Origin: Prevotella sp.
GTDB taxonomy: Bacteria; Bacteroidota; Bacteroidia; Bacteroidales; Bacteroidaceae
NCBI GenBank assembly: GCA_017469955.1
Contig: JAFUFJ010000006.1
Location: forward strand, 89,363 to 153,362
Direction: 5' to 3'
DNA length: 64,000 bases
Part shown: one piece after another, positions 1 to 64,000 of the stretch
Numbering within the stretch: position 1 is the first letter of the stretch
How the letters are laid out: the number at the start of each line of letters is the position of its first letter
Translations under genes and position numbers: made by a program
The notes under the pieces: generated by a model
Databases searched by the model: none
Seen by the model: the letters and a program-made list of their open reading frames with translations, nothing else
What the model was told of the DNA's origin: nothing

Positions 1-1
1 G

Positions 2-1351
2 GCTGCCCGCAATCGACGGTTCTCGCGCTTAGTGGCCCTTGCTCTCTACGATATGGATATCGATATGCAGGGTGACATGTTGCTCACTCCGGGCCAGCCT
101 AACATCGTACGCGGACCTAACGGATGGGAATGGTGGCTCGTCTACATGGCCAATCAGGGTTTCCGTCGCGACCAGTATATCGATCGCATACACTTTGTCA
201 ACGACCGTTTCACCGTCGATGGCATCACGGGCCACAACACTTCACGCCCGTATGCGCCAGCCAAGCCCCAGTATAGCGGCTCGACACTTTGCGACCTTCC
301 TTTCTCCGACAGCTATCTTCTCGAAGCTACGGCCCGCAAGAAGGGCACCGACGAGCCCATGAAGGTGTGGCGAGTAGAGAAGAATCACGACCTGGTCACG
401 GTCTGGTGCGACAATGTTCTCGTGGCCGACCATTCGGCTTCTCTTCCAAATCTGGAAGAAATCATCCGTGCGGAGGCCGACGGCTACGACATAGAATATT
501 TCTCCTACAACGACGGATGGGATGAATATGGCACGCACTTCAGCGGATGGTCAGGCCTTCATCCCACAGCCGAAGGCCTGCCTTTGAAGGGCGAAGTGCT
601 GAAGGGCGACGCCGCTTCCGACTATGAATTCACAGCCAGCTTCGACAGCCGCGCCGCCTCTTCCGGCCGCTATGGGCTCTATGCTGCCTATGTTGACGCC
701 AAGAACTATGTGAGAACCACCATCGACGCTGCCCGCCAGATGCTCGTCACTGAGCATTGTGTCAAGGGGAAGACCACCGTCGAGGAGGCTCCTCTGGCCT
801 ACACTGCCGTGCATTATCCCGACCTGAAGTATACTGACAGCTTCGAAAAGCAATACCGTTTCGACAGCGACACTTATGTCAGCGACCTGTATCTGCCCCA
901 TCTCGATGCCGACAACGACACCTATGCCCGCTCGTTAGGCCTCTCTGAAGCGGCTCACCGGTCGTATAACGACGACATGGCCGGCCGTTTCCACATCGAC
1001 TATCTTGACGGAGACACATGGCGAAAGCTCGACTACACCATTGCAGAGAGCAGCCATCCGGCCTGGCAGCGCATCACTTTCCCCGCAGTAAGGACGCAAG
1101 CCCTGCGCTTGATCAATGCCGATCCCGAGGAGCACAGCCGTCTTGTCTATCGGGTAAAGACCACAAGGCAGTTTGAACAGATCAACCAGATACGCGTGGA
1201 GAAGCGCGGAGCTGACGTGCGTATCTTCGTGGGCAACCGCGAGATGGCCACCGTCACGATGAAGAAAGCCGTCCCTGCACGCGTAGGACTCTATGCCTCC
1301 GAGGGCGCAGAGGCCACGCTCGTCAGCGACCTTTACTATCCAGTATACTGA
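2..1351 (+). CDS. GH43-like glycoside hydrolase, 5' end outside window
   Basis: The frame is open from base 2 with no stop, so the window cuts the gene and the GTG near base 32 is not a credible start. The first visible residues (GPNGWEWWLVYMANQG, then VDGITGHNTSRPYAP) resemble the end of a five-bladed GH43-type catalytic domain. The rest looks like one or two concanavalin/laminin-G-like beta-sandwich modules, with GRYGLYAAYVDAKNYVRTT in the middle and ARVGLYASEG near the end. No catalytic acid can be checked because the catalytic part is missing. A hairpin with a short T-tract follows the stop. The next gene is convergent. The family call is inference from the visible tail; a GH32-like or other beta-propeller enzyme is possible. 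Confidence 0.5.
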   Translation, partial: AARNRRFSRLVALALYDMDIDMQGDMLLTPGQPNIVRGPNGWEWWLVYMANQGFRRDQYIDRIHFVNDRFTVDGITGHNTSRPYAPAKPQYSGSTLCDLPFSDSYLLEATARKKGTDEPMKVWRVEKNHDLVTVWCDNVLVADHSASLPNLEEIIRAEADGYDIEYFSYNDGWDEYGTHFSGWSGLHPTAEGLPLKGEVLKGDAASDYEFTASFDSRAASSGRYGLYAAYVDAKNYVRTTIDAARQMLVTEHCVKGKTTVEEAPLAYTAVHYPDLKYTDSFEKQYRFDSDTYVSDLYLPHLDADNDTYARSLGLSEAAHRSYNDDMAGRFHIDYLDGDTWRKLDYTIAESSHPAWQRITFPAVRTQALRLINADPEEHSRLVYRVKTTRQFEQINQIRVEKRGADVRIFVGNREMATVTMKKAVPARVGLYASEGAEATLVSDLYYPVY

Positions 1352-1399
1352 TCTCTTGCCGCTTCCTTCCGATCAGCAGCAGGCAAAGTCCCGATCGTC

Positions 1400-1454
1400 A
1401 GGCAGGCTGGCCGGCCGATTCCCTTGTGAGTCAGCCCGCCAGTCTGCCTCTTTT
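1400..1454 (+). terminator. Hairpin terminator after the GH43-like gene
   Basis: AGGCAGGCTGG pairs with CCAGTCTGCCT apart from one mismatch, and CTTTTC follows. It sits 48 nt after the stop codon and before the 107-nt word element. Confidence 0.5.
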
Positions 1455-1503
1455 CAGCCTTGACAGGCAGGATATCTCTACCGCCATCCTTCCCCTTCGT
1501 GCC

Positions 1504-1610
1504 GAGAAAGCTAAGACTTTAGCCCGAGAAGTCATAGTTTTCTTGCCAATAACCCTATCCTTTCTCGGCAACAACTCTATGACTTCTCGGGCTAAAGTCT
1601 TAGCTTTCTC
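1504..1610. repeat. 107-nt five-word dyad element, copy 1
   Basis: Five 19-nt words with 3-nt spacers. Words: GAGAAAGCTAAGACTTTAG, GAGAAGTCATAGTTTTCTT, AATAACCCTATCCTTTCTC, AACAACTCTATGACTTCTC, CTAAAGTCTTAGCTTTCTC. The outer 34 nt on each side are perfect reverse complements around a 39-nt centre, the most symmetric of the eight copies. It fills the gap between two convergent genes. The layout was read directly from the sequence; function is unknown. Confidence 0.9.
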
Positions 1611-1641
1611 AAGAAGCCCCTCCGTTTTTTTCCGGCTTATC

Positions 1642-2163
1642 TCATCTCTGCATGGCCAGCCACCGTTCCACTCCACGGCGTATAGAGGCCAGTCCAAACT
1701 CCTCGGGGCGCAGCTCTTCGGCAGCCATCCACAAGAGTTCGCAGGCATCGTCCATCGGCTTCATGCCCGAAAAGTCGCTGACTGCGCATCTGAAGAACAA
1801 GTCTTGGGTGGGAATTCTGAGCCCGCTGTAGGTATAGACGTTGGGAAGCGAAAAGAGATAGTCGGCCTGTTCAATCCGCAGTCCGGTCTCCTCCTTCACC
1901 TCGCGCCTGACACCTTCCTCGGCCGTCTCTGAGGGATCGGCGAAACCTCCGGGCAGGTCGAGCGTGCCTTTTGCCGGCTCTTTCGCCCGCCGGGCAACGA
2001 GAAGCCGGCCGTCGGCATCAGTGATGAGCGCCACATAGGCCGCACTTGCATTCATGAAAAACTCGAAACCGCACTCTTCGCAGCGCTTGCTCTTCTCGCT
2101 GTTCACCGTGAAACGCGGGCTGCCGCATCGCGGACAATAAAGGAAAACATCTAACCAATGCAT
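1642..2163 (-). CDS. NUDIX hydrolase with N-terminal zinc ribbon
   Basis: Protein of 173 aa. A zinc ribbon (CPRCG, then CEECG, about residues 10-32) precedes a NUDIX fold. The NUDIX box is complete: GGFADPSETAEEGVRREV continuing into KEETGL, matching Gx5Ex7REUxEExGU, which binds the divalent metals needed to cleave a nucleoside diphosphate linked to another group. The arrangement recalls NudC-type NADH pyrophosphatases, but the characteristic NudC motif after the box is not seen, so the substrate is open. The start at MHWLDVF is chosen because a -7 box lies only about 25 nt upstream; the reading frame extends 27 codons further, across that promoter. Confidence 0.85.
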   Translation of the reverse strand: MHWLDVFLYCPRCGSPRFTVNSEKSKRCEECGFEFFMNASAAYVALITDADGRLLVARRAKEPAKGTLDLPGGFADPSETAEEGVRREVKEETGLRIEQADYLFSLPNVYTYSGLRIPTQDLFFRCAVSDFSGMKPMDDACELLWMAAEELRPEEFGLASIRRGVERWLAMQR

Positions 2164-2187
2164 CTCTGCCAAAGTATTTCTCGCTCG

Positions 2188-2195
2188 CAAAGATA
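2188..2195 (-). promoter_or_regulatory. -7 box for the NUDIX gene
   Basis: On the minus strand it reads TATCTTTG, matching TAnnTTTG. Transcription would begin about 18 nt before the MHWLDVF start codon. This decides the start against the longer reading frame. Confidence 0.6.
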
Positions 2196-2277
2196 GGAAT
2201 TTATTTCCTTCCGACGGCCGTTTGCAAGCCACTTTCGACTGCAAAACCTAAAAAAAGCGAAAACTTCACGCGCTTTT

Positions 2278-2308
2278 TTTGTATTCTGGGCGCTAATGAC
2301 TAACTTTG
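2278..2308 (+). promoter_or_regulatory. Promoter of the tandem esterase genes
   Basis: TTTG, a 19-nt spacer, then TAACTTTG: a full Bacteroidota-type promoter. An ATG directly after the -7 box would lie at the transcription start, so the ATG 33 nt further, which opens a clean signal peptide, is preferred. Confidence 0.7.
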
Positions 2309-2342
2309 CATGAACAGAAGAACATCAACACCACTTCAGACC

Positions 2343-3164
2343 ATGAACAAGAAACGATTGCTATTGACGCTTCTCGTCTGCACTGCAGTTCTTTCGGTTG
2401 CAGCCCAGAAGCATTTCCAGCAGAACCTTTATTCGGGCGCTCCCTCGGTGAAAAGCAGCGACAAGCAAGACACCGCCCGTGTGTTTGTATTCCTGCCCGA
2501 CGCACGCATGTCGACCGGAAAAGCCGTGGTGATGCTCCCCGGAGGTGGCTATGAACACCTTGCAATGGGGCATGAAGGCACCGAATGGGCACCCTTCTTC
2601 AACAACCAGGGCATCGCTCTCGTCGTCGTGAAGTACCGGATGCCCCACGGAAACGCCGACGTTCCCGTCAGCGATGCTGAGGAAGCCATCCGCCTTGTCA
2701 GGCAGAACGCCCCGGCATGGCATGTCAATCCCAGCGACGTAGGCATCATGGGATTCTCAGCCGGAGGCCACTTGGCAGCCACCGTCGCCACCCATTCGCG
2801 CGACGCACGTCCCGACTTCCAGATACTTTTCTATCCTGTCATCACCATGGACAAGGGATATACCCACATGGGGTCTCACGACAACTTGCTCGGAAAGAGT
2901 GCCTCTCGCGACGAGGAAGACCGCTATAGCAACGAGCTTCAGGTAGCCGACACGACGCCGGAAGCCTTCATCCTGCTCAGCGACGACGACGATATCGTGC
3001 CACCGGCCAATGGAGTGAACTACTACTTGTCGCTCCTTCGCCACCACGTGCCTGCCGCTCTCTATGTATATCCCAGCGGAGGCCATGGCTACGGCATCAA
3101 CAACTACTTCCGCTATCACTACGAAATGCTCACCGAACTGCGCTCCTGGCTGCGCAGAAAATAA
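2343..3164 (+). CDS. Secreted alpha/beta-hydrolase esterase (paralogue 1)
   Basis: Protein of 273 aa starting with a signal peptide (MNKKRLLLTLLVCTAVLSV, cleavage near AAQ). The fold is an alpha/beta hydrolase of the BD-FAE/acetylesterase type: oxyanion motif PGGGY, nucleophile elbow GFSAGG, an acidic residue in SDDDDIVPP and histidine in GGHGYG. Such enzymes remove acetyl or feruloyl groups from plant polysaccharides such as xylan. The next gene, 32 nt downstream, is a close paralogue and probably co-transcribed. The substrate is inferred from family and from nearby xylan/arabinan enzymes. Confidence 0.8.
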   Translation: MNKKRLLLTLLVCTAVLSVAAQKHFQQNLYSGAPSVKSSDKQDTARVFVFLPDARMSTGKAVVMLPGGGYEHLAMGHEGTEWAPFFNNQGIALVVVKYRMPHGNADVPVSDAEEAIRLVRQNAPAWHVNPSDVGIMGFSAGGHLAATVATHSRDARPDFQILFYPVITMDKGYTHMGSHDNLLGKSASRDEEDRYSNELQVADTTPEAFILLSDDDDIVPPANGVNYYLSLLRHHVPAALYVYPSGGHGYGINNYFRYHYEMLTELRSWLRRK

Positions 3165-3196
3165 AGACTCAAAGGTCGAAAAGAGAGGAAAAAGAC

Positions 3197-4027
3197 ATGA
3201 AGAAAAACATCAGAACGCTCGTCGTAGCCATCGTTTGCCTGACAGCAGTGACAGGCATGCAGGCGCAAACCCGCTTCACACAGGACCTCTGGAAGGGCAA
3301 GCCTGCCGTGAAGAGCACCGACAAGAAAGACACCGCCCGCGTCGACATCTTCCTTCCGCCGGCCGAAAAAGCCACAGGAAGGGCAGTAGTCATCCTGCCG
3401 GGAGGCGGATATACGTGGCTTGCCATGGACAATGAAGGGTATGGATGGACACAGTTCTTCAACAAATTGGGCATCGCAGCCGTCGTCGTGAAGTACCGAA
3501 TGCCCCATGGAAAGCCTACCGTTCCCGTCAGTGATGCTGAGGAAGCCATACGCCTTGTGCGCCGAAACGCAGCCAAATGGCACATCGACGCCCGCCAGGT
3601 AGGCATCATGGGCTCGTCAGCCGGAGGCCATCTGGCCTCGACAGTGGCCACGCAAGCCAAGAGCGATGCACGCCCCGATTTCCAGATACTCTTCTATCCC
3701 GTCATCTCGATGGACCCGCAACTCACCCACATGGGGTCGCACGACAACCTGCTTGGCAAGAAAGTCAAGAAGATAGACGAGGCAAAATACAGCAGCGACG
3801 TGCAGGCTTCACGCCTCACACCGCGTGCCTTCATCACCTTTGCCAGCGACGATTCGCTCGTGAATCCTGAGAATGGCGTCAACTATTACTTGCAGCTCTA
3901 CCGCAACGACGTGCCGGCCACGGTGTGCATCTTTCCCGAAGGCGAGCATGGATACGGCTCGCAGACCTCGTTCCGCTACCACAATCAGCTGCTCATGGAG
4001 ATGGAGTCGTGGCTGCGCAGCTTTTAG
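3197..4027 (+). CDS. Secreted alpha/beta-hydrolase esterase (paralogue 2)
   Basis: Protein of 276 aa with a signal peptide (MKKNIRTLVVAIVCLTAVTG). It aligns with the preceding gene along its whole length: PGGGY, KYRMPHG, VPVSDAEEAIRLVR, the GSSAGG elbow, TFASDDSLVNP for the acid and EGEHGYG for the histidine. The triad is intact, so both copies look active. The pair looks like a tandem duplication that diverged, perhaps to split specificity between ester types. A strong hairpin terminator follows. Confidence 0.8.
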   Translation: MKKNIRTLVVAIVCLTAVTGMQAQTRFTQDLWKGKPAVKSTDKKDTARVDIFLPPAEKATGRAVVILPGGGYTWLAMDNEGYGWTQFFNKLGIAAVVVKYRMPHGKPTVPVSDAEEAIRLVRRNAAKWHIDARQVGIMGSSAGGHLASTVATQAKSDARPDFQILFYPVISMDPQLTHMGSHDNLLGKKVKKIDEAKYSSDVQASRLTPRAFITFASDDSLVNPENGVNYYLQLYRNDVPATVCIFPEGEHGYGSQTSFRYHNQLLMEMESWLRSF

Positions 4028-4070
4028 AAAAGCGGCAAGACTGCCCCGACTGACAACCGTCATGGACACC

Positions 4071-4118
4071 AAGAGAGGCCGCAACCTGTGCCGGCAAGCA
4101 CAGGCTTCGGCCTCTTTT
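4071..4118 (+). terminator. Terminator of the esterase pair
   Basis: Nested hairpin: outer AAGAGAGGCCG with CGGCCTCTT, inner CCTGTGC with GCACAGG, followed by TTCTT. Confidence 0.7.
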
Positions 4119-4189
4119 CTTGGCATAACCCATAGGAAGAAAGCTGTCATCCGGCATCGGCAACCCCCCAAAAGCAACCCCTTCTCCTG

Positions 4190-4252
4190 GCAAAAGATGA
4201 TGTATTGCGGGGTAAAAGATGATGTATTGCCCTCCAAAACATCATCTTTCCC
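4190..4252. repeat. 63-nt three-word dyad array, vocabulary B
   Basis: Three 19-nt words with 3-nt spacers: GCAAAAGATGATGTATTGC, GTAAAAGATGATGTATTGC, CCAAAACATCATCTTTCCC. The 22-nt pitch and 9+1+9 dyad plan match the 107-nt elements, but the word sequences are unrelated. The 380-nt gap between the esterase and the next lipoprotein gene holds a terminator, this array and a promoter. Confidence 0.75.
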
Positions 4253-4370
4253 CCTGAGAAGGCACGGTTTTCCGGCAGGCATCCCTGAGCGAACAGCCTT
4301 AAAAGGATGAAAAACATTACGGGCAAAGAAAAAAAGAGAGGAAGATTTCCGTTAAGTCGAAATTTTGCAT

Positions 4371-4378
4371 TAATTTTG
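4371..4378 (+). promoter_or_regulatory. -7 box for the thioredoxin-like lipoprotein
   Basis: TAATTTTG, 29 nt before the start codon. A TTTG at the usual distance is not obvious. Confidence 0.45.
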
Positions 4379-4407
4379 CATGCACACTAATTGATTGCAG
4401 AAAACAG

Positions 4408-5580
4408 ATGAAAAAGAGAAGCAATATCGTCGGCATCGCCATGGCTTTGCTGGCAGGATGGGGACTGACGGCCTGCACGGGAGAGCGGTTTCAGGTGCAG
4501 GGCACGGTGAGTGATGCTACAGACTCGACGCTCTATCTGGAGCACATGAGCCTGGGTGGCGCAGTAAAAATAGACTCTGTGAAGCTCAAGGACGACGGCC
4601 TTTTCTCCTTCAAGCAGAAGGCTCCCGAGGCTCCAGAGTTCTACCGGCTGCGCATCGGAACGCAGATCGTGAACTTCTCTGTTGACTCTACTGAGACGGT
4701 ATCGGTCAAGGCGTCCTATCCGACCATGGCCTCTCAATACGAGATTGAGGGCTCAGACAACTGCCAGAAGATAAAAGAACTGACCCTGAAGCAAATGCAG
4801 CTGCAGGCAAAGATACAGGATGTTGCGCGCGATCCGAGCCTGGGCATCACGGCAGTGGGCGACAGTGCGGAACGGCTCATTGAGGCTTATAAGGACGAAG
4901 TGAAGCGCGACTACATCTTCAAGGAGCCCATGAAGGCCTATGCCTACTTCGCTCTTTTCCAGACTATCTATACAGGTGGAGGCAGCATGCTGCTCTTCAA
5001 CCCCCGCACCAGTGAGGAAGACATCAAGGTTTTTGCTGCCGTGGCGACGAGTTGGGACACCTATTACCCGGGTGCAGAGCGCGGAGAAAACCTGCACAAC
5101 ATTGCCATCCAGGGATTGAAAGACCAGCGCATCGTGCGCAACCGGCAGAATCAGACCATCGATGCCTCACAGGTGGATGTGACAAACATCATCGACATAG
5201 CCCTGCCCGACAACCATGGCACCCTGAGACGCTTGTCAGACTTGAAGGGAAAGGTGGTGATGCTCGACTTCCATCTGTTTGCTTCCAACACGTCGACACA
5301 ACGCATCATGCAGATGCGCGACCTCTATAACAAGTATCGCGACCGAGGCTTCGAAATCTATCAGGTGGCCTATGACCCCGACGAACACTTCTGGAAAACC
5401 AAGACAGAAGCACTTCCATGGGTCAGTGTGTTTGATGCTGACGGGCTGAACAGCGTCAACTTGCTCCGTTACAACGTACAGTCGATACCCACGTTCTTCC
5501 TCATCGGCAAGGATTGTTCGGTACATAAGCGCGACGCACAGATCAGCGATCTTGACGCAGAAATCGGGTCTTTGCTGTAA
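4408..5580 (+). CDS. DUF4369/thioredoxin-fold lipoprotein lacking the CxxC pair
   Basis: Protein of 390 aa with a lipoprotein signal (ALLAGWGLTAC). Residues about 25-120 match the DUF4369 type of beta domain (FQVQGTVSDATDSTLYLE). Residues about 265-390 form a TlpA/AhpC-like thioredoxin fold: KGKVVMLDFHLF, IYQVAYD and the cis-proline stretch SIPTFFLI. Where the family has WCxxC this protein has FASNTST, and the only cysteines are the lipid anchor and two isolated ones. It therefore cannot act as a disulfide reductase by the usual route; a binding or structural role is more likely. It has its own promoter and terminator. Confidence 0.8.
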   Translation: MKKRSNIVGIAMALLAGWGLTACTGERFQVQGTVSDATDSTLYLEHMSLGGAVKIDSVKLKDDGLFSFKQKAPEAPEFYRLRIGTQIVNFSVDSTETVSVKASYPTMASQYEIEGSDNCQKIKELTLKQMQLQAKIQDVARDPSLGITAVGDSAERLIEAYKDEVKRDYIFKEPMKAYAYFALFQTIYTGGGSMLLFNPRTSEEDIKVFAAVATSWDTYYPGAERGENLHNIAIQGLKDQRIVRNRQNQTIDASQVDVTNIIDIALPDNHGTLRRLSDLKGKVVMLDFHLFASNTSTQRIMQMRDLYNKYRDRGFEIYQVAYDPDEHFWKTKTEALPWVSVFDADGLNSVNLLRYNVQSIPTFFLIGKDCSVHKRDAQISDLDAEIGSLL

Positions 5581-5587
5581 TTAATAG

Positions 5588-5638
5588 CGCCACATCCTGC
5601 CTTCAATGCAACTGCTGATGGCAGGATGTGGCGTTTTT
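5588..5638 (+). terminator. Strong terminator after the thioredoxin-like gene
   Basis: Perfect 14-bp stem CGCCACATCCTGCC / GGCAGGATGTGGCG with an 18-nt loop, followed by TTTTT. Confidence 0.9.
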
Positions 5639-5753
5639 GTCGGTTTGAACCACGACAATCAAACTTTTGTACAATTATGTCAGAAACAGCGGTTTGGCAG
5701 AATTGAGCAAAAACTTGACTGAAAAAAAACAACATACATTATCAAGAATGAGC

Positions 5754-5761
5754 TAACTTTG
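5754..5761 (+). promoter_or_regulatory. -7 box opening the first polysaccharide locus
   Basis: TAACTTTG, 28 nt before the first gene of the locus. It is the likely entry point for transcription through the SusC/SusD genes. Confidence 0.6.
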
Positions 5762-5789
5762 CAATCGGAAACAGGAAAACTTTTGCGTT

Positions 5790-8261
5790 ATGAAAACAAG
5801 GAATACGATGAAAAGAATACATATTATCTTCATAACCATGCTTGGCATGCTTTGCGCTTTACCCTTGCAAGCAGCCGTTGTCGAGACGCTTTCTTCAGGA
5901 AACGCACGTTTGCAAGTGTCGGAAGCCAAGGAGGCAGGTCAGTATCAAGTGACGTTTCTGGTCTATGACAACGAGTTTAATGCATCGGAAGAATACAATC
6001 CGACGCTGGTCATCGACTGCTATATGAAGACCTTCTATGCCAACTATACCGACTATAAGAAGGAAAACGGAAAGCTGACAATGACAGCACGCTTCACGGC
6101 AACACCTTCGACGGTGGTGTTTGTCGTGACCGATATTTATGAAGCCAAGGGTGACGGCAGCTTTGCACTTGACAGAGACGTACGCGTGGAAAGCCTTGGC
6201 GACAATCCTTACAAGAATGGTTTCTACACTTCGTTCGGCTTGCAGTTCAGCGATACGAACGAGTTGTTAGACTATGACTACTTTATTCCGGGAGTCTGGT
6301 ACAAGCCACAGTTCACCATTGGCGGCAACATTCCTTCAGGCATACCGACCAAAGACGATACCAATTTCTTCTATCGCGACGACAGAACTCCCCTGCCTGT
6401 GGTAATGATGCGCGACAAGACCACAGGACTTGCCGTCTTCATTGTCGACCAGGATTCGCCATGCCGCACCGTGTTGGCCGATGCAAGTCTTGAAGAACAG
6501 AATGAAAACTACCAGTATGGCGGAGTAGGAGTGGTGAAGAGAAAGAAGACGGAAGGCTTCTGTGCCGTGGCCACCTATCCTGGAAGCGACAACCGCCAAG
6601 GAGGAATCGGCGAGAGACGCCATCCGTTTGTCGAAGGCTTTGACCGACACCACTACAAGGTGTTCTTCAACTTTGCGAAGACCGACGACTATGGTGTATC
6701 CTTTGAACAGGCATGGGACACGGCCTTCAACCTGTACAATCCCGAAATCAGATATGAGGATCAAACACATGCCTACAAAGCGCTCATTGAGACAGTAGAC
6801 TACTATTACCTCTCCCAAGACGGCGATTCACGACAGTCAGTATCGACCAAACAGCCGGGCTTTCCTTGGGGAGTCAACCTGAAAAACTTCTCACTCAATG
6901 CCACGACTTTCGAACTTGGTTTCGTGGGATGCCAGCCAAATGCAGGCTATGCATTGCTGCGTTACGGGCTGGATAATGACAATGAAAGCTATGCAAGCCA
7001 TGGAAAGAAGGTCATAGATTTTTGGGCTCGCTCAGGTCTTTCGTCACTCGGACTGCCCAGAAGTCGTTACTATAATCAGTCAGGAATGTGGGACATGAAC
7101 GGAACAACCACCATCCGGCAGGCCGCGACAGGCATGAACGGTGTGTTGAATGCCTACTGCTACTACCTGAAAAAGACGGGCACAAAGCAGGTGCAATGGC
7201 TGACGGCCTGTGAGAAATTCGGCCAATGGCTTGTCAAAAACCAGCAGAAAGACGGCAGCTTCTACATGGAGTATGACTATAATCGCATTACCAACGGAGC
7301 GCATCCCATACAGAAATACAACAAGTATCTGACGATTTGCGCCGTGCGTTATTTAGTGGAACTCTATCTGACCACGATGAATGAAGAGTATCTTGAGGCT
7401 GCCCGAAAGGCTGCAGACTGGAGTCTCAGTCACACACATAAGAGCTGGCTCTATGTGGCCAGTGTCATTGACAACCCGCAAACCATTGACAGCGAGTCGG
7501 GCATACAGGCTCTTCAAGGCTTTCTTTCAATGTACGACCTGACGAAAGAGGCAAAATGGCTGGAGGCTGCAGAGCAGGCTGCTACCTATACAGAGACGTG
7601 GGCCTACATGCATGAGGTGCCGGTTGAAGACGACCAGACGGGCGAAACAGACTGGCCTCGCGACCGAAGCATCGTGGGACAGCATATCATCACCGTGGCA
7701 CAACCGGCTTGTGACCTCGGATTTGCGTGGTGTTCGTTCGCGTTTTACAGGATGTATCTCTATACGGGCAAGGAGCGTTATCTGAAGATGGCACGCATTT
7801 CGGCTCACAACACCAAGCAGTCTATGAACCTTCATCAGGCTCTTTATCCGGGACGACAGGAAGGCTTGCAGCAGGAAGCATTCACCATTCGCACGGCCAA
7901 TCACTCTACACGACGGCAAAACTCGGTGATGGAAGCACTGACATGGAACTTCGCTGCCCACCTTGACCCAATGATTCGCTTCCTTGATGCCTTTGGTACC
8001 CCGGACATCGAGGCCATCGAGGAGATGGACAAGAACGACGTCCTTCGCATGAATGAAGAATACTCCATCCTGCAAGCAGCTGACTATGGTCAGGACATAT
8101 CAGACATCAGAGAGGTGTCTGCATTGAGAAAAGATGGCGGGCAGAAGGTCTATTTAGAGGGATCATTGTTGCACGTAGTCAGGCAGAATGCACAGGGAAA
8201 ACAGGAACACAGTGTATACACCTTGGCCGGAGCGTTGGTGAAACGCACAGTGGAAGATTAG
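5790..8261 (+). CDS. Secreted alpha/alpha-toroid glycoside hydrolase-like protein (paralogue 1)
   Basis: Protein of 823 aa with a signal peptide (HIIFITMLGMLCALPLQA). Residues about 30-330 look like a beta-sandwich domain. Residues about 340-760 carry the repeated helical pattern of a six-hairpin toroid (KVIDFWARSG, FGQWLVKNQQKDGSFYMEY, VIDNPQTIDSESGIQALQG). The tail (HSVYTLAGALVKR) resembles a type IX secretion sorting domain. A paralogue lies later in the same locus, which argues for two related enzymes acting on the same glycan. I cannot assign a GH family; GH154-, GH105- or GH127-like toroid enzymes are candidates. ATG codons 1 and 7 are both possible starts. Confidence 0.6.
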   Translation: MKTRNTMKRIHIIFITMLGMLCALPLQAAVVETLSSGNARLQVSEAKEAGQYQVTFLVYDNEFNASEEYNPTLVIDCYMKTFYANYTDYKKENGKLTMTARFTATPSTVVFVVTDIYEAKGDGSFALDRDVRVESLGDNPYKNGFYTSFGLQFSDTNELLDYDYFIPGVWYKPQFTIGGNIPSGIPTKDDTNFFYRDDRTPLPVVMMRDKTTGLAVFIVDQDSPCRTVLADASLEEQNENYQYGGVGVVKRKKTEGFCAVATYPGSDNRQGGIGERRHPFVEGFDRHHYKVFFNFAKTDDYGVSFEQAWDTAFNLYNPEIRYEDQTHAYKALIETVDYYYLSQDGDSRQSVSTKQPGFPWGVNLKNFSLNATTFELGFVGCQPNAGYALLRYGLDNDNESYASHGKKVIDFWARSGLSSLGLPRSRYYNQSGMWDMNGTTTIRQAATGMNGVLNAYCYYLKKTGTKQVQWLTACEKFGQWLVKNQQKDGSFYMEYDYNRITNGAHPIQKYNKYLTICAVRYLVELYLTTMNEEYLEAARKAADWSLSHTHKSWLYVASVIDNPQTIDSESGIQALQGFLSMYDLTKEAKWLEAAEQAATYTETWAYMHEVPVEDDQTGETDWPRDRSIVGQHIITVAQPACDLGFAWCSFAFYRMYLYTGKERYLKMARISAHNTKQSMNLHQALYPGRQEGLQQEAFTIRTANHSTRRQNSVMEALTWNFAAHLDPMIRFLDAFGTPDIEAIEEMDKNDVLRMNEEYSILQAADYGQDISDIREVSALRKDGGQKVYLEGSLLHVVRQNAQGKQEHSVYTLAGALVKRTVED

Positions 8262-8307
8262 AAATAAGAAGCAGTTAAACAATTAAAAACCTAAAAACAT
8301 TACAACT

Positions 8308-9120
8308 ATGAAGAAAATTTTTACTTTAGTATCAGTGCTGTTCGTGGCAGCAAGTGCTTTTGCACAGATTCCAGTAACTGGCGAAGGTGATGGCCTTCTT
8401 GGTGAATATTGGTATGGAAGTCAGGATTTTGGCAATCCGATTCCGGCCATCTATCAAGACAGTGGCGACTTTGCCAACAACCCACATCTGACACAAGGCG
8501 GAACTCACGAGTTCGACCGCGTTGACCCTCAGATTCTCTTTGACTGGGGTTCTGGCAATCCTTTCAACGACCATCAGGATGGAACCGATTGTGGTTGTGG
8601 CACGGCTCAGCACTGTTTTAGCGTGAAGTGGACAGGCTGGCTGCTGGCTCCCGTAACTGGTGAGATGATCTTCGACCTCTGTCAATGTGATGATGCCTTT
8701 ACGCTCGCCATCTATGATGTGGACGATATGGAGGATCCTATCTTCTTCTACGATGACTATTACTTCACAGGAAGCCATGCAGGTTGGAACTGGGACAAGG
8801 ACTTCTGGACATTCCCCGTAGATCTTGAAGAAGGACACTACTATTATATTGAGATTAAATACTATGACGGTTCTTGGGGCGCTCACATTGGTTTACGCTG
8901 GTATAATGAGGATTCTACAGAGCCCGAATACATACCACAGGCACAGCTTTATTCGAAAAATCCACTGGCTGACGGCGTTAAGAACGTAGTAGTATCTGCT
9001 GCATCGAATGGTGTATACAACTTGCAGGGTGTGAAGGTAGGTGCAAGTACCAAAGAACTTCCTTCCGGAATGTATATCGTCAACAAAGACGGTAAGCAGC
9101 AAAAAGTCGTTGTGAAATAA
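8308..9120 (+). CDS. Secreted PA14-domain protein with sorting tail
   Basis: Protein of 270 aa with a signal peptide (KKIFTLVSVLFVAASAFA). Most of the body is a PA14-like beta-barrel (GLLGEYWYGS, VKWTGWLLAPVTGEMIF, DDAFTLAIYD), a module that often binds sugars. A cysteine-rich insert (DCGCGTAQHC plus CQC) is unusual and could form disulfides or bind a metal. The end (GVYNLQGVKVG, LPSGMYIVNKDG) looks like a type IX secretion sorting domain, suggesting surface attachment. It lies 46 nt after the toroid enzyme and directly before SusC, so it is probably a surface glycan-binding partner. Confidence 0.7.
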   Translation: MKKIFTLVSVLFVAASAFAQIPVTGEGDGLLGEYWYGSQDFGNPIPAIYQDSGDFANNPHLTQGGTHEFDRVDPQILFDWGSGNPFNDHQDGTDCGCGTAQHCFSVKWTGWLLAPVTGEMIFDLCQCDDAFTLAIYDVDDMEDPIFFYDDYYFTGSHAGWNWDKDFWTFPVDLEEGHYYYIEIKYYDGSWGAHIGLRWYNEDSTEPEYIPQAQLYSKNPLADGVKNVVVSAASNGVYNLQGVKVGASTKELPSGMYIVNKDGKQQKVVVK

Positions 9121-9139
9121 TTGCTTTTTCAGTTTTTTA

Positions 9140-9178
9140 GGTGCCTGCATCGCAAAGGTGTTTGCGGTGTAGGGCACC
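9140..9178 (+). terminator. Hairpin between PA14 gene and susC
   Basis: GGTGCC pairs with GGCACC and an inner CGCAAA pairs with TTTGCG. A T-rich stretch follows. It may act as a partial terminator or as an RNA-processing/stability hairpin setting SusC levels. Confidence 0.5.
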
Positions 9179-9211
9179 ATTCTTTATTTACTAACTCTTA
9201 AACCTTTCATA

Positions 9212-12200
9212 ATGAAACACCGAATATCAGATTTGCTAAACGGACTGAGGCTGCTCGTTGCAGGTAGTTTTCTACTGCTGTCAACAGCTTTACAGGCTCA
9301 GAACTATACGGTATCAGGCAAAGTAGTTGATGCAAGCGGAGAACCAATGATTGGTGTGAATGTGGTGGTGGTAGAGAAGGGAGTGAAAAACGGGACTGTT
9401 ACCGATATTAACGGAAACTACAGTCTTTCGGTCTCGAAGCTCTCAGGTACTATCACTTTCTCGTATGTGGGGTATGACTCGCAGACAATCTCGATAGGTA
9501 GCCGTAATCGTATTGACGTTACACTGACAGAAGATGCGCAAGCGCTCAGCGATGTAGTGGTGGTTGGTTACGCCACACAGAGAAAAGCTACGGTGGCAGC
9601 CGCAGTAAGTTCCATCAATTCGGATGACCTTGTGCGCACATCTTCAACGACAACAGCAGGAGCACTGGTAGGAAAGATGTCGGGTATCACGGCCCGACAG
9701 AACTCAGGTGTGCCGGGTTCTGCAGCAAATATCCAGATTAGAAACATGGGCACACCGCTCTTTGTCATCGACGGAATCATGAAAGATGCGGATGCTTTCA
9801 ACTCGCTTGACATCAATGACATTGAAAATATCTCTGTGTTGAAAGACGGTGCTGCGGCTATTTATGGTGTGAAGGCAGCCAATGGCGTGGTGCTTGTCAC
9901 AACGAAAAAGGGTCGCCGCAACGAGAAAACCCACGTAGACATCAATACATACATGGGATGGCAGCAGTGGACAAAGTATCCAAAACTGCTGAACGCCTAT
10001 GAATATATGCGTGGAATCTATGCCCGCGCCATCAACGACGGAACGCTTACGGGCGATGAAAATATCGCAAATGCGCGTGAAGAACTTGAGAAATGGCGTG
10101 CAGGCTATTACAATCCCGAGACGGGAGAAGACTATCGTGGCTATGACTGGTATGATAATTTTGTAGGCAACGCTGCTCCTCAGTATTATGTGAATGCCAG
10201 TGTTAGTGGAGGTTCGGAAAAATCAGACTATTATATCTCCCTTAGTCATGTAGATCAGGATGCCGTTTTTAAGGAATATACCTATAACCGCACCAATCTT
10301 CAAGCTAACCTTAATGTCAATCTGACGGACCGATTTAAAGTAGGACTGCAAGTATTGGGAAAGATCGCAAAGAACAAAAATCCAGGGTTACCAGGCGATG
10401 ACGACTACTATCAGATGCGTAATTCTGTGCTTTTCCTTGTTCCTACCCAGCGTCCGTACGCCAATGATAATCCTAACTACCTGAACTTCATCACGCCAAC
10501 CCATGACTCTGCCCATAATATGGCTGCCTATACAATAGACAATGCCGGATTATTCAAGCAGACAGTTCGCACGATGCAGACTACCTTCAACTTGGAGTAT
10601 GACACACCTCTGCCAGGACTCAAAGCCAAAGGGATGTTCTCCTATTATTATTATGACACGGATGTATATGATAATGAAAAGTCGTGGAGCGAATATACCT
10701 ACAACAGAGAGACCGACAGCTATAATGTGGCTTACACAAAGGCAGACACTTATCGTGTAAGATCCCGCAACAACATGGAGGAAATCACAGGCCAGGGAAC
10801 CCTGAACTATGACTATGTCTTTGCAAAAGACCACCATGTAACGGCGGTTGCCGGTTTCGAGTTTTACAAGCAAGACACGGGAACTCTGCGTGTGATGCAG
10901 AATCCAGTTGAGAATCCTTTCGTACAGATCATCAACACATCGGAGAACAATAGCGTAGGCAATACGTTGCGCAATATCACGACAGCCAGTTGGATCTTCC
11001 GTGCAGGCTATGCCTATAAGGACAAGTATATTGTTGATTTTGCCGGTCGCGAGGATGCTTCGTGGCGTTTCAAGAAAGGCAATCAATGGGGCTTCTTCCC
11101 CAGTATTTCCGGAGCTTGGCGTGTGTCGGAAGAAGGATTTTACAAGAATCTGGGCATTGACAGATATGTATCAAACCTGAAACTTCGAGCATCTTATGGT
11201 GAGATGGGCGACGACATGGCCGTGAACTATGTGGGGACTTATCCTGACTTTGCCTATATGGCAGGCTACACCTTCGGTCGTAGTGGGTCGATAATCTCAA
11301 CCAACCCGCTCAATAATGGCAACAGCAGCTATGTAACAGGCAGTTCCTATGATGGTATTCCCGAGACAGGATTGACTTGGATGAAGGTGAAGATGACGAA
11401 CTTTGGCGTCGATCTCGGTTTCTTTGACAATCGTTTGCGAGCCGAATTTGACGTGTTCAAACGTAAGCGTACTGGTATTCCCGCCCGCCCGACAGACGTT
11501 CTTTATCCTACGGAAGCTGGCTATTCGGCATTGCTTAAGAATCTTAATAGCGATCAAATATCAGGATATGATTTCAGTTTGAAATGGAGTGACAAGATTT
11601 CCGACTTCAAGTATTTTGCAGGAATCAACTTTACCTTTGCCCGTGAGAAGAGACTTAACAACTATGGAGAGCTTTTCTATAATGCATGGGATCAATATAA
11701 GTGGGGCAGAACTAACCGCTGGTCGAACGTTCAGTCAGAGAATGATGCCCTGTGGATGTATGAGGTCATCGGCATATTTGAATCGCAAGAGCAGATAGAC
11801 AACTGGCCTATTCGCCAAACAGCCAACAACAACCAGGACTTGTTGCCTGGCGATGTCATTTATCGAGACATCAATGGCGACGGTGTTATCAACACCTACG
11901 ACCGCAGACCGCTTGGTTATGCGTCGACGCATTACGACTGGGCTTCCGGTAATGCCAACAAACAGCCGTTGGCTTCTTTGGGCATTAACCTTGGATTTGA
12001 GTGGAAGGGTATTGACTTTGCAGCCGACTTTGCCGGCGGATTCCGCAATACTTGGGTGCCAGACTGGAATGTTAAATGGGGTATTGGCGATGACTATAAC
12101 GGCTATTCTTATGCTGTTAATGACGCTTGGCACCATGAAGATATCTTCGATCCTACTTCACCTTGGGTGAAAGGTACATTCCCTGCCGTGCGTTCAAGCA

Positions 12201-12466
12201 ACCCGTCTACAGGAGCATGGAACAACTTCTATACGAAAGACGTCAACTATATGCGCTTGCGCAACCTGACTTTAGGTTATACATTGCCAAAGACGCTGAC
12301 AACATCTATTGGCATTCAAAAAGTGCGAGTATACTTCGAAGGAACCAATTTGCTGTGTTGGGATTCGCTCAGCGACTATGGATTTGATCCTGAGACTTCA
12401 AGTGTGACGGGCTTCGACTATCCCCAACATCGTGTCTATGTGGTTGGACTTAATGTGTCGTTCTAA
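9212..12466 (+). CDS. SusC/RagA-type TonB-dependent outer membrane transporter
   Basis: Protein of 1084 aa. A signal peptide (LLVAGSFLLLSTALQAQ) precedes the CarboxypepD-like domain (YTVSGKVVDASGEPMIGVN, about residues 32-115). The plug (SDVVVVGYATQRKATV, LVGKMSGITARQNSGVPG, VLKDGAAAIYGVKAANGV) and a 22-strand-type barrel follow, ending in the aromatic VYVVGLNVSF. It imports oligosaccharides across the outer membrane with energy from TonB. The SusD partner starts 11 nt after its stop. Confidence 0.95.
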   Translation: MKHRISDLLNGLRLLVAGSFLLLSTALQAQNYTVSGKVVDASGEPMIGVNVVVVEKGVKNGTVTDINGNYSLSVSKLSGTITFSYVGYDSQTISIGSRNRIDVTLTEDAQALSDVVVVGYATQRKATVAAAVSSINSDDLVRTSSTTTAGALVGKMSGITARQNSGVPGSAANIQIRNMGTPLFVIDGIMKDADAFNSLDINDIENISVLKDGAAAIYGVKAANGVVLVTTKKGRRNEKTHVDINTYMGWQQWTKYPKLLNAYEYMRGIYARAINDGTLTGDENIANAREELEKWRAGYYNPETGEDYRGYDWYDNFVGNAAPQYYVNASVSGGSEKSDYYISLSHVDQDAVFKEYTYNRTNLQANLNVNLTDRFKVGLQVLGKIAKNKNPGLPGDDDYYQMRNSVLFLVPTQRPYANDNPNYLNFITPTHDSAHNMAAYTIDNAGLFKQTVRTMQTTFNLEYDTPLPGLKAKGMFSYYYYDTDVYDNEKSWSEYTYNRETDSYNVAYTKADTYRVRSRNNMEEITGQGTLNYDYVFAKDHHVTAVAGFEFYKQDTGTLRVMQNPVENPFVQIINTSENNSVGNTLRNITTASWIFRAGYAYKDKYIVDFAGREDASWRFKKGNQWGFFPSISGAWRVSEEGFYKNLGIDRYVSNLKLRASYGEMGDDMAVNYVGTYPDFAYMAGYTFGRSGSIISTNPLNNGNSSYVTGSSYDGIPETGLTWMKVKMTNFGVDLGFFDNRLRAEFDVFKRKRTGIPARPTDVLYPTEAGYSALLKNLNSDQISGYDFSLKWSDKISDFKYFAGINFTFAREKRLNNYGELFYNAWDQYKWGRTNRWSNVQSENDALWMYEVIGIFESQEQIDNWPIRQTANNNQDLLPGDVIYRDINGDGVINTYDRRPLGYASTHYDWASGNANKQPLASLGINLGFEWKGIDFAADFAGGFRNTWVPDWNVKWGIGDDYNGYSYAVNDAWHHEDIFDPTSPWVKGTFPAVRSSNPSTGAWNNFYTKDVNYMRLRNLTLGYTLPKTLTTSIGIQKVRVYFEGTNLLCWDSLSDYGFDPETSSVTGFDYPQHRVYVVGLNVSF

Positions 12467-12477
12467 AATTTGAAATT

Positions 12478-14391
12478 ATGATTACAAAGAAAATATACAG
12501 TGTAATTTGCGTTGTCTGCTTGAGTCTCGGTATGGTTTCTTGTTCTGATTGGCTTGAACAAGAAAACAAGAACTCAATGACCGAGGAGCAAACTTACAGC
12601 AGTGAGACGGGTATTCAGAGCATACTCTCCAATCTTTATGCTCGTTTGACCTGCTGGCAGGATTTCAATCAAGACAGCGAGTCTTACGATATGTGCCGAT
12701 GGGATGAGGCTTTGAACAACAGCCAGTATTGGTCGTTTGCCACTAATCCTGGCACAAACTACCGGGTTCTTTATGATTATGGCTTCATACGCGAACTTAA
12801 TATCCACTTGCGCAATCTTGAAACCATTTCAAAAGGCTCGATCAACGAAGACAATCGTCGGTATTATGTTGCCGAAGCTCGTTGGCTTCGCGCCTATACA
12901 TATTTCAAGATGGTAGAGTCTTTGGGTGGTGTTCCTCTTGTGACAGACGTTACAGAATACACCGAAGACCCGACAAAACTTGCAGTGCCCCGTGACAAAG
13001 AGTCTGCAGTCTATGACTTTATCATCAGCGAGATGGATGCCATCAAGAGCGAGATGGGTAACTCTACAGTGAGAACTCGTGCGACAAAGGCCGCGGCTCT
13101 TGCTTTGAAGTGTCGTGCAGCTCTGTATGCAGGAACGTTGGCATACAATCACGACAAGAGCGAGTATCTGAATCTGAATCTGCCTTCTGGGGCAACAGGC
13201 ATTGACAAAAGTCTGGCACAAGACTATCTGCAGGCATGCCTGAGTGCTGCCCGTGAGATAGAACAGCTCGGAAGTTATGAGCTTTATAAGAAGAATTCCA
13301 ACCTTTCTGATAACTATGCCGACCTCTTTGTCAGTGCATACAGCAGCAACCCTGAGTGGATTTTCTGCAAGGCTTATGATGGAGTGAATGTTTCAAACTA
13401 TTTCACTGCCCGTGCCATTCCGCGTAGCGTCTCAGCTTCTGATCTGAACAAGACCACTTGCCAGATCAATCCAGTGCTCAACCTTGTCAACTGCTATGAG
13501 CGCTTGTCAACCAAATCAGTTGAGGACATTGACGCCTATGTGGGCGAGGAACAGCTGGAAGACATGACCATTACGTCTTCTTCTATGCAGTATAACCTGT
13601 ATGACAATCCTGAAGATATCTTTGCCGACCGCGATCCTCGTCTTGCAGGAACCATTCTTACGCCAGGGTCCAAGTTCCGTGGTCAGGCTCTTGACTTGCA
13701 GGCAGGCCTTGCAGTTTCCACAGCTACAGGCTACGACTTCAAGAGTGTTACGAAAAAGACAGAGCTGGCCAATGCCAATACTTACGAAGGACAGAAGATG
13801 ACAGGAGCCGACGGTCCGATGCGTGAAGACCAGTCGAATGTGTATATATCGCACACGGGCTTCCTGCTTCGCAAGTATGTTGACCCGACGACAGGTTCTG
13901 AACTCAATGGTGAGAGCAGTGTCTCCTATGTGGTGTTCCGTCTGGGCGAGGTGCTGCTCAATGCTGCCGAAGCTGCATTCTACCTTGGTGACAAGGAAAC
14001 AGCCCTGAGCTATATCAACCAGGTTCGTGAGCGTGCCGGTGGTGCAGACTTCAAACTCACCGCTTCAGAACTCACACTTGACCGCATCATGAACGAGCGT
14101 CGTGTAGAATTGGCCTTTGAAGACCACCGTTGGATTGACATGAAACGTTGGCGCATTGCTGACGAATATTGGAAAGACGACATCAATTCGCCGACAGCTT
14201 CGGTCTATGTCCTCTGGCCTTATAAGATCTATAATCCCGGCGGAGCTGATGACGGAAAGTGGATATTCCGCAAGATGCGTGCCATGCACCGTGTAAATGA
14301 TGGCACTATTGCTTTCGATCGTTCGATGTATTATTCGGCATACCCACAGACAGAGGGTAATCCTAATACGGAGAAGAACCCCAATCAGTAA
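12478..14391 (+). CDS. SusD/RagB-type surface glycan-binding lipoprotein
   Basis: Protein of 637 aa. Lipoprotein signal with lipobox LGMVSC, then the SusD N-terminal helical region (SDWLEQENKNSMTEEQTYSS, TPR-like helices near WLRAYTYFKMVESLGGVPLV) and the C-terminal signature (LGEVLLNAAEAAFYLGD, IMNERRVELAFEDHRWIDMKRW). It forms the lid over the adjacent SusC barrel and captures the glycan. The C-terminal extension after the RagB motif is somewhat long. Confidence 0.95.
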   Translation: MITKKIYSVICVVCLSLGMVSCSDWLEQENKNSMTEEQTYSSETGIQSILSNLYARLTCWQDFNQDSESYDMCRWDEALNNSQYWSFATNPGTNYRVLYDYGFIRELNIHLRNLETISKGSINEDNRRYYVAEARWLRAYTYFKMVESLGGVPLVTDVTEYTEDPTKLAVPRDKESAVYDFIISEMDAIKSEMGNSTVRTRATKAAALALKCRAALYAGTLAYNHDKSEYLNLNLPSGATGIDKSLAQDYLQACLSAAREIEQLGSYELYKKNSNLSDNYADLFVSAYSSNPEWIFCKAYDGVNVSNYFTARAIPRSVSASDLNKTTCQINPVLNLVNCYERLSTKSVEDIDAYVGEEQLEDMTITSSSMQYNLYDNPEDIFADRDPRLAGTILTPGSKFRGQALDLQAGLAVSTATGYDFKSVTKKTELANANTYEGQKMTGADGPMREDQSNVYISHTGFLLRKYVDPTTGSELNGESSVSYVVFRLGEVLLNAAEAAFYLGDKETALSYINQVRERAGGADFKLTASELTLDRIMNERRVELAFEDHRWIDMKRWRIADEYWKDDINSPTASVYVLWPYKIYNPGGADDGKWIFRKMRAMHRVNDGTIAFDRSMYYSAYPQTEGNPNTEKNPNQ

Positions 14392-14428
14392 TTAATAATT
14401 AATAGTTGACAACTGAAAATTGATAATT

Positions 14429-15202
14429 ATGATTACCAGACATTTCTATAAACTGATGATTGCGGTGTGCGCAATCTTTGGCTTGGTCAGCTGCCAAGAC
14501 GAATATGACAACTACGATGCTCCGTCTTATATGTTCAGCGGACAGCTCTTCGACGAGGAGGGTGACCCGTTTCCGTTTGATGGAGCTAAGAATCTTCTCA
14601 TATTCTTCCAGAGTGGCTATGGCAAGAAAGACACTGGCATGGGTATGGCGGTAAACGAAGAAGGAAAGTTCAGCCAGCTGCTTTTCAATGCAGACTACAA
14701 GCTTACCTTGCGCAACCAAACCTATCCTTTCGAAGTGTTGGAGTTTCCTCGGAAGACCAATGGTCAGCAGGGTTACGACTCAATAGCCTATTACATTGAC
14801 AAGAACGTTACGGCCAACTTCACCGTTCGCCCGTTCTATAAGATCAAAAGCCTTACGGCTGAGGTCGACGGAAAGAACGTCAAGTGCACCTTCACGGTCA
14901 AGAAGATTGTCGAGTCTGCTCCGTCCATTAAGCGTTTCTACGTTTATCTCGGAACGTCCAACCTCGTCAACTCCAATAACAAGTGCACCAAGTTCACCAC
15001 CAACAAGGTGACTTTTGACGGCGAGCAGGAGTTTTCGACAACGATACCTCTGTCATACTATCGCAACAAGAACTATGGCATGGTCAATAATTTCCGCACC
15101 TATGCATTCTATCGAGTTGCATTAATGCTTGACGGATACAACGATTTCTATATCTTCTCGCCCATTCAGAAGATTGAAGGCCTGAACGACTTAGAAGAAT
15201 AA
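14429..15202 (+). CDS. DUF3823-like lipoprotein at the SusE position
   Basis: Protein of 257 aa from the ATG opening MITRHFYKLM; a TTG three codons upstream is in frame but less likely. The lipobox is FGLVSC. The mature start (DEYDNYDAPSYMFSGQLFDE) matches DUF3823 proteins that follow SusD in many loci, and the rest looks like two beta-sandwich domains. It is probably a surface glycan-binding protein helping the SusCD complex. A 10-bp hairpin follows the stop. Confidence 0.7.
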   Translation: MITRHFYKLMIAVCAIFGLVSCQDEYDNYDAPSYMFSGQLFDEEGDPFPFDGAKNLLIFFQSGYGKKDTGMGMAVNEEGKFSQLLFNADYKLTLRNQTYPFEVLEFPRKTNGQQGYDSIAYYIDKNVTANFTVRPFYKIKSLTAEVDGKNVKCTFTVKKIVESAPSIKRFYVYLGTSNLVNSNNKCTKFTTNKVTFDGEQEFSTTIPLSYYRNKNYGMVNNFRTYAFYRVALMLDGYNDFYIFSPIQKIEGLNDLEE

Positions 15203-15210
15203 TCATGTTG

Positions 15211-15246
15211 ATGGTGGCCGTGACCTGTGTGTTCCGGCCACCATTT
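15211..15246 (+). terminator. Hairpin after the SusCD/DUF3823 genes
   Basis: Perfect 10-bp stem ATGGTGGCCG / CGGCCACCAT with a 14-nt loop and TTCCTT behind it. It may end most transcripts here and lower expression of the downstream enzyme genes. Confidence 0.65.
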
Positions 15247-15267
15247 CCTTAATTGAAATAAAGAGAT

Positions 15268-17490
15268 ATGCGGCGATTTGCAGCATGGATACTTCTTTCG
15301 GTGCTTTCTTTTCAGCATTCGATTGCCATAGGAAAGCAGTATGTTCTTCGTTGTGGTGAAGCAGAATGGTCGCTTTCGTCGCAAGGCATCTCTTTGGTCG
15401 TCGGCGATGTGGCTTATGAGAGTGTCAATCAATCGGCTGCCGTCACATTGGAAGTTGACGGCCATACCGTTACGGGTTCATATGAAAAGATTTCCAGAAG
15501 GGGCGACGCGCTGATAGCCGAAAGTCGCATAACGGCTCCGGATGGCAGTCAGTTTCTGGTGACCGACACATTTTCTGTAGCCCGTGATGCTTTTGTTGTT
15601 TCGCGTGGAGTGAAAGTGCTGAAGCAGCGAAGCGAGGCCTCTTACTTCAATTCTTATTTCGGAATATCCACTTGCACTCCTGCTTCCATCAATGACTATG
15701 AGTTTTTTGTGCCGGGCATCTGGTATCGCGACAACCGTTCACTCACGCCGACAGCCTTGGCCAGTCATTACGCCGACCGCTATTTCTATTTCCGTGAAGA
15801 CCGTTTGCCGTTGCCGGTGATTGCTGCGCGCGAAAAGACTTCGGGCTTGACCATTAGCCTTTTCCACCTGCAAGCCTTTCCCTCCTCGTTCTATGGCGAA
15901 AGCGGTCTTGACCGGATTGTCGACGAACGCATGCAGTTTGGCAGCCTCGGATTCACTGAGACGGGCAGCCATTCCATGCAGTTTGTTTTCCCCGGCATAG
16001 AGGGCGAACGCACTTACGTCGGTGGAAGAGGGCAGAAAACCTTTGCCTATCGCAGCCATCCTGTGCGTGAGGGTTTTGAGCAGCACTATCGTCTGGCGGT
16101 CAATGTCAGCCATACTCCCGACTTCCCTGTGATGGTTGAGGCCGTATGGAAGACCGCCTGGGAAACCTATTCGCCGGAAGTCCGTAAGATTTCCGTTCGT
16201 GATGCCTATGAAGCCAGCATCGAAGTGCTCGACCGTTATCTGCTGAATCAGCAAGGAGCCTCCGGATGGCCATTCTCCATTTACCTGCCCAACGGTATGC
16301 CTCGTGCCTATAACTACCAGATGGGATTCATCGGTTTTCAGATCTCCAATGCCTATTTTCTTTTGCGCTACGGACTGGAAACCCATCGTCAGGAACTTGT
16401 CGATGAGGCTGCCGGTGTGATTGACTTCTGGGTGGGACAGTCGCAAAAGGAAAGCGGGCTGGTGAAGACCTGGGCCGATGCCTATGCAGACCGACCGCCC
16501 ACGTGGCGCGACTATCCCACGTTTATGCGTGTGACGGCTGGAGGAATGGAAGGCATGATGGGTGCTTGGAACGCCATGCACCGGCATGGCTACGACCGGC
16601 CTTCGTGGCTTGTCTATTGCAAACGCTTCGCCGATTGGCTGGAGAAACATCAGGAACCCGACGGAAGTTTCCAGATATGCTACGACTGGAAGACCGAGAA
16701 ACCCGCCAAAGACAGCAAGTATACCACGACCAACATCATCCGCTTTCTGGTCGAACTCTATTGTGCGACGGGCGAGCAACGCTATCTTGACGTTGCACTG
16801 AGGGCAGGAAGGTTCAGCTTGGAGGCCATCCATCGCGACTATCTTTATGTGGGTGGTGTCATTGACAATCCCAATGTGAGAGACAGAGAGTCGGGCCAGA
16901 TGGCGCTTTATGCGTTCCTTTCTCTCTATGATGTCACGCAAAACAGCCAGTGGCTCGACGCTGCAATACAGGCAGCACGCTATACCGAAACCTTCATGTT
17001 TGCCTACAAGGTGCCGATGCTTCTGGACGACCATGTCACTGATTTTCCGCGAAACACCGACATCATTGGCCAGACTCTCATAGCCACAGGCCATTCGGCT
17101 GTCGACAATGGGATGGCCTTCTCCTCCTTTCAGTACTATAGGCTCTATCTGCTCACGGGCGATAGCCATTTCCTTTCCGTAGCCCGATTGATACAAAACA
17201 ACACCCTTTCCATCATGGATCTTGACGGAAGCCAGGGCTATCGCTATCGAGGACTGCTCACCGAGTGTTTCAATCCGCAGGCCAACCGTGGCCATAGCGT
17301 CCGGCAACAGCTGCCTTGGAATCAGGCGTCGGTGCTCGATCCGATGCACAGGTTTCTCGATGCTTTCGGCGAACTGGACATCGACGTCATCGAACAGTGG
17401 CCCCTTGAGCGCCGGCTTCGGCTCGTCAGTGCCTATGCAGCCACACAAGGCATGGCGAGAGACGACGCATCAACGACGAAGAATGATTAG
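15268..17490 (+). CDS. Secreted alpha/alpha-toroid glycoside hydrolase-like protein (paralogue 2)
   Basis: Protein of 740 aa with a signal peptide (FAAWILLSVLSFQHSIA). It aligns with the first gene of this locus over nearly its whole length: NDYEFFVPGIWYRDN against LDYDYFIPGVWYK, FREDRLPLPVIAAREKTSGL against the equivalent stretch, LEKHQEPDGSFQICYDW, and VIDNPNVRDRESGQMALYAF. It lacks the sorting-like tail of paralogue 1, so the two may work in different places: this one in the periplasm, the other at the surface. The enzyme family is unassigned. The next gene starts 3 nt after its stop. Confidence 0.6.
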   Translation: MRRFAAWILLSVLSFQHSIAIGKQYVLRCGEAEWSLSSQGISLVVGDVAYESVNQSAAVTLEVDGHTVTGSYEKISRRGDALIAESRITAPDGSQFLVTDTFSVARDAFVVSRGVKVLKQRSEASYFNSYFGISTCTPASINDYEFFVPGIWYRDNRSLTPTALASHYADRYFYFREDRLPLPVIAAREKTSGLTISLFHLQAFPSSFYGESGLDRIVDERMQFGSLGFTETGSHSMQFVFPGIEGERTYVGGRGQKTFAYRSHPVREGFEQHYRLAVNVSHTPDFPVMVEAVWKTAWETYSPEVRKISVRDAYEASIEVLDRYLLNQQGASGWPFSIYLPNGMPRAYNYQMGFIGFQISNAYFLLRYGLETHRQELVDEAAGVIDFWVGQSQKESGLVKTWADAYADRPPTWRDYPTFMRVTAGGMEGMMGAWNAMHRHGYDRPSWLVYCKRFADWLEKHQEPDGSFQICYDWKTEKPAKDSKYTTTNIIRFLVELYCATGEQRYLDVALRAGRFSLEAIHRDYLYVGGVIDNPNVRDRESGQMALYAFLSLYDVTQNSQWLDAAIQAARYTETFMFAYKVPMLLDDHVTDFPRNTDIIGQTLIATGHSAVDNGMAFSSFQYYRLYLLTGDSHFLSVARLIQNNTLSIMDLDGSQGYRYRGLLTECFNPQANRGHSVRQQLPWNQASVLDPMHRFLDAFGELDIDVIEQWPLERRLRLVSAYAATQGMARDDASTTKND

Positions 17491-17493
17491 CAA

Positions 17494-18543
17494 ATGAAAC
17501 GAAACCGCCTATACTTGACCATCATATGTCAGGCTATTCTCTCCATAGCCTATGCACAACAACCGCGCACATCGGTTGTCGACGACTATCTTGACCGTAC
17601 CGGAACACCGCAGGAATCCTCGGCAGTAGCAACCGTGAAACACCTTCCGATGCTGGCAGAATACTATGAGAGTGCCTTCCCGCTTCTGCTTGACATGCCC
17701 GAGGTGGGCGACCGGGGCTTTCGCGAACTCATGCCTTTCGGCTTCTGTTTGAGCTCCGGTTCGGAGGTGCCGATGGCCGACAGCGGGACAGGATTCCCCC
17801 TTCCCTCTGCGAATTTGGCTGTCAGTCGGCCGATGAAGCTCTACAACCGCAGCCTTGCCGACAGTGTGCAGTATCTGTTTTGCGACAGCATGGTCTATGG
17901 CGTGCGCCTCTTTTCCGGGGCTGAAAAGGAAGAAGTGCGCCGGCTTTTGCAGCCCTATTTCGGGCAGCCTGACTATGAAAACCATGCAGGTTTGCTATAT
18001 AGCGACGACGACTATGCCGTGCGTTTCCACGAGCATGTCGGCCTTGAAGTATATTCGCTCTATCACTATCCGGCCGAAGAAACCCGTTTCCCGGGCGTCG
18101 TTCAGCGTCTCTGGCGACCGCCTTTCTTCCATGTCGCCATCTCAGACGCCGGTCTTGACGTGCCGATCGACTTGGCTTTCTTCAATCAGACCACCAAAGA
18201 GAACAACGTCCAGTCGGCCTTTCGCCTGGCGACTGATGACATTGGCCTGCGACAGATCACCTTCTTGACTCCCGACACGGTCTTCGTCTATGCCTTGTAT
18301 CCTGATGAACCACAGCTGCAGAAAGCCTCCCGGCGACCCATGCAGACCTGCATGCGCACCTTCGTCTCTCCCGATGTCATGCGACTGTTGGCCCGTGCGT
18401 CGCGCGTAGAAGTCGTCGTTGAAGGTTCGAAAGGCCGTGTTTCTTATGCGATGCCCATGTCTCAGCGCATGTCTCAGCGCATGGTCTACGAGCAGTTTCG
18501 CCGTATTTCCACCAATTTCCACGTAAAATATCCCCACTGGTAG
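17494..18543 (+). CDS. Secreted protein of unknown function in the polysaccharide locus
   Basis: Protein of 349 aa with a signal peptide (LYLTIICQAILSIAYA). No family is recognised. The middle looks like a mixed alpha/beta or beta-rich domain (FRELMPFGFCLSSGSEVP, GVVQRLWRPPFFHVAIS). Near the C terminus MSQRMSQRM reflects a tandem 12-nt duplication. It is tightly coupled to the toroid enzyme upstream (3 nt) and 20 nt from a GH43 gene, so a role in the same glycan pathway is likely. It could be an enzyme of a new family or an accessory protein. Confidence 0.6.
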   Translation: MKRNRLYLTIICQAILSIAYAQQPRTSVVDDYLDRTGTPQESSAVATVKHLPMLAEYYESAFPLLLDMPEVGDRGFRELMPFGFCLSSGSEVPMADSGTGFPLPSANLAVSRPMKLYNRSLADSVQYLFCDSMVYGVRLFSGAEKEEVRRLLQPYFGQPDYENHAGLLYSDDDYAVRFHEHVGLEVYSLYHYPAEETRFPGVVQRLWRPPFFHVAISDAGLDVPIDLAFFNQTTKENNVQSAFRLATDDIGLRQITFLTPDTVFVYALYPDEPQLQKASRRPMQTCMRTFVSPDVMRLLARASRVEVVVEGSKGRVSYAMPMSQRMSQRMVYEQFRRISTNFHVKYPHW

Positions 18544-18563
18544 AATCCTAAAAAACAAATAAT

Positions 18564-19664
18564 ATGACAATGAAGAACAAACTGATGTTGATGACTCTGG
18601 TCGCCATTCTTGCATGCGGTCTGGAGAGTTGCAAAGAGAAGGTGGTCACGATAGGGCTCACCTATGAGAATCCGCTGCTGGAGACAGGACCTGATCCGTG
18701 GGCCATCTACCACGACGGCTACTACTATTACATGAACACTGAGCAGTCTTGCCTGAAACTAAGGAAGACAACTGACGTCACCGACATTCGCAATGTCGAG
18801 GCGAAGACTATCTGGACCCCCACAGACTCGTCGAACATGTTCAACCTCTGGGCGCCCGAAATACACTATATTGACGGCGCATGGTATGCACTTTATGCAG
18901 CCGACGACGGCAACACCGACAACCATCAGCTCTATGTGTTGGAGAATAAAGCCGACGATCCCACGACGGGTGAGTTCGTGATGAAGGGCCGCATATCGAC
19001 CGATCCCGACAACAACTGGGCCATCGACGGCAGCTATTTCAAGCGCGGCGACGAGCTTTACATGGTTTGGTCGGGATGGCAGACGCGGAGAGTGGACGTC
19101 GAGACGCAGTGCATCTATATCGCACGCATGGAAAATCCGTGGACACTCGCCTCCGAGCGTGTGCTCATCTCGAAGCCCGAACTTGACTGGGAACGCCAAT
19201 ACATAGCCCCTGACGGAACGAAAATCGACCATGTCGTGTATGTGAACGAGGGTCCTCAACCCCTGTTTAGCCCAGACTCTACGCTCATACATGTGGTCTA
19301 TTCGGCCAGTGGATGCTGGACTCCCTACTACTCTTTGGGCTGCCTGACGGCCAAGAGTGATGCCGATTTGCTCGATCCTGCATCGTGGAAAAAGGCCCAG
19401 CAACCGTTCTTCCGCCAGTCGGAAGCCAACGGAGTCTTCGGCACGGGCCACAACTCTTTCTTCAAGAGTCCTGACGGAACAGAGGATTATTTGCTCTATC
19501 ACGCCCGCGACACCCAGACCGATCCGCCGGGCAAGGGCGACACACGTTCGCCGCGTGCGCAACGGTTTGAGTGGACTTCCGACGGCTATCCCCAGTTCGG
19601 AGAGCCCCTTCCAGCCCGTCAGCCCTTGTTCAAGCCGTCGGGAACAGTCGGACAAGAAGGGTAG
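18564..19664 (+). CDS. GH43 family glycoside hydrolase lipoprotein
   Basis: Protein of 366 aa with lipobox LESC. It is a single five-bladed beta-propeller without added modules. Likely catalytic residues: Asp in GPDPWAIYHDG (base), Asp in NNWAIDGSYF (pKa modulator) and Glu in NEGPQPLF (acid). Also typical are NLWAPEIHYIDGAWY and FGTGHNSFF. GH43 enzymes of this length are mostly exo-acting alpha-L-arabinofuranosidases or beta-xylosidases. It is the last enzyme of the locus before its regulator. ATG codons 1 and 3 are both possible starts. Confidence 0.85.
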   Translation: MTMKNKLMLMTLVAILACGLESCKEKVVTIGLTYENPLLETGPDPWAIYHDGYYYYMNTEQSCLKLRKTTDVTDIRNVEAKTIWTPTDSSNMFNLWAPEIHYIDGAWYALYAADDGNTDNHQLYVLENKADDPTTGEFVMKGRISTDPDNNWAIDGSYFKRGDELYMVWSGWQTRRVDVETQCIYIARMENPWTLASERVLISKPELDWERQYIAPDGTKIDHVVYVNEGPQPLFSPDSTLIHVVYSASGCWTPYYSLGCLTAKSDADLLDPASWKKAQQPFFRQSEANGVFGTGHNSFFKSPDGTEDYLLYHARDTQTDPPGKGDTRSPRAQRFEWTSDGYPQFGEPLPARQPLFKPSGTVGQEG

Positions 19665-19727
19665 GAAGCACCCGTCTGTCCCCTTGATCGGATGATGTCC
19701 TGACCTGCCTGTCGGCCCGTCGTGCCC

Positions 19728-19834
19728 GAGAAAGCTATCCTTTCAGGCCGAGAAGTCATAGACTTCAGGTCGAGAAAGCTAAGGGTTATTGGGATGAAAG
19801 CTAAGACTTCTGACCCTAAAAGCTAAGCTTTCTC
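19728..19834. repeat. 107-nt five-word dyad element, copy 2
   Basis: Words: GAGAAAGCTATCCTTTCAG, GAGAAGTCATAGACTTCAG, GAGAAAGCTAAGGGTTATT, ATGAAAGCTAAGACTTCTG, CTAAAAGCTAAGCTTTCTC, separated by GCC, GTC, GGG, ACC. It ends 53 nt before the regulator's start codon and may lie in its leader. Confidence 0.9.
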
Positions 19835-19887
19835 GGCGAGATGGGAATGCCGTCTTTCAGACAACACTTGTCGTTAATGCCTGCACT

Positions 19888-22800
19888 ATGAAAAAAATAT
19901 CCCTTACCGTCATACTGTCCTTGGCCAGCCTGGTCGTCGCAATGGCCCAGTCCGACTATCGTTTCCGCCATTACGGCAGCCTTTCGGGGTTGTCTCACAA
20001 CACCGTGCTGAGCCTCTTCCAGGACCGTAAGGGCTTTATCTGGGTCGGAACAAAGAACGGACTCAACCGCTTCGACGGCAGCGAGTTTAAGATCTATCTG
20101 CGTAACGAGGCCCCCGGGGGGCTCTGCAACAGCATTGTCAACAGCATTGCCGAAGACACAGACGGACAGCTTTGGGTAGCTACCGACAACGGACTCTCGG
20201 TCTATGACCCCACCAGGGATGCCTTTCATGGGCTTGATGTGTCGACGGCTGACGGCAGAAAGGTGGGCGGATACGTGCGCATGGTGCAGTCCGACGGTGC
20301 AGGACGCATGTGGATTCTCTCGGGCGGAGGCCTTTTTCTCTACGAGTCGCCCGCCGTTTCAGGAGTTGAAGCACCGCGGCTCAAGCTTGTCAACAGCCTC
20401 CTTCGCAACCTGACTTCTCGAAACCCCACGTGCATCTTCCTCGACTCTCTCTCCAACGCCTATCTGGGTTTCCACGGAGTAGGCATCGTGAAATACAACG
20501 CGAAGACCGACCAAAGCCAGCTGCTTGCCTCGTCAGATCTCATCGCGACAGCCATCAGTTCATACGACGATCAACGACTCATCGTCGGCACACGCGATGG
20601 AGGTGCCTACCTCATCAGCCGTCGAGGCTCCTCACCAGAGCCAGTAGAGCTCGGAAACGGCAACGTCTATGTGCGCTGCATCGAGCACGATGCCGACGGG
20701 CGAGTGTGGATAGGATCAGAAGAAGGAGCCTTCATTCTCGACAGCCGGCACGACCGTTCAGCCCCGGAGGTCACCCACATCGTCAAGGATCCCACCGACA
20801 CTTCATCCCTTTCCGACAATGCCATCTACTCGTTGTTGCGCGACAATGCCGGAGGCATGTGGCTGGGTTCCTACTTTGGAGGCATCGACTTCATGCCCGA
20901 CCGCCGCAACAAGTTCGTCACCTATCACCCCCAGTACAACCGTAATTCAGTGACAGGTCAGCGCGTCAGAGACTTCGTTGAAGACCGGGAAGGCTTCATC
21001 TGGATAGGCACAGAGGACAACGGTCTCTGCCGCTACGACCCCTCTTCAGGACGGTTTGAACCCGCAACGACGGCCAGCGACACCGACCTTTCCCACGTCA
21101 ATATCCAGTGTCTTACCCTCATCGGCGATACCAAACTGTGGATCGGAACCTACACCCAAGGTATCTTTGTCTATGACATCAGCACCCGACACGTGCGTCA
21201 CTACGACAACCTCTCAAACAATGATGTCTTTGCCATCTATGCCGACAGCCGGGGAAACATCTGGGTCGGCTCGTCAACATGTTGCTATACATACGACGAG
21301 AAGAGCAACAGCTTCAGCTATTTTGAGCCCTTGGGCATCTGCTTCGTGAGCGATATACTGGAAGACAGCGAGCAAAACATCTGGTTCACCTCCTACAATC
21401 ATGGGGTGATGCGCTACAACTGCACGACGAAAGAGGTCAGAAACTTCACCTACAACCCTTCTGATGAAGCCTCGATATGCTACGATCGCGTCACTTGCGG
21501 CTATCTGGACAGCAGCGGAACCCTATGGTTTGCCTCCGAGGACGGCGGTATGTGCCGGTATAACAGGCAAACAGAGAACTTCACACGCCTTACCACTGCC
21601 GACGGCTTGCCAAGCAATGCTGTATATAAAATACTGGAGGACGACAGCCACATGTTGTGGGTAAGTACCAGTAATGGCTTGGCAGTCGTCAATCCAGAGA
21701 CCATGAAAGTGACCTCGCTCTACGGCATACAAAGCGGTCTTCAGGCCAAACAGTTCAACTATAATTCGGGCATTCTGCTCGAAAACGGTCGAATGCTCTT
21801 CGGCAGTATCGACGGCTTTATGGCCTTCGATCCGCGCTCTTTCAGTCAGCGAAGCATGCCTCGGAAGGTCGTGCTCACGGGACTTTATGTCTACAATCAG
21901 CTCGTCAGTGCCGGAGAAAGCCCGCAGACGCTCGACAAAGCCATCTCCTATGCCAGCCGCATCAGCCTGAAGCACGACCAGGAAACCTTCACCTTGAGCT
22001 TCTCGACGCTTGACTATGAGAGCGAGGGCAGGGGCATGTTTGCCTATAAGCTCGAAGAGTTCGACAAGCAATGGAACTATGTCAGCGACGCCAACCGCAT
22101 CTCCTATCACTCTATTCCCTCAGGCAGCTACCGCTTCTGCATACGCTATATGACCGACCTTTCTGACGAAAGCGGGCCGCTGACCTGCATCGACATACGC
22201 ATTTCTCCGCCCTGGTGGCAGTCGATATGGGCCTATGTAGCCTATCTTCTGGCAGGTCTTGCGGTGGGATATGCCGTCTTTCACAGCGTGCTGCGCCACA
22301 AGAACAGGGTGGCAAGGGAAAAGAAAGAGGAGGAGGAACGCCTGAGAAAAGAAGAACTCTATCAGTCGAAGATCGAGTTCTTCACCTCGATTGCCCACGA
22401 GATTCGTACACCTGTCACCCTCATCAAGGCTCCCCTTGAATACATAATGACGCAGCATCCTGACCCAGAATCGACGAGAGAAAACCTCCAGACCATTGAG
22501 CGAAACTCGGAGCGATTGCAGGTGTTGGTCAACCAGTTGCTTGACTTTCGCAAGGTAGAAGCCAAGTCGTTCAAGCTCTCCATGCACGTGCTGGATGTCA
22601 GAGAACTGACACGGAAGACGGTGGAAAGGTTTGAGCCTACGGCACGCTTACGTAACCTTCGTGTCACACTTTCCTTGCCCGACGAGCCCCTGATGGCTTG
22701 CATTGACGAGGAGGCAACGACCAAGATACTGAGCAATCTGCTGAGCAATGCCATCAAGTATGCCGAGACCTATGTGTCGCTGTCGCTGAAAGTCGACGGC

Positions 22801-23880
22801 AAGACGGGCATGTTTGTGTTCACCGAGCATAATGATGGTGCGCTGATACCCGAAGACATGCGCGAGAGAATCTTCGAGGCTTTTGTGCAGGTAAGGAACG
22901 AGCACGTCTCGAGACAAGGCTCGGGCATCGGGCTGGCTCTGGCTCTTTCTCTGGCACAACTGCAAGGGGGGCGCATCTATCTCGACACCCATGCGGCCGA
23001 CAACTGTTTCGTTGTTGAGCTGCCTGTCAATACACCTGTGCCCCAGAATGCCGATGCTTCAGCAGGAGAAACGGCTCCCGAGCCCGGGGCTTTGGCCAGG
23101 AATGCCGACGAGAACAAGCGTCAACGCTCGCCGCTGCCCACGGTGATGGTGGTCGAGGACGATGCCGAGTTGCAGCAGTTCCTCGTAAGGTTGTTCTCGG
23201 GAAAGTACAACATTCTGGCCGTCAACAACGGAGCAGAGGCGATGGATTTGCTGAGGAGTGAGATCATCAACCTGGTGATTTCCGACATTATGATGCCCGA
23301 GATGGACGGCTTGGAGCTCTGCCGTACGCTCAAGGCCGATATCGAAACGTGCCATATTCCCATCATACTGCTCACGGCAAAGACCACTCTTACCAACAAG
23401 ATCGAGGGACTTGAGAGCGGTGCAGATGCCTACATTGAGAAGCCCTTCTCTACCGGACATCTGTCGGCTCAGGTGGAAAACCTGCTCGAGAGCCGCAGGA
23501 AGCTGCGCGAGAACTTTGCCAATGATCCCTTTGTCGCCACGAAGACAATCGCCCACGACAAGGCCGATGAAGAGTTTCTCGGTCGTCTGACCTCCATCAT
23601 CAGGCAGCGGCTTGAGGACGAAGAGTTTGACGTCGACCGCCTTGCTGCCGAAATGAACATGAGCCGAAGCAGCCTGCATCGCAAGATAAAGGCTATCGCC
23701 GACCAGACGCCCAACGACTTCATCCGCATCATAAGGCTCAAGAGAGCGGCCGAGTTGTTGCAGGATGGTCGCTATCGAGTCAACGAAGTATGCATGATGG
23801 TGGGCATACGTTCCATGTCATATTTCTCAAAAGCTTTCTACCGACAGTTCGGCAAACTGCCCAAGGACTTTATGAAGTGA
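19888..23880 (+). CDS. Hybrid two-component system regulator (HTCS)
   Basis: Protein of 1330 aa. After a signal peptide, the periplasmic sensor has repeated propeller motifs (FIWVGTKNGLNRFDG, LWVATDNGLSVYD, FIWIGTEDNGLCRYD) and a Y_Y_Y domain (about 690-770). A membrane helix at about 778-801 leads to a HisKA domain with phospho-acceptor His837 (IAHEIRTPVT), an HATPase domain (LLSNAIKYA, RQGSGIGLALA), a receiver with Asp1133 (VISDIMMPEMDG) and an AraC-type DNA-binding domain (about 1225-1330). HTCS proteins bind the locus's own glycan fragment and activate its genes. In the ATPase domain the usual DxGxG reads NDGALI, a variant worth noting. Confidence 0.95.
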   Translation: MKKISLTVILSLASLVVAMAQSDYRFRHYGSLSGLSHNTVLSLFQDRKGFIWVGTKNGLNRFDGSEFKIYLRNEAPGGLCNSIVNSIAEDTDGQLWVATDNGLSVYDPTRDAFHGLDVSTADGRKVGGYVRMVQSDGAGRMWILSGGGLFLYESPAVSGVEAPRLKLVNSLLRNLTSRNPTCIFLDSLSNAYLGFHGVGIVKYNAKTDQSQLLASSDLIATAISSYDDQRLIVGTRDGGAYLISRRGSSPEPVELGNGNVYVRCIEHDADGRVWIGSEEGAFILDSRHDRSAPEVTHIVKDPTDTSSLSDNAIYSLLRDNAGGMWLGSYFGGIDFMPDRRNKFVTYHPQYNRNSVTGQRVRDFVEDREGFIWIGTEDNGLCRYDPSSGRFEPATTASDTDLSHVNIQCLTLIGDTKLWIGTYTQGIFVYDISTRHVRHYDNLSNNDVFAIYADSRGNIWVGSSTCCYTYDEKSNSFSYFEPLGICFVSDILEDSEQNIWFTSYNHGVMRYNCTTKEVRNFTYNPSDEASICYDRVTCGYLDSSGTLWFASEDGGMCRYNRQTENFTRLTTADGLPSNAVYKILEDDSHMLWVSTSNGLAVVNPETMKVTSLYGIQSGLQAKQFNYNSGILLENGRMLFGSIDGFMAFDPRSFSQRSMPRKVVLTGLYVYNQLVSAGESPQTLDKAISYASRISLKHDQETFTLSFSTLDYESEGRGMFAYKLEEFDKQWNYVSDANRISYHSIPSGSYRFCIRYMTDLSDESGPLTCIDIRISPPWWQSIWAYVAYLLAGLAVGYAVFHSVLRHKNRVAREKKEEEERLRKEELYQSKIEFFTSIAHEIRTPVTLIKAPLEYIMTQHPDPESTRENLQTIERNSERLQVLVNQLLDFRKVEAKSFKLSMHVLDVRELTRKTVERFEPTARLRNLRVTLSLPDEPLMACIDEEATTKILSNLLSNAIKYAETYVSLSLKVDGKTGMFVFTEHNDGALIPEDMRERIFEAFVQVRNEHVSRQGSGIGLALALSLAQLQGGRIYLDTHAADNCFVVELPVNTPVPQNADASAGETAPEPGALARNADENKRQRSPLPTVMVVEDDAELQQFLVRLFSGKYNILAVNNGAEAMDLLRSEIINLVISDIMMPEMDGLELCRTLKADIETCHIPIILLTAKTTLTNKIEGLESGADAYIEKPFSTGHLSAQVENLLESRRKLRENFANDPFVATKTIAHDKADEEFLGRLTSIIRQRLEDEEFDVDRLAAEMNMSRSSLHRKIKAIADQTPNDFIRIIRLKRAAELLQDGRYRVNEVCMMVGIRSMSYFSKAFYRQFGKLPKDFMK

Positions 23881-23972
23881 GCACCGCATACGGCTGCCGT
23901 GCGGGCTTCATTCCTCACCCCTCAGCCACAGCCGGCGGTTCTTTGCGCCCCGAATCGCCCGCCGTTCCCGCG

Positions 23973-24035
23973 CATACATCTATGGTGTATGCTTCATACA
24001 TCTGCCTGGTATGGTCCATACATCATAGATGTACA
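23973..24035. repeat. 63-nt three-word dyad array, vocabulary C
   Basis: Words CATACATCTATGGTGTATG, CATACATCTGCCTGGTATG, CATACATCATAGATGTACA with spacers CTT and GTC: exactly 19+3+19+3+19. First and third words are near reverse complements. It lies between two convergent genes. Confidence 0.8.
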
Positions 24036-24083
24036 CCCAAGAAAGGGCAGCTTTCTCGCAGCGAGCGGTCAGGACTGTACACG

Positions 24084-24114
24084 AAAAAGGCCGGCCTCCA
24101 TGCAGAGACCGGCC
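24084..24114 (-). terminator. Terminator of the GH27 gene
   Basis: On the minus strand, GGCCGGTCTC pairs with GGAGGCCGGCC apart from a bulge, followed by TTTTT. Confidence 0.75.
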
Positions 24115-24137
24115 AGAAATATGTAGTCTGAAAAAGC

Positions 24138-26342
24138 TTATTTCACCTTGAAAAGCTTCACTCCGTGGGTCGGAAGGATGAAACTGTCGTAGCTTGCAGC
24201 AAGGTCTTTCTGGCGCCAAAGGTCGCGAACGACGGAGTGACTGGCAATGCCTGCCTGCTTGAACACGTCCTTCAGACTGCAGCTGAGCGCCTCGTTGCCC
24301 ACGTTGAAGATGCCCACCGCCTGGCTTCCGTCAGCCAGAGGACGCACCCATACCTGCAATGCATCGCCGGCAACAACCTGCTTTGCCTGGCGCCCAAGCA
24401 CGTCTTGGTTGACGGCATTCACCTCGTTGTTGCAGAGAAGGGCCACCGTGAAATCGTCCATCTGGGCCACATCGCAGCCAATCAGCATGTTGGCAGCCAG
24501 CAGAGCCCATAGCGAAATGTGGGTGTATTGTTCGTCGGGCGTCAGACGAGTGTCGCGCAAGTTGGCACTCCAGCCCACCTTTCCCACGATGAGCATGTCG
24601 GGATCATTCCAGTGACCCGGCCCGGCATAGGGCTCAAGGCCAACCTGTCTGCAGAAGCCTATGTCGTAAAGCGACTCCCAAGTGTCGGTGATGTCGCCCG
24701 TCGTACGCCATGAATTAGCATCAACAGCATGGCCCCATTTCCACACATCGGCCATGCCATACTGGCAGAGCGAGTAGAAAATGTCGCGAGGCTGCTCACG
24801 AAGATACTGCTGCATCTTCAGGTATGGACGCACGTAGGCTGCCACCGAATGGTCGTTGTGCTTGGCATACTCGCGGCCATATCCGCACCAGTCGTACTTC
24901 AAGTAGTCCACTCCCCATTCGTTATAGGTCTTGGCATCCTGCTCTTCATGGTCGATCGAGCCCAGGTAGCGTCCGCAAGTATAGTCGCCGGGCGAAGAGT
25001 ATATGCCGAACTTCAGGCCGTTGGCGTGCAGCCAGTCGCCCAGTCCTTTCATGTCGGGGAACTTCTCGTTGGTGGCAATGGTGCCGTCGGCGTTGCGCTT
25101 GGCAGCTTCCCAAGCGTCGTCAACGTTGATATAGCTGTAGCCATAGTCGGCAAGTCCTTTGTCGATAATGGCCTGAGCCGACGATATTACCTTCTCCTGC
25201 GACACCGAAAGTCCCCAGCAGTTCCACGAGTTCCAGCCCATAGGAGGCGTAAGAGCTATCTTCTCGCCGACCTTCAGCGTAAAGGCCTGCTCGGTCTTTC
25301 CCTTGCCATTCTCGGCCACAAAGGTCAGCTTGTAGTTGCCGGCTTTTGCCACTTTACCCGATAAGACACCGCTGTTCTCGTCCACTTTCAGCCCCTCCGG
25401 CAGGTTGCGGATGCTGTATTTCATCGGTTTTTCACCAGAGAACGCCATGCGAAGTATCACGGGAGAGCCCGTGCGAACGCCGTATACCAGCGGACCATTG
25501 TAGCGTGGCGTGGCAGGAGCGGCCGGAGTTAAGATGTACTTGGGTGTATAGTAGCGGGTCATTTTGCTGCCCGTTTTCAAGTCGGTATAGGTGGCTTTCA
25601 GCGAAACTTGCTTGTGAATGTCATAGGGAAAAGCCAGCACTGAAGCCTTCTTGCCGACGTTCTTCGTCAGAGAAGCCATCGGGTGGTTGTCCTCAAGGTC
25701 GGCAGATTCGACGGTGAGCACTCCTTTTTCAGATGCTTTAGACTCGACGCTGATGTTGCAGATTGGCTGCCCGTTGGCAGAAGTCTTTTCAGAGAAGCGG
25801 ATGTCAACCACATCCTCCAACGTCACGGGACCTACCGAAACAACCCCGTCATAGATGCCTCCGGGATCGTTCCCGTTGTAGACTCTTACGGCAATAACGT
25901 TCTCTTGGTTCCACTTGATGAGGCCGGTTGGCACGATATATTCGCGCAGATCATCATAGGCCATGCGGTATCCATTCTTGTCATTGGGCATCGAACCGGT
26001 CTTGCCCACAAGCTTTCCATTGACGAAAGTCTCGTCGCAGTCGTCGACCTTGGCAACAGAAACCTTCACAAAATCTTTGCTATATGCATCGGAAAGGACA
26101 GACTTCGGAATCACGACCCGCATGCGATACCATGCATAATTATTAGGGTTCTTCACGCCAAACTCAGTCCATAACTGGCCGACAGGTACGGTTTCCCACC
26201 CGGAATCGTCAAAATTCGGCCTGCTCCATGCGACATTATCGCCGGTCTGGAAGCGTGCTTCACTGACTGTTACCTTTTGCGCTTGCGCCGAAAGCAAGCC
26301 CATGGCCGCGACGACCATGCCTAAAAATCGTTGTTTTCTCAT
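24138..26342 (-). CDS. Secreted GH27 alpha-galactosidase, three-domain
   Basis: Protein of 734 aa with a signal peptide (LGMVVAAMGLLSAQAQ). Order: a jelly-roll carbohydrate-binding-like domain (about 25-180, WETVPVGQLWTEFGV), a second beta domain, an Ig-like repeat (about 305-360, IRNLPEGLKVDENSGVLSG), then the GH27 barrel from LTPPMGWNSWNCWG. The nucleophile is Asp in YLKYDWC; the acid/base is probably Asp in TGDITDTW. The C-terminal beta domain ends at GVKLFKVK. GH27 enzymes release terminal alpha-galactose, for example from galactomannan side chains. It is monocistronic, divergent from pnp. Confidence 0.9.
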   Translation of the reverse strand: MRKQRFLGMVVAAMGLLSAQAQKVTVSEARFQTGDNVAWSRPNFDDSGWETVPVGQLWTEFGVKNPNNYAWYRMRVVIPKSVLSDAYSKDFVKVSVAKVDDCDETFVNGKLVGKTGSMPNDKNGYRMAYDDLREYIVPTGLIKWNQENVIAVRVYNGNDPGGIYDGVVSVGPVTLEDVVDIRFSEKTSANGQPICNISVESKASEKGVLTVESADLEDNHPMASLTKNVGKKASVLAFPYDIHKQVSLKATYTDLKTGSKMTRYYTPKYILTPAAPATPRYNGPLVYGVRTGSPVILRMAFSGEKPMKYSIRNLPEGLKVDENSGVLSGKVAKAGNYKLTFVAENGKGKTEQAFTLKVGEKIALTPPMGWNSWNCWGLSVSQEKVISSAQAIIDKGLADYGYSYINVDDAWEAAKRNADGTIATNEKFPDMKGLGDWLHANGLKFGIYSSPGDYTCGRYLGSIDHEEQDAKTYNEWGVDYLKYDWCGYGREYAKHNDHSVAAYVRPYLKMQQYLREQPRDIFYSLCQYGMADVWKWGHAVDANSWRTTGDITDTWESLYDIGFCRQVGLEPYAGPGHWNDPDMLIVGKVGWSANLRDTRLTPDEQYTHISLWALLAANMLIGCDVAQMDDFTVALLCNNEVNAVNQDVLGRQAKQVVAGDALQVWVRPLADGSQAVGIFNVGNEALSCSLKDVFKQAGIASHSVVRDLWRQKDLAASYDSFILPTHGVKLFKVK

Positions 26343-26376
26343 GATGTTTTTAAAGTTATATAAATGTGATTCGCTG

Positions 26377-26384
26377 CAAAGTTA
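26377..26384 (-). promoter_or_regulatory. -7 box for the GH27 gene
   Basis: TAACTTTG on the minus strand, 35 nt before the start codon. Confidence 0.6.
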
Positions 26385-26448
26385 CAACATAAATTCATAA
26401 AAAAAGAAAATAAATTTGTGTTTATTCTTTTAATATCAATATTTTATC

Positions 26449-26456
26449 TACCTTTG
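26449..26456 (+). promoter_or_regulatory. -7 box for pnp
   Basis: TACCTTTG followed by a leader of about 150 nt. A long leader is consistent with the post-transcriptional autoregulation known for pnp in other bacteria, though no specific structure was identified. Confidence 0.55.
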
Positions 26457-26612
26457 CACGGCTTTTGTCCATAACCCTTTCACGGCGAGAATGCAGACGG
26501 CGGTTTGGCAGAGAGGCATCAGACGGGACAACGGACACTGGCAAGACACAAGTTAAGAAGATGCAAATTATTAGATGTTTGATAAAACAATAAAGTATTT
26601 TTTGATTTTTAG

Positions 26613-28952
26613 ATGAACGTAATTACGAAAAGTATTCAACTGGCCGATGGAAGAACCATCACCATTGAAACAGGAAAACTGGCCAAGCAGACCGACGGTA
26701 GCGTAGTGCTTCGCATGAACAACACCGTGCTTCTGGCCACAGTTTGTGCCGCAAAGGACGCCGTTCCAGGCACTGATTTTATGCCTTTGCAAGTAGATTA
26801 TCGCGAACAGTACTCCGCCGCAGGACGCTTTCCTGGTGGATTTACCAAGCGTGAAGGCAAGGCAAGCGACAATGAAATCCTGACCAGCCGTTTGGTTGAT
26901 CGTGTGCTTCGCCCGCTCTTCCCAAGCAATTATCATGCAGAAGTATTCGTGAATGTGATGCTCCTCAGCGCTGATGGCGTTGACCAGCCCGACGCATTGG
27001 CAGGCTTTGCCGCATCGGCAGCTCTGCAATGTTCGGATATTCCCTTTGAATGTCCCATCAGTGAGGTGCGTGTTGCCCGCGTAAACGGTCAATATGTCAT
27101 CAATCCAACCTTCGAGCAAATGAAGCAGGCTGATATGGATATCATGGTAGGAGCCTCAGCCGAGAACATCATGATGGTGGAAGGTGAGATGAAGGAAGTT
27201 ACCGAACAAGACCTGCTTGGAGCGCTAAAGGCAGCCATGGAGGCCATCAAGCCAATGTGTGAACTGCAAGCCGAGCTGTCGAAAGAGCTGGGCAAAGACG
27301 TGAAGCGCGAGTACGATCACGAGGTGAACGACGAAGCTTTGCGCGAGAGAATGAACAAGGAACTCTATACGAAGGCTTATGATGTCACGAAGCAAGCACT
27401 CGAGAAGCATGCCCGTGCTGAGGCCTTTGAGAAGATTCTTTCTGACTTCAAAGAGCAGTATGCATCGGAGCATTCCGACCTTAATGAGGACGAATTGGAG
27501 GAGAAATATGCAATGATGGACCGCTATTATCATGATGTTGAACGCGATGCCATGCGTCGTTGCATCCTCGATGAGGGCATCCGTCTCGACGGAAGAAAGA
27601 CCGATGAAATACGTCCTATATGGTGTGAGGTGTCTCCATTGCCCATGCCTCACGGAAGCGCTATCTTCACTCGTGGCGAAACTCAGTCGCTTTCTACCTG
27701 CACACTCGGCACGAAACTCGATGAGAAACTGGTCGATGACGTGCTTGACAAGAGCTACATGAAGTTCCTTTTGCACTACAATTTCCCCCCATTCTGCACA
27801 GGAGAGGCCAAGGCACAGCGTGGAGTTGGCCGTCGCGAGATTGGTCATGGCCACTTGGCTTGGCGCGGTTTGAAGGGCCAGATACCCGAAAATTTCCCCT
27901 ACACAGTTCGTCTCGTAAGCCAGATACTCGAGTCAAACGGCTCGAGTTCGATGGCTACTGTCTGTGCAGGAACTTTGGCTTTGATGGATGCCGGCGTTCC
28001 GATGAAGAAGCCAGTGAGCGGCATTGCCATGGGACTTATCAAGAATCCTGGCGAAGACAAGTATGCCGTGCTGTCGGATATCCTTGGCGATGAGGACCAT
28101 CTTGGTGACATGGACTTCAAGACTACGGGAACAAAGGACGGCTTGACGGCCACGCAAATGGACATCAAGTGTGACGGTCTTTCGTTTGATATCCTTGAAA
28201 AGGCCCTCATGCAGGCTAAGGCTGGCCGCGAGCATATCCTTGGATGCCTGACCTCGACGATTGCCGAACCGCGCGAGGACATGAAGCCTCATGTGCCTCG
28301 TATCGTAGAGTTCGAGATACCGAAGGAGTTCATTGGTGCCGTAATTGGCCCTGGTGGAAAGATCATACAGCAGATGCAAGAAGACACGCAGACTACGATT
28401 ACCATCGATGAAGTCGACGGTGTTGGCAAGGTACAGGTGTCGGCTCCCAACAAGGAATGTATCGATGCTGCCATACGAAAGATAAAAGCCATCGTGGCAG
28501 TTCCCGAGGTAGGCGAGGTATATGAGGGCACAGTGCGTTCGATAATGCCCTATGGTTGCTTCGTGGAGATTCTGCCTGGCAAGGATGGTCTGCTGCACAT
28601 CTCGGAGATAGACTGGAAGCGTCTGGAGACCGTAGAGGAGGCAGGTCTGAAGGAAGGCGACAAGATTACGGTGAAACTGCTCGAGATCGACCCGAAGACC
28701 GGCAAGTATAAGCTGTCTCATCGCGTGCTGATCCCGAAGCCAGAGGGCTATGTTGAGCGTGAGCGCCGTCAGCGTCCTGAGCGTCAGAACCGCCCAGAGC
28801 GCCCCGCTCGCAACAACGATCGCCGCAACGAACGCAACGACCGTCGTGAGCGTCGCAGCGACAACTTCCGCAGCGAAGAGCACAATCCGATGGAGCAGCG
28901 TGAGCCTCGCGACTTTACTGACGTGCTTGACCACGGCACAGACATCGACTAA
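26613..28952 (+). CDS. pnp: Polyribonucleotide nucleotidyltransferase (PNPase)
   Basis: Protein of 779 aa, about 60-70 longer than the usual length. Two RNase PH-like domains ([18 protein letters not shown] in the first, [12 protein letters not shown] in the second) flank a helical linker. Then comes a KH domain with the GxxG loop in [12 protein letters not shown] and an S1 domain ([20 protein letters not shown]). It degrades RNA 3' to 5' using phosphate. The extra length is an arginine/asparagine-rich tail ([18 protein letters not shown] and onward), likely disordered and RNA-binding. Confidence 0.98.
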
Positions 28953-28982
28953 ACGGTTGCCGTCGCAACCGGGTCATATACG

Positions 28983-29014
28983 GAGAAGGGTTCCATGCGG
29001 AGCCCTTCTCTTTT
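28983..29014 (+). terminator. pnp terminator
   Basis: GAGAAGGG pairs with CCCTTCTC, with TCC/GGA pairing deeper in the stem, and TTTTG follows. A smaller GGTTGC/GCAACC hairpin lies just before it. Confidence 0.8.
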
Positions 29015-29046
29015 GTTTCTGGAGCAGAGCGCTTCTCCATGCAGGC

Positions 29047-29153
29047 GAGAAAGCTATCCTTTCAGGTCGAGAAGTCATAGGGTTATGGGTGAGAAGGGAT
29101 AGAGTTATTGACAAGAAAGCTATGACTTCTCGGCCTAACCCCTTAGCTTTCTC
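29047..29153. repeat. 107-nt five-word dyad element, copy 3
   Basis: Words: GAGAAAGCTATCCTTTCAG, GAGAAGTCATAGGGTTATG, GAGAAGGGATAGAGTTATT, AAGAAAGCTATGACTTCTC, CTAACCCCTTAGCTTTCTC. It abuts the left arm of the 254-bp inverted repeat. The 575-nt gap between pnp and the esterase holds a terminator, this element and that arm. Confidence 0.9.
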
Positions 29154-29160
29154 GGCGGGT

Positions 29161-29414
29161 AAAGATAGCAATTAAAAAAATCACAGCCACCTTTTTCCGG
29201 CAAAAAACATGGGCGTAAACTTTTTTTGCGTAACTTTAGATAAGTTATTCACGCTCGACAATCCCAATAAAAACAAAAACAAGTTTCTGTTTTTCTTTGT
29301 ATTGTCCTCGACTTTTCGTAACCTTGACTTTCGTCGAAGTTACTTTGAACTCGGCAATGAAAATAAAAATCATTCATTTTTCTTTTGCATTGCCCTCGTT
29401 TTTGCGTAACTTTG
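29161..29414 (+). repeat. 254-bp inverted-repeat arm A with two 88-bp promoter-repeat units
   Basis: About 97% identical, inverted, to a 254-bp stretch 8.1 kb to the right. It contains -7-like boxes TAACTTTA, TAACCTTG and TAACTTTG spaced exactly 88 and 88 bp apart. Each 88-bp unit has an A-rich half and a T-rich half bounded by short complementary ends (GACAAT/ATTGTC, GGCAATG/CATTGCC). Only the last box, nearest the gene, has full consensus with TTTG 19 nt upstream. Confidence 0.9.
29384..29414 (+). promoter_or_regulatory. Promoter of the acetylesterase-GH43 genes
   Basis: TTTG, 19-nt spacer, TAACTTTG, at the inner end of inverted-repeat arm A. An equivalent promoter in arm B faces the GH3 gene. 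Confidence 0.75.
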
Positions 29415-29527
29415 CAGCGTTGGATGCAGGCATTTGCGGGCTGGCAAGAGACTGACAGTCAGCCAGTGTCGCCACGAAGCAGCCGGTGCAACACATTTCT
29501 TAGACCACAACAGCAAACCAATCAACA

Positions 29528-31567
29528 ATGAAACAGACATCTCGCAGCATGGCGACGGCCCTCCTTGCCATCGTCTTTGGGAGCCTTACGGCCGGAGCCC
29601 AGGTGCGCCTGCAGCCGTTGTTCACCGACAATATGGTGCTGCAGCGTGAGACCAATGCCCCTGTCTGGGGCGAATGCCGTCCGGGCTACTATGTGAAAAT
29701 CACCACATCCTGGGACCAAAAGCAGTACACAACACAGGCCGATGCCGACGGACATTTCATGCAAAGTGTGGCTACTCCGAAAGCCGGAGGGCCCTATACC
29801 GTCACCCTTACCGAGGCTAAAAGTCCTCGTCAGAAGGGCAGGAGCGTGACCCTTCACAACGTGATGATAGGCGAAGTATGGCTATGCGGAGGCCAGTCGA
29901 ACATGCAATTGGAGGTGGAATGGGGGCGCGTCAGCAACTATCAAGACGAGGTTCGCAAAGCCAACAACCATCCGGACATACGCCTGCTGCACGTAGCAAC
30001 TACGGCTGCTGCCACACCACAGTCGACACTTAACGCCGTCGACGGTGGCTGGCAAGCATGTTCTTCACAGTCGGTCAGGATGTTTTCGGCCACGGCTTAC
30101 TTCTTCGGACGTGAGCTTGAAGCCTCGCTCAACATGCCAATCGGACTCATAGAGTCGTGCCTTGGCTCGACGTTTGCAGAGCCATGGATCAGTGCAGGAG
30201 CCCTGAGCCAGATGCCTTATTTCGACGAAGCCGTGGCTAAAGTGGCAGCCATGCCGGCCGACAGCATGGCCCGCGAACGGCAGTATCAGAGCGATCTTGA
30301 GGAATGGAACACCCGTGTGTCGCGTCAAGACGGCAACACCAACTATGCCGACGGTCGCCATTCCATTATATATAATAAGGTGTTTACCGACAGCAGCCTG
30401 TGGACTGACATCCAGGTGCCGGGCCTTTTCGAAGATCAACTCAAAGACCGATACGGCGCCTTCGACGGCATCGTGTGGTATCGCAGGCAGATCAACATCC
30501 CGGAATCATGGACAGGAAAGGACTTGATATTGCGTCTTGGTGCCGTCGATGACGACGATGTGACATTCTTCAACGGCGTTGAAGTGGGCAGCCATCTTGG
30601 CGTAGCCTTCAACAGAGAGTATCCCGTTCCGGGCACATTGGTCAGGGAAGGCAAGGAAGAAGTGGCCGTCCGACTGCACGATACAGGCGGTCTGGGCGGA
30701 TTCTACAGCAGCGAGATGCGCCTCGAACGGGCCGATGGCGAGGGTGAGCCCATTGCACTTGCAGGCACATGGCAGTTCCTTGCATCGCTCGACGAGAAAC
30801 AACTACCCTTCTATCCCACCAATCTTAACCGCGACACCAACGTGCCTTCGGCGCTCTTCAACGGCATGATCCGTCCGCTCATACCCTATGCCTTGCGCGG
30901 AGCCATCTGGTATCAAGGCGAGTCAAGCGTCGGTCGTGCCTATCAATACCGCGAACTCCTGCCCGTTCTCATCAACGACTGGCGCACACAATGGGGCTCA
31001 TCCATGCCCTTCTACATCGTGCAGCTGGCCAACTATATGTCGCCTCAAACCGAAGCAGGCGAAGAATCAACGTGGGCAGAGCTCAGAGAAGCCCAGCAGA
31101 AAGTGGCCCAGTCAATGGCTGACTGCGGGCTGGCCACGACCATTGACATCGGAGAAGCCGACGACATCCATCCGAAAAACAAACAGGATGTGGGGCTCCG
31201 TCTGGCCCTTTTGGCTCGTGCAAATACCTATGGAGAACGAGTGGAATGCCTCGGACCCCAATACTCTCACTATCGCCAGGAAGGCAATTCCGTCCGGCTT
31301 TTCTTTACCCATGCCGAAGGCTTAAAGGCCGGTTCTGACCGGCTTAAGGGCTTTGTCATCGCCGGACCCGACAGGAAATTCCACTGGGCAAAGGCACATA
31401 TCGAGGGCAGAACCGTGGTGGTTTCGGCCGACGAAGTGCCCTTCCCCGTGGCTGTACGCTATGGTTGGGCCAACAATCCCGACTGCAATCTCTACAACGC
31501 TGCCGACCTTCCTGCCACACCTTTCAGAACAGACGAGTGGCCAGGACTGTCGGTCAACAACTATTAA
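29528..31567 (+). CDS. Secreted sialate O-acetylesterase/acetylxylan esterase-type SGNH hydrolase
   Basis: Protein of 679 aa with a signal peptide (MATALLAIVFGSLTAGAQ). The SGNH/SASA catalytic domain is split: nucleophile block MIGEVWLCGGQSNMQLEVEW early, a middle block GAIWYQGESSVGRAYQYREL, and the Asp/His pair in DDIHPKNKQDVG late. A jelly-roll domain (about 290-410, IVWYRRQINIPESWTGKDL) is inserted, as in many family members. Relatives are annotated as sialate 9-O-acetylesterases, but next to GH43 and GH3 xylan-type enzymes an acetylxylan esterase role is more likely. The GH43 fusion gene starts 28 nt downstream. Confidence 0.85.
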   Translation: MKQTSRSMATALLAIVFGSLTAGAQVRLQPLFTDNMVLQRETNAPVWGECRPGYYVKITTSWDQKQYTTQADADGHFMQSVATPKAGGPYTVTLTEAKSPRQKGRSVTLHNVMIGEVWLCGGQSNMQLEVEWGRVSNYQDEVRKANNHPDIRLLHVATTAAATPQSTLNAVDGGWQACSSQSVRMFSATAYFFGRELEASLNMPIGLIESCLGSTFAEPWISAGALSQMPYFDEAVAKVAAMPADSMARERQYQSDLEEWNTRVSRQDGNTNYADGRHSIIYNKVFTDSSLWTDIQVPGLFEDQLKDRYGAFDGIVWYRRQINIPESWTGKDLILRLGAVDDDDVTFFNGVEVGSHLGVAFNREYPVPGTLVREGKEEVAVRLHDTGGLGGFYSSEMRLERADGEGEPIALAGTWQFLASLDEKQLPFYPTNLNRDTNVPSALFNGMIRPLIPYALRGAIWYQGESSVGRAYQYRELLPVLINDWRTQWGSSMPFYIVQLANYMSPQTEAGEESTWAELREAQQKVAQSMADCGLATTIDIGEADDIHPKNKQDVGLRLALLARANTYGERVECLGPQYSHYRQEGNSVRLFFTHAEGLKAGSDRLKGFVIAGPDRKFHWAKAHIEGRTVVVSADEVPFPVAVRYGWANNPDCNLYNAADLPATPFRTDEWPGLSVNNY

Positions 31568-31595
31568 CAGTAGGAACTAAATCAGGAAAAACAAG

Positions 31596-34500
31596 ATGAA
31601 AACGAGGAAACTTTCATTGCTGGCCCTCGCACTCCTGATGAGTGCAGGCCTGACTGCACAGACAAAAATCAACCACACCAAAGAGTGGAAGGAAATAGGT
31701 GCCTACAATTCAATGGGCATTGCCGTTGATGTCGACAACGACGGCTATCGCGACTTGGTGTACGGGGGCATCAGTGACAACCGCATCTATCGTGCAGGAA
31801 CCAACGATGTCGAACGAAACCGCCTCACACATGTCATGCAATATCTGCCAGGAAGCAGGCAGTTGGACGTGACAAACTACTTCGGTCCAACCTTCCCTGA
31901 CCAGGGAATAGGACTTAATGTGGCCGACAGGCCGAGCATATCTGCATGCGACATCAACCAGGACGGCATCATGGATTTGGTTGTTTTCGAAACATCCGGC
32001 CTGAAATACAATGACGAACCGATGCTTGACCGCATCAGTAGGGAGGGAGTATTCTTGGGAAACGGCGACGGAACGTTCTCAAAAGCCATCCTCTCCTTTG
32101 TCGATACTGCAGGCAATCCCATTGACTTTGACCTCAGTGTGATACTCTCTGCCGACGTGGCCGACTTCAATAATGACGGACTTATCGACATTGTCGGCAT
32201 CGGATACCAGCAGAATCCTCTCGGCTCGAAGCAGTATCCTACGGCAAATGTGGTGCTGATCAACCAGGGAAGCGGTACTTTTATGGTCACACATTTCTTA
32301 ACAGACTCCTACACAACTGCCTATGGTCAAGAGGGGCTTGACTATCATTTCCAGATGGGACAGGTGACCTGTTACGACTTCAACAACGACGGATATGCCG
32401 ACTTTTTCATTAATGCTCAGTCTGACGATGCTGCCGTTTTAGGGGTTAGAATACCCAGTACGACCCACTTCTCCGACCTGTTTCTGAACGATCCGGAGCA
32501 TCCGGGTCAGTTTCGTCGGCAGTATATCTACGACTCAACCCGCTGGACTACGATCTTTGAACATATCTCAGAAGGGGGTATTGCGGTGGCCGATTTCGAC
32601 AATGACGGGGTGCCAGATATCTTTTATTCGGGATGGGGCTACCGCGGAAGGATGCGCTATTTCTGGGGTCTTTACACCTGTTCGCTGGATGAATCGGGGC
32701 GTGTGACCCTTACAGACCGGGGACACGAGGGTATTGAGGAAATGAGAAACCAGAATTCAACCAATGCCCAGTATGTGGCTTACGACTGGGATGGCGACGG
32801 CAACTATGACATTATCAATGCAGGATGGTCGACCCGATTGAGCACCCAGACCTGTTTTGTCAGCATTGGAGACGGCCAGGCTGGCTTTGAAAGCGCCTAT
32901 AGGCTGGCAGGATATTCCGAGGGTGCAACGGTGATTGTTGACTGGAATGGCGATGGAGTGGGCGACTACGTGATGATAGGACAGACCGATGACGACGAGT
33001 TTTTCCCGACAAACGGGCTGACAAAGACGTTTGCTGCCACGGTGAATCCTAACGCAAAGGCGGCGCGTCCAGATGCCCCGTCGCTCAAGACGCCGGGCAT
33101 TGACGGCAACAAGGTGACCCTTTCGTGGGCAGATGCGCCTTCGTCGAAGCGCAATGTCACCTATGAATATTTCGTGCGCGACGAGGCTTCCGGCCGTATT
33201 GTGGCAGGAGGAAACAGCTTCGTGGGCGGAGAAAAGGACGGCGTGCGCAAGGTTAATCAGGCAGGAAATGCCTACAATGCGCGCAGCATCACGCTCACTC
33301 TGCCTCAGGGACGCTACACTTATGGCGTTCAGACGGTCAATGCCCGCCTTGAAGGCTCGGTGTTTGCAACGGGATCGTTTGAGATTCTGTCGGGCAATGC
33401 TCCCGAACGCTCGGCCGACATGCCTGCGAAGCACGAGCCGATTGTCAACGAAGAAGACTGCGGATACGTGGGTCCTGTGATAGATCGCGATGCTCCCGAC
33501 CCGACAGTGATACGCGGCGACGACGGCTATTACTACCTGTTCTCGACAGAAGCCGTGCGCAACGTGCCCATCTACCGGTCGAAGAACCTGGTAGACTGGG
33601 ACTTTATCGGTACGGCTTTCACTGACGGAACGCGGCCGAACTTTGTCACTAACGGCGGTATCTGGGCTCCCGACATCCAGCATTTCGGCAATTACTACCA
33701 GCTATACTTCTCGATGTCGACCTGGGGAGGCGAGTGGGCTTGCGGTATAGGCGTAGCCATCGCCACCAAACCCGAAGGCCCTTATCGTGGCGCCCGCAAG
33801 CTTTTCATCAGTAGTGAGATAGGTGTGCAGAACTCTATCGACCCCTTTGTCATCGAAGACGACGGCCACAAATACCTCTTCTGGGGCTCTTTCCGGGGCA
33901 TCTACGGCATCGAGCTGGCCAACAACGGACTCTCTGTAAAGGATGGAGCCGAGAAAAAGCAGATTGCAGGCACCCTGACTGAGGGCACGTATATCATCAA
34001 ACATGACGGATACTACTACTTGATCGGCTCGGCAGGAAGCTGCTGTAACGGGGAAAACGCTACCTATCATGTGGTCATGGCGCGCTCGGAAAACCTCTTC
34101 GGACCTTATGTCAACAAGCTTGGAAGCCAGGCTCTCAGCAACGGATTCTCCAACTTGCTCTACCGCAACGACGACGTTATCGGGCCAGGCCACAATGCCA
34201 ACTTCGTGCAAGACGACGCCGGTCAGTGGTGGATGCTTTATCATGGCTATGATGCTTCAGACGTCGGAGCGGGCCGAAAGACCTTCCTTGCGCGCATCGA
34301 CTGGGACGAAGAAGGGTGGCCATACGTAAAGAACGCGCAGCCAACCAATGGAGATGCCTGCCCGCTTATTGGCGAAAAATACTCAGGAATAGCCTATCCA
34401 ACCGTCACCGACGACCGTGAAGACAAGACCGTGAGCGTCTATCCTCACTATGTGAAGCGCGACATCACCATCACACATGCCAGCGGCGAGGAGTTTGAAT

Positions 34501-34652
34501 GGCAGGTTGTCAACCTGCATGGCGAACTGACGGCCAAGGGAAAGGCCAAGGGCACGGCTACGGTCGACCTCTATGCTGTGCCGACAGGCATGTACATCGT
34601 GACCGTCAACAGCCCGAACGGCCTGCACAGCGAGAAGGTGATACGCTATTGA
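31596..34652 (+). CDS. Large secreted FG-GAP propeller/GH43 fusion with sorting tail
   Basis: Protein of 1018 aa with a signal peptide (LLALALLMSAGLTAQ). The N-terminal half has seven calcium-binding FG-GAP/VCBS-type motifs (DVDNDGYRD, DINQDGIMD, DFNNDGLID, DFNNDGYAD, DFDNDGVPD, DWDGDGNYD, DWNGDGVGD), forming a propeller. A fibronectin-like linker (about 480-600) leads to a GH43 propeller (about 625-950): Asp in RDAPDPTVIRGDDGYYYLF, IWAPDIQHFGNYYQLYFS, SIDPFVIEDDGHKYLFWG, Glu in GTLTEGTYIIKHDGYYYL. The last 70 residues resemble a type IX secretion sorting domain (VNLHGELTAKGK, VPTGMYIVTVN). A surface arabinofuranosidase or endo-arabinanase is plausible. Confidence 0.85.
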   Translation: MKTRKLSLLALALLMSAGLTAQTKINHTKEWKEIGAYNSMGIAVDVDNDGYRDLVYGGISDNRIYRAGTNDVERNRLTHVMQYLPGSRQLDVTNYFGPTFPDQGIGLNVADRPSISACDINQDGIMDLVVFETSGLKYNDEPMLDRISREGVFLGNGDGTFSKAILSFVDTAGNPIDFDLSVILSADVADFNNDGLIDIVGIGYQQNPLGSKQYPTANVVLINQGSGTFMVTHFLTDSYTTAYGQEGLDYHFQMGQVTCYDFNNDGYADFFINAQSDDAAVLGVRIPSTTHFSDLFLNDPEHPGQFRRQYIYDSTRWTTIFEHISEGGIAVADFDNDGVPDIFYSGWGYRGRMRYFWGLYTCSLDESGRVTLTDRGHEGIEEMRNQNSTNAQYVAYDWDGDGNYDIINAGWSTRLSTQTCFVSIGDGQAGFESAYRLAGYSEGATVIVDWNGDGVGDYVMIGQTDDDEFFPTNGLTKTFAATVNPNAKAARPDAPSLKTPGIDGNKVTLSWADAPSSKRNVTYEYFVRDEASGRIVAGGNSFVGGEKDGVRKVNQAGNAYNARSITLTLPQGRYTYGVQTVNARLEGSVFATGSFEILSGNAPERSADMPAKHEPIVNEEDCGYVGPVIDRDAPDPTVIRGDDGYYYLFSTEAVRNVPIYRSKNLVDWDFIGTAFTDGTRPNFVTNGGIWAPDIQHFGNYYQLYFSMSTWGGEWACGIGVAIATKPEGPYRGARKLFISSEIGVQNSIDPFVIEDDGHKYLFWGSFRGIYGIELANNGLSVKDGAEKKQIAGTLTEGTYIIKHDGYYYLIGSAGSCCNGENATYHVVMARSENLFGPYVNKLGSQALSNGFSNLLYRNDDVIGPGHNANFVQDDAGQWWMLYHGYDASDVGAGRKTFLARIDWDEEGWPYVKNAQPTNGDACPLIGEKYSGIAYPTVTDDREDKTVSVYPHYVKRDITITHASGEEFEWQVVNLHGELTAKGKAKGTATVDLYAVPTGMYIVTVNSPNGLHSEKVIRY

Positions 34653-34694
34653 TGCTCAGCCGTCAGGCCCGCCCGACGGCCGTTTGCACGGCAT

Positions 34695-34745
34695 AAAAGG
34701 CGGCGAAGAAGTCTGCACAGGACCTCTTCGCCACCTTTTCTTTTC
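34695..34745 (+). terminator. Terminator after the GH43 fusion
   Basis: AAAAGGCGGCGAAGA pairs with TCTTCGCCACCTTTT apart from a bulge, followed by CTTTTCC. Confidence 0.8.
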
Positions 34746-34750
34746 CCCTT

Positions 34751-34791
34751 CCTTCCACACTCTTTGCTTCATCCTTCCGCACTCTTTCCCC
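34751..34791. repeat. Possible two-word 22-nt-pitch array
   Basis: CCTTCCACACTCTTTGCTT, spacer CAT, CCTTCCGCACTCTTTCCCC: two 19-nt words at 22-nt pitch, the layout of the stronger arrays, though dyad symmetry is weak. The 454-nt gap up to the tRNA holds a terminator, this, a 107-nt element and the tRNA terminator. Confidence 0.35.
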
Positions 34792-34867
34792 CTTCTGGCT
34801 CCATAGTCGCCGCCGACGTGACCGACAAGGAGGACGTCTTTTCCAGCCATTGTCATGCCTCCTTCCT

Positions 34868-34974
34868 GAGAAAGCTTAGCTTTTAGCCCGAGAAGTCATA
34901 GCTTTATGCCCAATAACCCATAGCTTTCTCACCTTGAAAGCTATCCTTTCTCACCCTGAACCCTTAGCTTTCTC
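34868..34974. repeat. 107-nt five-word dyad element, copy 4
   Basis: Words: GAGAAAGCTTAGCTTTTAG, GAGAAGTCATAGCTTTATG, AATAACCCATAGCTTTCTC, TTGAAAGCTATCCTTTCTC, CTGAACCCTTAGCTTTCTC, with spacers CCC, CCC, ACC, ACC. It lies between a plus-strand gene and a minus-strand tRNA. Confidence 0.9.
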
Positions 34975-35069
34975 GCGGGAAACCCTTTCCCCGGTCAGCG
35001 AGAAGGCCGTGGGTTGCCGGGTTCGTTTCTTCCCTTTTATCTTCGCAGTCAGCCACTTTCGCCCCGATA

Positions 35070-35101
35070 AAAACAAAAGGTCCCAACCTAAAGGCTGGGA
35101 C
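35070..35101 (-). terminator. Terminator of tRNA-Asn
   Basis: On the minus strand, GTCCCAGCC pairs with GGTTGGGAC around TTTA, followed by TTTTGTTTT. Confidence 0.8.
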
Positions 35102-35106
35102 TCTTG

Positions 35107-35180
35107 CGCTTCAGGATGGGCTTGAACCAACGACCCCCTGATTAACAGTCAGGTGCTCTAACCAACTGAGCTACTGAAGC
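35107..35180 (-). tRNA. tRNA-Asn (anticodon GTT)
   Basis: A full 74-nt cloverleaf on the minus strand: acceptor GCTTCAG/CTGAAGC, D arm GCTC..GAGC, anticodon stem CCTGA/TCAGG around CTGTTAA (anticodon GTT), T loop TTCAAGC, discriminator G. CCA is not encoded. It sits within the segment bracketed by the 254-bp inverted repeat. Confidence 0.97.
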
Positions 35181-35333
35181 TGATTTGCTTAATTGCGGAT
35201 GCAAAGTTATGTTGTTTTTTTGAAACAGCCAAACTTTTTCTGAAAAATTTTTGTATTTCTCCAGAAAAAAGTAGTTTTGGCCGTTGTGAAGTGGCTGTTT
35301 TCCTGTCAGCTTTGCTTTGGTTGCCGGCCGTTG

Positions 35334-37499
35334 TCAGAGCTTTATCTGCGTGGCAGCAGTGCTGACTCCGAGCTCCTTCGTGCGTTCTGAAGGGGCAGCT
35401 CCGCCAACAGTCAACGTGTGAAGTCCGCCCTCCAAGAGGCTCGTCCCGTCGGCTTGCACGGTCTTCAGCTGCTCTTTCGGGATGTCGAAGGCGACGGTTC
35501 GGGCTGAGTGGGCTGGCACATGCACCCGTTGAAAGGCCACGAGCGTGGCCACGGGCGATGTCTTTCCGCTGCTTGGAGCTGCGTGATAGACCTGTACAAC
35601 CTCGTCGGCGTCGTGGTCGGCGCTATTGGTGACAGTCGTCGTCAGGCTCACTTTCGTGCGCATTTTCTCACATGTCGGCTCGGCATAGGAAACGTTTCCG
35701 TAGGTGAGTCCGTAGCCGAACGGATAGAAGATGCCCTGAGTCTGATACTTATAGGTGCGTCCTTCCATCGTATAGTCGTCAAAGTCGGGCAGCACATCGG
35801 TGCCGGTTGGGAAGGTGATTGGCAAGCGTCCTGAGAAAGAAGCGTCGCCGAAGAGCAGGTTGCCCAGTGCCTCTCCTCCCGATTGTCCTGGATACCAAGC
35901 CATTATGACGGCATCGGAAAGGCGCTCGATTTCTGCCATTTCAACGGGACTTCCACCAGTGATCACGGTGACGATCTTGTGGGAATTGTCCTGTCTGAGG
36001 CGCCTGAGAAAGTCTAATTGGGGCTCGGGCAGGGCCAGGGAGATGCGGTCGCCTCCGCTTGTCGAGTCGAAAGCATCGCCTTCTTCGCCCTCGGTGTTGG
36101 CGTTGTTGCCGATGAAGATGATGCTCACCTCAGACGTCCGTGCCTCCCAAGGGGTCCATCCGCGGGGGTCGATGTAGGGATGTGAGGGGTTGAATCCTGG
36201 TCCGTAGTTGACAGTTGTGCCGTTGCTTACCTTCTGCATGATGCCCTGAAGATAGGTGGAATAGTAGGGTGACAGTCCGTAGTAGTTGCCCATGAGGTAG
36301 TAAGTGTCGGTGGCTGCGGGTCCGCATACAAAGATTTTACGGAGCGATTTGCTCAGAGGCAGCACGTCATTGTTCTTCAGCAAGACGATGCTTTCTTCGG
36401 CAACACGCCGTGCAATGTCCCGATGCTGCCGGCAGCAGATGGTGTCTTCGCTGATGTTGTTGTAGGGACAGTCGTCGTCGGGCTGCAGGATGCCGAGCTT
36501 CAGTCGTGTCATCATGAGGGGGAAGAGGGCCTTGTCGAGGTCGGCTTCGCTGATGAGCTGCTGCTCAAGTGCGGCATGCAAGCCGTTCAGAGAGTTGCCG
36601 CATTCGAGGTTAAGGCCAGCCTTGATGGCGATGGTGGCAGCCTCTGCGCTGGTGTTTGCAAGGTGATGTCCGTGAAGAATGTCGTAGACGGCGCCGCAAT
36701 CAGACACCACATGTCCCTTGAAGTGCCACTCGTCTCTCAGGATGTCCGTCAGAAGCAGGTCGCTTCCGGTGCAGCTTTTTCCGTAGAGTCGGTTGTAGGC
36801 ACTCATTACAGCCTCAACCTTTGCCTCCTCAACCAGCTTTTGGAAGGCCGGCAGATAGGTCTCTCGCAGGTCGCGTGGCGAAGGGTTGACGTCGGCAGAG
36901 TGGCGTGTACTCTCCGGTCCGGAGTGCACGGCAAAGTGTTTTGCGCATGCTGCGACGCACAGATAGACCTCGTCGTCGCCCTGCAAGCCCCGGACATAAG
37001 CCGCTCCGAGACGCCCTGTCAGGTAGGGATCTTCGCCGTATGTCTCCATGCCCCGTCCCCATCGCGGGTCGCGAAAGATGTTGATGTTGGGCGCCCAGTA
37101 GGTAAGTCCGGCGTAGGAGGCATAGTTTTCAAGTCGTTGTGCGACGGCAAACTTGGCCCTTCCCTCGGCCGAAACAGCCTGTCCTACGTCGTGGATGAGC
37201 CCGTCGTCGAAGGTTGCTCCCAGGGCGATGGGCATGGGAAACACCGTAGCCCGGCCGTCTCTTGCCACGCCATGCAGGGCTTCGTTCCACCAGTTGTAGG
37301 GCTTAATACCCAGGCGAGGGATGCCCGGCGCCTCGTTCATGAGCTGCGAAATCTTCTCTTCGGCAGTCATTTGGCTGATTAACTGGTGAGCTTTCTGCTC
37401 CATGCGGAGCAGTCGGTCTTTGGCTTTGTCTTTGGCATTCAGGGTGGCAACGCTTGTCGTGGCGAGAAGGAGTGCCGTCAGTTGCAGGATTCGTCTCAT
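35334..37499 (-). CDS. Secreted GH3 beta-xylosidase-type enzyme
   Basis: Protein of 721 aa with a signal peptide (LQLTALLLATTSVATLNA). Motif YNWWNEALHGVARDG is typical of bacterial and plant GH3 beta-xylosidases. The (beta/alpha)8 domain holds the nucleophile Asp in GHVVSDCGAV, and the alpha/beta sandwich the probable acid/base Glu in NTEGEEGDAFDSTSGGDR. A fibronectin-like domain closes the protein (about 615-721). It trims xylo-oligosaccharides from the non-reducing end and fits the esterase and GH43 genes at the other end of the bracketed segment. Confidence 0.9.
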   Translation of the reverse strand: MRRILQLTALLLATTSVATLNAKDKAKDRLLRMEQKAHQLISQMTAEEKISQLMNEAPGIPRLGIKPYNWWNEALHGVARDGRATVFPMPIALGATFDDGLIHDVGQAVSAEGRAKFAVAQRLENYASYAGLTYWAPNINIFRDPRWGRGMETYGEDPYLTGRLGAAYVRGLQGDDEVYLCVAACAKHFAVHSGPESTRHSADVNPSPRDLRETYLPAFQKLVEEAKVEAVMSAYNRLYGKSCTGSDLLLTDILRDEWHFKGHVVSDCGAVYDILHGHHLANTSAEAATIAIKAGLNLECGNSLNGLHAALEQQLISEADLDKALFPLMMTRLKLGILQPDDDCPYNNISEDTICCRQHRDIARRVAEESIVLLKNNDVLPLSKSLRKIFVCGPAATDTYYLMGNYYGLSPYYSTYLQGIMQKVSNGTTVNYGPGFNPSHPYIDPRGWTPWEARTSEVSIIFIGNNANTEGEEGDAFDSTSGGDRISLALPEPQLDFLRRLRQDNSHKIVTVITGGSPVEMAEIERLSDAVIMAWYPGQSGGEALGNLLFGDASFSGRLPITFPTGTDVLPDFDDYTMEGRTYKYQTQGIFYPFGYGLTYGNVSYAEPTCEKMRTKVSLTTTVTNSADHDADEVVQVYHAAPSSGKTSPVATLVAFQRVHVPAHSARTVAFDIPKEQLKTVQADGTSLLEGGLHTLTVGGAAPSERTKELGVSTAATQIKL

Positions 37500-37535
37500 A
37501 GGTTTTCAGTATGGAATAAGATGCTAAGATGTCGA

Positions 37536-37789
37536 CAAAGTTACGAAAAAACGAGGGCAATGCAAAAGAAAAATGAATGATTTTTATTTTCATTGCCGAG
37601 TTCAAAGTAACTTCGACGAAAGTCAAGGTTACGAAAAGTCGAGAACAATACAAAGAAAAACAGGAACTTGTTTTTGTTTTTATTGAGATTGTCGAGCGTG
37701 AATAACTTATCTAAAGTTACGAAAAAAAGTTTACGCCCATGTTTTTTTGCCGGAAAAAGGTGGCTGTGATTTTTTTAATTGCTATCTTT
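37536..37789 (-). repeat. 254-bp inverted-repeat arm B with 88-bp promoter-repeat units
   Basis: Inverted copy of arm A, differing by a few substitutions and single-base indels. Its inner end carries TAACTTTG with TTTG 19 nt upstream on the minus strand, driving the GH3 gene. The 458-nt gap between the GH3 and S41 genes holds this arm, an outward -7 box and a 107-nt element. Confidence 0.9.
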
Positions 37790-37790
37790 G
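37783..37790 (+). promoter_or_regulatory. Outward -7 box toward the S41 peptidase
   Basis: TATCTTTG at the outer end of arm B. Transcription would start at the first bases of element copy 5, placing the whole element in the leader RNA. The matching site in arm A reads TATCTTTA and has lost the final G. Confidence 0.5.
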
Positions 37791-37796
37791 CAGGCT

Positions 37797-37903
37797 GAGA
37801 AAGCTTAGGTTTCAGGTCGAGAACCGATAGAGTTATTACCGAGAAAGCTATCCTTTCTCGGTCAGAAAGCTAAGACTTCTCGAGCTGAAAGGATAGCTTT
37901 CTG
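37797..37903. repeat. 107-nt five-word dyad element, copy 5
   Basis: Words: GAGAAAGCTTAGGTTTCAG, GAGAACCGATAGAGTTATT, GAGAAAGCTATCCTTTCTC, CAGAAAGCTAAGACTTCTC, CTGAAAGGATAGCTTTCTG. The central word is nearly a perfect palindrome. It lies between divergent genes, probably within the leader of the peptidase gene. Confidence 0.9.
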
Positions 37904-37957
37904 GCGCGGAACGGGAACCACTCTCGCCGCGGACAACAAGAAAATACAGGAAAAACG

Positions 37958-39625
37958 ATGATGAAAACGATCAGAAAACGCGCCCTTCAGGCAGTGGCAG
38001 TCTGCCTCTGGCCCCTCTTTTTGCAGGCCCAGACCGACGGCGACCATAACTTCAAGGTGGCTAAGAACCTTGATGTGTTCACTTCATTGTACAAGGCTCT
38101 CGACATGCTCTATGTCGATACGCTCGATGCCGACGAAACCATCGGCACGGGCATCAATGCCATGCTGCGGTCGCTCGACCCCTATACTGCCTACTATCCG
38201 GCCGAGAAGCAGACCGACATGCGCTATCGCATGACGGGCAAGTATGCCGGAATAGGGGCGCTCATACGCAAAAACCTGCAGACGGGGCGCATCATCGTCG
38301 ACGAGCCTCAGGCCGACATGCCTGCAGCCGAGGCAGGAGTGAGGAAGGGAGACGTCATCCTTGCCATCGACGACTCTTCGATGGTTGACAAGACAAGCGA
38401 CTATGTGAGCAGCCGTTTGCGCGGAGAAGCCGGCACAAGTTTTATGCTGAAAGTGAAACGACCCTCGACAGGAAAGACCCTGAAGATGAAGATAACACGG
38501 CGGGCTATCTCGCAGCCGACGGTGCCTTATTATGGCATGTTCGACGATGAAGTGGGATATATCAGCCTGTCACAGTTCACCGAAGACTGCGCCAAGGACA
38601 TCCGTCGCGCGGTGGTTGACCTGCGAAAGCAGGGCATGAAGCAGCTTGTGCTCGACCTTCGCAACAACGGAGGCGGACTGGAAAACGAGGCCGTCTCGCT
38701 CGTGAACATCTTCGTACAGAAAGACCAGCTGGTCGTTTCCAACCGGGGAAAGTCACAACAGGGGCGCAAAGACTATAAGACTACCGTCGAGCCCATTGAC
38801 ACAATCATGCCGCTTGTGGTGCTTGTCAACGGCGAAACAGCCTCGGCAAGTGAGATCACCAGCGGGGCTTTGCAGGATCTTGACAGGGCCGTCATACTCG
38901 GAACGCGCACCTACGGAAAGGGACTCGTGCAGACTTCAGTCGACCTTCCCTACAACGCCAACCTGATGTACACCGTCGGAAAATACTACATCCCGAGCGG
39001 ACGATGCATACAAGCCGTCAACTACAACCACTCGAGGGGGGGCTATGTGGAGCATGTAGCCGACTCTCTGACCCGGGAATTCACGACCGCTCACGGCCGG
39101 AAAGTGCGCGATGGCGGAGGTATTATGCCCGACATGGAGGTGAGACCCGACACACTCTCGAACCTCACGGCCTATCTCACGCTGGGCGATTCCACCGAGT
39201 GTGTGCTCAACTATGTGGTCGACTATGTGGCTAAACACCCAGCCATCTCGCCCCCTTCGACCTTCGAACTCTCCGACGAAGACTTTGAAGATTTCAAGCA
39301 AAGGGTGCTGAAAAGCGGGTTCAGCTATGACCATCAAAGCGGGAAATTCATAGAAGAACTGGAGAAAATAGTGAAGTTTGAAGGCTACTATGACGATGCA
39401 CGCGACGAGCTTGAGGCACTGAAGAAAAAACTGACCCACAACCTTGCGCGCGACATCGACCACAACCGAGACGAACTGAAGGAATGGTTGTCGAAGGAAA
39501 TCATATCCTGCTACTACTATCAGGCTGGCGAAATAGAGTATTCGCTACGACATGACAAGCAGATGAGCGAAGCCGTTGCCCTGCTGAAAGACACCGAACG
39601 CTACCGGAAACTGCTGCGCCCGTAG
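37958..39625 (+). CDS. S41 family C-terminal processing peptidase
   Basis: Protein of 555 aa with a signal peptide (LQAVAVCLWPLFLQAQ). The N-terminal region has the CTP motif LRSLDPYTAYYPAE. A PDZ domain (about 85-175, YAGIGALIRKN, EAGVRKGDVILAIDD) precedes the tail-specific-protease core: catalytic Ser in VNGETASASEITSGAL and Lys in GTRTYGKGLVQT. Such periplasmic enzymes cleave proteins from exposed C termini. The C-terminal third is a charged helical extension. The family call is firm; the substrate is unknown. Confidence 0.92.
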   Translation: MMKTIRKRALQAVAVCLWPLFLQAQTDGDHNFKVAKNLDVFTSLYKALDMLYVDTLDADETIGTGINAMLRSLDPYTAYYPAEKQTDMRYRMTGKYAGIGALIRKNLQTGRIIVDEPQADMPAAEAGVRKGDVILAIDDSSMVDKTSDYVSSRLRGEAGTSFMLKVKRPSTGKTLKMKITRRAISQPTVPYYGMFDDEVGYISLSQFTEDCAKDIRRAVVDLRKQGMKQLVLDLRNNGGGLENEAVSLVNIFVQKDQLVVSNRGKSQQGRKDYKTTVEPIDTIMPLVVLVNGETASASEITSGALQDLDRAVILGTRTYGKGLVQTSVDLPYNANLMYTVGKYYIPSGRCIQAVNYNHSRGGYVEHVADSLTREFTTAHGRKVRDGGGIMPDMEVRPDTLSNLTAYLTLGDSTECVLNYVVDYVAKHPAISPPSTFELSDEDFEDFKQRVLKSGFSYDHQSGKFIEELEKIVKFEGYYDDARDELEALKKKLTHNLARDIDHNRDELKEWLSKEIISCYYYQAGEIEYSLRHDKQMSEAVALLKDTERYRKLLRP

Positions 39626-39719
39626 GCGGAAACAAGGGCCGGAAAGGCTTGCAGGAAACGGCTTTCCAGACGTGAAGACGGCTCGGCTTGACAAAGAAAA
39701 ACAATCATACGGGAACAAT

Positions 39720-40789
39720 ATGAAAAGGAAAATCATCTTGATGCTGGTGCTTACGCTGCAAGCAGGAATAGCCGGCGCGCGCCAATGGCCCATGGTTGTG
39801 GCCCACAGGGGTTGCTGGCTTGGAACGGAAGTGCCGGAGAACAGCATCGAAGCAGTAAGGATGGCTGCCCGGTTTGGCTATCCGGCTCTGGAATGCGACG
39901 TACATTACACAAAGGACTCGGTGATGGTTCTGATGCACGACTTTACAGACATGAGACGCTGTATACGCAGGAAAACCGACAACAGCCGTGTCGAAACACC
40001 GCAGCCTCTCTCAAGTTTGACATTCAGAGAACTACGCGAAGACTACGTACTGGCTTCGGACAATCCGGCATTTCGCGAGCCCGTCCCGACGCTCGAAGAG
40101 CTGCTTTTAGCCTGTAAAGAACATCATGTCATGCCGATGCTCCATAGCGATATCTACGAGTCTTACGAACTGGCCGAGCGGATGTTTCATGGGAAATGGG
40201 TGGCTTTTGCCGGCAGTCAGGAGAACTTGAAGCGGTGCAGACAGATTTCAGACTGCATGATTCTGATCAACGTGAACGACGAAACTGCCGAAGAAGCAAT
40301 GGAAAAACTTCGGGAAATCGGCGGGAAGTGCGGAGTGTCAACCATGAACTATCGGCTGGAAACATCGTCGTTCTGCCACACACTTCGCGAGAAAGGCTAC
40401 GAAGTTCAGTCGTCGATCTTCCCCACACCTCACGACCTTCTTTCCACGCGCAACGGCGCTTCTATCGTGTTAAGCGACTTCTGTTACCTGCCGAATAGCT
40501 ACAAAAACCGGCAGAAAAGCATTCTTTCAGAAAAAGAAAGATGGCAAAAGGCGAGCAGATTGACCGATCGTGGAAGGGCTCAGAGTATGGGGCTTACGTG
40601 CTGGAAATCAAGTATAGAGGACATCTGGAAATTGAACTTGCGGGTGGAAGACGCTATGTGCTTGAGCGCGAAACCTACGGAACAGACTGCATCGGGTTGC
40701 GCTTCTTCCGACAACAGCCGACGGTGAAGATCGAGTCCAAGGCCGAAACACACATTAAAAAAGCCACGGTGAGCCTGTACAGCTTTTAG
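39720..40789 (+). pseudogene. Glycerophosphodiester phosphodiesterase with apparent frameshift
   Basis: The N-terminal part starts with a signal peptide (MKRKIILMLVLTLQAGIAG) and has the family motifs MVVAHRGCW, VPENSIEAV, LECDVHY and VMVLMHDFTD, so the catalytic barrel is intact. After about residue 275, near ERWQK, the frame turns into unlikely sequence, while the +2 frame reads GEQIDRSWKGSEYGAYVLEI and on to KKATVSLYSF, which looks like a beta-sandwich tail. One missing base near the short A/G run around 40545-40551 would join them. This may be a sequencing error, a recent mutation or, less likely, recoding. If real, the protein would still have its catalytic core. The longer frame's start 16 codons upstream is not preferred. 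Confidence 0.65.
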
Positions 40790-40871
40790 AAAGCCGATGA
40801 CCTTTTTGAGCATAGAAGGTCGTCCGGCAGGCTGCTTTGACAGGCCTTTCTTGTGGAAAAAGCGAAAAAAG

Positions 40872-40903
40872 TTTGGTGGAACGGGAAAAATATACTACCT
40901 TTG
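40872..40903 (+). promoter_or_regulatory. Promoter of rimP-nusA-infB
   Basis: TTTG, 20-nt spacer, TACCTTTG, about 90 nt before rimP. Confidence 0.7.
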
Positions 40904-40919
40904 CACCGTTCAGTGGAAT

Positions 40920-40942
40920 GAGGGGCCCAGCAAGGGCTCCTC
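40920..40942 (+). promoter_or_regulatory. Attenuator-like hairpin in the rimP leader
   Basis: GAGGGGCCC pairs with GGGCTCCTC (one G-T pair) around AGCAA; ACTTCTTTT follows. The location between promoter and rimP, with a terminator-like shape, suggests attenuation, possibly sensing NusA or RimP. The role is inference. Confidence 0.5.
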
Positions 40943-40993
40943 ACTTCTTTTATAAGACACAGCTGAGAATATCATACTTTTACATAACAGAAC

Positions 40994-41461
40994 ATGATAG
41001 ACAAAAACATTGTAAAGACATTAGTGGGGGAGTGGCTTGAAGGGAAAGACTACTTCCTGGTTGACGTTGAAATCAGTTCAGACAATCGTATCGTGGTAGA
41101 AATCGACCATGCGGATGGCGTTTGGATAGAAGATTGCGTAGCATTGAGTCGCTATATTGAAGAACACCTTGACCGCGAAAAGGAAGACTTCGAACTGGAA
41201 GTGGGCTCGGCCGGACTCGGACAGCCCTTCAAAGTCGTACAGCAATATGTCAACTTCGTCGGTAAAGACGTAGAGGTGCTGACGGCTGACGGCAAGAAAG
41301 TGAAAGGCATTCTGAAGTCTGTCAATGCACCGAAGTTTGTTGTTACGGTGCAAGAGAAGGTAAAGGTGGAAGGAAAAAAGCGCCCCGAACTGCAGGATGT
41401 AGACCACGAATACGACATGGATGAAGTGAAATACTGCAAGTATCTCATCGCTTTTAAATAA
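40994..41461 (+). CDS. rimP: Ribosome maturation factor RimP
   Basis: Protein of 155 aa, normal length. The N-terminal domain has FLVDVEISSDNRIVVEID and the family hallmark FELEVGSAGLGQPF; the C-terminal domain is SH3-like (VEVLTADGKKVKGIL). RimP assists assembly of the small ribosomal subunit. It is the first gene of the conserved rimP-nusA-infB operon, with nusA 28 nt downstream. Confidence 0.97.
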   Translation: MIDKNIVKTLVGEWLEGKDYFLVDVEISSDNRIVVEIDHADGVWIEDCVALSRYIEEHLDREKEDFELEVGSAGLGQPFKVVQQYVNFVGKDVEVLTADGKKVKGILKSVNAPKFVVTVQEKVKVEGKKRPELQDVDHEYDMDEVKYCKYLIAFK

Positions 41462-41489
41462 GAACAAAAATCAAAAAGAAATAATAAAC

Positions 41490-42749
41490 ATGGCAACAAA
41501 GAAAACAGAAACCGTGAGCATGATCGATACTTTCCGCGAGTTTAAGGAAATGAAGAACATCGATCGTACGACATTGGTGAGCGTATTGGAGGAAAGTTTC
41601 CGCAATGTGCTCGCAAAAATCTATGGAAGTGACGAGAACTTCGACGTCATTGTGAACCCAGACAAAGGAGACTTTGAGATCTATCGCAACCGCATCGTCG
41701 TGGATGACGGCGAGGTTGCTGACGAAAACAAGGAAATATCCCTCTCAGAAGCCCAGAAGATAGAGGACGACTATGAAATCGGAGAAGAAGTATCAGAGAC
41801 AGTAGACTTTGCTAAATTCGGTCGCCGTGCCATTCTGAATCTTCGGCAGACACTGGCCTCAAAGATACTTGAACTGGAGCACGACTCTCTGTATAATAAA
41901 TATAAAGATCGCGTGGGACAGATCGTTGCAGGCGAGGTTTATCAGGTGTGGAAGCGCGAAGTCCTGGTGGTTGACGACGAAAACAACGAGTTGATCCTGC
42001 CGAAGTCAGAGCAAATTCCTAACGACCAATACCATAAAGGCGAAACACTCAGGGCTGTCATCCTGCGTGTTGACAATGAAAACAACAATCCGAAAATCAT
42101 ACTTTCACGCACCAATCCGATGTTCTTGGAGCGTCTGTTAGAATCAGAAGTGCCAGAAATCAACGACGGACTGATATCCATTAAGAAGATAGCACGTATG
42201 CCAGGTGAACGCGCAAAGATTGCCGTTGAGAGCTATGATGACCGCATTGATCCGGTAGGAGCCTGCGTAGGTGTAAAAGGAAGTCGCGTGCATGGCATCG
42301 TTCGCGAGTTGAATAATGAGAATATTGACGTAATCAACTATACGGCAAACACCAAGCTTTTCATCCAGAGAGCTCTCAGTCCTGCCAAGGTTTCAAGTAT
42401 CAATATCAATGAGGAAGAGCACAAAGCTGAAGTGTTTTTGCAGCCCGAAGAGGTCTCTTTGGCCATCGGTAAGGGTGGCTTGAACATCAAGCTTGCCTCT
42501 ATGTTGACTGAATACACGATTGATGTGTTCCGCGAAATAGCCGACAATGACGCCGATGAAGACATCTATCTCGATGAGTTCGCCGATGAAGTTGACCAAT
42601 GGGTTATTGATTCCATCAAGGCAATAGGGCTTGATACGGCAAAACAAGTGCTCAATGCACCACGTGAAATGCTGATAGAGAGAGCCGACCTTGAGGAAGA
42701 AACCGTAGACCAGTTGCTCGAAGTGCTGAAGGCAGAATTCGAAAACTAA
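41490..42749 (+). CDS. nusA: Transcription termination/antitermination factor NusA
   Basis: Protein of 419 aa, usual for Bacteroidota, which lack the acidic repeats of enterobacterial NusA. N-terminal polymerase-binding domain, S1 domain (VGQIVAGEVYQVWKREVLVV), then two KH domains (DPVGACVGVKGSRVHGIV and VSLAIGKGGLNIKLAS). It binds RNA polymerase and nascent RNA to control pausing and termination. Confidence 0.98.
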   Translation: MATKKTETVSMIDTFREFKEMKNIDRTTLVSVLEESFRNVLAKIYGSDENFDVIVNPDKGDFEIYRNRIVVDDGEVADENKEISLSEAQKIEDDYEIGEEVSETVDFAKFGRRAILNLRQTLASKILELEHDSLYNKYKDRVGQIVAGEVYQVWKREVLVVDDENNELILPKSEQIPNDQYHKGETLRAVILRVDNENNNPKIILSRTNPMFLERLLESEVPEINDGLISIKKIARMPGERAKIAVESYDDRIDPVGACVGVKGSRVHGIVRELNNENIDVINYTANTKLFIQRALSPAKVSSININEEEHKAEVFLQPEEVSLAIGKGGLNIKLASMLTEYTIDVFREIADNDADEDIYLDEFADEVDQWVIDSIKAIGLDTAKQVLNAPREMLIERADLEEETVDQLLEVLKAEFEN

Positions 42750-42809
42750 TGCTGTAGAACAGAAGAGGTTTCAACAAATCAACAACTAAACATTTCAATC
42801 ATAAAATAC

Positions 42810-45662
42810 ATGAGCATCAGATTAAACAAAGCAATCAGTGAACTGAATATAGGACTCCAGACGGCAGTGGAGTTCCTGACAAAGAAATATGGCTTAGGTG
42901 AAGACTCTCTCGTGCTCACTTCTAAAATCAATGACGAGCAGTATGATGCTCTTGTCAATGAATTTAGGAAGGACAAAGAGGTCAGGACTGAGGCCGGAAA
43001 ACTATTTCCCAAGAAGCCAAAGGAGAAGAAAAGGGAACCACAGGACAACAGGGCAGAGAGTCTTTTAGGGTCAGTTCCGCAACAGAAATTCAATCCTATT
43101 GGCAAGATAGATCTCGACAACTTGGGGAGAAAGCCTGCGACAAAGGAGCCTGTTGCAGAGCAGAAACCTGTTGCTTCTGCGGGAAAAGCTGATGAGAAAG
43201 TGGAGAAAACTGCCGTGAAACCCGCAGAGAAAACAGAGAAAGAGACTGAAGAAAAGGCGCCTAATACCATCATTTCGGAAGTAGTTGAGGTTAAGGAAAA
43301 GGCGGATCAGCCGAAAGTTGAGGCTGAAAATACAACCGTTTCCCAGCCGGCAGAGGAGCAGATTCCTGACACATCGTCCGATAAGGAGCCCGAAATAAAG
43401 AGTGAGGAAGAGCCGAAAGTATTCCAGTTGAAGAGCGAGAAAAAGATTCTTAACGCACCTCAGTTGAAGATACAGGGCAAGATAGACCTTGACTCGTTGA
43501 ACCAAAGCACTCGTCCAAAGAAAAAGACAAAGGAAGAACGTCGCAAGGAACGTGAAGAGAAGGCTCAGCAGGTTCGCGACGGAAAGAAAAAAAGAGAGCG
43601 CATCAGCAAGGTGCGGGTGGACATTAATGCTGAGGTGAATCAGCCATCAGGCAACGGCGGAAAGCCGAGCGCCGCGAATACTCCCGCCAATACGGCAGGC
43701 AAGAATGCCGGAAAAAAGAAAAAGAACCGCGGGCGAAACCAGAAGCCTTTGGAGGTAAACGAGGAGGATGTCGCACGTCAAGTGAAAGAAACCTTGGCAC
43801 GACTGACCAACAAACAAAGCCAAAACAAGAAAGGTGCAAAGTACAGAAAGGAGAAGCGTGAGGCCGTCCAGGAGCGTCTTGCAGAGGAAGCAATGGCAGA
43901 AAGCCGTGAGAGCAAGATACTGAAACTGACCGAATTTGTTACCGTTAGTGAACTGGCAACGATGATGAATGTCGGCGTGACTCAGGTCATTTCTACCCTG
44001 ATGTCGGTAGGAATCATGGTCAGTATTAACCAGCGTCTTGACGCAGAGACCATCAATCTCGTGGCCGATGAGTTTGGATTTAAGACCGAATATGTCAGTG
44101 CAGAAGTGCAGGAAGCCGTCAGTGAAGAGGAAGATGATGAGAATGATCTCGTGCCGCGTGCACCGATCGTCACCGTCATGGGCCATGTCGATCATGGCAA
44201 GACCTCTTTGCTTGACTACATTCGCAAGACCAATGTTATTGCCGGAGAGGCTGGAGGTATCACCCAGCATATTGGCGCTTATAACGTAAAACTGGAAGAC
44301 GGACGCCGTATAACCTTCCTTGATACGCCTGGACATGAAGCCTTTACTGCCATGCGTGCCAGAGGAACCCAAGTGACAGACATCGCCATCATCATCGTTG
44401 CAGCTGACGATTCTGTGATGCCCACCACGAAGGAAGCCATCGCGCATGCTCAGGCTGCTAACGTTCCAATGGTGTTTGCCGTCAACAAGATCGACAAGCC
44501 TGGTGCCAATCCTGACAAGATTCGTGAGGATTTAGCCCAGATGAACTTGCTCGTAGAGGAGTGGGGTGGCAAGTATCAGTGTCAGGAAATATCGGCAAAG
44601 AAGGGACAAGGAGTCAGCGAATTGCTGGAGAAGGTGCTGCTTGAGGCAGAGATGCTCGACCTGAAAGCCAATCCAAACCGCAAGGCAACCGGTAGCATCA
44701 TTGAGAGTTCGCTCGACAAAGGTCGCGGATATGTGTCGACGGTGCTTGTCTCGAACGGAACGCTGAAAGTCGGAGATAACGTCATTGCGGGCACGGCCTG
44801 GGGACGTATCAAGGCCATGTTCAACGAGCGTAACCAGCGAATCAAGGAAGCCAAGCCGGCCGAACCGGTCATTATCCTCGGTCTGAACGGTGCCCCAACG
44901 GCAGGTGACACCTTCCATGTCTTGGAGACAGAGCAGGAGGCTCGTGAGATTGCCAACAAGCGTCTACAGCTGCAACGCGAGCAAGGCTTGCGCACTCAGA
45001 AGCGTCTTACGCTTTCCGATATTTCCCATCGCATTGCTCTTGGCTCGTTCAAGGAGCTCAATATCATTGTCAAAGGTGATACCGACGGTTCTATTGAAGC
45101 CCTCTCTGACTCGTTCATCAAGCTCTCTACCGAGAAGATCAAGGTCAATGTCATCTACAAAGCTGTGGGACAAATCTCAGAGAGCGACGTCACGTTGGCC
45201 GATGCTTCAGACGCACTGATCGTAGGTTTCCAGGTACGTCCATCGGGAGCTGCACGCAAGTTGGCTGACAATGAAGGAGTAGAAATCAACACCTACTCGG
45301 TCATCTACGATGCCATTGACGACGTAAAGTCTGCCATGGAAGGCATGCTCGACAAGGTGAAGAAGGAAGTCATCACTGGCCAGGTTGAGGTGCGTCAGGT
45401 GTTCAAGATATCGAAAGTGGGTACGGTTGCCGGTGCAATCGTTACCGAAGGCAAGGTACATAACAAGGACAAGGCACGCGTCATCCGCGACGGTATTGTG
45501 GTGCATACGGCAGCCATTGACGCCCTGAAGCGCTATAAGGACGACGTGAAGGAAGTGCCGACAGGCTTTGAATGCGGCATCTCGCTCGTCAACTATAACG
45601 ACATTCAGGAAGGCGACATTCTCGAAACCTTCACTGAAATCGAAGTCCAGCAGAAGCTATAG
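42810..45662 (+). CDS. infB: Translation initiation factor IF-2
   Basis: Protein of 950 aa. A long charged, low-complexity N-terminal region (Lys/Glu/Pro-rich, about 60-370) precedes an IF2_N domain ([13 protein letters not shown]-like stretch). The GTPase domain has [16 protein letters not shown] and NKID. Beta-barrel and C-terminal initiator-tRNA-binding domains follow. It delivers fMet-tRNA to the small subunit. It is the last gene of the operon, closed by a strong terminator. Confidence 0.98.
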
Positions 45663-45745
45663 CCCAGACAGGAGGGCTGCAAGCCGTCGCAGTCTGTGCA
45701 GGATTTCCCATGAGGCCGGCCTTGTCTCGGGACAATACATGCTGG

Positions 45746-45786
45746 AAAGTGGCAGGAACACACTTCATGTTCCTGCCACTTTTTCT
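45746..45786 (+). terminator. infB operon terminator
   Basis: Perfect 15-bp stem AAAGTGGCAGGAACA / TGTTCCTGCCACTTT with a 7-nt loop and TTCTTTTTC behind. Confidence 0.95.
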
Positions 45787-45823
45787 TTTTCTTCCTATGC
45801 AGGACTTTCGGCATGAGCATCTG

Positions 45824-45879
45824 TTGCAGCGACGTTACAGTAGGAAAAAGGCGGGGCTCTCTTGCTTTTTCCGTCGCAA
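45824..45879. repeat. Compound inverted repeat downstream of infB
   Basis: GGAAAAAG pairs with CTTTTTCC, flanked by TTGC..GCGACG and CGTCGCAA, which also pair apart from three inserted bases. The 877-nt gap between infB and sufB contains a terminator, this structure, element copy 6 and two promoter-repeat units; no credible gene was seen. Confidence 0.4.
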
Positions 45880-46007
45880 CGGATGTAAAGATTATTGCTA
45901 GTTTTTAACAGTTTCAGTTGAGAGAAAGCAGCTGTCCAGGGTTGAGAAACATGGCTTTTCTTGAAAGGAGCAGTGCATTGTGAGGTGCAAAAAATGCCCA
46001 TTTCATC

Positions 46008-46114
46008 GAGAAAACTATCCTTTCTCGCCCACAGATATGAGCGTTCTTGTGCAAAACGCTAAGCTTCCTCGGCAATAACCCTTAGCTTTCTCGTTCAGAA
46101 AGATAAGCTTTCTC
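46008..46114. repeat. 107-nt five-word dyad element, copy 6
   Basis: Words: GAGAAAACTATCCTTTCTC, CACAGATATGAGCGTTCTT, CAAAACGCTAAGCTTCCTC, AATAACCCTTAGCTTTCTC, CAGAAAGATAAGCTTTCTC. It is the most diverged copy (second word), yet keeps the exact 19+3 spacing and total length. Confidence 0.85.
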
Positions 46115-46333
46115 GGAATGAAATCATCAGGAACCAGTAACAAACGGTTGGCAGTCTTGGTGAAATCTTGTTGATTACGTTGGTATACAGGGGTTTATGA
46201 AGATCAAGAAGTTTTCTGTCTTTTCCCGTCCCAAGACAGGGTTCTGGTGGCGAAAAGGCTGTCTTTTGTCGAAGAATGTCCTGCTTTTTCTGAGTTTTTT
46301 AACATTTAACGTGCCTATTTGTCCGTATGTTCG

Positions 46334-46509
46334 TACCTTTAAATAAGGTACTTTCGCTCGGCAAAGCACAAAAAATCGCAAGGAAATTGGCGTTTTTTTT
46401 GGTTTTGCGCTCGCTTATTCGTACCTTTAAATAAGGTACTTTCGCTCGGCAAAGCACAAAAAATCGCAAGGAAATTGGCGTTTTTTTTGGTTTTGCGCTC
46501 GCTTATTCG
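46334..46509 (+). repeat. Two tandem 88-bp promoter-repeat units upstream of sufB
   Basis: Two essentially identical 88-bp units, each beginning TACCTTTAAATAAGGTAC (a GTACCTT/AAGGTAC palindrome overlaps the box), then CTCGGCAAAG, an A-rich then T-rich stretch and CGCTCGCTTATTCG. The next repeat of the box, after the second unit, is the consensus TACCTTTG used for sufB. The unit matches the units of the 254-bp inverted repeat in plan and length. Confidence 0.92.
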
Positions 46510-46517
46510 TACCTTTG
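46486..46517 (+). promoter_or_regulatory. sufB promoter
   Basis: TTTG, 20-nt spacer, TACCTTTG, at the downstream edge of the second 88-bp unit. The corresponding boxes of the two upstream units read TACCTTTA. Confidence 0.75.
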
Positions 46518-46539
46518 CCGTTCAAACAGGAAATCGTCG

Positions 46540-48021
46540 ATGGAAGACAAAGTGAACAACAGACAGCAGCCCGTCGGAGGAGAAGGCAACCAGCTCGTGC
46601 GCCAAATTGCCGAACAGAAGTATGAGTTCGGCTTCACAACCGACGTGCAGACCGACGTTATCGAGAAGGGACTTAGCGAGGATACTATACGACTTATCTC
46701 AGCCAAGAAGGGCGAACCCGACTGGATGCTCGACTTCCGCCTGCAGGCTTTCCGCCATTGGTTGACGCTGAAGCAGCCCACATGGGGCCATGTTCGCCTG
46801 CCCTACATTGACTATCAAGCCATATCCTACTATGCCGACCCGATGGCCCGGAAGCCAAAAGGCGACGGGAAAATCGATCCCGAACTCGAAAAGACGTTTG
46901 ACAAGCTGGGCATTCCCCTCGAAGAACGCCTCGCCTTGAGTGGCAACACGGCCGTAGATGCCATCATGGACTCGGTCTCGGTGAAGACCACTTTCAAGGA
47001 GAAGTTGCGAGAGAAGGGCGTCATCTTCTGTTCCATTGGCGAGGCCGTCAAGGAGCATTCAGACCTTGTTCGCAGGTATCTCGGCACCGTAGTTCCCTAC
47101 CGCGACAACTTCTTCGCTGCCCTCAACTCGGCAGTATTCTCCGACGGCTCGTTCGTATACATCCCCAAAGGAGTGCGATGTCCCATGGAACTCAGCTCCT
47201 ATTTCCGCATCAATGCCCGCAACACTGGTCAGTTTGAACGCACGCTTATCGTGGCCGACGACGACAGCTATGTGAGCTATCTTGAGGGTTGTACCGCACC
47301 TATGCGCGACGAAAACCAGCTCCATGCTGCCATCGTTGAGATCATAGTAATGGATAGAGCCGAAGTGAAATACTCCACAGTCCAAAACTGGTATCCGGGT
47401 GATGAGCAAGGAAAGGGAGGCGTATTAAACCTCGTTACCAAGCGCGGAGACCTGCGTGGCGAGTCATCAAAGCTGTCGTGGACGCAGGTAGAGACCGGCT
47501 CTGCCGTCACGTGGAAGTATCCTTCGTGCGTGCTTCGGGGCGACAACTCGGTGGCAGAGTTCTACTCCGTGGCCGTGACCAACAACTATCAAGAGGCCGA
47601 TACCGGCACGAAAATGATCCACATGGGGCGCAATACTCGGTCGACTATCATATCAAAGGGCATCTCAGCAGGCCACTCTCAGAACTCCTATCGTGGCCTT
47701 GTCAGGGCGACATCCAGTGCCGACAACGCCCGCAACTATTCGTCTTGCGACTCGCTGTTGTTAGGGTCGAAGTGCGGAGCCCATACCTTTCCCTACATGG
47801 ACATCCACAACAGCACGGCAATAGTCGAGCATGAAGCCACCACTTCGAAGATCTCTGAAGACCAGCTCTTCTACTGCAATCAGCGGGGAATACCCACCGA
47901 GCAGGCCATAGGGCTCATTGTCAACGGCTATGCCAAGGACGTTCTCAACAAACTACCCATGGAGTTCGCCGTCGAAGCCCAGAAACTTCTCTCCGTCTCG
48001 CTTGAGGGAACAGTGGGATGA
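46540..48021 (+). CDS. sufB: Fe-S cluster assembly scaffold SufB
   Basis: Protein of 493 aa, typical length. Family motifs include [56 protein letters not shown] and [20 protein letters not shown]. With SufC and SufD it forms the scaffold on which iron-sulfur clusters are built. It is first in the suf cluster under a repeat-borne promoter. Confidence 0.98.
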
Positions 48022-48092
48022 CCCTCGGCCTTCTGTCTCACATGTGGCAGCCTTCTTCCGTTCTTTCGTTTCCAAAGTCATCGTCAATACGC

Positions 48093-48839
48093 ATGATGCA
48101 TTCCGTAAAGCTTTTGACAACCCTTCTGCTTCTGCTGCTCACACAGGCTGCACAGGCACAGTATGACGACCTGGAAAACCCGCGCCGATGGGCTTTCGAC
48201 GGCCAGTTGGGACTGAGTCGCCTGAGCCATCTCTCGACGACAGAGGCCGAACCGGTGTCGTCATGGCCAGACGTGCGCAACGGACTGCTCACCAAACTGC
48301 ATGCCGAATACTGCCTTCCCTACACACATTTCTCGCTGAAAGCGGGCTACGAACATGAGGAACTCAACTATCAGGGCCAAGACTTCAACTCGACATTGAC
48401 CCAGCTGATGGTCGGCGGACGATGGTATCCTGCGCCGGCTGAGTGGCCCATCCAGCCCTATACAGGCATCGATGTCCTCGGCCATCTTGGAGAAAGCCGT
48501 GAGAAATCCTCAATGACCGTCACCTCTTCCCTCGACCTCTCTTATGAGCGAAGGGCCGACATCAGGCTCCCAAGAATGAGCGTTGCACCCATGATCGGTG
48601 CCGATATCTACCTGTTTTCGTCGATCGCCCTGCAGGTGGAATATGGCTATCGTCTCGGACTTGGCTCGCGAATCGACATTGATTCCCGTTATGTTGGCAG
48701 CCAGGAATGGGCTCATACCCACGGACATGTCAATCGCCATGCCCTCACTTTCGGCCTGAAGTTTGTCTTTCCCTTCACCTTTACTGCCGAAGATGGGGCA
48801 GGCCTCTTCACCACAATCCTCGACACCCTGATGTTCTGA
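48093..48839 (+). CDS. Outer-membrane-like beta-barrel protein within the suf cluster
   Basis: Protein of 248 aa starting MMHSVKLLTT; an upstream in-frame ATG overlaps the sufB stop but would bury the signal peptide (LLTTLLLLLLTQAAQAQ). The body alternates polar and aromatic residues with strand-like stretches (HFSLKAGYEHEELNYQG, PIQPYTGIDVLGHLG, SIALQVEYGYRLGLGS, HALTFGLKFVFPF), fitting an 8-strand OmpA/OmpW-like barrel. No known link to iron-sulfur assembly exists for such proteins. It could be co-transcribed with sufB, since no terminator with a T-tract separates them. Confidence 0.65.
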   Translation: MMHSVKLLTTLLLLLLTQAAQAQYDDLENPRRWAFDGQLGLSRLSHLSTTEAEPVSSWPDVRNGLLTKLHAEYCLPYTHFSLKAGYEHEELNYQGQDFNSTLTQLMVGGRWYPAPAEWPIQPYTGIDVLGHLGESREKSSMTVTSSLDLSYERRADIRLPRMSVAPMIGADIYLFSSIALQVEYGYRLGLGSRIDIDSRYVGSQEWAHTHGHVNRHALTFGLKFVFPFTFTAEDGAGLFTTILDTLMF

Positions 48840-48946
48840 CCATAGCCTTCTCGTGCTCAAACCATAGGGAACACTCCCGCAGTCCTTTCCGTTCAGCCGG
48901 TGTTCCCGCTATCTTCCTGTCAAAAACAAAAAAAGAAATAATTATT

Positions 48947-48977
48947 TTTGCACAGCCCTCTCTTTTTCGTACCTTTG
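48947..48977 (+). promoter_or_regulatory. sufC promoter
   Basis: TTTG, 19-nt spacer, TACCTTTG. The preceding A-rich then T-rich stretch resembles half of the promoter-repeat unit. It would let sufCD be made independently of sufB. Confidence 0.7.
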
Positions 48978-49000
48978 CAGTCGTAAATTGTTTTGCAGCC

Positions 49001-49765
49001 ATGTTAGAAGTAAGAAACCTGCATGCCGCGATTGCCGGCAAAGAGATATTGAAGGGTATCAACCTCACTATTCGCGACGGAGAGACCCATGCCGTCATGG
49101 GACCCAACGGAAGCGGCAAGTCAACGCTTAGCGCTGTGCTGACGGGCAACCCCCTTTATGAGGTTACGTCGGGAGAAGCGTGGTTCAACGGAAAGAACCT
49201 TCTTGAGATGAAACCAGAGGATCGTGCCCATGAAGGGTTGTTTCTCTCGTTCCAATATCCCGTCGAAATACCAGGTGTTTCGATGACAAACTTCATGAAA
49301 GCAGCCATCAACGAGAAGCGTAAGTATCAGGGTCTCGACCCGCTCAACGCAGCCGACTTCCTGAAACTGATGCGCGAAAAGCGGAAGATCGTCGAACTTG
49401 ACTCCAAACTTTCGGGACGTTCGGTCAACGAAGGGTTCAGCGGCGGCGAGAAGAAACGTAACGAAATATTCCAGATGGCCATGCTTGAACCGAAGTTATC
49501 GATACTTGATGAGACCGATTCAGGCCTTGATGTCGATGCTATGAGGATAGTGGCCGAGGGGGTGAACAAGCTGCATACTCCCGCGACATCCATCATTGTC
49601 ATCACCCATTATGAAAGACTTCTCGAGATGATTCGCCCGGATGTCGTACATGTACTCTATCAGGGGCGCATCGTAAAGACGGCAGGTCCTGGGCTTGCCA
49701 AGGAGATTGAAGCGCGAGGCTACGACTGGATAAAGGCAGAAGCAGACGGCAATGAGCAAGAGTGA
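49001..49765 (+). CDS. sufC: Fe-S cluster assembly ATPase SufC
   Basis: Protein of 254 aa from MLEVRNLHAA; the open frame extends 98 codons upstream across the promoter and the previous gene, so that extension is discarded. ABC ATPase motifs: Walker A GPNGSGKST, Q-loop FLSFQYPVEIPGVS, signature FSGGEKKRNEI, Walker B LSILDETDSGLD. It energises the SufBCD scaffold. It overlaps sufD by 14 nt. Confidence 0.97.
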   Translation: MLEVRNLHAAIAGKEILKGINLTIRDGETHAVMGPNGSGKSTLSAVLTGNPLYEVTSGEAWFNGKNLLEMKPEDRAHEGLFLSFQYPVEIPGVSMTNFMKAAINEKRKYQGLDPLNAADFLKLMREKRKIVELDSKLSGRSVNEGFSGGEKKRNEIFQMAMLEPKLSILDETDSGLDVDAMRIVAEGVNKLHTPATSIIVITHYERLLEMIRPDVVHVLYQGRIVKTAGPGLAKEIEARGYDWIKAEADGNEQE

Positions 49766-51113
49766 ACAGCAATATATCGACCTCTATGAGCAGTGTCGCG
49801 ACCTTATTTGCGAACACTCCTCGCGCGAAATGAACGCCTGTCGCGACGAGGCCTTTGCCCGTTTCAAGGCTAAAGGCTTTCCTACGCGCAAGACAGAGCA
49901 ATACAAATACACCGACATGAAGTCGCTTTTTGCGCCAGACTACGGCTTAAACCTGCGCAGAATCGACATCCCTGTCAATCCCTATGAGGCTTTTCAATGC
50001 GACGTTCCCAACCTTTCTACGGCACTTTACTTTGTTGTGAACGACTGTTTCTACGAGAAAGCCCTTCCCAAAAACCGCCTTCCTGAAGGAGTTGTGGTAG
50101 GCTCGCTGGCCAAATGCGGGCCGTTGCTGGCCGAGAAGGGGCTGGCATCGCTCGTTGAGAGCCGCTATAACCGCCTGGCTTCTGGCGGGGAAGACGCCCT
50201 GACCGACCTGAATACCATGCTTGCACAAGACGGACTCTTGGTCTATGTGCCCAGGAATGTGAAGGTTGACAAGGCCATTCAAGTGATCAATATCCTACGT
50301 TCCGACGTGGCTATGATGGCCAATCGCCGCGTGATGATTGTCCTTGAAGAGGGTTCTGAACTGAGAATTCTCTTCTGCGATCATGCTGCCGACGATGTAG
50401 AATTCTTGTCGACCGAGGTCATAGAGGTGTATGTCGGAGTCAATGCCTCGCTGGAATTATATTCGCTTGAAGAGTCACATTATAAGAATGTACGCGTGAG
50501 TAACGTCTACGTTGAGCAGCAGCGCGACAGTCGCTTCCACCATAGTGCGGTCACTTTGCACAACGGTGTGACCCGCAACATGCTCCATCTTGCTCTGAAA
50601 GGCGAAGGTTCGACGTGTACTTTGGGCGGTTGTGTTGTGGCAGACAAGCAACAGAAGGTCGACAACAACACGCTCATCGTCCACGAGGTTCCCCACTGTG
50701 AGAGTCGTGAACTCTACAAATACGTGCTCGACGGAGAGGCCGTTGGTGCCTTTGCGGGTCGCGTTCTCGTGTGTCAGGACGCCCAGAAGACCTCTTCAGA
50801 GATGCGCAATCAGAACCTTTGTGCTACCTCTCAAGCCCGAATGTACACGCAACCGATGCTTGAGATCTATGCCGACGACGTGAAATGTTCGCACGGGTCG
50901 ACGGTCGGACAGCTTAACGATGCGGCCCTGTTTTATATGCAACAGCGGGGCATATCTCTTAGGGAAGCCCGCCTGTTGTTGCAGCAAGCCTTCATTGGAG
51001 AGGTCATCGACCAGATACAGCTTCCGCAGCTGCGCGACCGGCTTCACTATCTTGTCGACAAGCGTTTCCGTGGCGAGCTGAGCAAGTGTACGGGCTGTAA
51101 ACTTTGTCAATAG
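49752..51113 (+). CDS. sufD: Fe-S cluster assembly protein SufD
   Basis: Protein of 453 aa. The beta-helix core has EEGSELRILFCDHAAD, HHSAVTLHNGVTRNMLHLAL and CSHGSTVGQLNDAALFYMQQ with RGISLREARLLL, all SufB/SufD family features. The N terminus is helical (FKAKGFPTRKTEQYKYTDMK). The end carries KCTGCKLC, a CxxCxxC cluster that may bind metal or a cluster. Start lies inside sufC, suggesting translational coupling. Confidence 0.95.
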   Translation: MSKSEQQYIDLYEQCRDLICEHSSREMNACRDEAFARFKAKGFPTRKTEQYKYTDMKSLFAPDYGLNLRRIDIPVNPYEAFQCDVPNLSTALYFVVNDCFYEKALPKNRLPEGVVVGSLAKCGPLLAEKGLASLVESRYNRLASGGEDALTDLNTMLAQDGLLVYVPRNVKVDKAIQVINILRSDVAMMANRRVMIVLEEGSELRILFCDHAADDVEFLSTEVIEVYVGVNASLELYSLEESHYKNVRVSNVYVEQQRDSRFHHSAVTLHNGVTRNMLHLALKGEGSTCTLGGCVVADKQQKVDNNTLIVHEVPHCESRELYKYVLDGEAVGAFAGRVLVCQDAQKTSSEMRNQNLCATSQARMYTQPMLEIYADDVKCSHGSTVGQLNDAALFYMQQRGISLREARLLLQQAFIGEVIDQIQLPQLRDRLHYLVDKRFRGELSKCTGCKLCQ

Positions 51114-51124
51114 TCACTGATGTC

Positions 51125-51685
51125 ATGAGCGAAAAAGAGAAAATGCTGGCAGGACAGGTATATTCTGCCGTCGACGAGGAGGTCTTGAAAGAGCTGAATG
51201 CTGTCAAAGACGCCATACATACGTATAACATGCTGCGCCCTTCTGACACGGAAAGCCGGCGCGAACTGCTGAAAAAGCTGCTGGGACGGGTGGCCGACGA
51301 CGACTTCATCATCAACCAGCCTTTCTATTGCGACTATGGAAAGCAGATCAGCTTGGGCAGGCGTTTCTTTGCAAACTTTGGCTTTACCGTGCTTGATGAA
51401 GCACCGGTCACCATCGGCGACGACTGCTTTGTCGGCCCTCATGTGAGCATCTATACGGCCTGCCACAGCACCGATCCCGTGGAGAGAAACTCGCGAAGAG
51501 AGTGGGCTCTGCCTGTGAAGATAGGCAACAACGTGTGGATTGGCGGTAGCGTGACCATCCTTCCCGGTGTGACCATCGGCGACAACGTGACGATAGGGGC
51601 AGGCTCAGTGGTGGTACGCGACATCCCTTCCGACTCGGTAGCCGTAGGGAATCCTTGCAGAGTGGTCAGGAAAATCGGTGGCTAA
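51125..51685 (+). CDS. Maltose/galactoside O-acetyltransferase-type hexapeptide protein
   Basis: Protein of 186 aa starting MSEKEKMLAGQ; a TTG seven codons upstream overlaps sufD. The N-terminal helices (YNMLRPSDTESRRELLKKLL) and left-handed beta-helix (ISLGRRFFANFGFTVLD, ITIGDDCFVGPHVSIYTACH, VWIGGSVTILPGVTIGDN) match the Maa/LacA family, with catalytic His in YTACHSTDP. It transfers acetyl from acetyl-CoA to sugars or related acceptors. Its place between sufD and sufS is unusual; no link to iron-sulfur biology is known. Confidence 0.9.
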   Translation: MSEKEKMLAGQVYSAVDEEVLKELNAVKDAIHTYNMLRPSDTESRRELLKKLLGRVADDDFIINQPFYCDYGKQISLGRRFFANFGFTVLDEAPVTIGDDCFVGPHVSIYTACHSTDPVERNSRREWALPVKIGNNVWIGGSVTILPGVTIGDNVTIGAGSVVVRDIPSDSVAVGNPCRVVRKIGG

Positions 51686-51745
51686 GCCAAGCTCTTTCGT
51701 GCGGATCCGTCAGCAAAGCGACAGGCATGTATGACCCATGCTCCT

Positions 51746-51852
51746 GAGAAAGCTATGGGTTTAGGGTGAGAAGTCATAGCTTTATGGGTGAGAAAGGATA
51801 GCTTTCTGGACAAGAACCCTAAGACTTCTCAGGCTGAAACATAAGCTTTCTC
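51746..51852. repeat. 107-nt five-word dyad element, copy 7
   Basis: Words: GAGAAAGCTATGGGTTTAG, GAGAAGTCATAGCTTTATG, GAGAAAGGATAGCTTTCTG, AAGAACCCTAAGACTTCTC, CTGAAACATAAGCTTTCTC. The 422-nt gap before sufS holds this element and a promoter-repeat unit. Confidence 0.9.
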
Positions 51853-52008
51853 GACGACGTTCCTTTTGCTTTTCCAGTTGTTTTCTACGTCGTCTTGTCC
51901 GTATTGCAGAAAATTTCCGTAAAAATGGCTGTTGCAGAACATGCTTTATGCTTGGCAATGAAAATAAAAATTCGGAGCAATTCTTTTGTGTTGCACACGT
52001 TTTTTCAC

Positions 52009-52074
52009 TACCTTTAAATAAGTTACTTCCGCTCGGAAATCAAAAAAATATTTTGCATTTCGCTCGCTTATTCG
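52009..52074 (+). repeat. 66-bp variant promoter-repeat unit upstream of sufS
   Basis: Starts TACCTTTAAATAAGTTAC, then CGCTCGGAAAT, an A-rich/T-rich core, GCATTTCGCTCGCTTATTCG, and ends at TAACTTTG. It is the sufB unit with a 22-bp shorter core. An A-rich/T-rich stretch with GGCAATG precedes it, like part of another unit. Confidence 0.8.
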
Positions 52075-52082
52075 TAACTTTG
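52052..52082 (+). promoter_or_regulatory. sufS promoter
   Basis: TTTG, 19-nt spacer, TAACTTTG, immediately after the 66-bp unit and 26 nt before the start codon. Confidence 0.75.
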
Positions 52083-52107
52083 CATCACGACTATAATCAC
52101 ACTCACG

Positions 52108-53361
52108 ATGTATCAGATAGAAAACATACGCAAAGATTTCCCTATACTCTCGCGGTCGGTCTACGGAAAACCGCTGGTTTATCTCGACAATGCTGCCACT
52201 ACACAGAAACCTCTCTGTGTGTTGGAGGCCATGCAGGAGGAGTATCTGAACGTGAACGCCAACGTGCACCGGGGGGTTCACTACCTGTCGCAGCAGGCAA
52301 CCGACCTGCATGAGGCTGCCAGAGAGCGCGTGCGCCGGTTTATTAACGCACGGAAGACCGGGGAAATCGTCTTCACTCGTGGCACGACTGAGGGTATCAA
52401 TCTCGTTGCAAGCAGCTTTGTGGAGGCCTTTATGCAGGCAGGCGACGAGGTGATCGTCACCGAAATGGAGCACCATTCCAACATCGTGCCGTGGCAGTTG
52501 CAGGCCTCCAAGCGCGGCATCGTGGTGCGTCATGTGCCGATAAGCGACGACGGAAGGCTCGACCTCGAGGCCTATGAGCAGCTGTTCTCTGACCGTACGC
52601 GGCTGGTAAGCATTGCCCACGTGAGCAATGTGCTTGGCACTGTGAACCCCGTCGGGCAGCTGATAGCCGCAGCCCACAGCCACAACGTGCCCGTAATGGT
52701 CGACGGAGCGCAGAGCACTCCTCACATGCCGGTCGATGTTCAGGCCCTTGACTGCGACTTTTTTGCCTTCAGCGGCCACAAGATGTACGGCCCTACAGGC
52801 ATAGGAGTGCTCTATGGCAAGGAGGAATGGCTCAGCCAGATGCCTCCCTATCAGGGCGGAGGCGAGATGATTGACCGCGTGTCGTGGGAGCGAACGACCT
52901 TTGAACGCCTGCCCTTTAAGTTCGAAGCAGGCACGCCAGACTATATTGCAACCCACGGATTGGCTACCGCCATCGACTATATTTCCTCAGTAGGCATCGA
53001 CGCTATCGCGACCTATGAACGGCAGTTAGGAGCCTATTGCGTGCAGCAACTCTCGAGGGTTGACGGCGTGAAGATATACGGATGGAGCGAAGAAGAGGTA
53101 GCCGGCGTCTCGTCGTCGCAGCCCGATGAGCGCCACGAGGCAGTCGTGTCGTTCAACGTAGGTTCCGTCCATCACCTCGACATCGGCACCCTGCTCGACC
53201 GCCTGGGCATCGCTGTACGCACAGGACACCACTGTGCGCAGCCCTTGATGGCCAGACTTGGCGTGCAGGGAACGGTGCGTGCTTCGTTTGCTATGTACAA
53301 CACCATGGACGAAGTGGATGCCTTCGTGGCCGGCGTCCGTCGCGTAAGCCGGATGTTCTGA
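52108..53361 (+). CDS. sufS: Cysteine desulfurase SufS
   Basis: Protein of 417 aa, class V aminotransferase fold. PLP-binding features: NAATTQKP, TEMEHHSNIVPWQ, VDGAQSTPHMPVDVQ, and the Schiff-base Lys in FFAFSGHKMYGPTGIG. The active-site cysteine loop is RTGHHCAQPLMARLG near the C terminus. It takes sulfur from cysteine for cluster assembly. Usually a SufE partner is needed; none is seen nearby. Confidence 0.97.
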   Translation: MYQIENIRKDFPILSRSVYGKPLVYLDNAATTQKPLCVLEAMQEEYLNVNANVHRGVHYLSQQATDLHEAARERVRRFINARKTGEIVFTRGTTEGINLVASSFVEAFMQAGDEVIVTEMEHHSNIVPWQLQASKRGIVVRHVPISDDGRLDLEAYEQLFSDRTRLVSIAHVSNVLGTVNPVGQLIAAAHSHNVPVMVDGAQSTPHMPVDVQALDCDFFAFSGHKMYGPTGIGVLYGKEEWLSQMPPYQGGGEMIDRVSWERTTFERLPFKFEAGTPDYIATHGLATAIDYISSVGIDAIATYERQLGAYCVQQLSRVDGVKIYGWSEEEVAGVSSSQPDERHEAVVSFNVGSVHHLDIGTLLDRLGIAVRTGHHCAQPLMARLGVQGTVRASFAMYNTMDEVDAFVAGVRRVSRMF

Positions 53362-53386
53362 CCTGACTTATCAAACTCAACACGAT

Positions 53387-55498
53387 ATGAAATGGAAAAC
53401 ATTATGGCTCTCTGCGACCTGCCTGGCCATGGCTTTTTCTCCGGTAAAGGCACAGACCGACCGCACAAACCTTGACCTGAAGCGGGGCGAAGCATTGTTC
53501 AGCAGGCTGTGTAAGCCAGCTCTCACACCCGTTTCGTTCACCTATGACGGCGTCAATTATCAGGGACTCGGCCGGCTTCGGCAGCTCGACAGGCAGGTTT
53601 TTCCCACGGCCGACGGAAAGAAGGCAGTGCTGACCTATCGGTTAGACAACGAAGTCACCGTGACCATCGAAGCCTCTCTGTGCAGGAAATACGGAGAGGT
53701 CGAATACACAATGTGGTTTGAAAACACGAGCAAGACAGAGAAAAGCAAGGTGCTCGAACAAGTGAAGTCGGCCGATATCGACTTCATGGGTAGCCATCCC
53801 ACGCTGAGAGGCTGCCTTGGAGACCATCAGAACTGCTACGCAGCCTATGAGAAAGACCTGCTGAAAGAAAAGGCATCGTTCCGTTCAGACGGAGGAAGGG
53901 CAACCCATATCGTGTTCCCTTACTTCGACCTCGTGCATGGAAATGGCGGAACACTGATAGCCTTGGGATGGGCAGGGACATGGCAAGCCGACTTCATGGC
54001 CAAGGGATCTGCCACACATCTGTCGGCACAAAACTGCAACGACTTTCGCTCTTTACTGCTGCCTGGCGAACGAGTGCGCACGGCAATGGTGGTGATGCTC
54101 CCCTACAAGGGACGCAATGCCGACGATGCTTCCAACCTCTGGCGAGAATGGTTTGTGGCCTATAACATGCCGAAAGCCGACGCACAAGGCCGTCCGATAG
54201 CACCCTTCTCGACCACATGCTTCGCCGGAGACACCGGACTTCCTAACTCTGACGGCAGTATTTCCGAACGCTTCTACACCTGGAAACGCACCCTCGAACG
54301 ACTGCAATACGAACAGGTCAAGGTCGATTTCCGATGGTTGGATGCCGGTTGGTACTTCGATCCTGCCGGTAAAACCGTACCGACAAACTGGTGGGGAACC
54401 GTCGGTTCGTGGGAGCTTGACACCATCAAATGGCCAAAAGGCTCGCTGAAGGCATCGAACGAGGCCTGCCATCAGGCCGGCATGAAGGTGCTGGCTTGGT
54501 TTGAACCCGAACGAGTCACCCATGTAGATGCCCTCGTTGACAATTACGGATATCGACGGGAATGGGCGATTTCCAATGGGAAAGGCGTCTATACAAATGA
54601 TATAGGCAACCCTGAATGCAGGCAATGGACGCTTTCGCGCATCACAAAAATGATGCAGGAAAACGAGATAGACCTCTTTAGAGAGGACAATAACAGCGAT
54701 CCAGGGACCACATGGCCGAGGCAGGACAGCCTGCAACAAGCCAAAGCAGGAGGCCCCAGGAAGGGCATCACCGAGAACAAAGCCATACAGGGACATTACG
54801 CTTTATGGGATGAAATCATAGACTTCTGCGCCAGAAACGGCAAGTGTACCTTCATTGACAACTGCGCTTCTGGCGGAGGACGCAATGACATTGAGTCGTT
54901 AAGGCGCAGCATTCCCTTCCTGAGAAGTGATGCAGACAGGACCACAACTGCACTCCGTCTGTCGATGAGTTCTACGTTTAACCGGTGGGTTCCCTATTGC
55001 GGCTCGTCGACAAAGGAGTCGGCCAACGAGCTGGATACGGGTCAGAAAGGCGGTAGCAGCTCGTATGTCACGCGGGCTTCATGGCTGCCTGTCTACAACT
55101 TGACAGCCAGTTTCACTCATGATGAGACGCTTGACTATGATCTTTTGCGGAGGAATATGGACGAATGGCGTAAGTATAGCCACCTGCTTGCGGGTGAGTT
55201 CTATGTGTTGACGCCATGGCATCGTGTCGATGACACTACGGGGTGGACGGTGTTTGTCTATCGTAACCGCCACACCGACGAGAGCGTTGTCGAGGCGTTC
55301 AGGCAGGAAACATGCCCGGAAAGCACCTTCGTGGCGCGCTTGCCGTTTGCCAAAATGGGGCAGAACTATCGACTGGTTAATGAAGATTCGGGCGAGGTTC
55401 TGCTGATGGAGGGTGGCCGATTGTCGTCAGAAGGCATAGCCATCCATCTCGCAGAGCCGAAGTCTTCGGCCGTCTGGCATGTGGAACGTGCCGATTAG
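53387..55498 (+). CDS. Secreted GH36-type alpha-galactosidase
   Basis: Protein of 703 aa with a signal peptide (LWLSATCLAMAFSPVKAQ). A beta-sandwich domain (about 25-280) precedes the barrel (VKVDFRWLDAGWYFD, MKVLAWFEPERVTH). The nucleophile is probably Asp in DLFREDNNSD, and FIDNCASGGGRNDIESLRR is the family CxxGxGR stretch with the acid/base Asp in FLRSDADRT. It cleaves terminal alpha-galactosides, complementing the GH27 enzyme. It starts 25 nt after sufS, without an obvious own promoter, an odd pairing that may reflect a weak operon border. Confidence 0.85.
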   Translation: MKWKTLWLSATCLAMAFSPVKAQTDRTNLDLKRGEALFSRLCKPALTPVSFTYDGVNYQGLGRLRQLDRQVFPTADGKKAVLTYRLDNEVTVTIEASLCRKYGEVEYTMWFENTSKTEKSKVLEQVKSADIDFMGSHPTLRGCLGDHQNCYAAYEKDLLKEKASFRSDGGRATHIVFPYFDLVHGNGGTLIALGWAGTWQADFMAKGSATHLSAQNCNDFRSLLLPGERVRTAMVVMLPYKGRNADDASNLWREWFVAYNMPKADAQGRPIAPFSTTCFAGDTGLPNSDGSISERFYTWKRTLERLQYEQVKVDFRWLDAGWYFDPAGKTVPTNWWGTVGSWELDTIKWPKGSLKASNEACHQAGMKVLAWFEPERVTHVDALVDNYGYRREWAISNGKGVYTNDIGNPECRQWTLSRITKMMQENEIDLFREDNNSDPGTTWPRQDSLQQAKAGGPRKGITENKAIQGHYALWDEIIDFCARNGKCTFIDNCASGGGRNDIESLRRSIPFLRSDADRTTTALRLSMSSTFNRWVPYCGSSTKESANELDTGQKGGSSSYVTRASWLPVYNLTASFTHDETLDYDLLRRNMDEWRKYSHLLAGEFYVLTPWHRVDDTTGWTVFVYRNRHTDESVVEAFRQETCPESTFVARLPFAKMGQNYRLVNEDSGEVLLMEGGRLSSEGIAIHLAEPKSSAVWHVERAD

Positions 55499-55773
55499 GC
55501 GAATGCTTTCTTGCAGAGAAGCAGGGCATGGACGAGCCACGTGCAGCAGAGAAGACGGACCAAAAGCGGGCATTCCACGGGGAAAGCGGTGAAGAAGAAG
55601 GCCGTCTGGGCATTGATAAGCAGCCAGGTCTGTCGCAGGTTGATGTCGCGTTCGAGTACATGGGCGTAGTATTGGCGCAAGGCTTCAACGGGAGCCTGCA
55701 CAAGGTTCATGACATGATTGGCAATGCTTGCGACGGTAAACCGGCTGGCCGGCAGGGTGAGATTCTTTTCCAT
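55495..55773 (-). CDS. Small putative inner membrane protein
   Basis: Protein of 92 aa starting MEKNLTLPASRF. One or two hydrophobic helices lie in the C-terminal half (TWLLINAQTAFFFTAF and LLCCTWLVHALLLC). No family is recognised. The start is chosen because a minus-strand -7 box lies about 35 nt upstream; a further 20 in-frame codons extend across that box. Its stop codon overlaps the stop of the convergent GH36 gene. Confidence 0.6.
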   Translation of the reverse strand: MEKNLTLPASRFTVASIANHVMNLVQAPVEALRQYYAHVLERDINLRQTWLLINAQTAFFFTAFPVECPLLVRLLCCTWLVHALLLCKKAFA

Positions 55774-55806
55774 ATTGCGTGATGTTTTATTGTTTCTTTG
55801 ATGCTG

Positions 55807-55814
55807 CAAAAGTA
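55807..55814 (-). promoter_or_regulatory. -7 box for the small membrane protein
   Basis: TACTTTTG on the minus strand. Supports the reality of the short gene. Confidence 0.5.
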
Positions 55815-55894
55815 GTTCTGCAGATGGAAGCAATACTTCACAGACGGAAATAATTAGTTAAAAGAAGTTATGAGTTAACGTTTGTTCACACGAA

Positions 55895-56512
55895 ATGCTC
55901 AAAAACAACTACTATAAGGGGCTGATTGAGGCCGGTTGCGACGAGGCTGGTCGCGGATGTCTGGCAGGGAGTGTCTATGCGGCAGCCGTGATTCTGCCCG
56001 AGAACTATGAGAACAGCCTGCTTAACGACTCGAAACAACTGACCGAGAAGCGTCGCTATGCCTTGCGTGAACAGATAGAGAACGATGCCATTGCATGGGC
56101 TGTTGGCGTCGTGACTCCTGAGGAAATCGACCGTATCAACATCCTGAACGCCTCGATATTGGCCATGCATCGCGCGCTTGATCAGTTAGAAGTGAGGCCT
56201 GAAGCCGTCATCGTTGATGGCAACCGTTTTAAGCCATATCGCGACCTTCCCTCGACAACTATCGTCAAGGGTGACGGCAAGTATCTCTCGATAGCGGCAG
56301 CCTCGATACTGGCGAAGACCTATCGTGACGACTACATGAACCGTCTGGCTGAGGAGTATCCGCAGTATGACTGGCTGTCGAACAAGGGCTATCCGACGAA
56401 GAAGCACCGTGAAGCCATCCGGCAATACGGCCCGACGCCCTATCACAGGATGAGCTATAACCTGCAGGGCGACGGTCAGTTGTCGTTTGACTTCGGCGAA
56501 CAGGCGGGCTGA
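55895..56512 (+). CDS. rnhB: Ribonuclease HII
   Basis: Protein of 205 aa. The hallmark [20 protein letters not shown] carries the first acidic residues; the others are in VIVDGN and [16 protein letters not shown]. It removes RNA from RNA-DNA hybrids, including single ribonucleotides. Normal length. Confidence 0.97.
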
Positions 56513-56593
56513 CCGGCCGTGAAGGAGCGCTGGAAGGCATACGCTTCGGAGGCATCTTCGTCAGACATTATCCACTAAAACACCCAGAAAGCC

Positions 56594-57511
56594 ATGCGAA
56601 TGTATAAATATGGTCGCGAGCTCGACTTGCTGCTCTTGCTCACAGACAATGCAAATCACACCGTACAAGACCTTGCCGACCGGCTTGATGTGACGCGCCG
56701 GACGATCTATTATTATCTGGAATATTTCCGTGACAGCGGGTTTGAGGTGGTGCGTTCGGGCAATTATTACAGGCTCGACCGTACGTCGGCTTTCTTTAAA
56801 CGCTTGCATGAGAACATTGCTTTGACCACAGATGAGGCCCGCTATCTGCACCAGTTGCTCGGCGCAACCGAGAAGAACGACTATGTGGCCCACAACGTAA
56901 GAGCCAAGCTGGAACGGCAGTTCCGCCTCGAAGACCTGTCGAATCCCGAGCTGCAGCAGCGTGTAGACCGCAATATCCGCACGCTGAAGCAGGCCATGAC
57001 GGAGAAGAAGATAGTGGTGCTGCGGGGCTATTCGTCGCCTCACAGCCATACGGTTGCCGACCGCTATGTGGAGCCTTTTCTGCTGATGAACAACGGATTG
57101 GACCTGAGATGCCATGAGATCAAGACCCACACCAACAAGACTTATCGGCTGGCTCGCATGGCGGAAGTGGAGATACTCGACATCGAATGGCTGAACGAAG
57201 ACAAGCACAAGGCGGTCTATACCGACCTGTTCATGTTCAGCGGAGAGGAGCGAATGGCCGTAGAACTGCGCATGGGACAGCTCGCCCACAACCTCATGCT
57301 CGAGGAGTATCCTGACTCAGAAGCCTGTTTCACGTCGGCAGACGAGGGGCACTGGGTGTTCAAAACAGAGGTGGTGAGCTATCTTGGCATCACGCGCTTC
57401 GTGCTCGGTCTCTACGAAGACATCGAGGTGTTGGGCGATGAAGCCTTCCGAAGGCACATGAGAGAGCAGGTGGAACGGCTCTCTGCCTGTCAGGCTTCAC
57501 AGGGCGGATGA
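56594..57511 (+). CDS. HTH/WYL-domain transcriptional regulator
   Basis: Protein of 305 aa. An N-terminal helix-turn-helix of DeoR/HTH_11 type (VQDLADRLDVTRRTIYYYLE, about 20-45), a helical linker, and a WYL-like domain (about 135-225, RYVEPFLLMNNGLDLRCHEI) with a WCX-like C-terminal part. WYL proteins sense nucleic acid ligands or second messengers in several systems, including defence islands, but no defence genes are seen here. The target is unknown. Confidence 0.85.
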   Translation: MRMYKYGRELDLLLLLTDNANHTVQDLADRLDVTRRTIYYYLEYFRDSGFEVVRSGNYYRLDRTSAFFKRLHENIALTTDEARYLHQLLGATEKNDYVAHNVRAKLERQFRLEDLSNPELQQRVDRNIRTLKQAMTEKKIVVLRGYSSPHSHTVADRYVEPFLLMNNGLDLRCHEIKTHTNKTYRLARMAEVEILDIEWLNEDKHKAVYTDLFMFSGEERMAVELRMGQLAHNLMLEEYPDSEACFTSADEGHWVFKTEVVSYLGITRFVLGLYEDIEVLGDEAFRRHMREQVERLSACQASQGG

Positions 57512-57591
57512 GCCTCCTTCAATTCGTGATTTTTCATTCTTCATTGGCAGCCGTCCCTCCCTTCTCATGAGGAAAGGATGGGGAAGGGCTT

Positions 57592-57698
57592 CAGAAAGCT
57601 AAGGTTTCAGGGTGAGAAGTCTTAGCTTTCTTGCTGATAAAGCTATCCTTTCTCGGTGATAACTCTATGACTTCTGGGGCTAAACCCTTAGCTTTCTC
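57592..57698. repeat. 107-nt five-word dyad element, copy 8
   Basis: Words: CAGAAAGCTAAGGTTTCAG, GAGAAGTCTTAGCTTTCTT, GATAAAGCTATCCTTTCTC, GATAACTCTATGACTTCTG, CTAAACCCTTAGCTTTCTC. It lies between convergent genes. The 337-nt gap holds this, a three-word array 24 nt further and a terminator. Confidence 0.9.
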
Positions 57699-57722
57699 GT
57701 CGGGAGGGCTGCCGAATGCGCC

Positions 57723-57785
57723 CTGAAAGGCACAGGAAAACAGTCCGGCAGACATAGAAAAAGAATCCGGCAGGCAACGAAAAAC
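57723..57785. repeat. 63-nt three-word array, vocabulary D
   Basis: Words CTGAAAGGCACAGGAAAAC, CCGGCAGACATAGAAAAAG, CCGGCAGGCAACGAAAAAC with spacers AGT and AAT. The 19+3 pitch is exact and the words align at most positions, but dyad symmetry within words is weak. Confidence 0.55.
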
Positions 57786-57817
57786 CGCCTGCAAGGCTTT
57801 GGGGCCAGCAAGCGGTT
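57777..57817 (-). terminator. Terminator of the second SusCD set
   Basis: On the minus strand AACCGCTTGC pairs imperfectly with GCAGGCGGTT, followed by TTTCGTT. It overlaps the last word of the vocabulary D array. Confidence 0.5.
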
Positions 57818-57848
57818 CCGAGGTTTTTATTATCAGAGAGTGTTTTAA

Positions 57849-58742
57849 TTATTCGCCCGGAATGAAGTAGTCATATCCGTAACCCACGTTACCTGCAGAG
57901 ACGAAGTACTGAATCATGAAGAAGACAGAGTTGTCTTCGTAGATGCCGCTCTCGTATCCCTTTTCCGTGACCCACGAGTCATCTCCCTGCCAAAGGCCCA
58001 CGTCGCGCACACCAACCGTACCATAGTTGCCGAAGGTGAACGGTGTAGCTTGCTGAGGAATGCGCAGGAAGGTGTACACACCATCCTCGTCTTCGCCCGT
58101 GATGGCATTGCCATCCTCGCCGGTACAGACGTTGAAGAGCAGGCTTTGCTTGCGTCCCCAGAGGTTCTTGAGGCGGTATTGATGAGGATCAGTCTCGAGC
58201 TGTTGCAGCTGGACAGTTACCTGATTAGACCCGAAAGCGTTGGCAAAGAGGTTCTGGACACTGGCATTGACGTTGGCGATATAGGTGCCTGTAGCCAGCG
58301 TGTTCCAAGGAAGCGTGGAGTATTCGATGGTCGAAAGCTTCTTCTGTCCGTTGCCTACAGCCACAGCAGATACAGTCCACTCGCCGGCAAGGCCGGTGAT
58401 GACGGTCTCGGCAATTATGCCTTCAGGCAGGTTGTTCTCAGAGACGCTGGCCTTGGTGCCGTTGTTGACGACGAAGTCGGCATAGGCATCATCGCTCAGT
58501 TCGCGAGCATCCTTGTCGGCAGTCTTCTCTGCAAAGTAGTAGATCTCGCTGGTCTGCTGGTTGCCTACGAGGCGTACGGTGATGTCATTTTCCTCGTCAT
58601 ATCCCTCAGGAGCGTCATATTGATAGATGGTTACGTTGGGGGTTGCGTCTGTTCCTGGCGTCGTTCCCCAGTCATCAGAGCAAGCTGTGAAGACAGCAAG
58701 GCCCGTCAGCATCAGAAATATGCCATTGATATTCTTTTTCAT
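57849..58742 (-). CDS. Surface lipoprotein following SusD (SusE position)
   Basis: Protein of 297 aa with lipobox AVFTACS. No family is firmly recognised. The N-terminal part looks like an Ig-like domain (DITVRLVGNQQTSEIYYFA), with a beta-rich C-terminal half (TFGNYGTVGVRDVGLWQGDD). Its place after SusC and SusD suggests a surface glycan-binding protein. Conserved aromatic residues near the end (YGYDYFIPG) could belong to a binding site. Confidence 0.7.
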   Translation of the reverse strand: MKKNINGIFLMLTGLAVFTACSDDWGTTPGTDATPNVTIYQYDAPEGYDEENDITVRLVGNQQTSEIYYFAEKTADKDARELSDDAYADFVVNNGTKASVSENNLPEGIIAETVITGLAGEWTVSAVAVGNGQKKLSTIEYSTLPWNTLATGTYIANVNASVQNLFANAFGSNQVTVQLQQLETDPHQYRLKNLWGRKQSLLFNVCTGEDGNAITGEDEDGVYTFLRIPQQATPFTFGNYGTVGVRDVGLWQGDDSWVTEKGYESGIYEDNSVFFMIQYFVSAGNVGYGYDYFIPGE

Positions 58743-58775
58743 ACTGTATTTCTTTTTTACGGTTCTTGATACTTG

Positions 58776-60467
58776 TTACCACTTGTAAGGCTCCGAGTTG
58801 CCTTCAGGAGCGATAGGATCGTCATTGTTGGTGCAGGCCAAGTTGTAGTTGGTCTCAGTCTGAACAATGCAGAGATTCATCCATTCGGGAGTGTGATCGA
58901 CATTCCAACGATAGGTGTCAGTATGGTTAGTTCCTTCATAGCTGCGGATGATGCCCTTGTGAAGGCGCTTGATGTCGAAGGTGGCAAAGCCTTCTCCCCA
59001 GAGTTCTACACGGCGCTGCCACCACACTTCGTTCTGGAACTGAGAGGTGCTCAGGTTGTAATAAGCATCGGTATGGGTGCCATAGGTGAAGTTGGCATCA
59101 CGGGTTTTGGCAAAGGCTGTGAGCAGTTCAATGCCGCGAGCCTCGTTCTGCATGCCTGCAGCCTCGGCCTCGATGAGCTTCATCTCTTCGACACGCATCA
59201 GAGGAACAGCGACAACAAAGCCGATGTATTGGTTGGCACGACCGGCTTCTCCGCCAGCAGTACGGAACTTCAGGGGCAGACCGCCGACCACGTATTCATA
59301 GCCACTCTCATGAGCAGCAGCACCAGTTGCGTCAAGAAGCCAGTCAGGATGGGTGGTGTAGGCTGAGAGAGCTTCGAGCTTTTCCTCCTTGGTTTCCATG
59401 TCGTCGATGGCGAAGTCGATGTAGCATTTTTTGCGTGCATCGGTAGCAGGAATCGTTTCGTAGAGATGACGGTCGATGGCAAAGGGCTGTCCATAGTTGG
59501 CAGCATAGCCGCAACCCGAAACTTGCGGGTCGATTTCGATACACATCATCGAGCCCCATGACGAGTCAGCATCGTTGAGAAGGATGTTGGGGTCGTCGCT
59601 CTTGTAGGTGATTCCGAACATCCAAGATGCGTTTGGCGTGTTGAAACCGGTAACAGGATCGGTGTATTCGTCGCCCGTCATGACAGTATAACCAGCCTGA
59701 GCAAGCTTGGCATACTTCTCGGCATTGGGCCAGTCTTCTATGGTAAGATAGGCACGAGCCTTCAGACCGTAGACCACAGAGAGGTCAGGTGTGTAGACGT
59801 CGTTGCGCTGATAACCGGCAATATACTCTTCAGCCTTGTCGAGATCGCTGAGGATGAAGTCCCACATCACTTGGTTGGTAGCACGAGGATTGTGTGCAGG
59901 ATCTACACCATCCGACCCGTCTACGAGGGGAACAGTGGGCGCTTCGGGGTTGACTTTATAGGTTTCTGGAGCAAACATGCGGGCAAGATCCATGTAGAAG
60001 TAGGCACGCATGGCATAGGCTATGCCCACTCCGTTGCGTTGTTGCTCAGAAGGTTCGCTGCCTGCCATAGCAATCACCTCGTTACAACTGTTGATCCACT
60101 TGTAGTAGTAGGTCCAAGGCAACTGGGTTACGGCATAGGCGGGACCGAGATTCGACGAGGTATACCACGACGAGAACCAGTTCTGATAGGGATAGGCGAT
60201 GTCTTGTCCCATCACGTCGCGCTGCAGGAAGAACGAGGGCAGGCCGAAGTCATAGGCACGAGTGTCGCTGTTGCCGGCGTAAGCGAAGTCTCCGCAGAGG
60301 CTGGCTGTTATGCCTGCTACGGCATTTTCGAAAGCAGCAGAGGTGTTACCAACCTGAGTTACTGAAACCAAGTTGGGGCTTCCCTGCGGAGTATATTCGT
60401 CGATGCAGCCCGTCAACGACAGAAGCATGGCCGATGCTGCAATGGTTGAAAATATTTTTCTCTTCAT
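58776..60467 (-). CDS. SusD/RagB-type lipoprotein (second locus)
   Basis: Protein of 563 aa from MKRKIFSTIAASAM; 12 further codons are in frame upstream but would bury the signal peptide. Lipobox LLSLTGC. SusD features: YKWINSCNEVIAMAG, AMRAYFYMDLARMFAPETY, ARNPRATNQVMWDFI-like region and MRVEEMKLIEAEAAG. The motif WWQRRVELWGEGFATFDIKR is the C-terminal signature. It pairs with the SusC 46 nt upstream. Confidence 0.94.
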   Translation of the reverse strand: MKRKIFSTIAASAMLLSLTGCIDEYTPQGSPNLVSVTQVGNTSAAFENAVAGITASLCGDFAYAGNSDTRAYDFGLPSFFLQRDVMGQDIAYPYQNWFSSWYTSSNLGPAYAVTQLPWTYYYKWINSCNEVIAMAGSEPSEQQRNGVGIAYAMRAYFYMDLARMFAPETYKVNPEAPTVPLVDGSDGVDPAHNPRATNQVMWDFILSDLDKAEEYIAGYQRNDVYTPDLSVVYGLKARAYLTIEDWPNAEKYAKLAQAGYTVMTGDEYTDPVTGFNTPNASWMFGITYKSDDPNILLNDADSSWGSMMCIEIDPQVSGCGYAANYGQPFAIDRHLYETIPATDARKKCYIDFAIDDMETKEEKLEALSAYTTHPDWLLDATGAAAHESGYEYVVGGLPLKFRTAGGEAGRANQYIGFVVAVPLMRVEEMKLIEAEAAGMQNEARGIELLTAFAKTRDANFTYGTHTDAYYNLSTSQFQNEVWWQRRVELWGEGFATFDIKRLHKGIIRSYEGTNHTDTYRWNVDHTPEWMNLCIVQTETNYNLACTNNDDPIAPEGNSEPYKW

Positions 60468-60513
60468 ATTCTTTTCTCCTATGTTAATTTCTTTATAAAG
60501 CAATGGTAAGGAT

Positions 60514-63500
60514 TTAGAACGTCAACTGTATGCCTCCTGAGATGGTACGGATGGGCGAATAGACGTTGACGGTGGTGTTTCCTGTGTAGGAATATCGAGG
60601 GTCAAGACCCTTACGGGCACTCCAGAAGAAGAGGTTCTCTCCCGCTGCATAGATGCGGAGGTTACTGATCTGGACCTTGCTGATCAGTGATTTAGGCACA
60701 GAATAGCCTACGTTGAACGACTGGAAGTTGAGGTAAGAGGCCTTTGTAAGCCAGCGGTCAGACGAAGGAATGTTCGTATCGCCGTATTGCCAGCGAGGTA
60801 TATTGCTGTCAGTGTTATTGGGACTCCACGACTTTGCCCAATCTTTATGGTAGGTTTGGCCTGCGTTCGAAGCGTCTTCGGCAGGAGTCATGAGGGCCTG
60901 GTAGCGTGTGTCATACACTTTTCCGCCAATCTGATAGTCGAAAGTAACGGTGGCATCAACGTTCTTATAGCGCAGAGTAGTGCTGAAACCGCCGTAGAAC
61001 TTTGGCAGGATGTTACCGGTTGCGTAGCGTGAAGCTTCACCGATATTGGTTGTTGTGCCACTCTTCTTCGTGGCTGCCTTGGCGATGTTGTTGGCTTCTC
61101 CTGTGGTGAGCGAGCTTAAATCCTCGTCATACCAGAAGAGTTGTTGGCCTTGTTCGTTGACGCCGGCATAGGCATAGGTCATATAATTGTATACAGGTCC
61201 GCCCTCAGTATACCAACGTGGTGATTCGAAGAAGCCTCCATTTTCGCCAGTTTTTGTCTCGGGAAGCTTAAGAATCTTGGCATTGTTGTGAGTGATGTTT
61301 CCTGCAAGTGTCCATGTGAAGTCCTTTGTGCGGATGACATCTCCCGAGAGTGTCAGTTCGACACCTGAGTTGCGAATGTCGCCGAGGTTACCATACATGC
61401 CGCGATAGCCTGTTGATTCTGGGATGGAGAGCCAGAAGAGCAGGTCGGTGGTCTTCTTTGAATAGAAGTCAAGGCTACCGGTCAAGCGTTGTTTCCATAA
61501 GCTGAATTCGATACCAGCATTGAAGTTTGTGGTGGTCTCCCATGTGATTTCTGAGTTACCTTTGCGGTATGGAGACTGTGCCAGTGTCGTGTCATCAACC
61601 TTTGTAAGCGAATACATGTTGATGTATTGGAAGCTTCCGATGCCGTCGTTACCTTGCTGACCAATAGAAGCTTTGAGCTTCAGCTCGTCGACCCAGTCGG
61701 CATTGAAGAAGCTTTCTTTGTTGATAAGCCATGCAGCACCTACTGACCAGAAGTTACCCCAGCGGTGGTCTTTGTCGAAGTATGACGAGGCATCGCGGCG
61801 ATAAGAGAGCGAACCGAAATACTTCTCGGCATAGTTATACTGTACGCTTCCGAAGTAGCCTTCCACATTGTACTGTGAGGTGTAGGAGCCAGAGCCTGAC
61901 ATTGTGGCGAAGGCATTTAGCTCGGGAATCTCAGCAGAGAAACCTCCGGTGCGTTGGGCTTCGAGGTATTTGGTCTTGGTGTGGTAGTATTCATGGCCGA
62001 GCATGGCAGTGATGCTGTGCGGGCCGAAGTCTTTCAAGAAGGTAAGGGTCTGCACATGGTTGGTGCGAAGGGTGTTGCTCTGATACTTAGTGATTTCGCC
62101 ATTGACGCCCGTTTTTGGCCCTTCAAACGGATTTTCGAAGTCAGAGTGGGAGGTCTGTCCGAGGATAGCTGTCGATGTGTTGTTGAATTTCAGCCATGGG
62201 AAGAGCTGTACGTCGACGTTGAAGCTGCCGTTGAACTGGTTGCCTGTTGTGCCAACCTGGTTGTAACGGTTCGATCCGAGCGGGTTACCTGTCTGCATGA
62301 ATCCGCGTCCGTAGCCCACATAGTTCTTGCTTGACACGCCATAGTCGTGCTGAGGATGGCCGTATTCGTCGGTGCGGATGACGGGATTATGTGTTTCCGG
62401 GTCAATGACGCGCACGTAAACGGGATAGATTGGTGCGATCATGGATGTGTAGTACATCAGGTTAGTCGAACCCAGGCTGGTGGAAAGGTTGGGGTTTGAC
62501 TTTGTGTTTGAGTGTACGAAGTTGGCATTTGCACCCACCTTCAGCCACTTCTTTGCCTGATAGTCAGCCTTCAAACGTCCCGAGAAACGCTCGAAACCGG
62601 AGTATTCGATGACGCCGTCTTCGTTCAGATATGCAGCACTTGCATAGAAAGAGCTGCGGTCGTTGCCACCGTTTACGCTGACGTTGTATTCCTGGCGCAG
62701 GGCTGTCTTGTAGGCAAGGTCGGTCCAGTTGTCGGGAGTCATGTAGTAGGTCTCTCCGTTGGATGCTACATACTGACGGCCGAGGGTGGCGTTAGGATTG
62801 AGCTTTCCGTCGGTTCCGATGAGGCTTTGTCCGTCAGGAACGGTATAGACGTTGTAGCCAAGGTGGTTCAATAAGGTGCTGTTTGCCCATGCATTGGCGT
62901 CGGCAATGCTTGCTCCTTGTCCGTAGCGCTGGTAGTTGTAGAGCTGTGCATAGTAGGCTTCGTAGAACTCAGCGGGGTCGGTGATGGTCTCATAGTCTTG
63001 CACGCCACGGGTATTTGCGCCCCATTTCACGTCTACACTTACCACGGCATCACGGCGTTGTCCTTTCTTGGTTGTGACGAGGATGACGCCCGATGCGCCG
63101 CGTGCACCGTACAGAGCAGCCGAAGCAGCGTCCTTCAGCACGGTGACAGACTCGATGTCGCTGGTGGGAATGTTTGACAGAGAAGCCGAGTAGGGTGCTC
63201 CGTCGACGATCACGAGCGGGTCGGTTTCGGCATAGAGCGAGCTGATACCACGCACATTGATGCTACCGCTTCCGGCGCCGGGGGCACCGCTTGAGCCGCG
63301 CATCTGCAAGCCAGGCACCGAACCTACGAGCGTGTTGGCCACGTTGGTGGTAGTGTGTAGCTGGATGTCTTTTGCGTTGATAACGGCAGCCGAGCCCGTG
63401 AAGGAAGACTTTTTCTGTGTGCCGAATGCCACGACCATCACTTCGTCAAGCACGTTGTTGTCGCTTTGGAGCACGATGGTCAGTTCGCGGGCTGCCTTGA

Positions 63501-63747
63501 CTGTTTGTGTCTGCAGGCCTACATAGGACACTTCGAGCAGTGAATTCAGATTGGGAACGCTGACGGTAAATTGTCCGTCAACATTTGTTACGGCACCAAC
63601 GTTGGTGCCAACAACCTTTACAGATGCACCGATGACGGGCTGATCGTCTTCAGCCGAGTACACGGTGCCCCTGACAGTTGTCTGTGCCAAGGCCATTCCT
63701 ATTGACAGGAACAGGCCGGCAAGTAGCATTGTTAGTTTTTTTTCCAT
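60514..63747 (-). CDS. SusC/RagA-type TonB-dependent transporter (second locus)
   Basis: Protein of 1077 aa from MEKKLTMLLAGLFLSIG; 45 further in-frame codons upstream lie in the leader. The CarboxypepD-like domain starts at VRGTVYSAEDDQPVIGASV, the plug contains LDEVMVVAFGTQKKSSFTGS, the RagA motif SGAPGAGSGSINVRG, and VLKDAASAALYGARGASGV. It ends TISGGIQLTF. No HTCS or enzyme of this locus is inside the window. Confidence 0.95.
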   Translation of the reverse strand: MEKKLTMLLAGLFLSIGMALAQTTVRGTVYSAEDDQPVIGASVKVVGTNVGAVTNVDGQFTVSVPNLNSLLEVSYVGLQTQTVKAARELTIVLQSDNNVLDEVMVVAFGTQKKSSFTGSAAVINAKDIQLHTTTNVANTLVGSVPGLQMRGSSGAPGAGSGSINVRGISSLYAETDPLVIVDGAPYSASLSNIPTSDIESVTVLKDAASAALYGARGASGVILVTTKKGQRRDAVVSVDVKWGANTRGVQDYETITDPAEFYEAYYAQLYNYQRYGQGASIADANAWANSTLLNHLGYNVYTVPDGQSLIGTDGKLNPNATLGRQYVASNGETYYMTPDNWTDLAYKTALRQEYNVSVNGGNDRSSFYASAAYLNEDGVIEYSGFERFSGRLKADYQAKKWLKVGANANFVHSNTKSNPNLSTSLGSTNLMYYTSMIAPIYPVYVRVIDPETHNPVIRTDEYGHPQHDYGVSSKNYVGYGRGFMQTGNPLGSNRYNQVGTTGNQFNGSFNVDVQLFPWLKFNNTSTAILGQTSHSDFENPFEGPKTGVNGEITKYQSNTLRTNHVQTLTFLKDFGPHSITAMLGHEYYHTKTKYLEAQRTGGFSAEIPELNAFATMSGSGSYTSQYNVEGYFGSVQYNYAEKYFGSLSYRRDASSYFDKDHRWGNFWSVGAAWLINKESFFNADWVDELKLKASIGQQGNDGIGSFQYINMYSLTKVDDTTLAQSPYRKGNSEITWETTTNFNAGIEFSLWKQRLTGSLDFYSKKTTDLLFWLSIPESTGYRGMYGNLGDIRNSGVELTLSGDVIRTKDFTWTLAGNITHNNAKILKLPETKTGENGGFFESPRWYTEGGPVYNYMTYAYAGVNEQGQQLFWYDEDLSSLTTGEANNIAKAATKKSGTTTNIGEASRYATGNILPKFYGGFSTTLRYKNVDATVTFDYQIGGKVYDTRYQALMTPAEDASNAGQTYHKDWAKSWSPNNTDSNIPRWQYGDTNIPSSDRWLTKASYLNFQSFNVGYSVPKSLISKVQISNLRIYAAGENLFFWSARKGLDPRYSYTGNTTVNVYSPIRTISGGIQLTF

Positions 63748-63906
63748 AAAATCTCTCTCTAATGTTAATATAATACTATCTTCTTTTTCCTTGTATAGTC
63801 GTTTCTGATGTCTTTTGCTGTCTTTATAGAGTTTTGCGCTTGTTTTCCCAAACTTTTCACCTCTGGGCGCGAGGTGCAACACTCTTGGAGATTGTTATCC
63901 ACGCTG

Positions 63907-63914
63907 CAAAAGTA
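63907..63914 (-). promoter_or_regulatory. Promoter -7 box for the second SusC
   Basis: TACTTTTG on the minus strand with TTTG 20 nt upstream, giving a leader of about 150 nt. The bases beyond it to the window end are A/T-rich and show no gene. Confidence 0.65.
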
Positions 63915-64000
63915 AGGCTATTTCACATTTTAAACAAATTTTTTTAGTACAAGCACCTTATTTTAAACATTTATTAACTAAAAAGAGCCCGTTTTTGATT

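Follow-up and report, generated by a model that had tools for sequence, protein, structure and literature searches.

Intergenic arrays with a 22-bp pitch lie in phase with a kilobase-long AA/TT comb in a Prevotella genome

In a 64,000-nt stretch of DNA from Prevotella sp. (hereafter the window; its genome is designated G000, and the assembly is 75.6% complete), we found eight arrays of five words on a fixed 22-bp lattice. Arrays of the same design recur through the genome and lie in phase with a comb of AA/TT dinucleotides that has a period near 11 bp and keeps its register over kilobases. On balance, we favour the view that such species-specific 22-bp arrays fix the rotational setting of the DNA for kilobases, and that the flanking codons, and even amino acids, are fitted to it.

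An earlier note on the window had described these elements as five 19-nt words joined by 3-nt spacers. All eight copies indeed parsed without gaps into a 107-bp layout of 19+3+19+3+19+3+19+3+19 (Table 1), which is common to the 103 elements of G000 described below. Their grammar scores were 18.5-22.5, compared with a maximum of 17.0 in 20 shuffles of the whole window; the weakest element (29047, 18.5) was not separable by grammar score alone from a 22-bp periodic stretch of other words at 4169-4275 (18.5), which lies in the gap after a pair of paralogues. These paralogues, neighbouring ORFs at 2310-3164 and 3197-4027 with stretches at 70-82% nucleotide identity, probably represent a tandem gene duplication. 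Two further 22-bp periodic rows were seen at 34739-34795 and 57737-57785. A 389-nt inverted duplication (29026-29414 and 37536-37924, 86% identity) includes an array and the region beside it, and a promoter-like 88-bp unit, present in 2.1 copies at 100% identity, lies upstream of a sufB-like gene (46330-46516), with diverged relatives near 29227 and 52009. The nearest named relatives of the SufS-like protein of the window were rumen or omasum Prevotella MAGs at ~75% identity, its own record perhaps being excluded. An Rfam search of the window returned one tRNA and no match at the arrays.

Table 1. Arrays and comb in the window. The strand of each array is the polarity fitted by EM; offsets refer to the phase of the flanking comb.
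Feature	Position (nt)	Strand	Context	Flanking comb offset (bp)
Five-word 22-bp array	1504..1610	+	between convergent genes	0.31
Five-word 22-bp array	19728..19834	-		-0.23
Five-word 22-bp array	29047..29153	-		-1.73 (largest of the eight)
Five-word 22-bp array	34868..34974	+		0.27
Five-word 22-bp array	37797..37903	-	between divergent genes	0.11
Five-word 22-bp array	46008..46114	+	most degenerate of the eight	0.01
Five-word 22-bp array	51746..51852	-	upstream of a class V aminotransferase gene (SufS-like)	-0.26
Five-word 22-bp array	57592..57698	+	between convergent genes	0.10
AA/TT comb, period ~11.03 bp	1..64000	.	coding and non-coding window DNA	

A profile built from the eight window arrays gave at least 150 matches in G000, counting both strands. 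In 627,567 bases (~0.63 Mb) of this genome, 103 distinct elements scoring at least 70 were defined, all with the same layout. Since these elements had been picked with a 22-pitch matrix, the pitch was tested in two further ways. When the word matrix was chained at pitches of 18 to 27, 88 arrays were found at 22 and none at each of the nine others. In a word-free self-match scan of 389 kb, 64 arrays were found at lag 22 and 52 at lag 44, whereas the comparison lags, chosen to exclude multiples of 3 as well as 11, 21, 23, 33 and 44, averaged 0.33 arrays and never exceeded 3. The 22-nt periodicity, for which the earlier note had proposed a check against background, was thus confirmed both with and without reference to the words.

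The arrays occur at about one per 10 kb (44 in 453 kb of contiguous stretches), and their spacing is random, with a mean of 9.9 kb and a CV of 0.99. Based on longest-ORF gene calls, most of the 103 elements fall into gaps between tandem (40), convergent (29) or divergent (21) genes, the remainder being located at a stretch edge (3) or within ORFs that are mostly short (10). The contiguous part offers 62 tandem, 34 convergent and 33 divergent gaps of 107 bp or more, and relative to tandem genes the arrays point in the same direction in 18 cases and in the opposite one in 22, that is, without polarity. Array positions therefore follow intergenic space, and on this ground a regulon or terminator role was rejected. 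A register among inter-array distances was likewise discarded: among ten trial periods, the 18 distances below 6 kb reached R=0.75 at 22.06 bp, and at 11.0-11.05 bp only R 0.13-0.31, which was not counted as evidence.

Within the words, the centre base is A or T in 502 of 515 cases, as the earlier note had claimed for the window copies, and the centre triplet is nearly always TAA, TAT, TTA or ATA. Each half-site, read inward, consists of a triplet, AA and a block, and the eight commonest AA+4 blocks cover 920 of the 1,030 half-sites, so the small set of blocks proposed earlier holds for the whole collection, as does the recurrence of the same half-sites in different words. The description of half-sites as shuffled stood in part: each slot takes a few discrete states, yet the slots have their own preferences, the outermost half-sites being nearly constant, L2 and R4 mostly carrying a GTC block and the others being variable, and the element is polar, as the EM fit found it to be directional. 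Pairing between mirrored words was not borne out. Mirrored columns are Watson-Crick paired in 0.687 of cases (0.696 expected), the outer spacers are reverse-complementary in 31% (expectation, 30%), and nearly every coupling found links adjacent bases, that is, block states. In sum, the interpretation offered in the earlier note was partly supported.

These symmetry data bear on the idea that the arrays act at the RNA or cruciform level, as an RNA hairpin, a bidirectional terminator or a REP/BIME-like palindrome. Seven of the eight window copies folded better than all of their 200 shuffles, the design is mirror-symmetric at the level of classes, and the mirrored half-site pair R1-L5 matches above expectation (0.29 vs 0.16). 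The folding advantage arises because the consensus is mirror-like, whereas mirrored columns lack overall co-variation and the spacers are complementary at chance level. Two other mirrored pairs match below expectation (R2-L4, 0.07 vs 0.17; L3-R3, 0 vs 0.08); word 3 was core-palindromic in none of the 103 elements, where 21% was expected before and 8% after orienting them; the RNA fold of the array at 46008 was no better than its shuffles; and arrays also occur between divergent genes. A hairpin or palindrome is therefore very improbable, and what the element carries is a code, written in block states on a fixed lattice. REP/BIME elements and their kin are interspersed intergenic mosaics of mirror-like design, from which the arrays differ by their fixed 22-bp lattice and by mirrored bases without co-variation. 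To a family of miniature mobile, MITE-like elements, which would be interspersed, of fixed length, intergenic and species-specific as the arrays are, we give equally little credence: no exact 4-9 bp flanking duplication was found in the 103 elements and no excess of 2-3 bp ones, near-identical copies are absent (pair identity averages 0.756 and reaches 0.944 at most), and variation proceeds by block states. A CRISPR array, with near-identical repeats and unique spacers next to cas genes, was also rejected, as the array words vary in blocks and the spacers are 3 nt long.

Related arrays were found in other genomes of the genus, with different words at the same 22-bp pitch and usually one favoured word number: four in G051 and mostly in G088, six in G132 and about five in G180, where the scan extends into degenerate flanking words. 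The first profile matched at least 42 of 150 genus genomes at E<=0.01, and thirty arrays of this kind aligned without gaps; a second profile matched at least 117 of 299 (67 of the 131 good genomes) at E<=1e-4, the own genome being included in both. Across the order, the second profile matched at least 7 of 295 genomes including the own one, with ten matches in G562 of the same family and one in each of five others. The word-free lag-22 scan gave at least one match in 39 of 48 sampled genus genomes, several with words unrelated to AAA..TTT, though a single lag-22 match per 20 kb may be chance or simple repeats. Because many genomes were sampled by a single 20-kb stretch, some sited at known arrays, these survey fractions are rough. 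Lag-22 arrays numbered 10 in the 307 kb covered of named rumen Prevotella and 11 in the 360 kb of other Bacteroidaceae MAGs, with comparison-lag means of 1.23 and 0.87 and with lags 14 or 21 equalling or exceeding lag 22; mixed Bacteroidota and other MAGs contained 4 in 655 kb, and E. coli K-12 none in 200 kb. Clear 22-bp arrays of unrelated words were seen in named Bacteroidaceae/Prevotellaceae MAGs (L145 at 20730, L160 at 16389, L168 at 11816 and L173 at 4261). In L223 of genome G286, a 17-unit scan match at 22-bp pitch (72-445) joins two word types end to end, and two distinct word types occur within one genome in L351 and L350 (genomes G144 and G158). A scan of Suf-locus relatives by the AAA/TTT grammar found no array except weak matches, and sharing of array positions with G180 or G088 was not significant (22 and 15 orthologue pairs). 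Geometry is thus kept between species and words are not.

The lattice continues outside the arrays. AA recurred in its exact slot in the successive virtual words beyond the element with z of 19.6, 28.0, 21.7, 14.0, 10.8 and 8.6, and the AA/TT slots run past the element ends in register, through genes, and then drift slowly, because the true period is slightly greater than 11. With arrays masked, AA/TT autocorrelation over 443 kb of G000 had the same period, 11.025 bp, whatever the range, with amplitudes of 0.0219 (30-150 bp), 0.0193, 0.0166 and 0.0125 (800-1500 bp) by rising range, and of 0.0077, 0.0042, 0.0025 and 0.0016 (6-9 kb, z 32) beyond. In the window, masked in the same way, the amplitudes were 0.0208 (30-150 bp), 0.0177, 0.0148 and 0.0109 (800-1500 bp). 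The comb power per 2 kb of the window was 2 to 24 (null 1), typically 10-18, with its minimum of 2 at ~14000-16000, possibly a younger gene. Local comb power reached p<0.001 over 79% and 80% of the stretches of contigs C6 and C11, respectively. Near 1 and without an array was the power at ~258-277 kb of C6, where an island (~260-277 kb; L063 416-17357) carries a type III restriction-modification pair and KAP NTPase, Schlafen-like, relaxase-like and primase-like genes; since this comb-free stretch encodes type III restriction-modification, relaxase-like and primase-like proteins, recently acquired DNA seems to be free of the comb. A second comb-free stretch of C6 lies near 112-118 kb.

A clear kilobase comb was present in 14 of 48 sampled genomes, a similarly rough fraction, 47 of them of the genus (G000, G264, G300, G016, G149, G180, G006, G304, G088, G130, G096, G134, G216 and G012); the line between comb and no comb, the periods and the score cut-offs were all chosen on these data. 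The other sampled genomes had a weak comb or none, some of them with arrays (G281, G262, G177, G303 and G288). In G180 and G088 the period was ~10.985 bp beyond 150 bp and the comb was coherent over kilobases too; among species it varied from 11.025 to ~10.88 bp. The comb of G000 was about ten times as strong at short range as that of E. coli K-12 (200 kb), where the amplitude was 0.0018 at 30-150 bp; in rumen Prevotella loci it was 0.0015, and neither set exceeded 0.0006 at longer range. A Synechocystis plasmid had no comb, a plasmid being a poor control.

In its AA/TT composition and its spacing near 11 bp, the comb resembles the known bacterial periodicity, which is commonly tied to negative supercoiling or packing and is partly written in codon choice, according to the parts consulted of PMC3431218, PMC3372288, PMC4132750 and PMC7537859. 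A-tract periodicity is described as short-ranged, in segments of ~100 bp, in a statement quoted in PMC4132750, whereas the comb of G000 is coherent to 6-9 kb. A supplementary legend of PMC7537859 gives an extent of at least 1 kb for E. coli by another measure; by the measure used here, the comb of G000 is many times stronger and longer than that of E. coli K-12. It is also phase-locked to intergenic arrays, whereas the parts consulted of the same four papers mention no landmark.

How the comb is written was then read from base composition over the helical phase, which was drawn only from DNA 150-1600 bp away (an earlier local-phase fold had included the site itself). At 63,510 fourfold-degenerate third positions, A+T fell from 65.5% at phase 0 to 26.0% at phase 6; the swing was from 53% to 40% at codon position 1, from 65.5% to 57% at position 2 and from 68% to 45% in intergenic DNA. 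GC, CC, GG and CG peaked about half a turn from AA/TT, and over the turn AA varied between 0.117 and 0.043 and GC between 0.038 and 0.097, in opposite phase as in a nucleosome-like code. The nucleosome rotational code and the periodic An/Tn clusters of C. elegans have AA/TT in phase and GC half a turn away; the comb of G000 differs in being bacterial, in its period of 11.0 rather than ~10 bp, and in being kilobase-coherent and tied to arrays. Permuting synonymous codons within genes cost the 400-800 bp amplitude about four fifths of its value (0.0174 before, 0.0032-0.0033 after), and permuting all codons left 0-0.0003; at 30-150 bp, with arrays unmasked, 0.0236 fell to ~0.0076 and 0.0043-0.0047, respectively. 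As synonymous permutation removes most of the amplitude and full permutation nearly all of it, the comb is mostly codon choice and partly amino-acid order. A protein-helix origin was rejected by these permutations.

The arrays are in phase with this comb. For 44 arrays of G000, the phase lock with the flanking comb was R=0.96, compared with a mean of 0.13 and a maximum of 0.40 in 500 random-position sets. It was found as well in G180 (R=0.87, n=31), in G088 (R=0.90, n=10) and in six more genomes with sets of 1-5 arrays (R 0.46-1.00), was weak in G014 (R=0.42, n=12), and was absent from seven comb-free genomes with arrays (R=0.13, n=10). Lag-22 arrays of any word, taken from further genomes whose comb was strong or weak, gave R=0.66 (n=50, p 3e-10). 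The proposal in the earlier note that a 22-bp pitch puts all words on one DNA face was upheld, and the register even reaches kilobases.

In G000, comb coherence also extended farther across arrays than elsewhere. At 4 kb it was 0.48 [0.24-0.72] across an array (n=40), compared with 0.03 in array-free DNA and 0.08 across other intergenic gaps (n=73), and at 5 kb it was 0.42 [0.10-0.70], -0.04 and -0.08, respectively; coherence at 1 kb was alike across arrays (0.76) and across other gaps (0.74). G180 showed an array effect at 2 kb (0.64 vs 0.31) and 3 kb (0.46 vs 0.22), no difference at 4 kb and a lower value at 5 kb; G088, with at most 10 arrays (n 7-9 at 2-4 kb), had no anchor effect, its coherence at these distances being below that of array-free DNA. 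In C6 the comb kept its amplitude as far as 5-8 kb from arrays, and a 53-kb stretch without full arrays had a comb of normal strength to 1.5 kb, which indicates that the arrays do not create the comb; in G000 they seem to set its phase. The comb runs in phase across them, its phase being continuous, and they are therefore no borders. The phase error grew like a random walk, with an sd of ~0.9 bp at 0.5 kb and ~2.2 bp at 2 kb, and at 2 kb the phase shifts to the left and right of arrays showed a negative correlation (r -0.42, p 0.017).

The long-range coherence across arrays of G000, absent across other gaps, weighs against the proposal that they are operator arrays of a global regulator in an independently periodic chromosome, in phase merely since binding and bending prefer the same face. 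The words do resemble pseudo-palindromic dimer sites, several species have arrays without a comb, and the comb is also found far from full arrays; their positions, however, track intergenic space, convergent gaps included, without polarity to genes, and we consider this explanation unlikely. Plasmid iterons and multi-site operators similarly have sites of ~19 bp at about a two-turn pitch; the arrays differ in lying about one per 10 kb of chromosome, in their pseudo-palindromic, block-variable words and in a register that continues outside. Iterons proper, which are repeated directly at a replication origin accompanied by a Rep gene, seem improbable, as the same dispersal speaks against them.

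From these sequence patterns we infer an agent and a mechanism, tentatively and with slightly less than even confidence: the arrays may be phase anchors of a chromosome-wide helical register, perhaps pinning the tips of supercoiled loops. A sequence-specific protein, its words changing by species, would occupy neighbouring words along a single DNA face and curve the 107-bp array DNA; the complex would pin the tip of a negatively supercoiled (plectonemic) loop and so hold both arms in a fixed rotational setting. Selection or mutational bias would then favour AA/TT at inward-facing minor grooves and GC at positions half a turn off, as happens on nucleosomes. According to White, Cozzarelli and Bauer, reportedly, the surface repeat of plectonemic DNA equals N/Lk; if so, and if a relaxed repeat of 10.5 bp is assumed, a period of 11.025 bp corresponds to a sigma of -0.048, which is an ordinary bacterial value. 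We favour loop tips on three grounds: the array does not interrupt the comb phase, the comb, like plectonemes, is widespread, and the sigma it gives is ordinary. A normal comb in 53 kb without full arrays is what one would predict if loops arise throughout and the arrays do no more than position them. The symmetric outward drift predicted by the loop-tip model was not seen around arrays.

The main rival is a protein lattice: a nucleoid protein that coats or wraps DNA would start from the arrays and extend outward as a regular filament (11-bp turn, 22-bp repeat), the comb being the footprint of the filament on sequence evolution. The strict 22-bp geometry retained as words change would fit it, as would the random-walk growth of the phase error and the 22-bp AA-minus-TT signal, which reaches ~500 bp from arrays. 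This signal is kilobase-coherent and clearer genome-wide in G088, and weak genome-wide in G180; against a lattice, it is weak in G000 past the array surroundings, and the comb is of steady amplitude to 5-8 kb from arrays in C6 and normal in the 53 kb without full arrays. We therefore regard a spreading filament as doubtful.

With either loop tips or a filament, a protein would be expected. The HU, HU-HIG and Lrp/AsnC families were present in 24 of 24 genomes, with a comb or without, so that no protein among these families discriminates. Adjacency to Lrp genes was rejected as a lead: an array lay within 600 bp of 7 of the 20 Lrp genes examined (54 listed), where a rough, uncalculated expectation was 3 to 5. 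The word dialects suggest a fast-evolving candidate DNA-binding protein. Sites such as matS and parS are likewise short and scattered, and a sequence-specific protein reads them to organise the chromosome; the arrays differ in being multi-word, in having species dialects and in standing in phase with a helical comb, and their protein is a candidate proposed from sequence.

We know of no sequence landmark for testing the bacterial 11-bp periodicity, whose role is debated, and a full-text literature search, which covered few subscription papers or bioRxiv preprints, returned no description of the arrays or of comb anchors. The arrays are discrete, deletable elements tied to this periodicity, and if they fix the comb phase they would constitute an unsuspected means of keeping bacterial DNA in a fixed twist. 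If our view is right, a bacterial chromosome would have nucleosome-like rotational positioning over kilobases, its DNA being locked in phase, either supercoiled or as a filament, and codon and amino-acid choice would be constrained in a way that gene-level models ignore. The comb period would record long-term superhelical density, so that long-term supercoiling could be read from sequence, and under the supercoiling reading the differing comb periods would mean that these species differ in long-term superhelical density.
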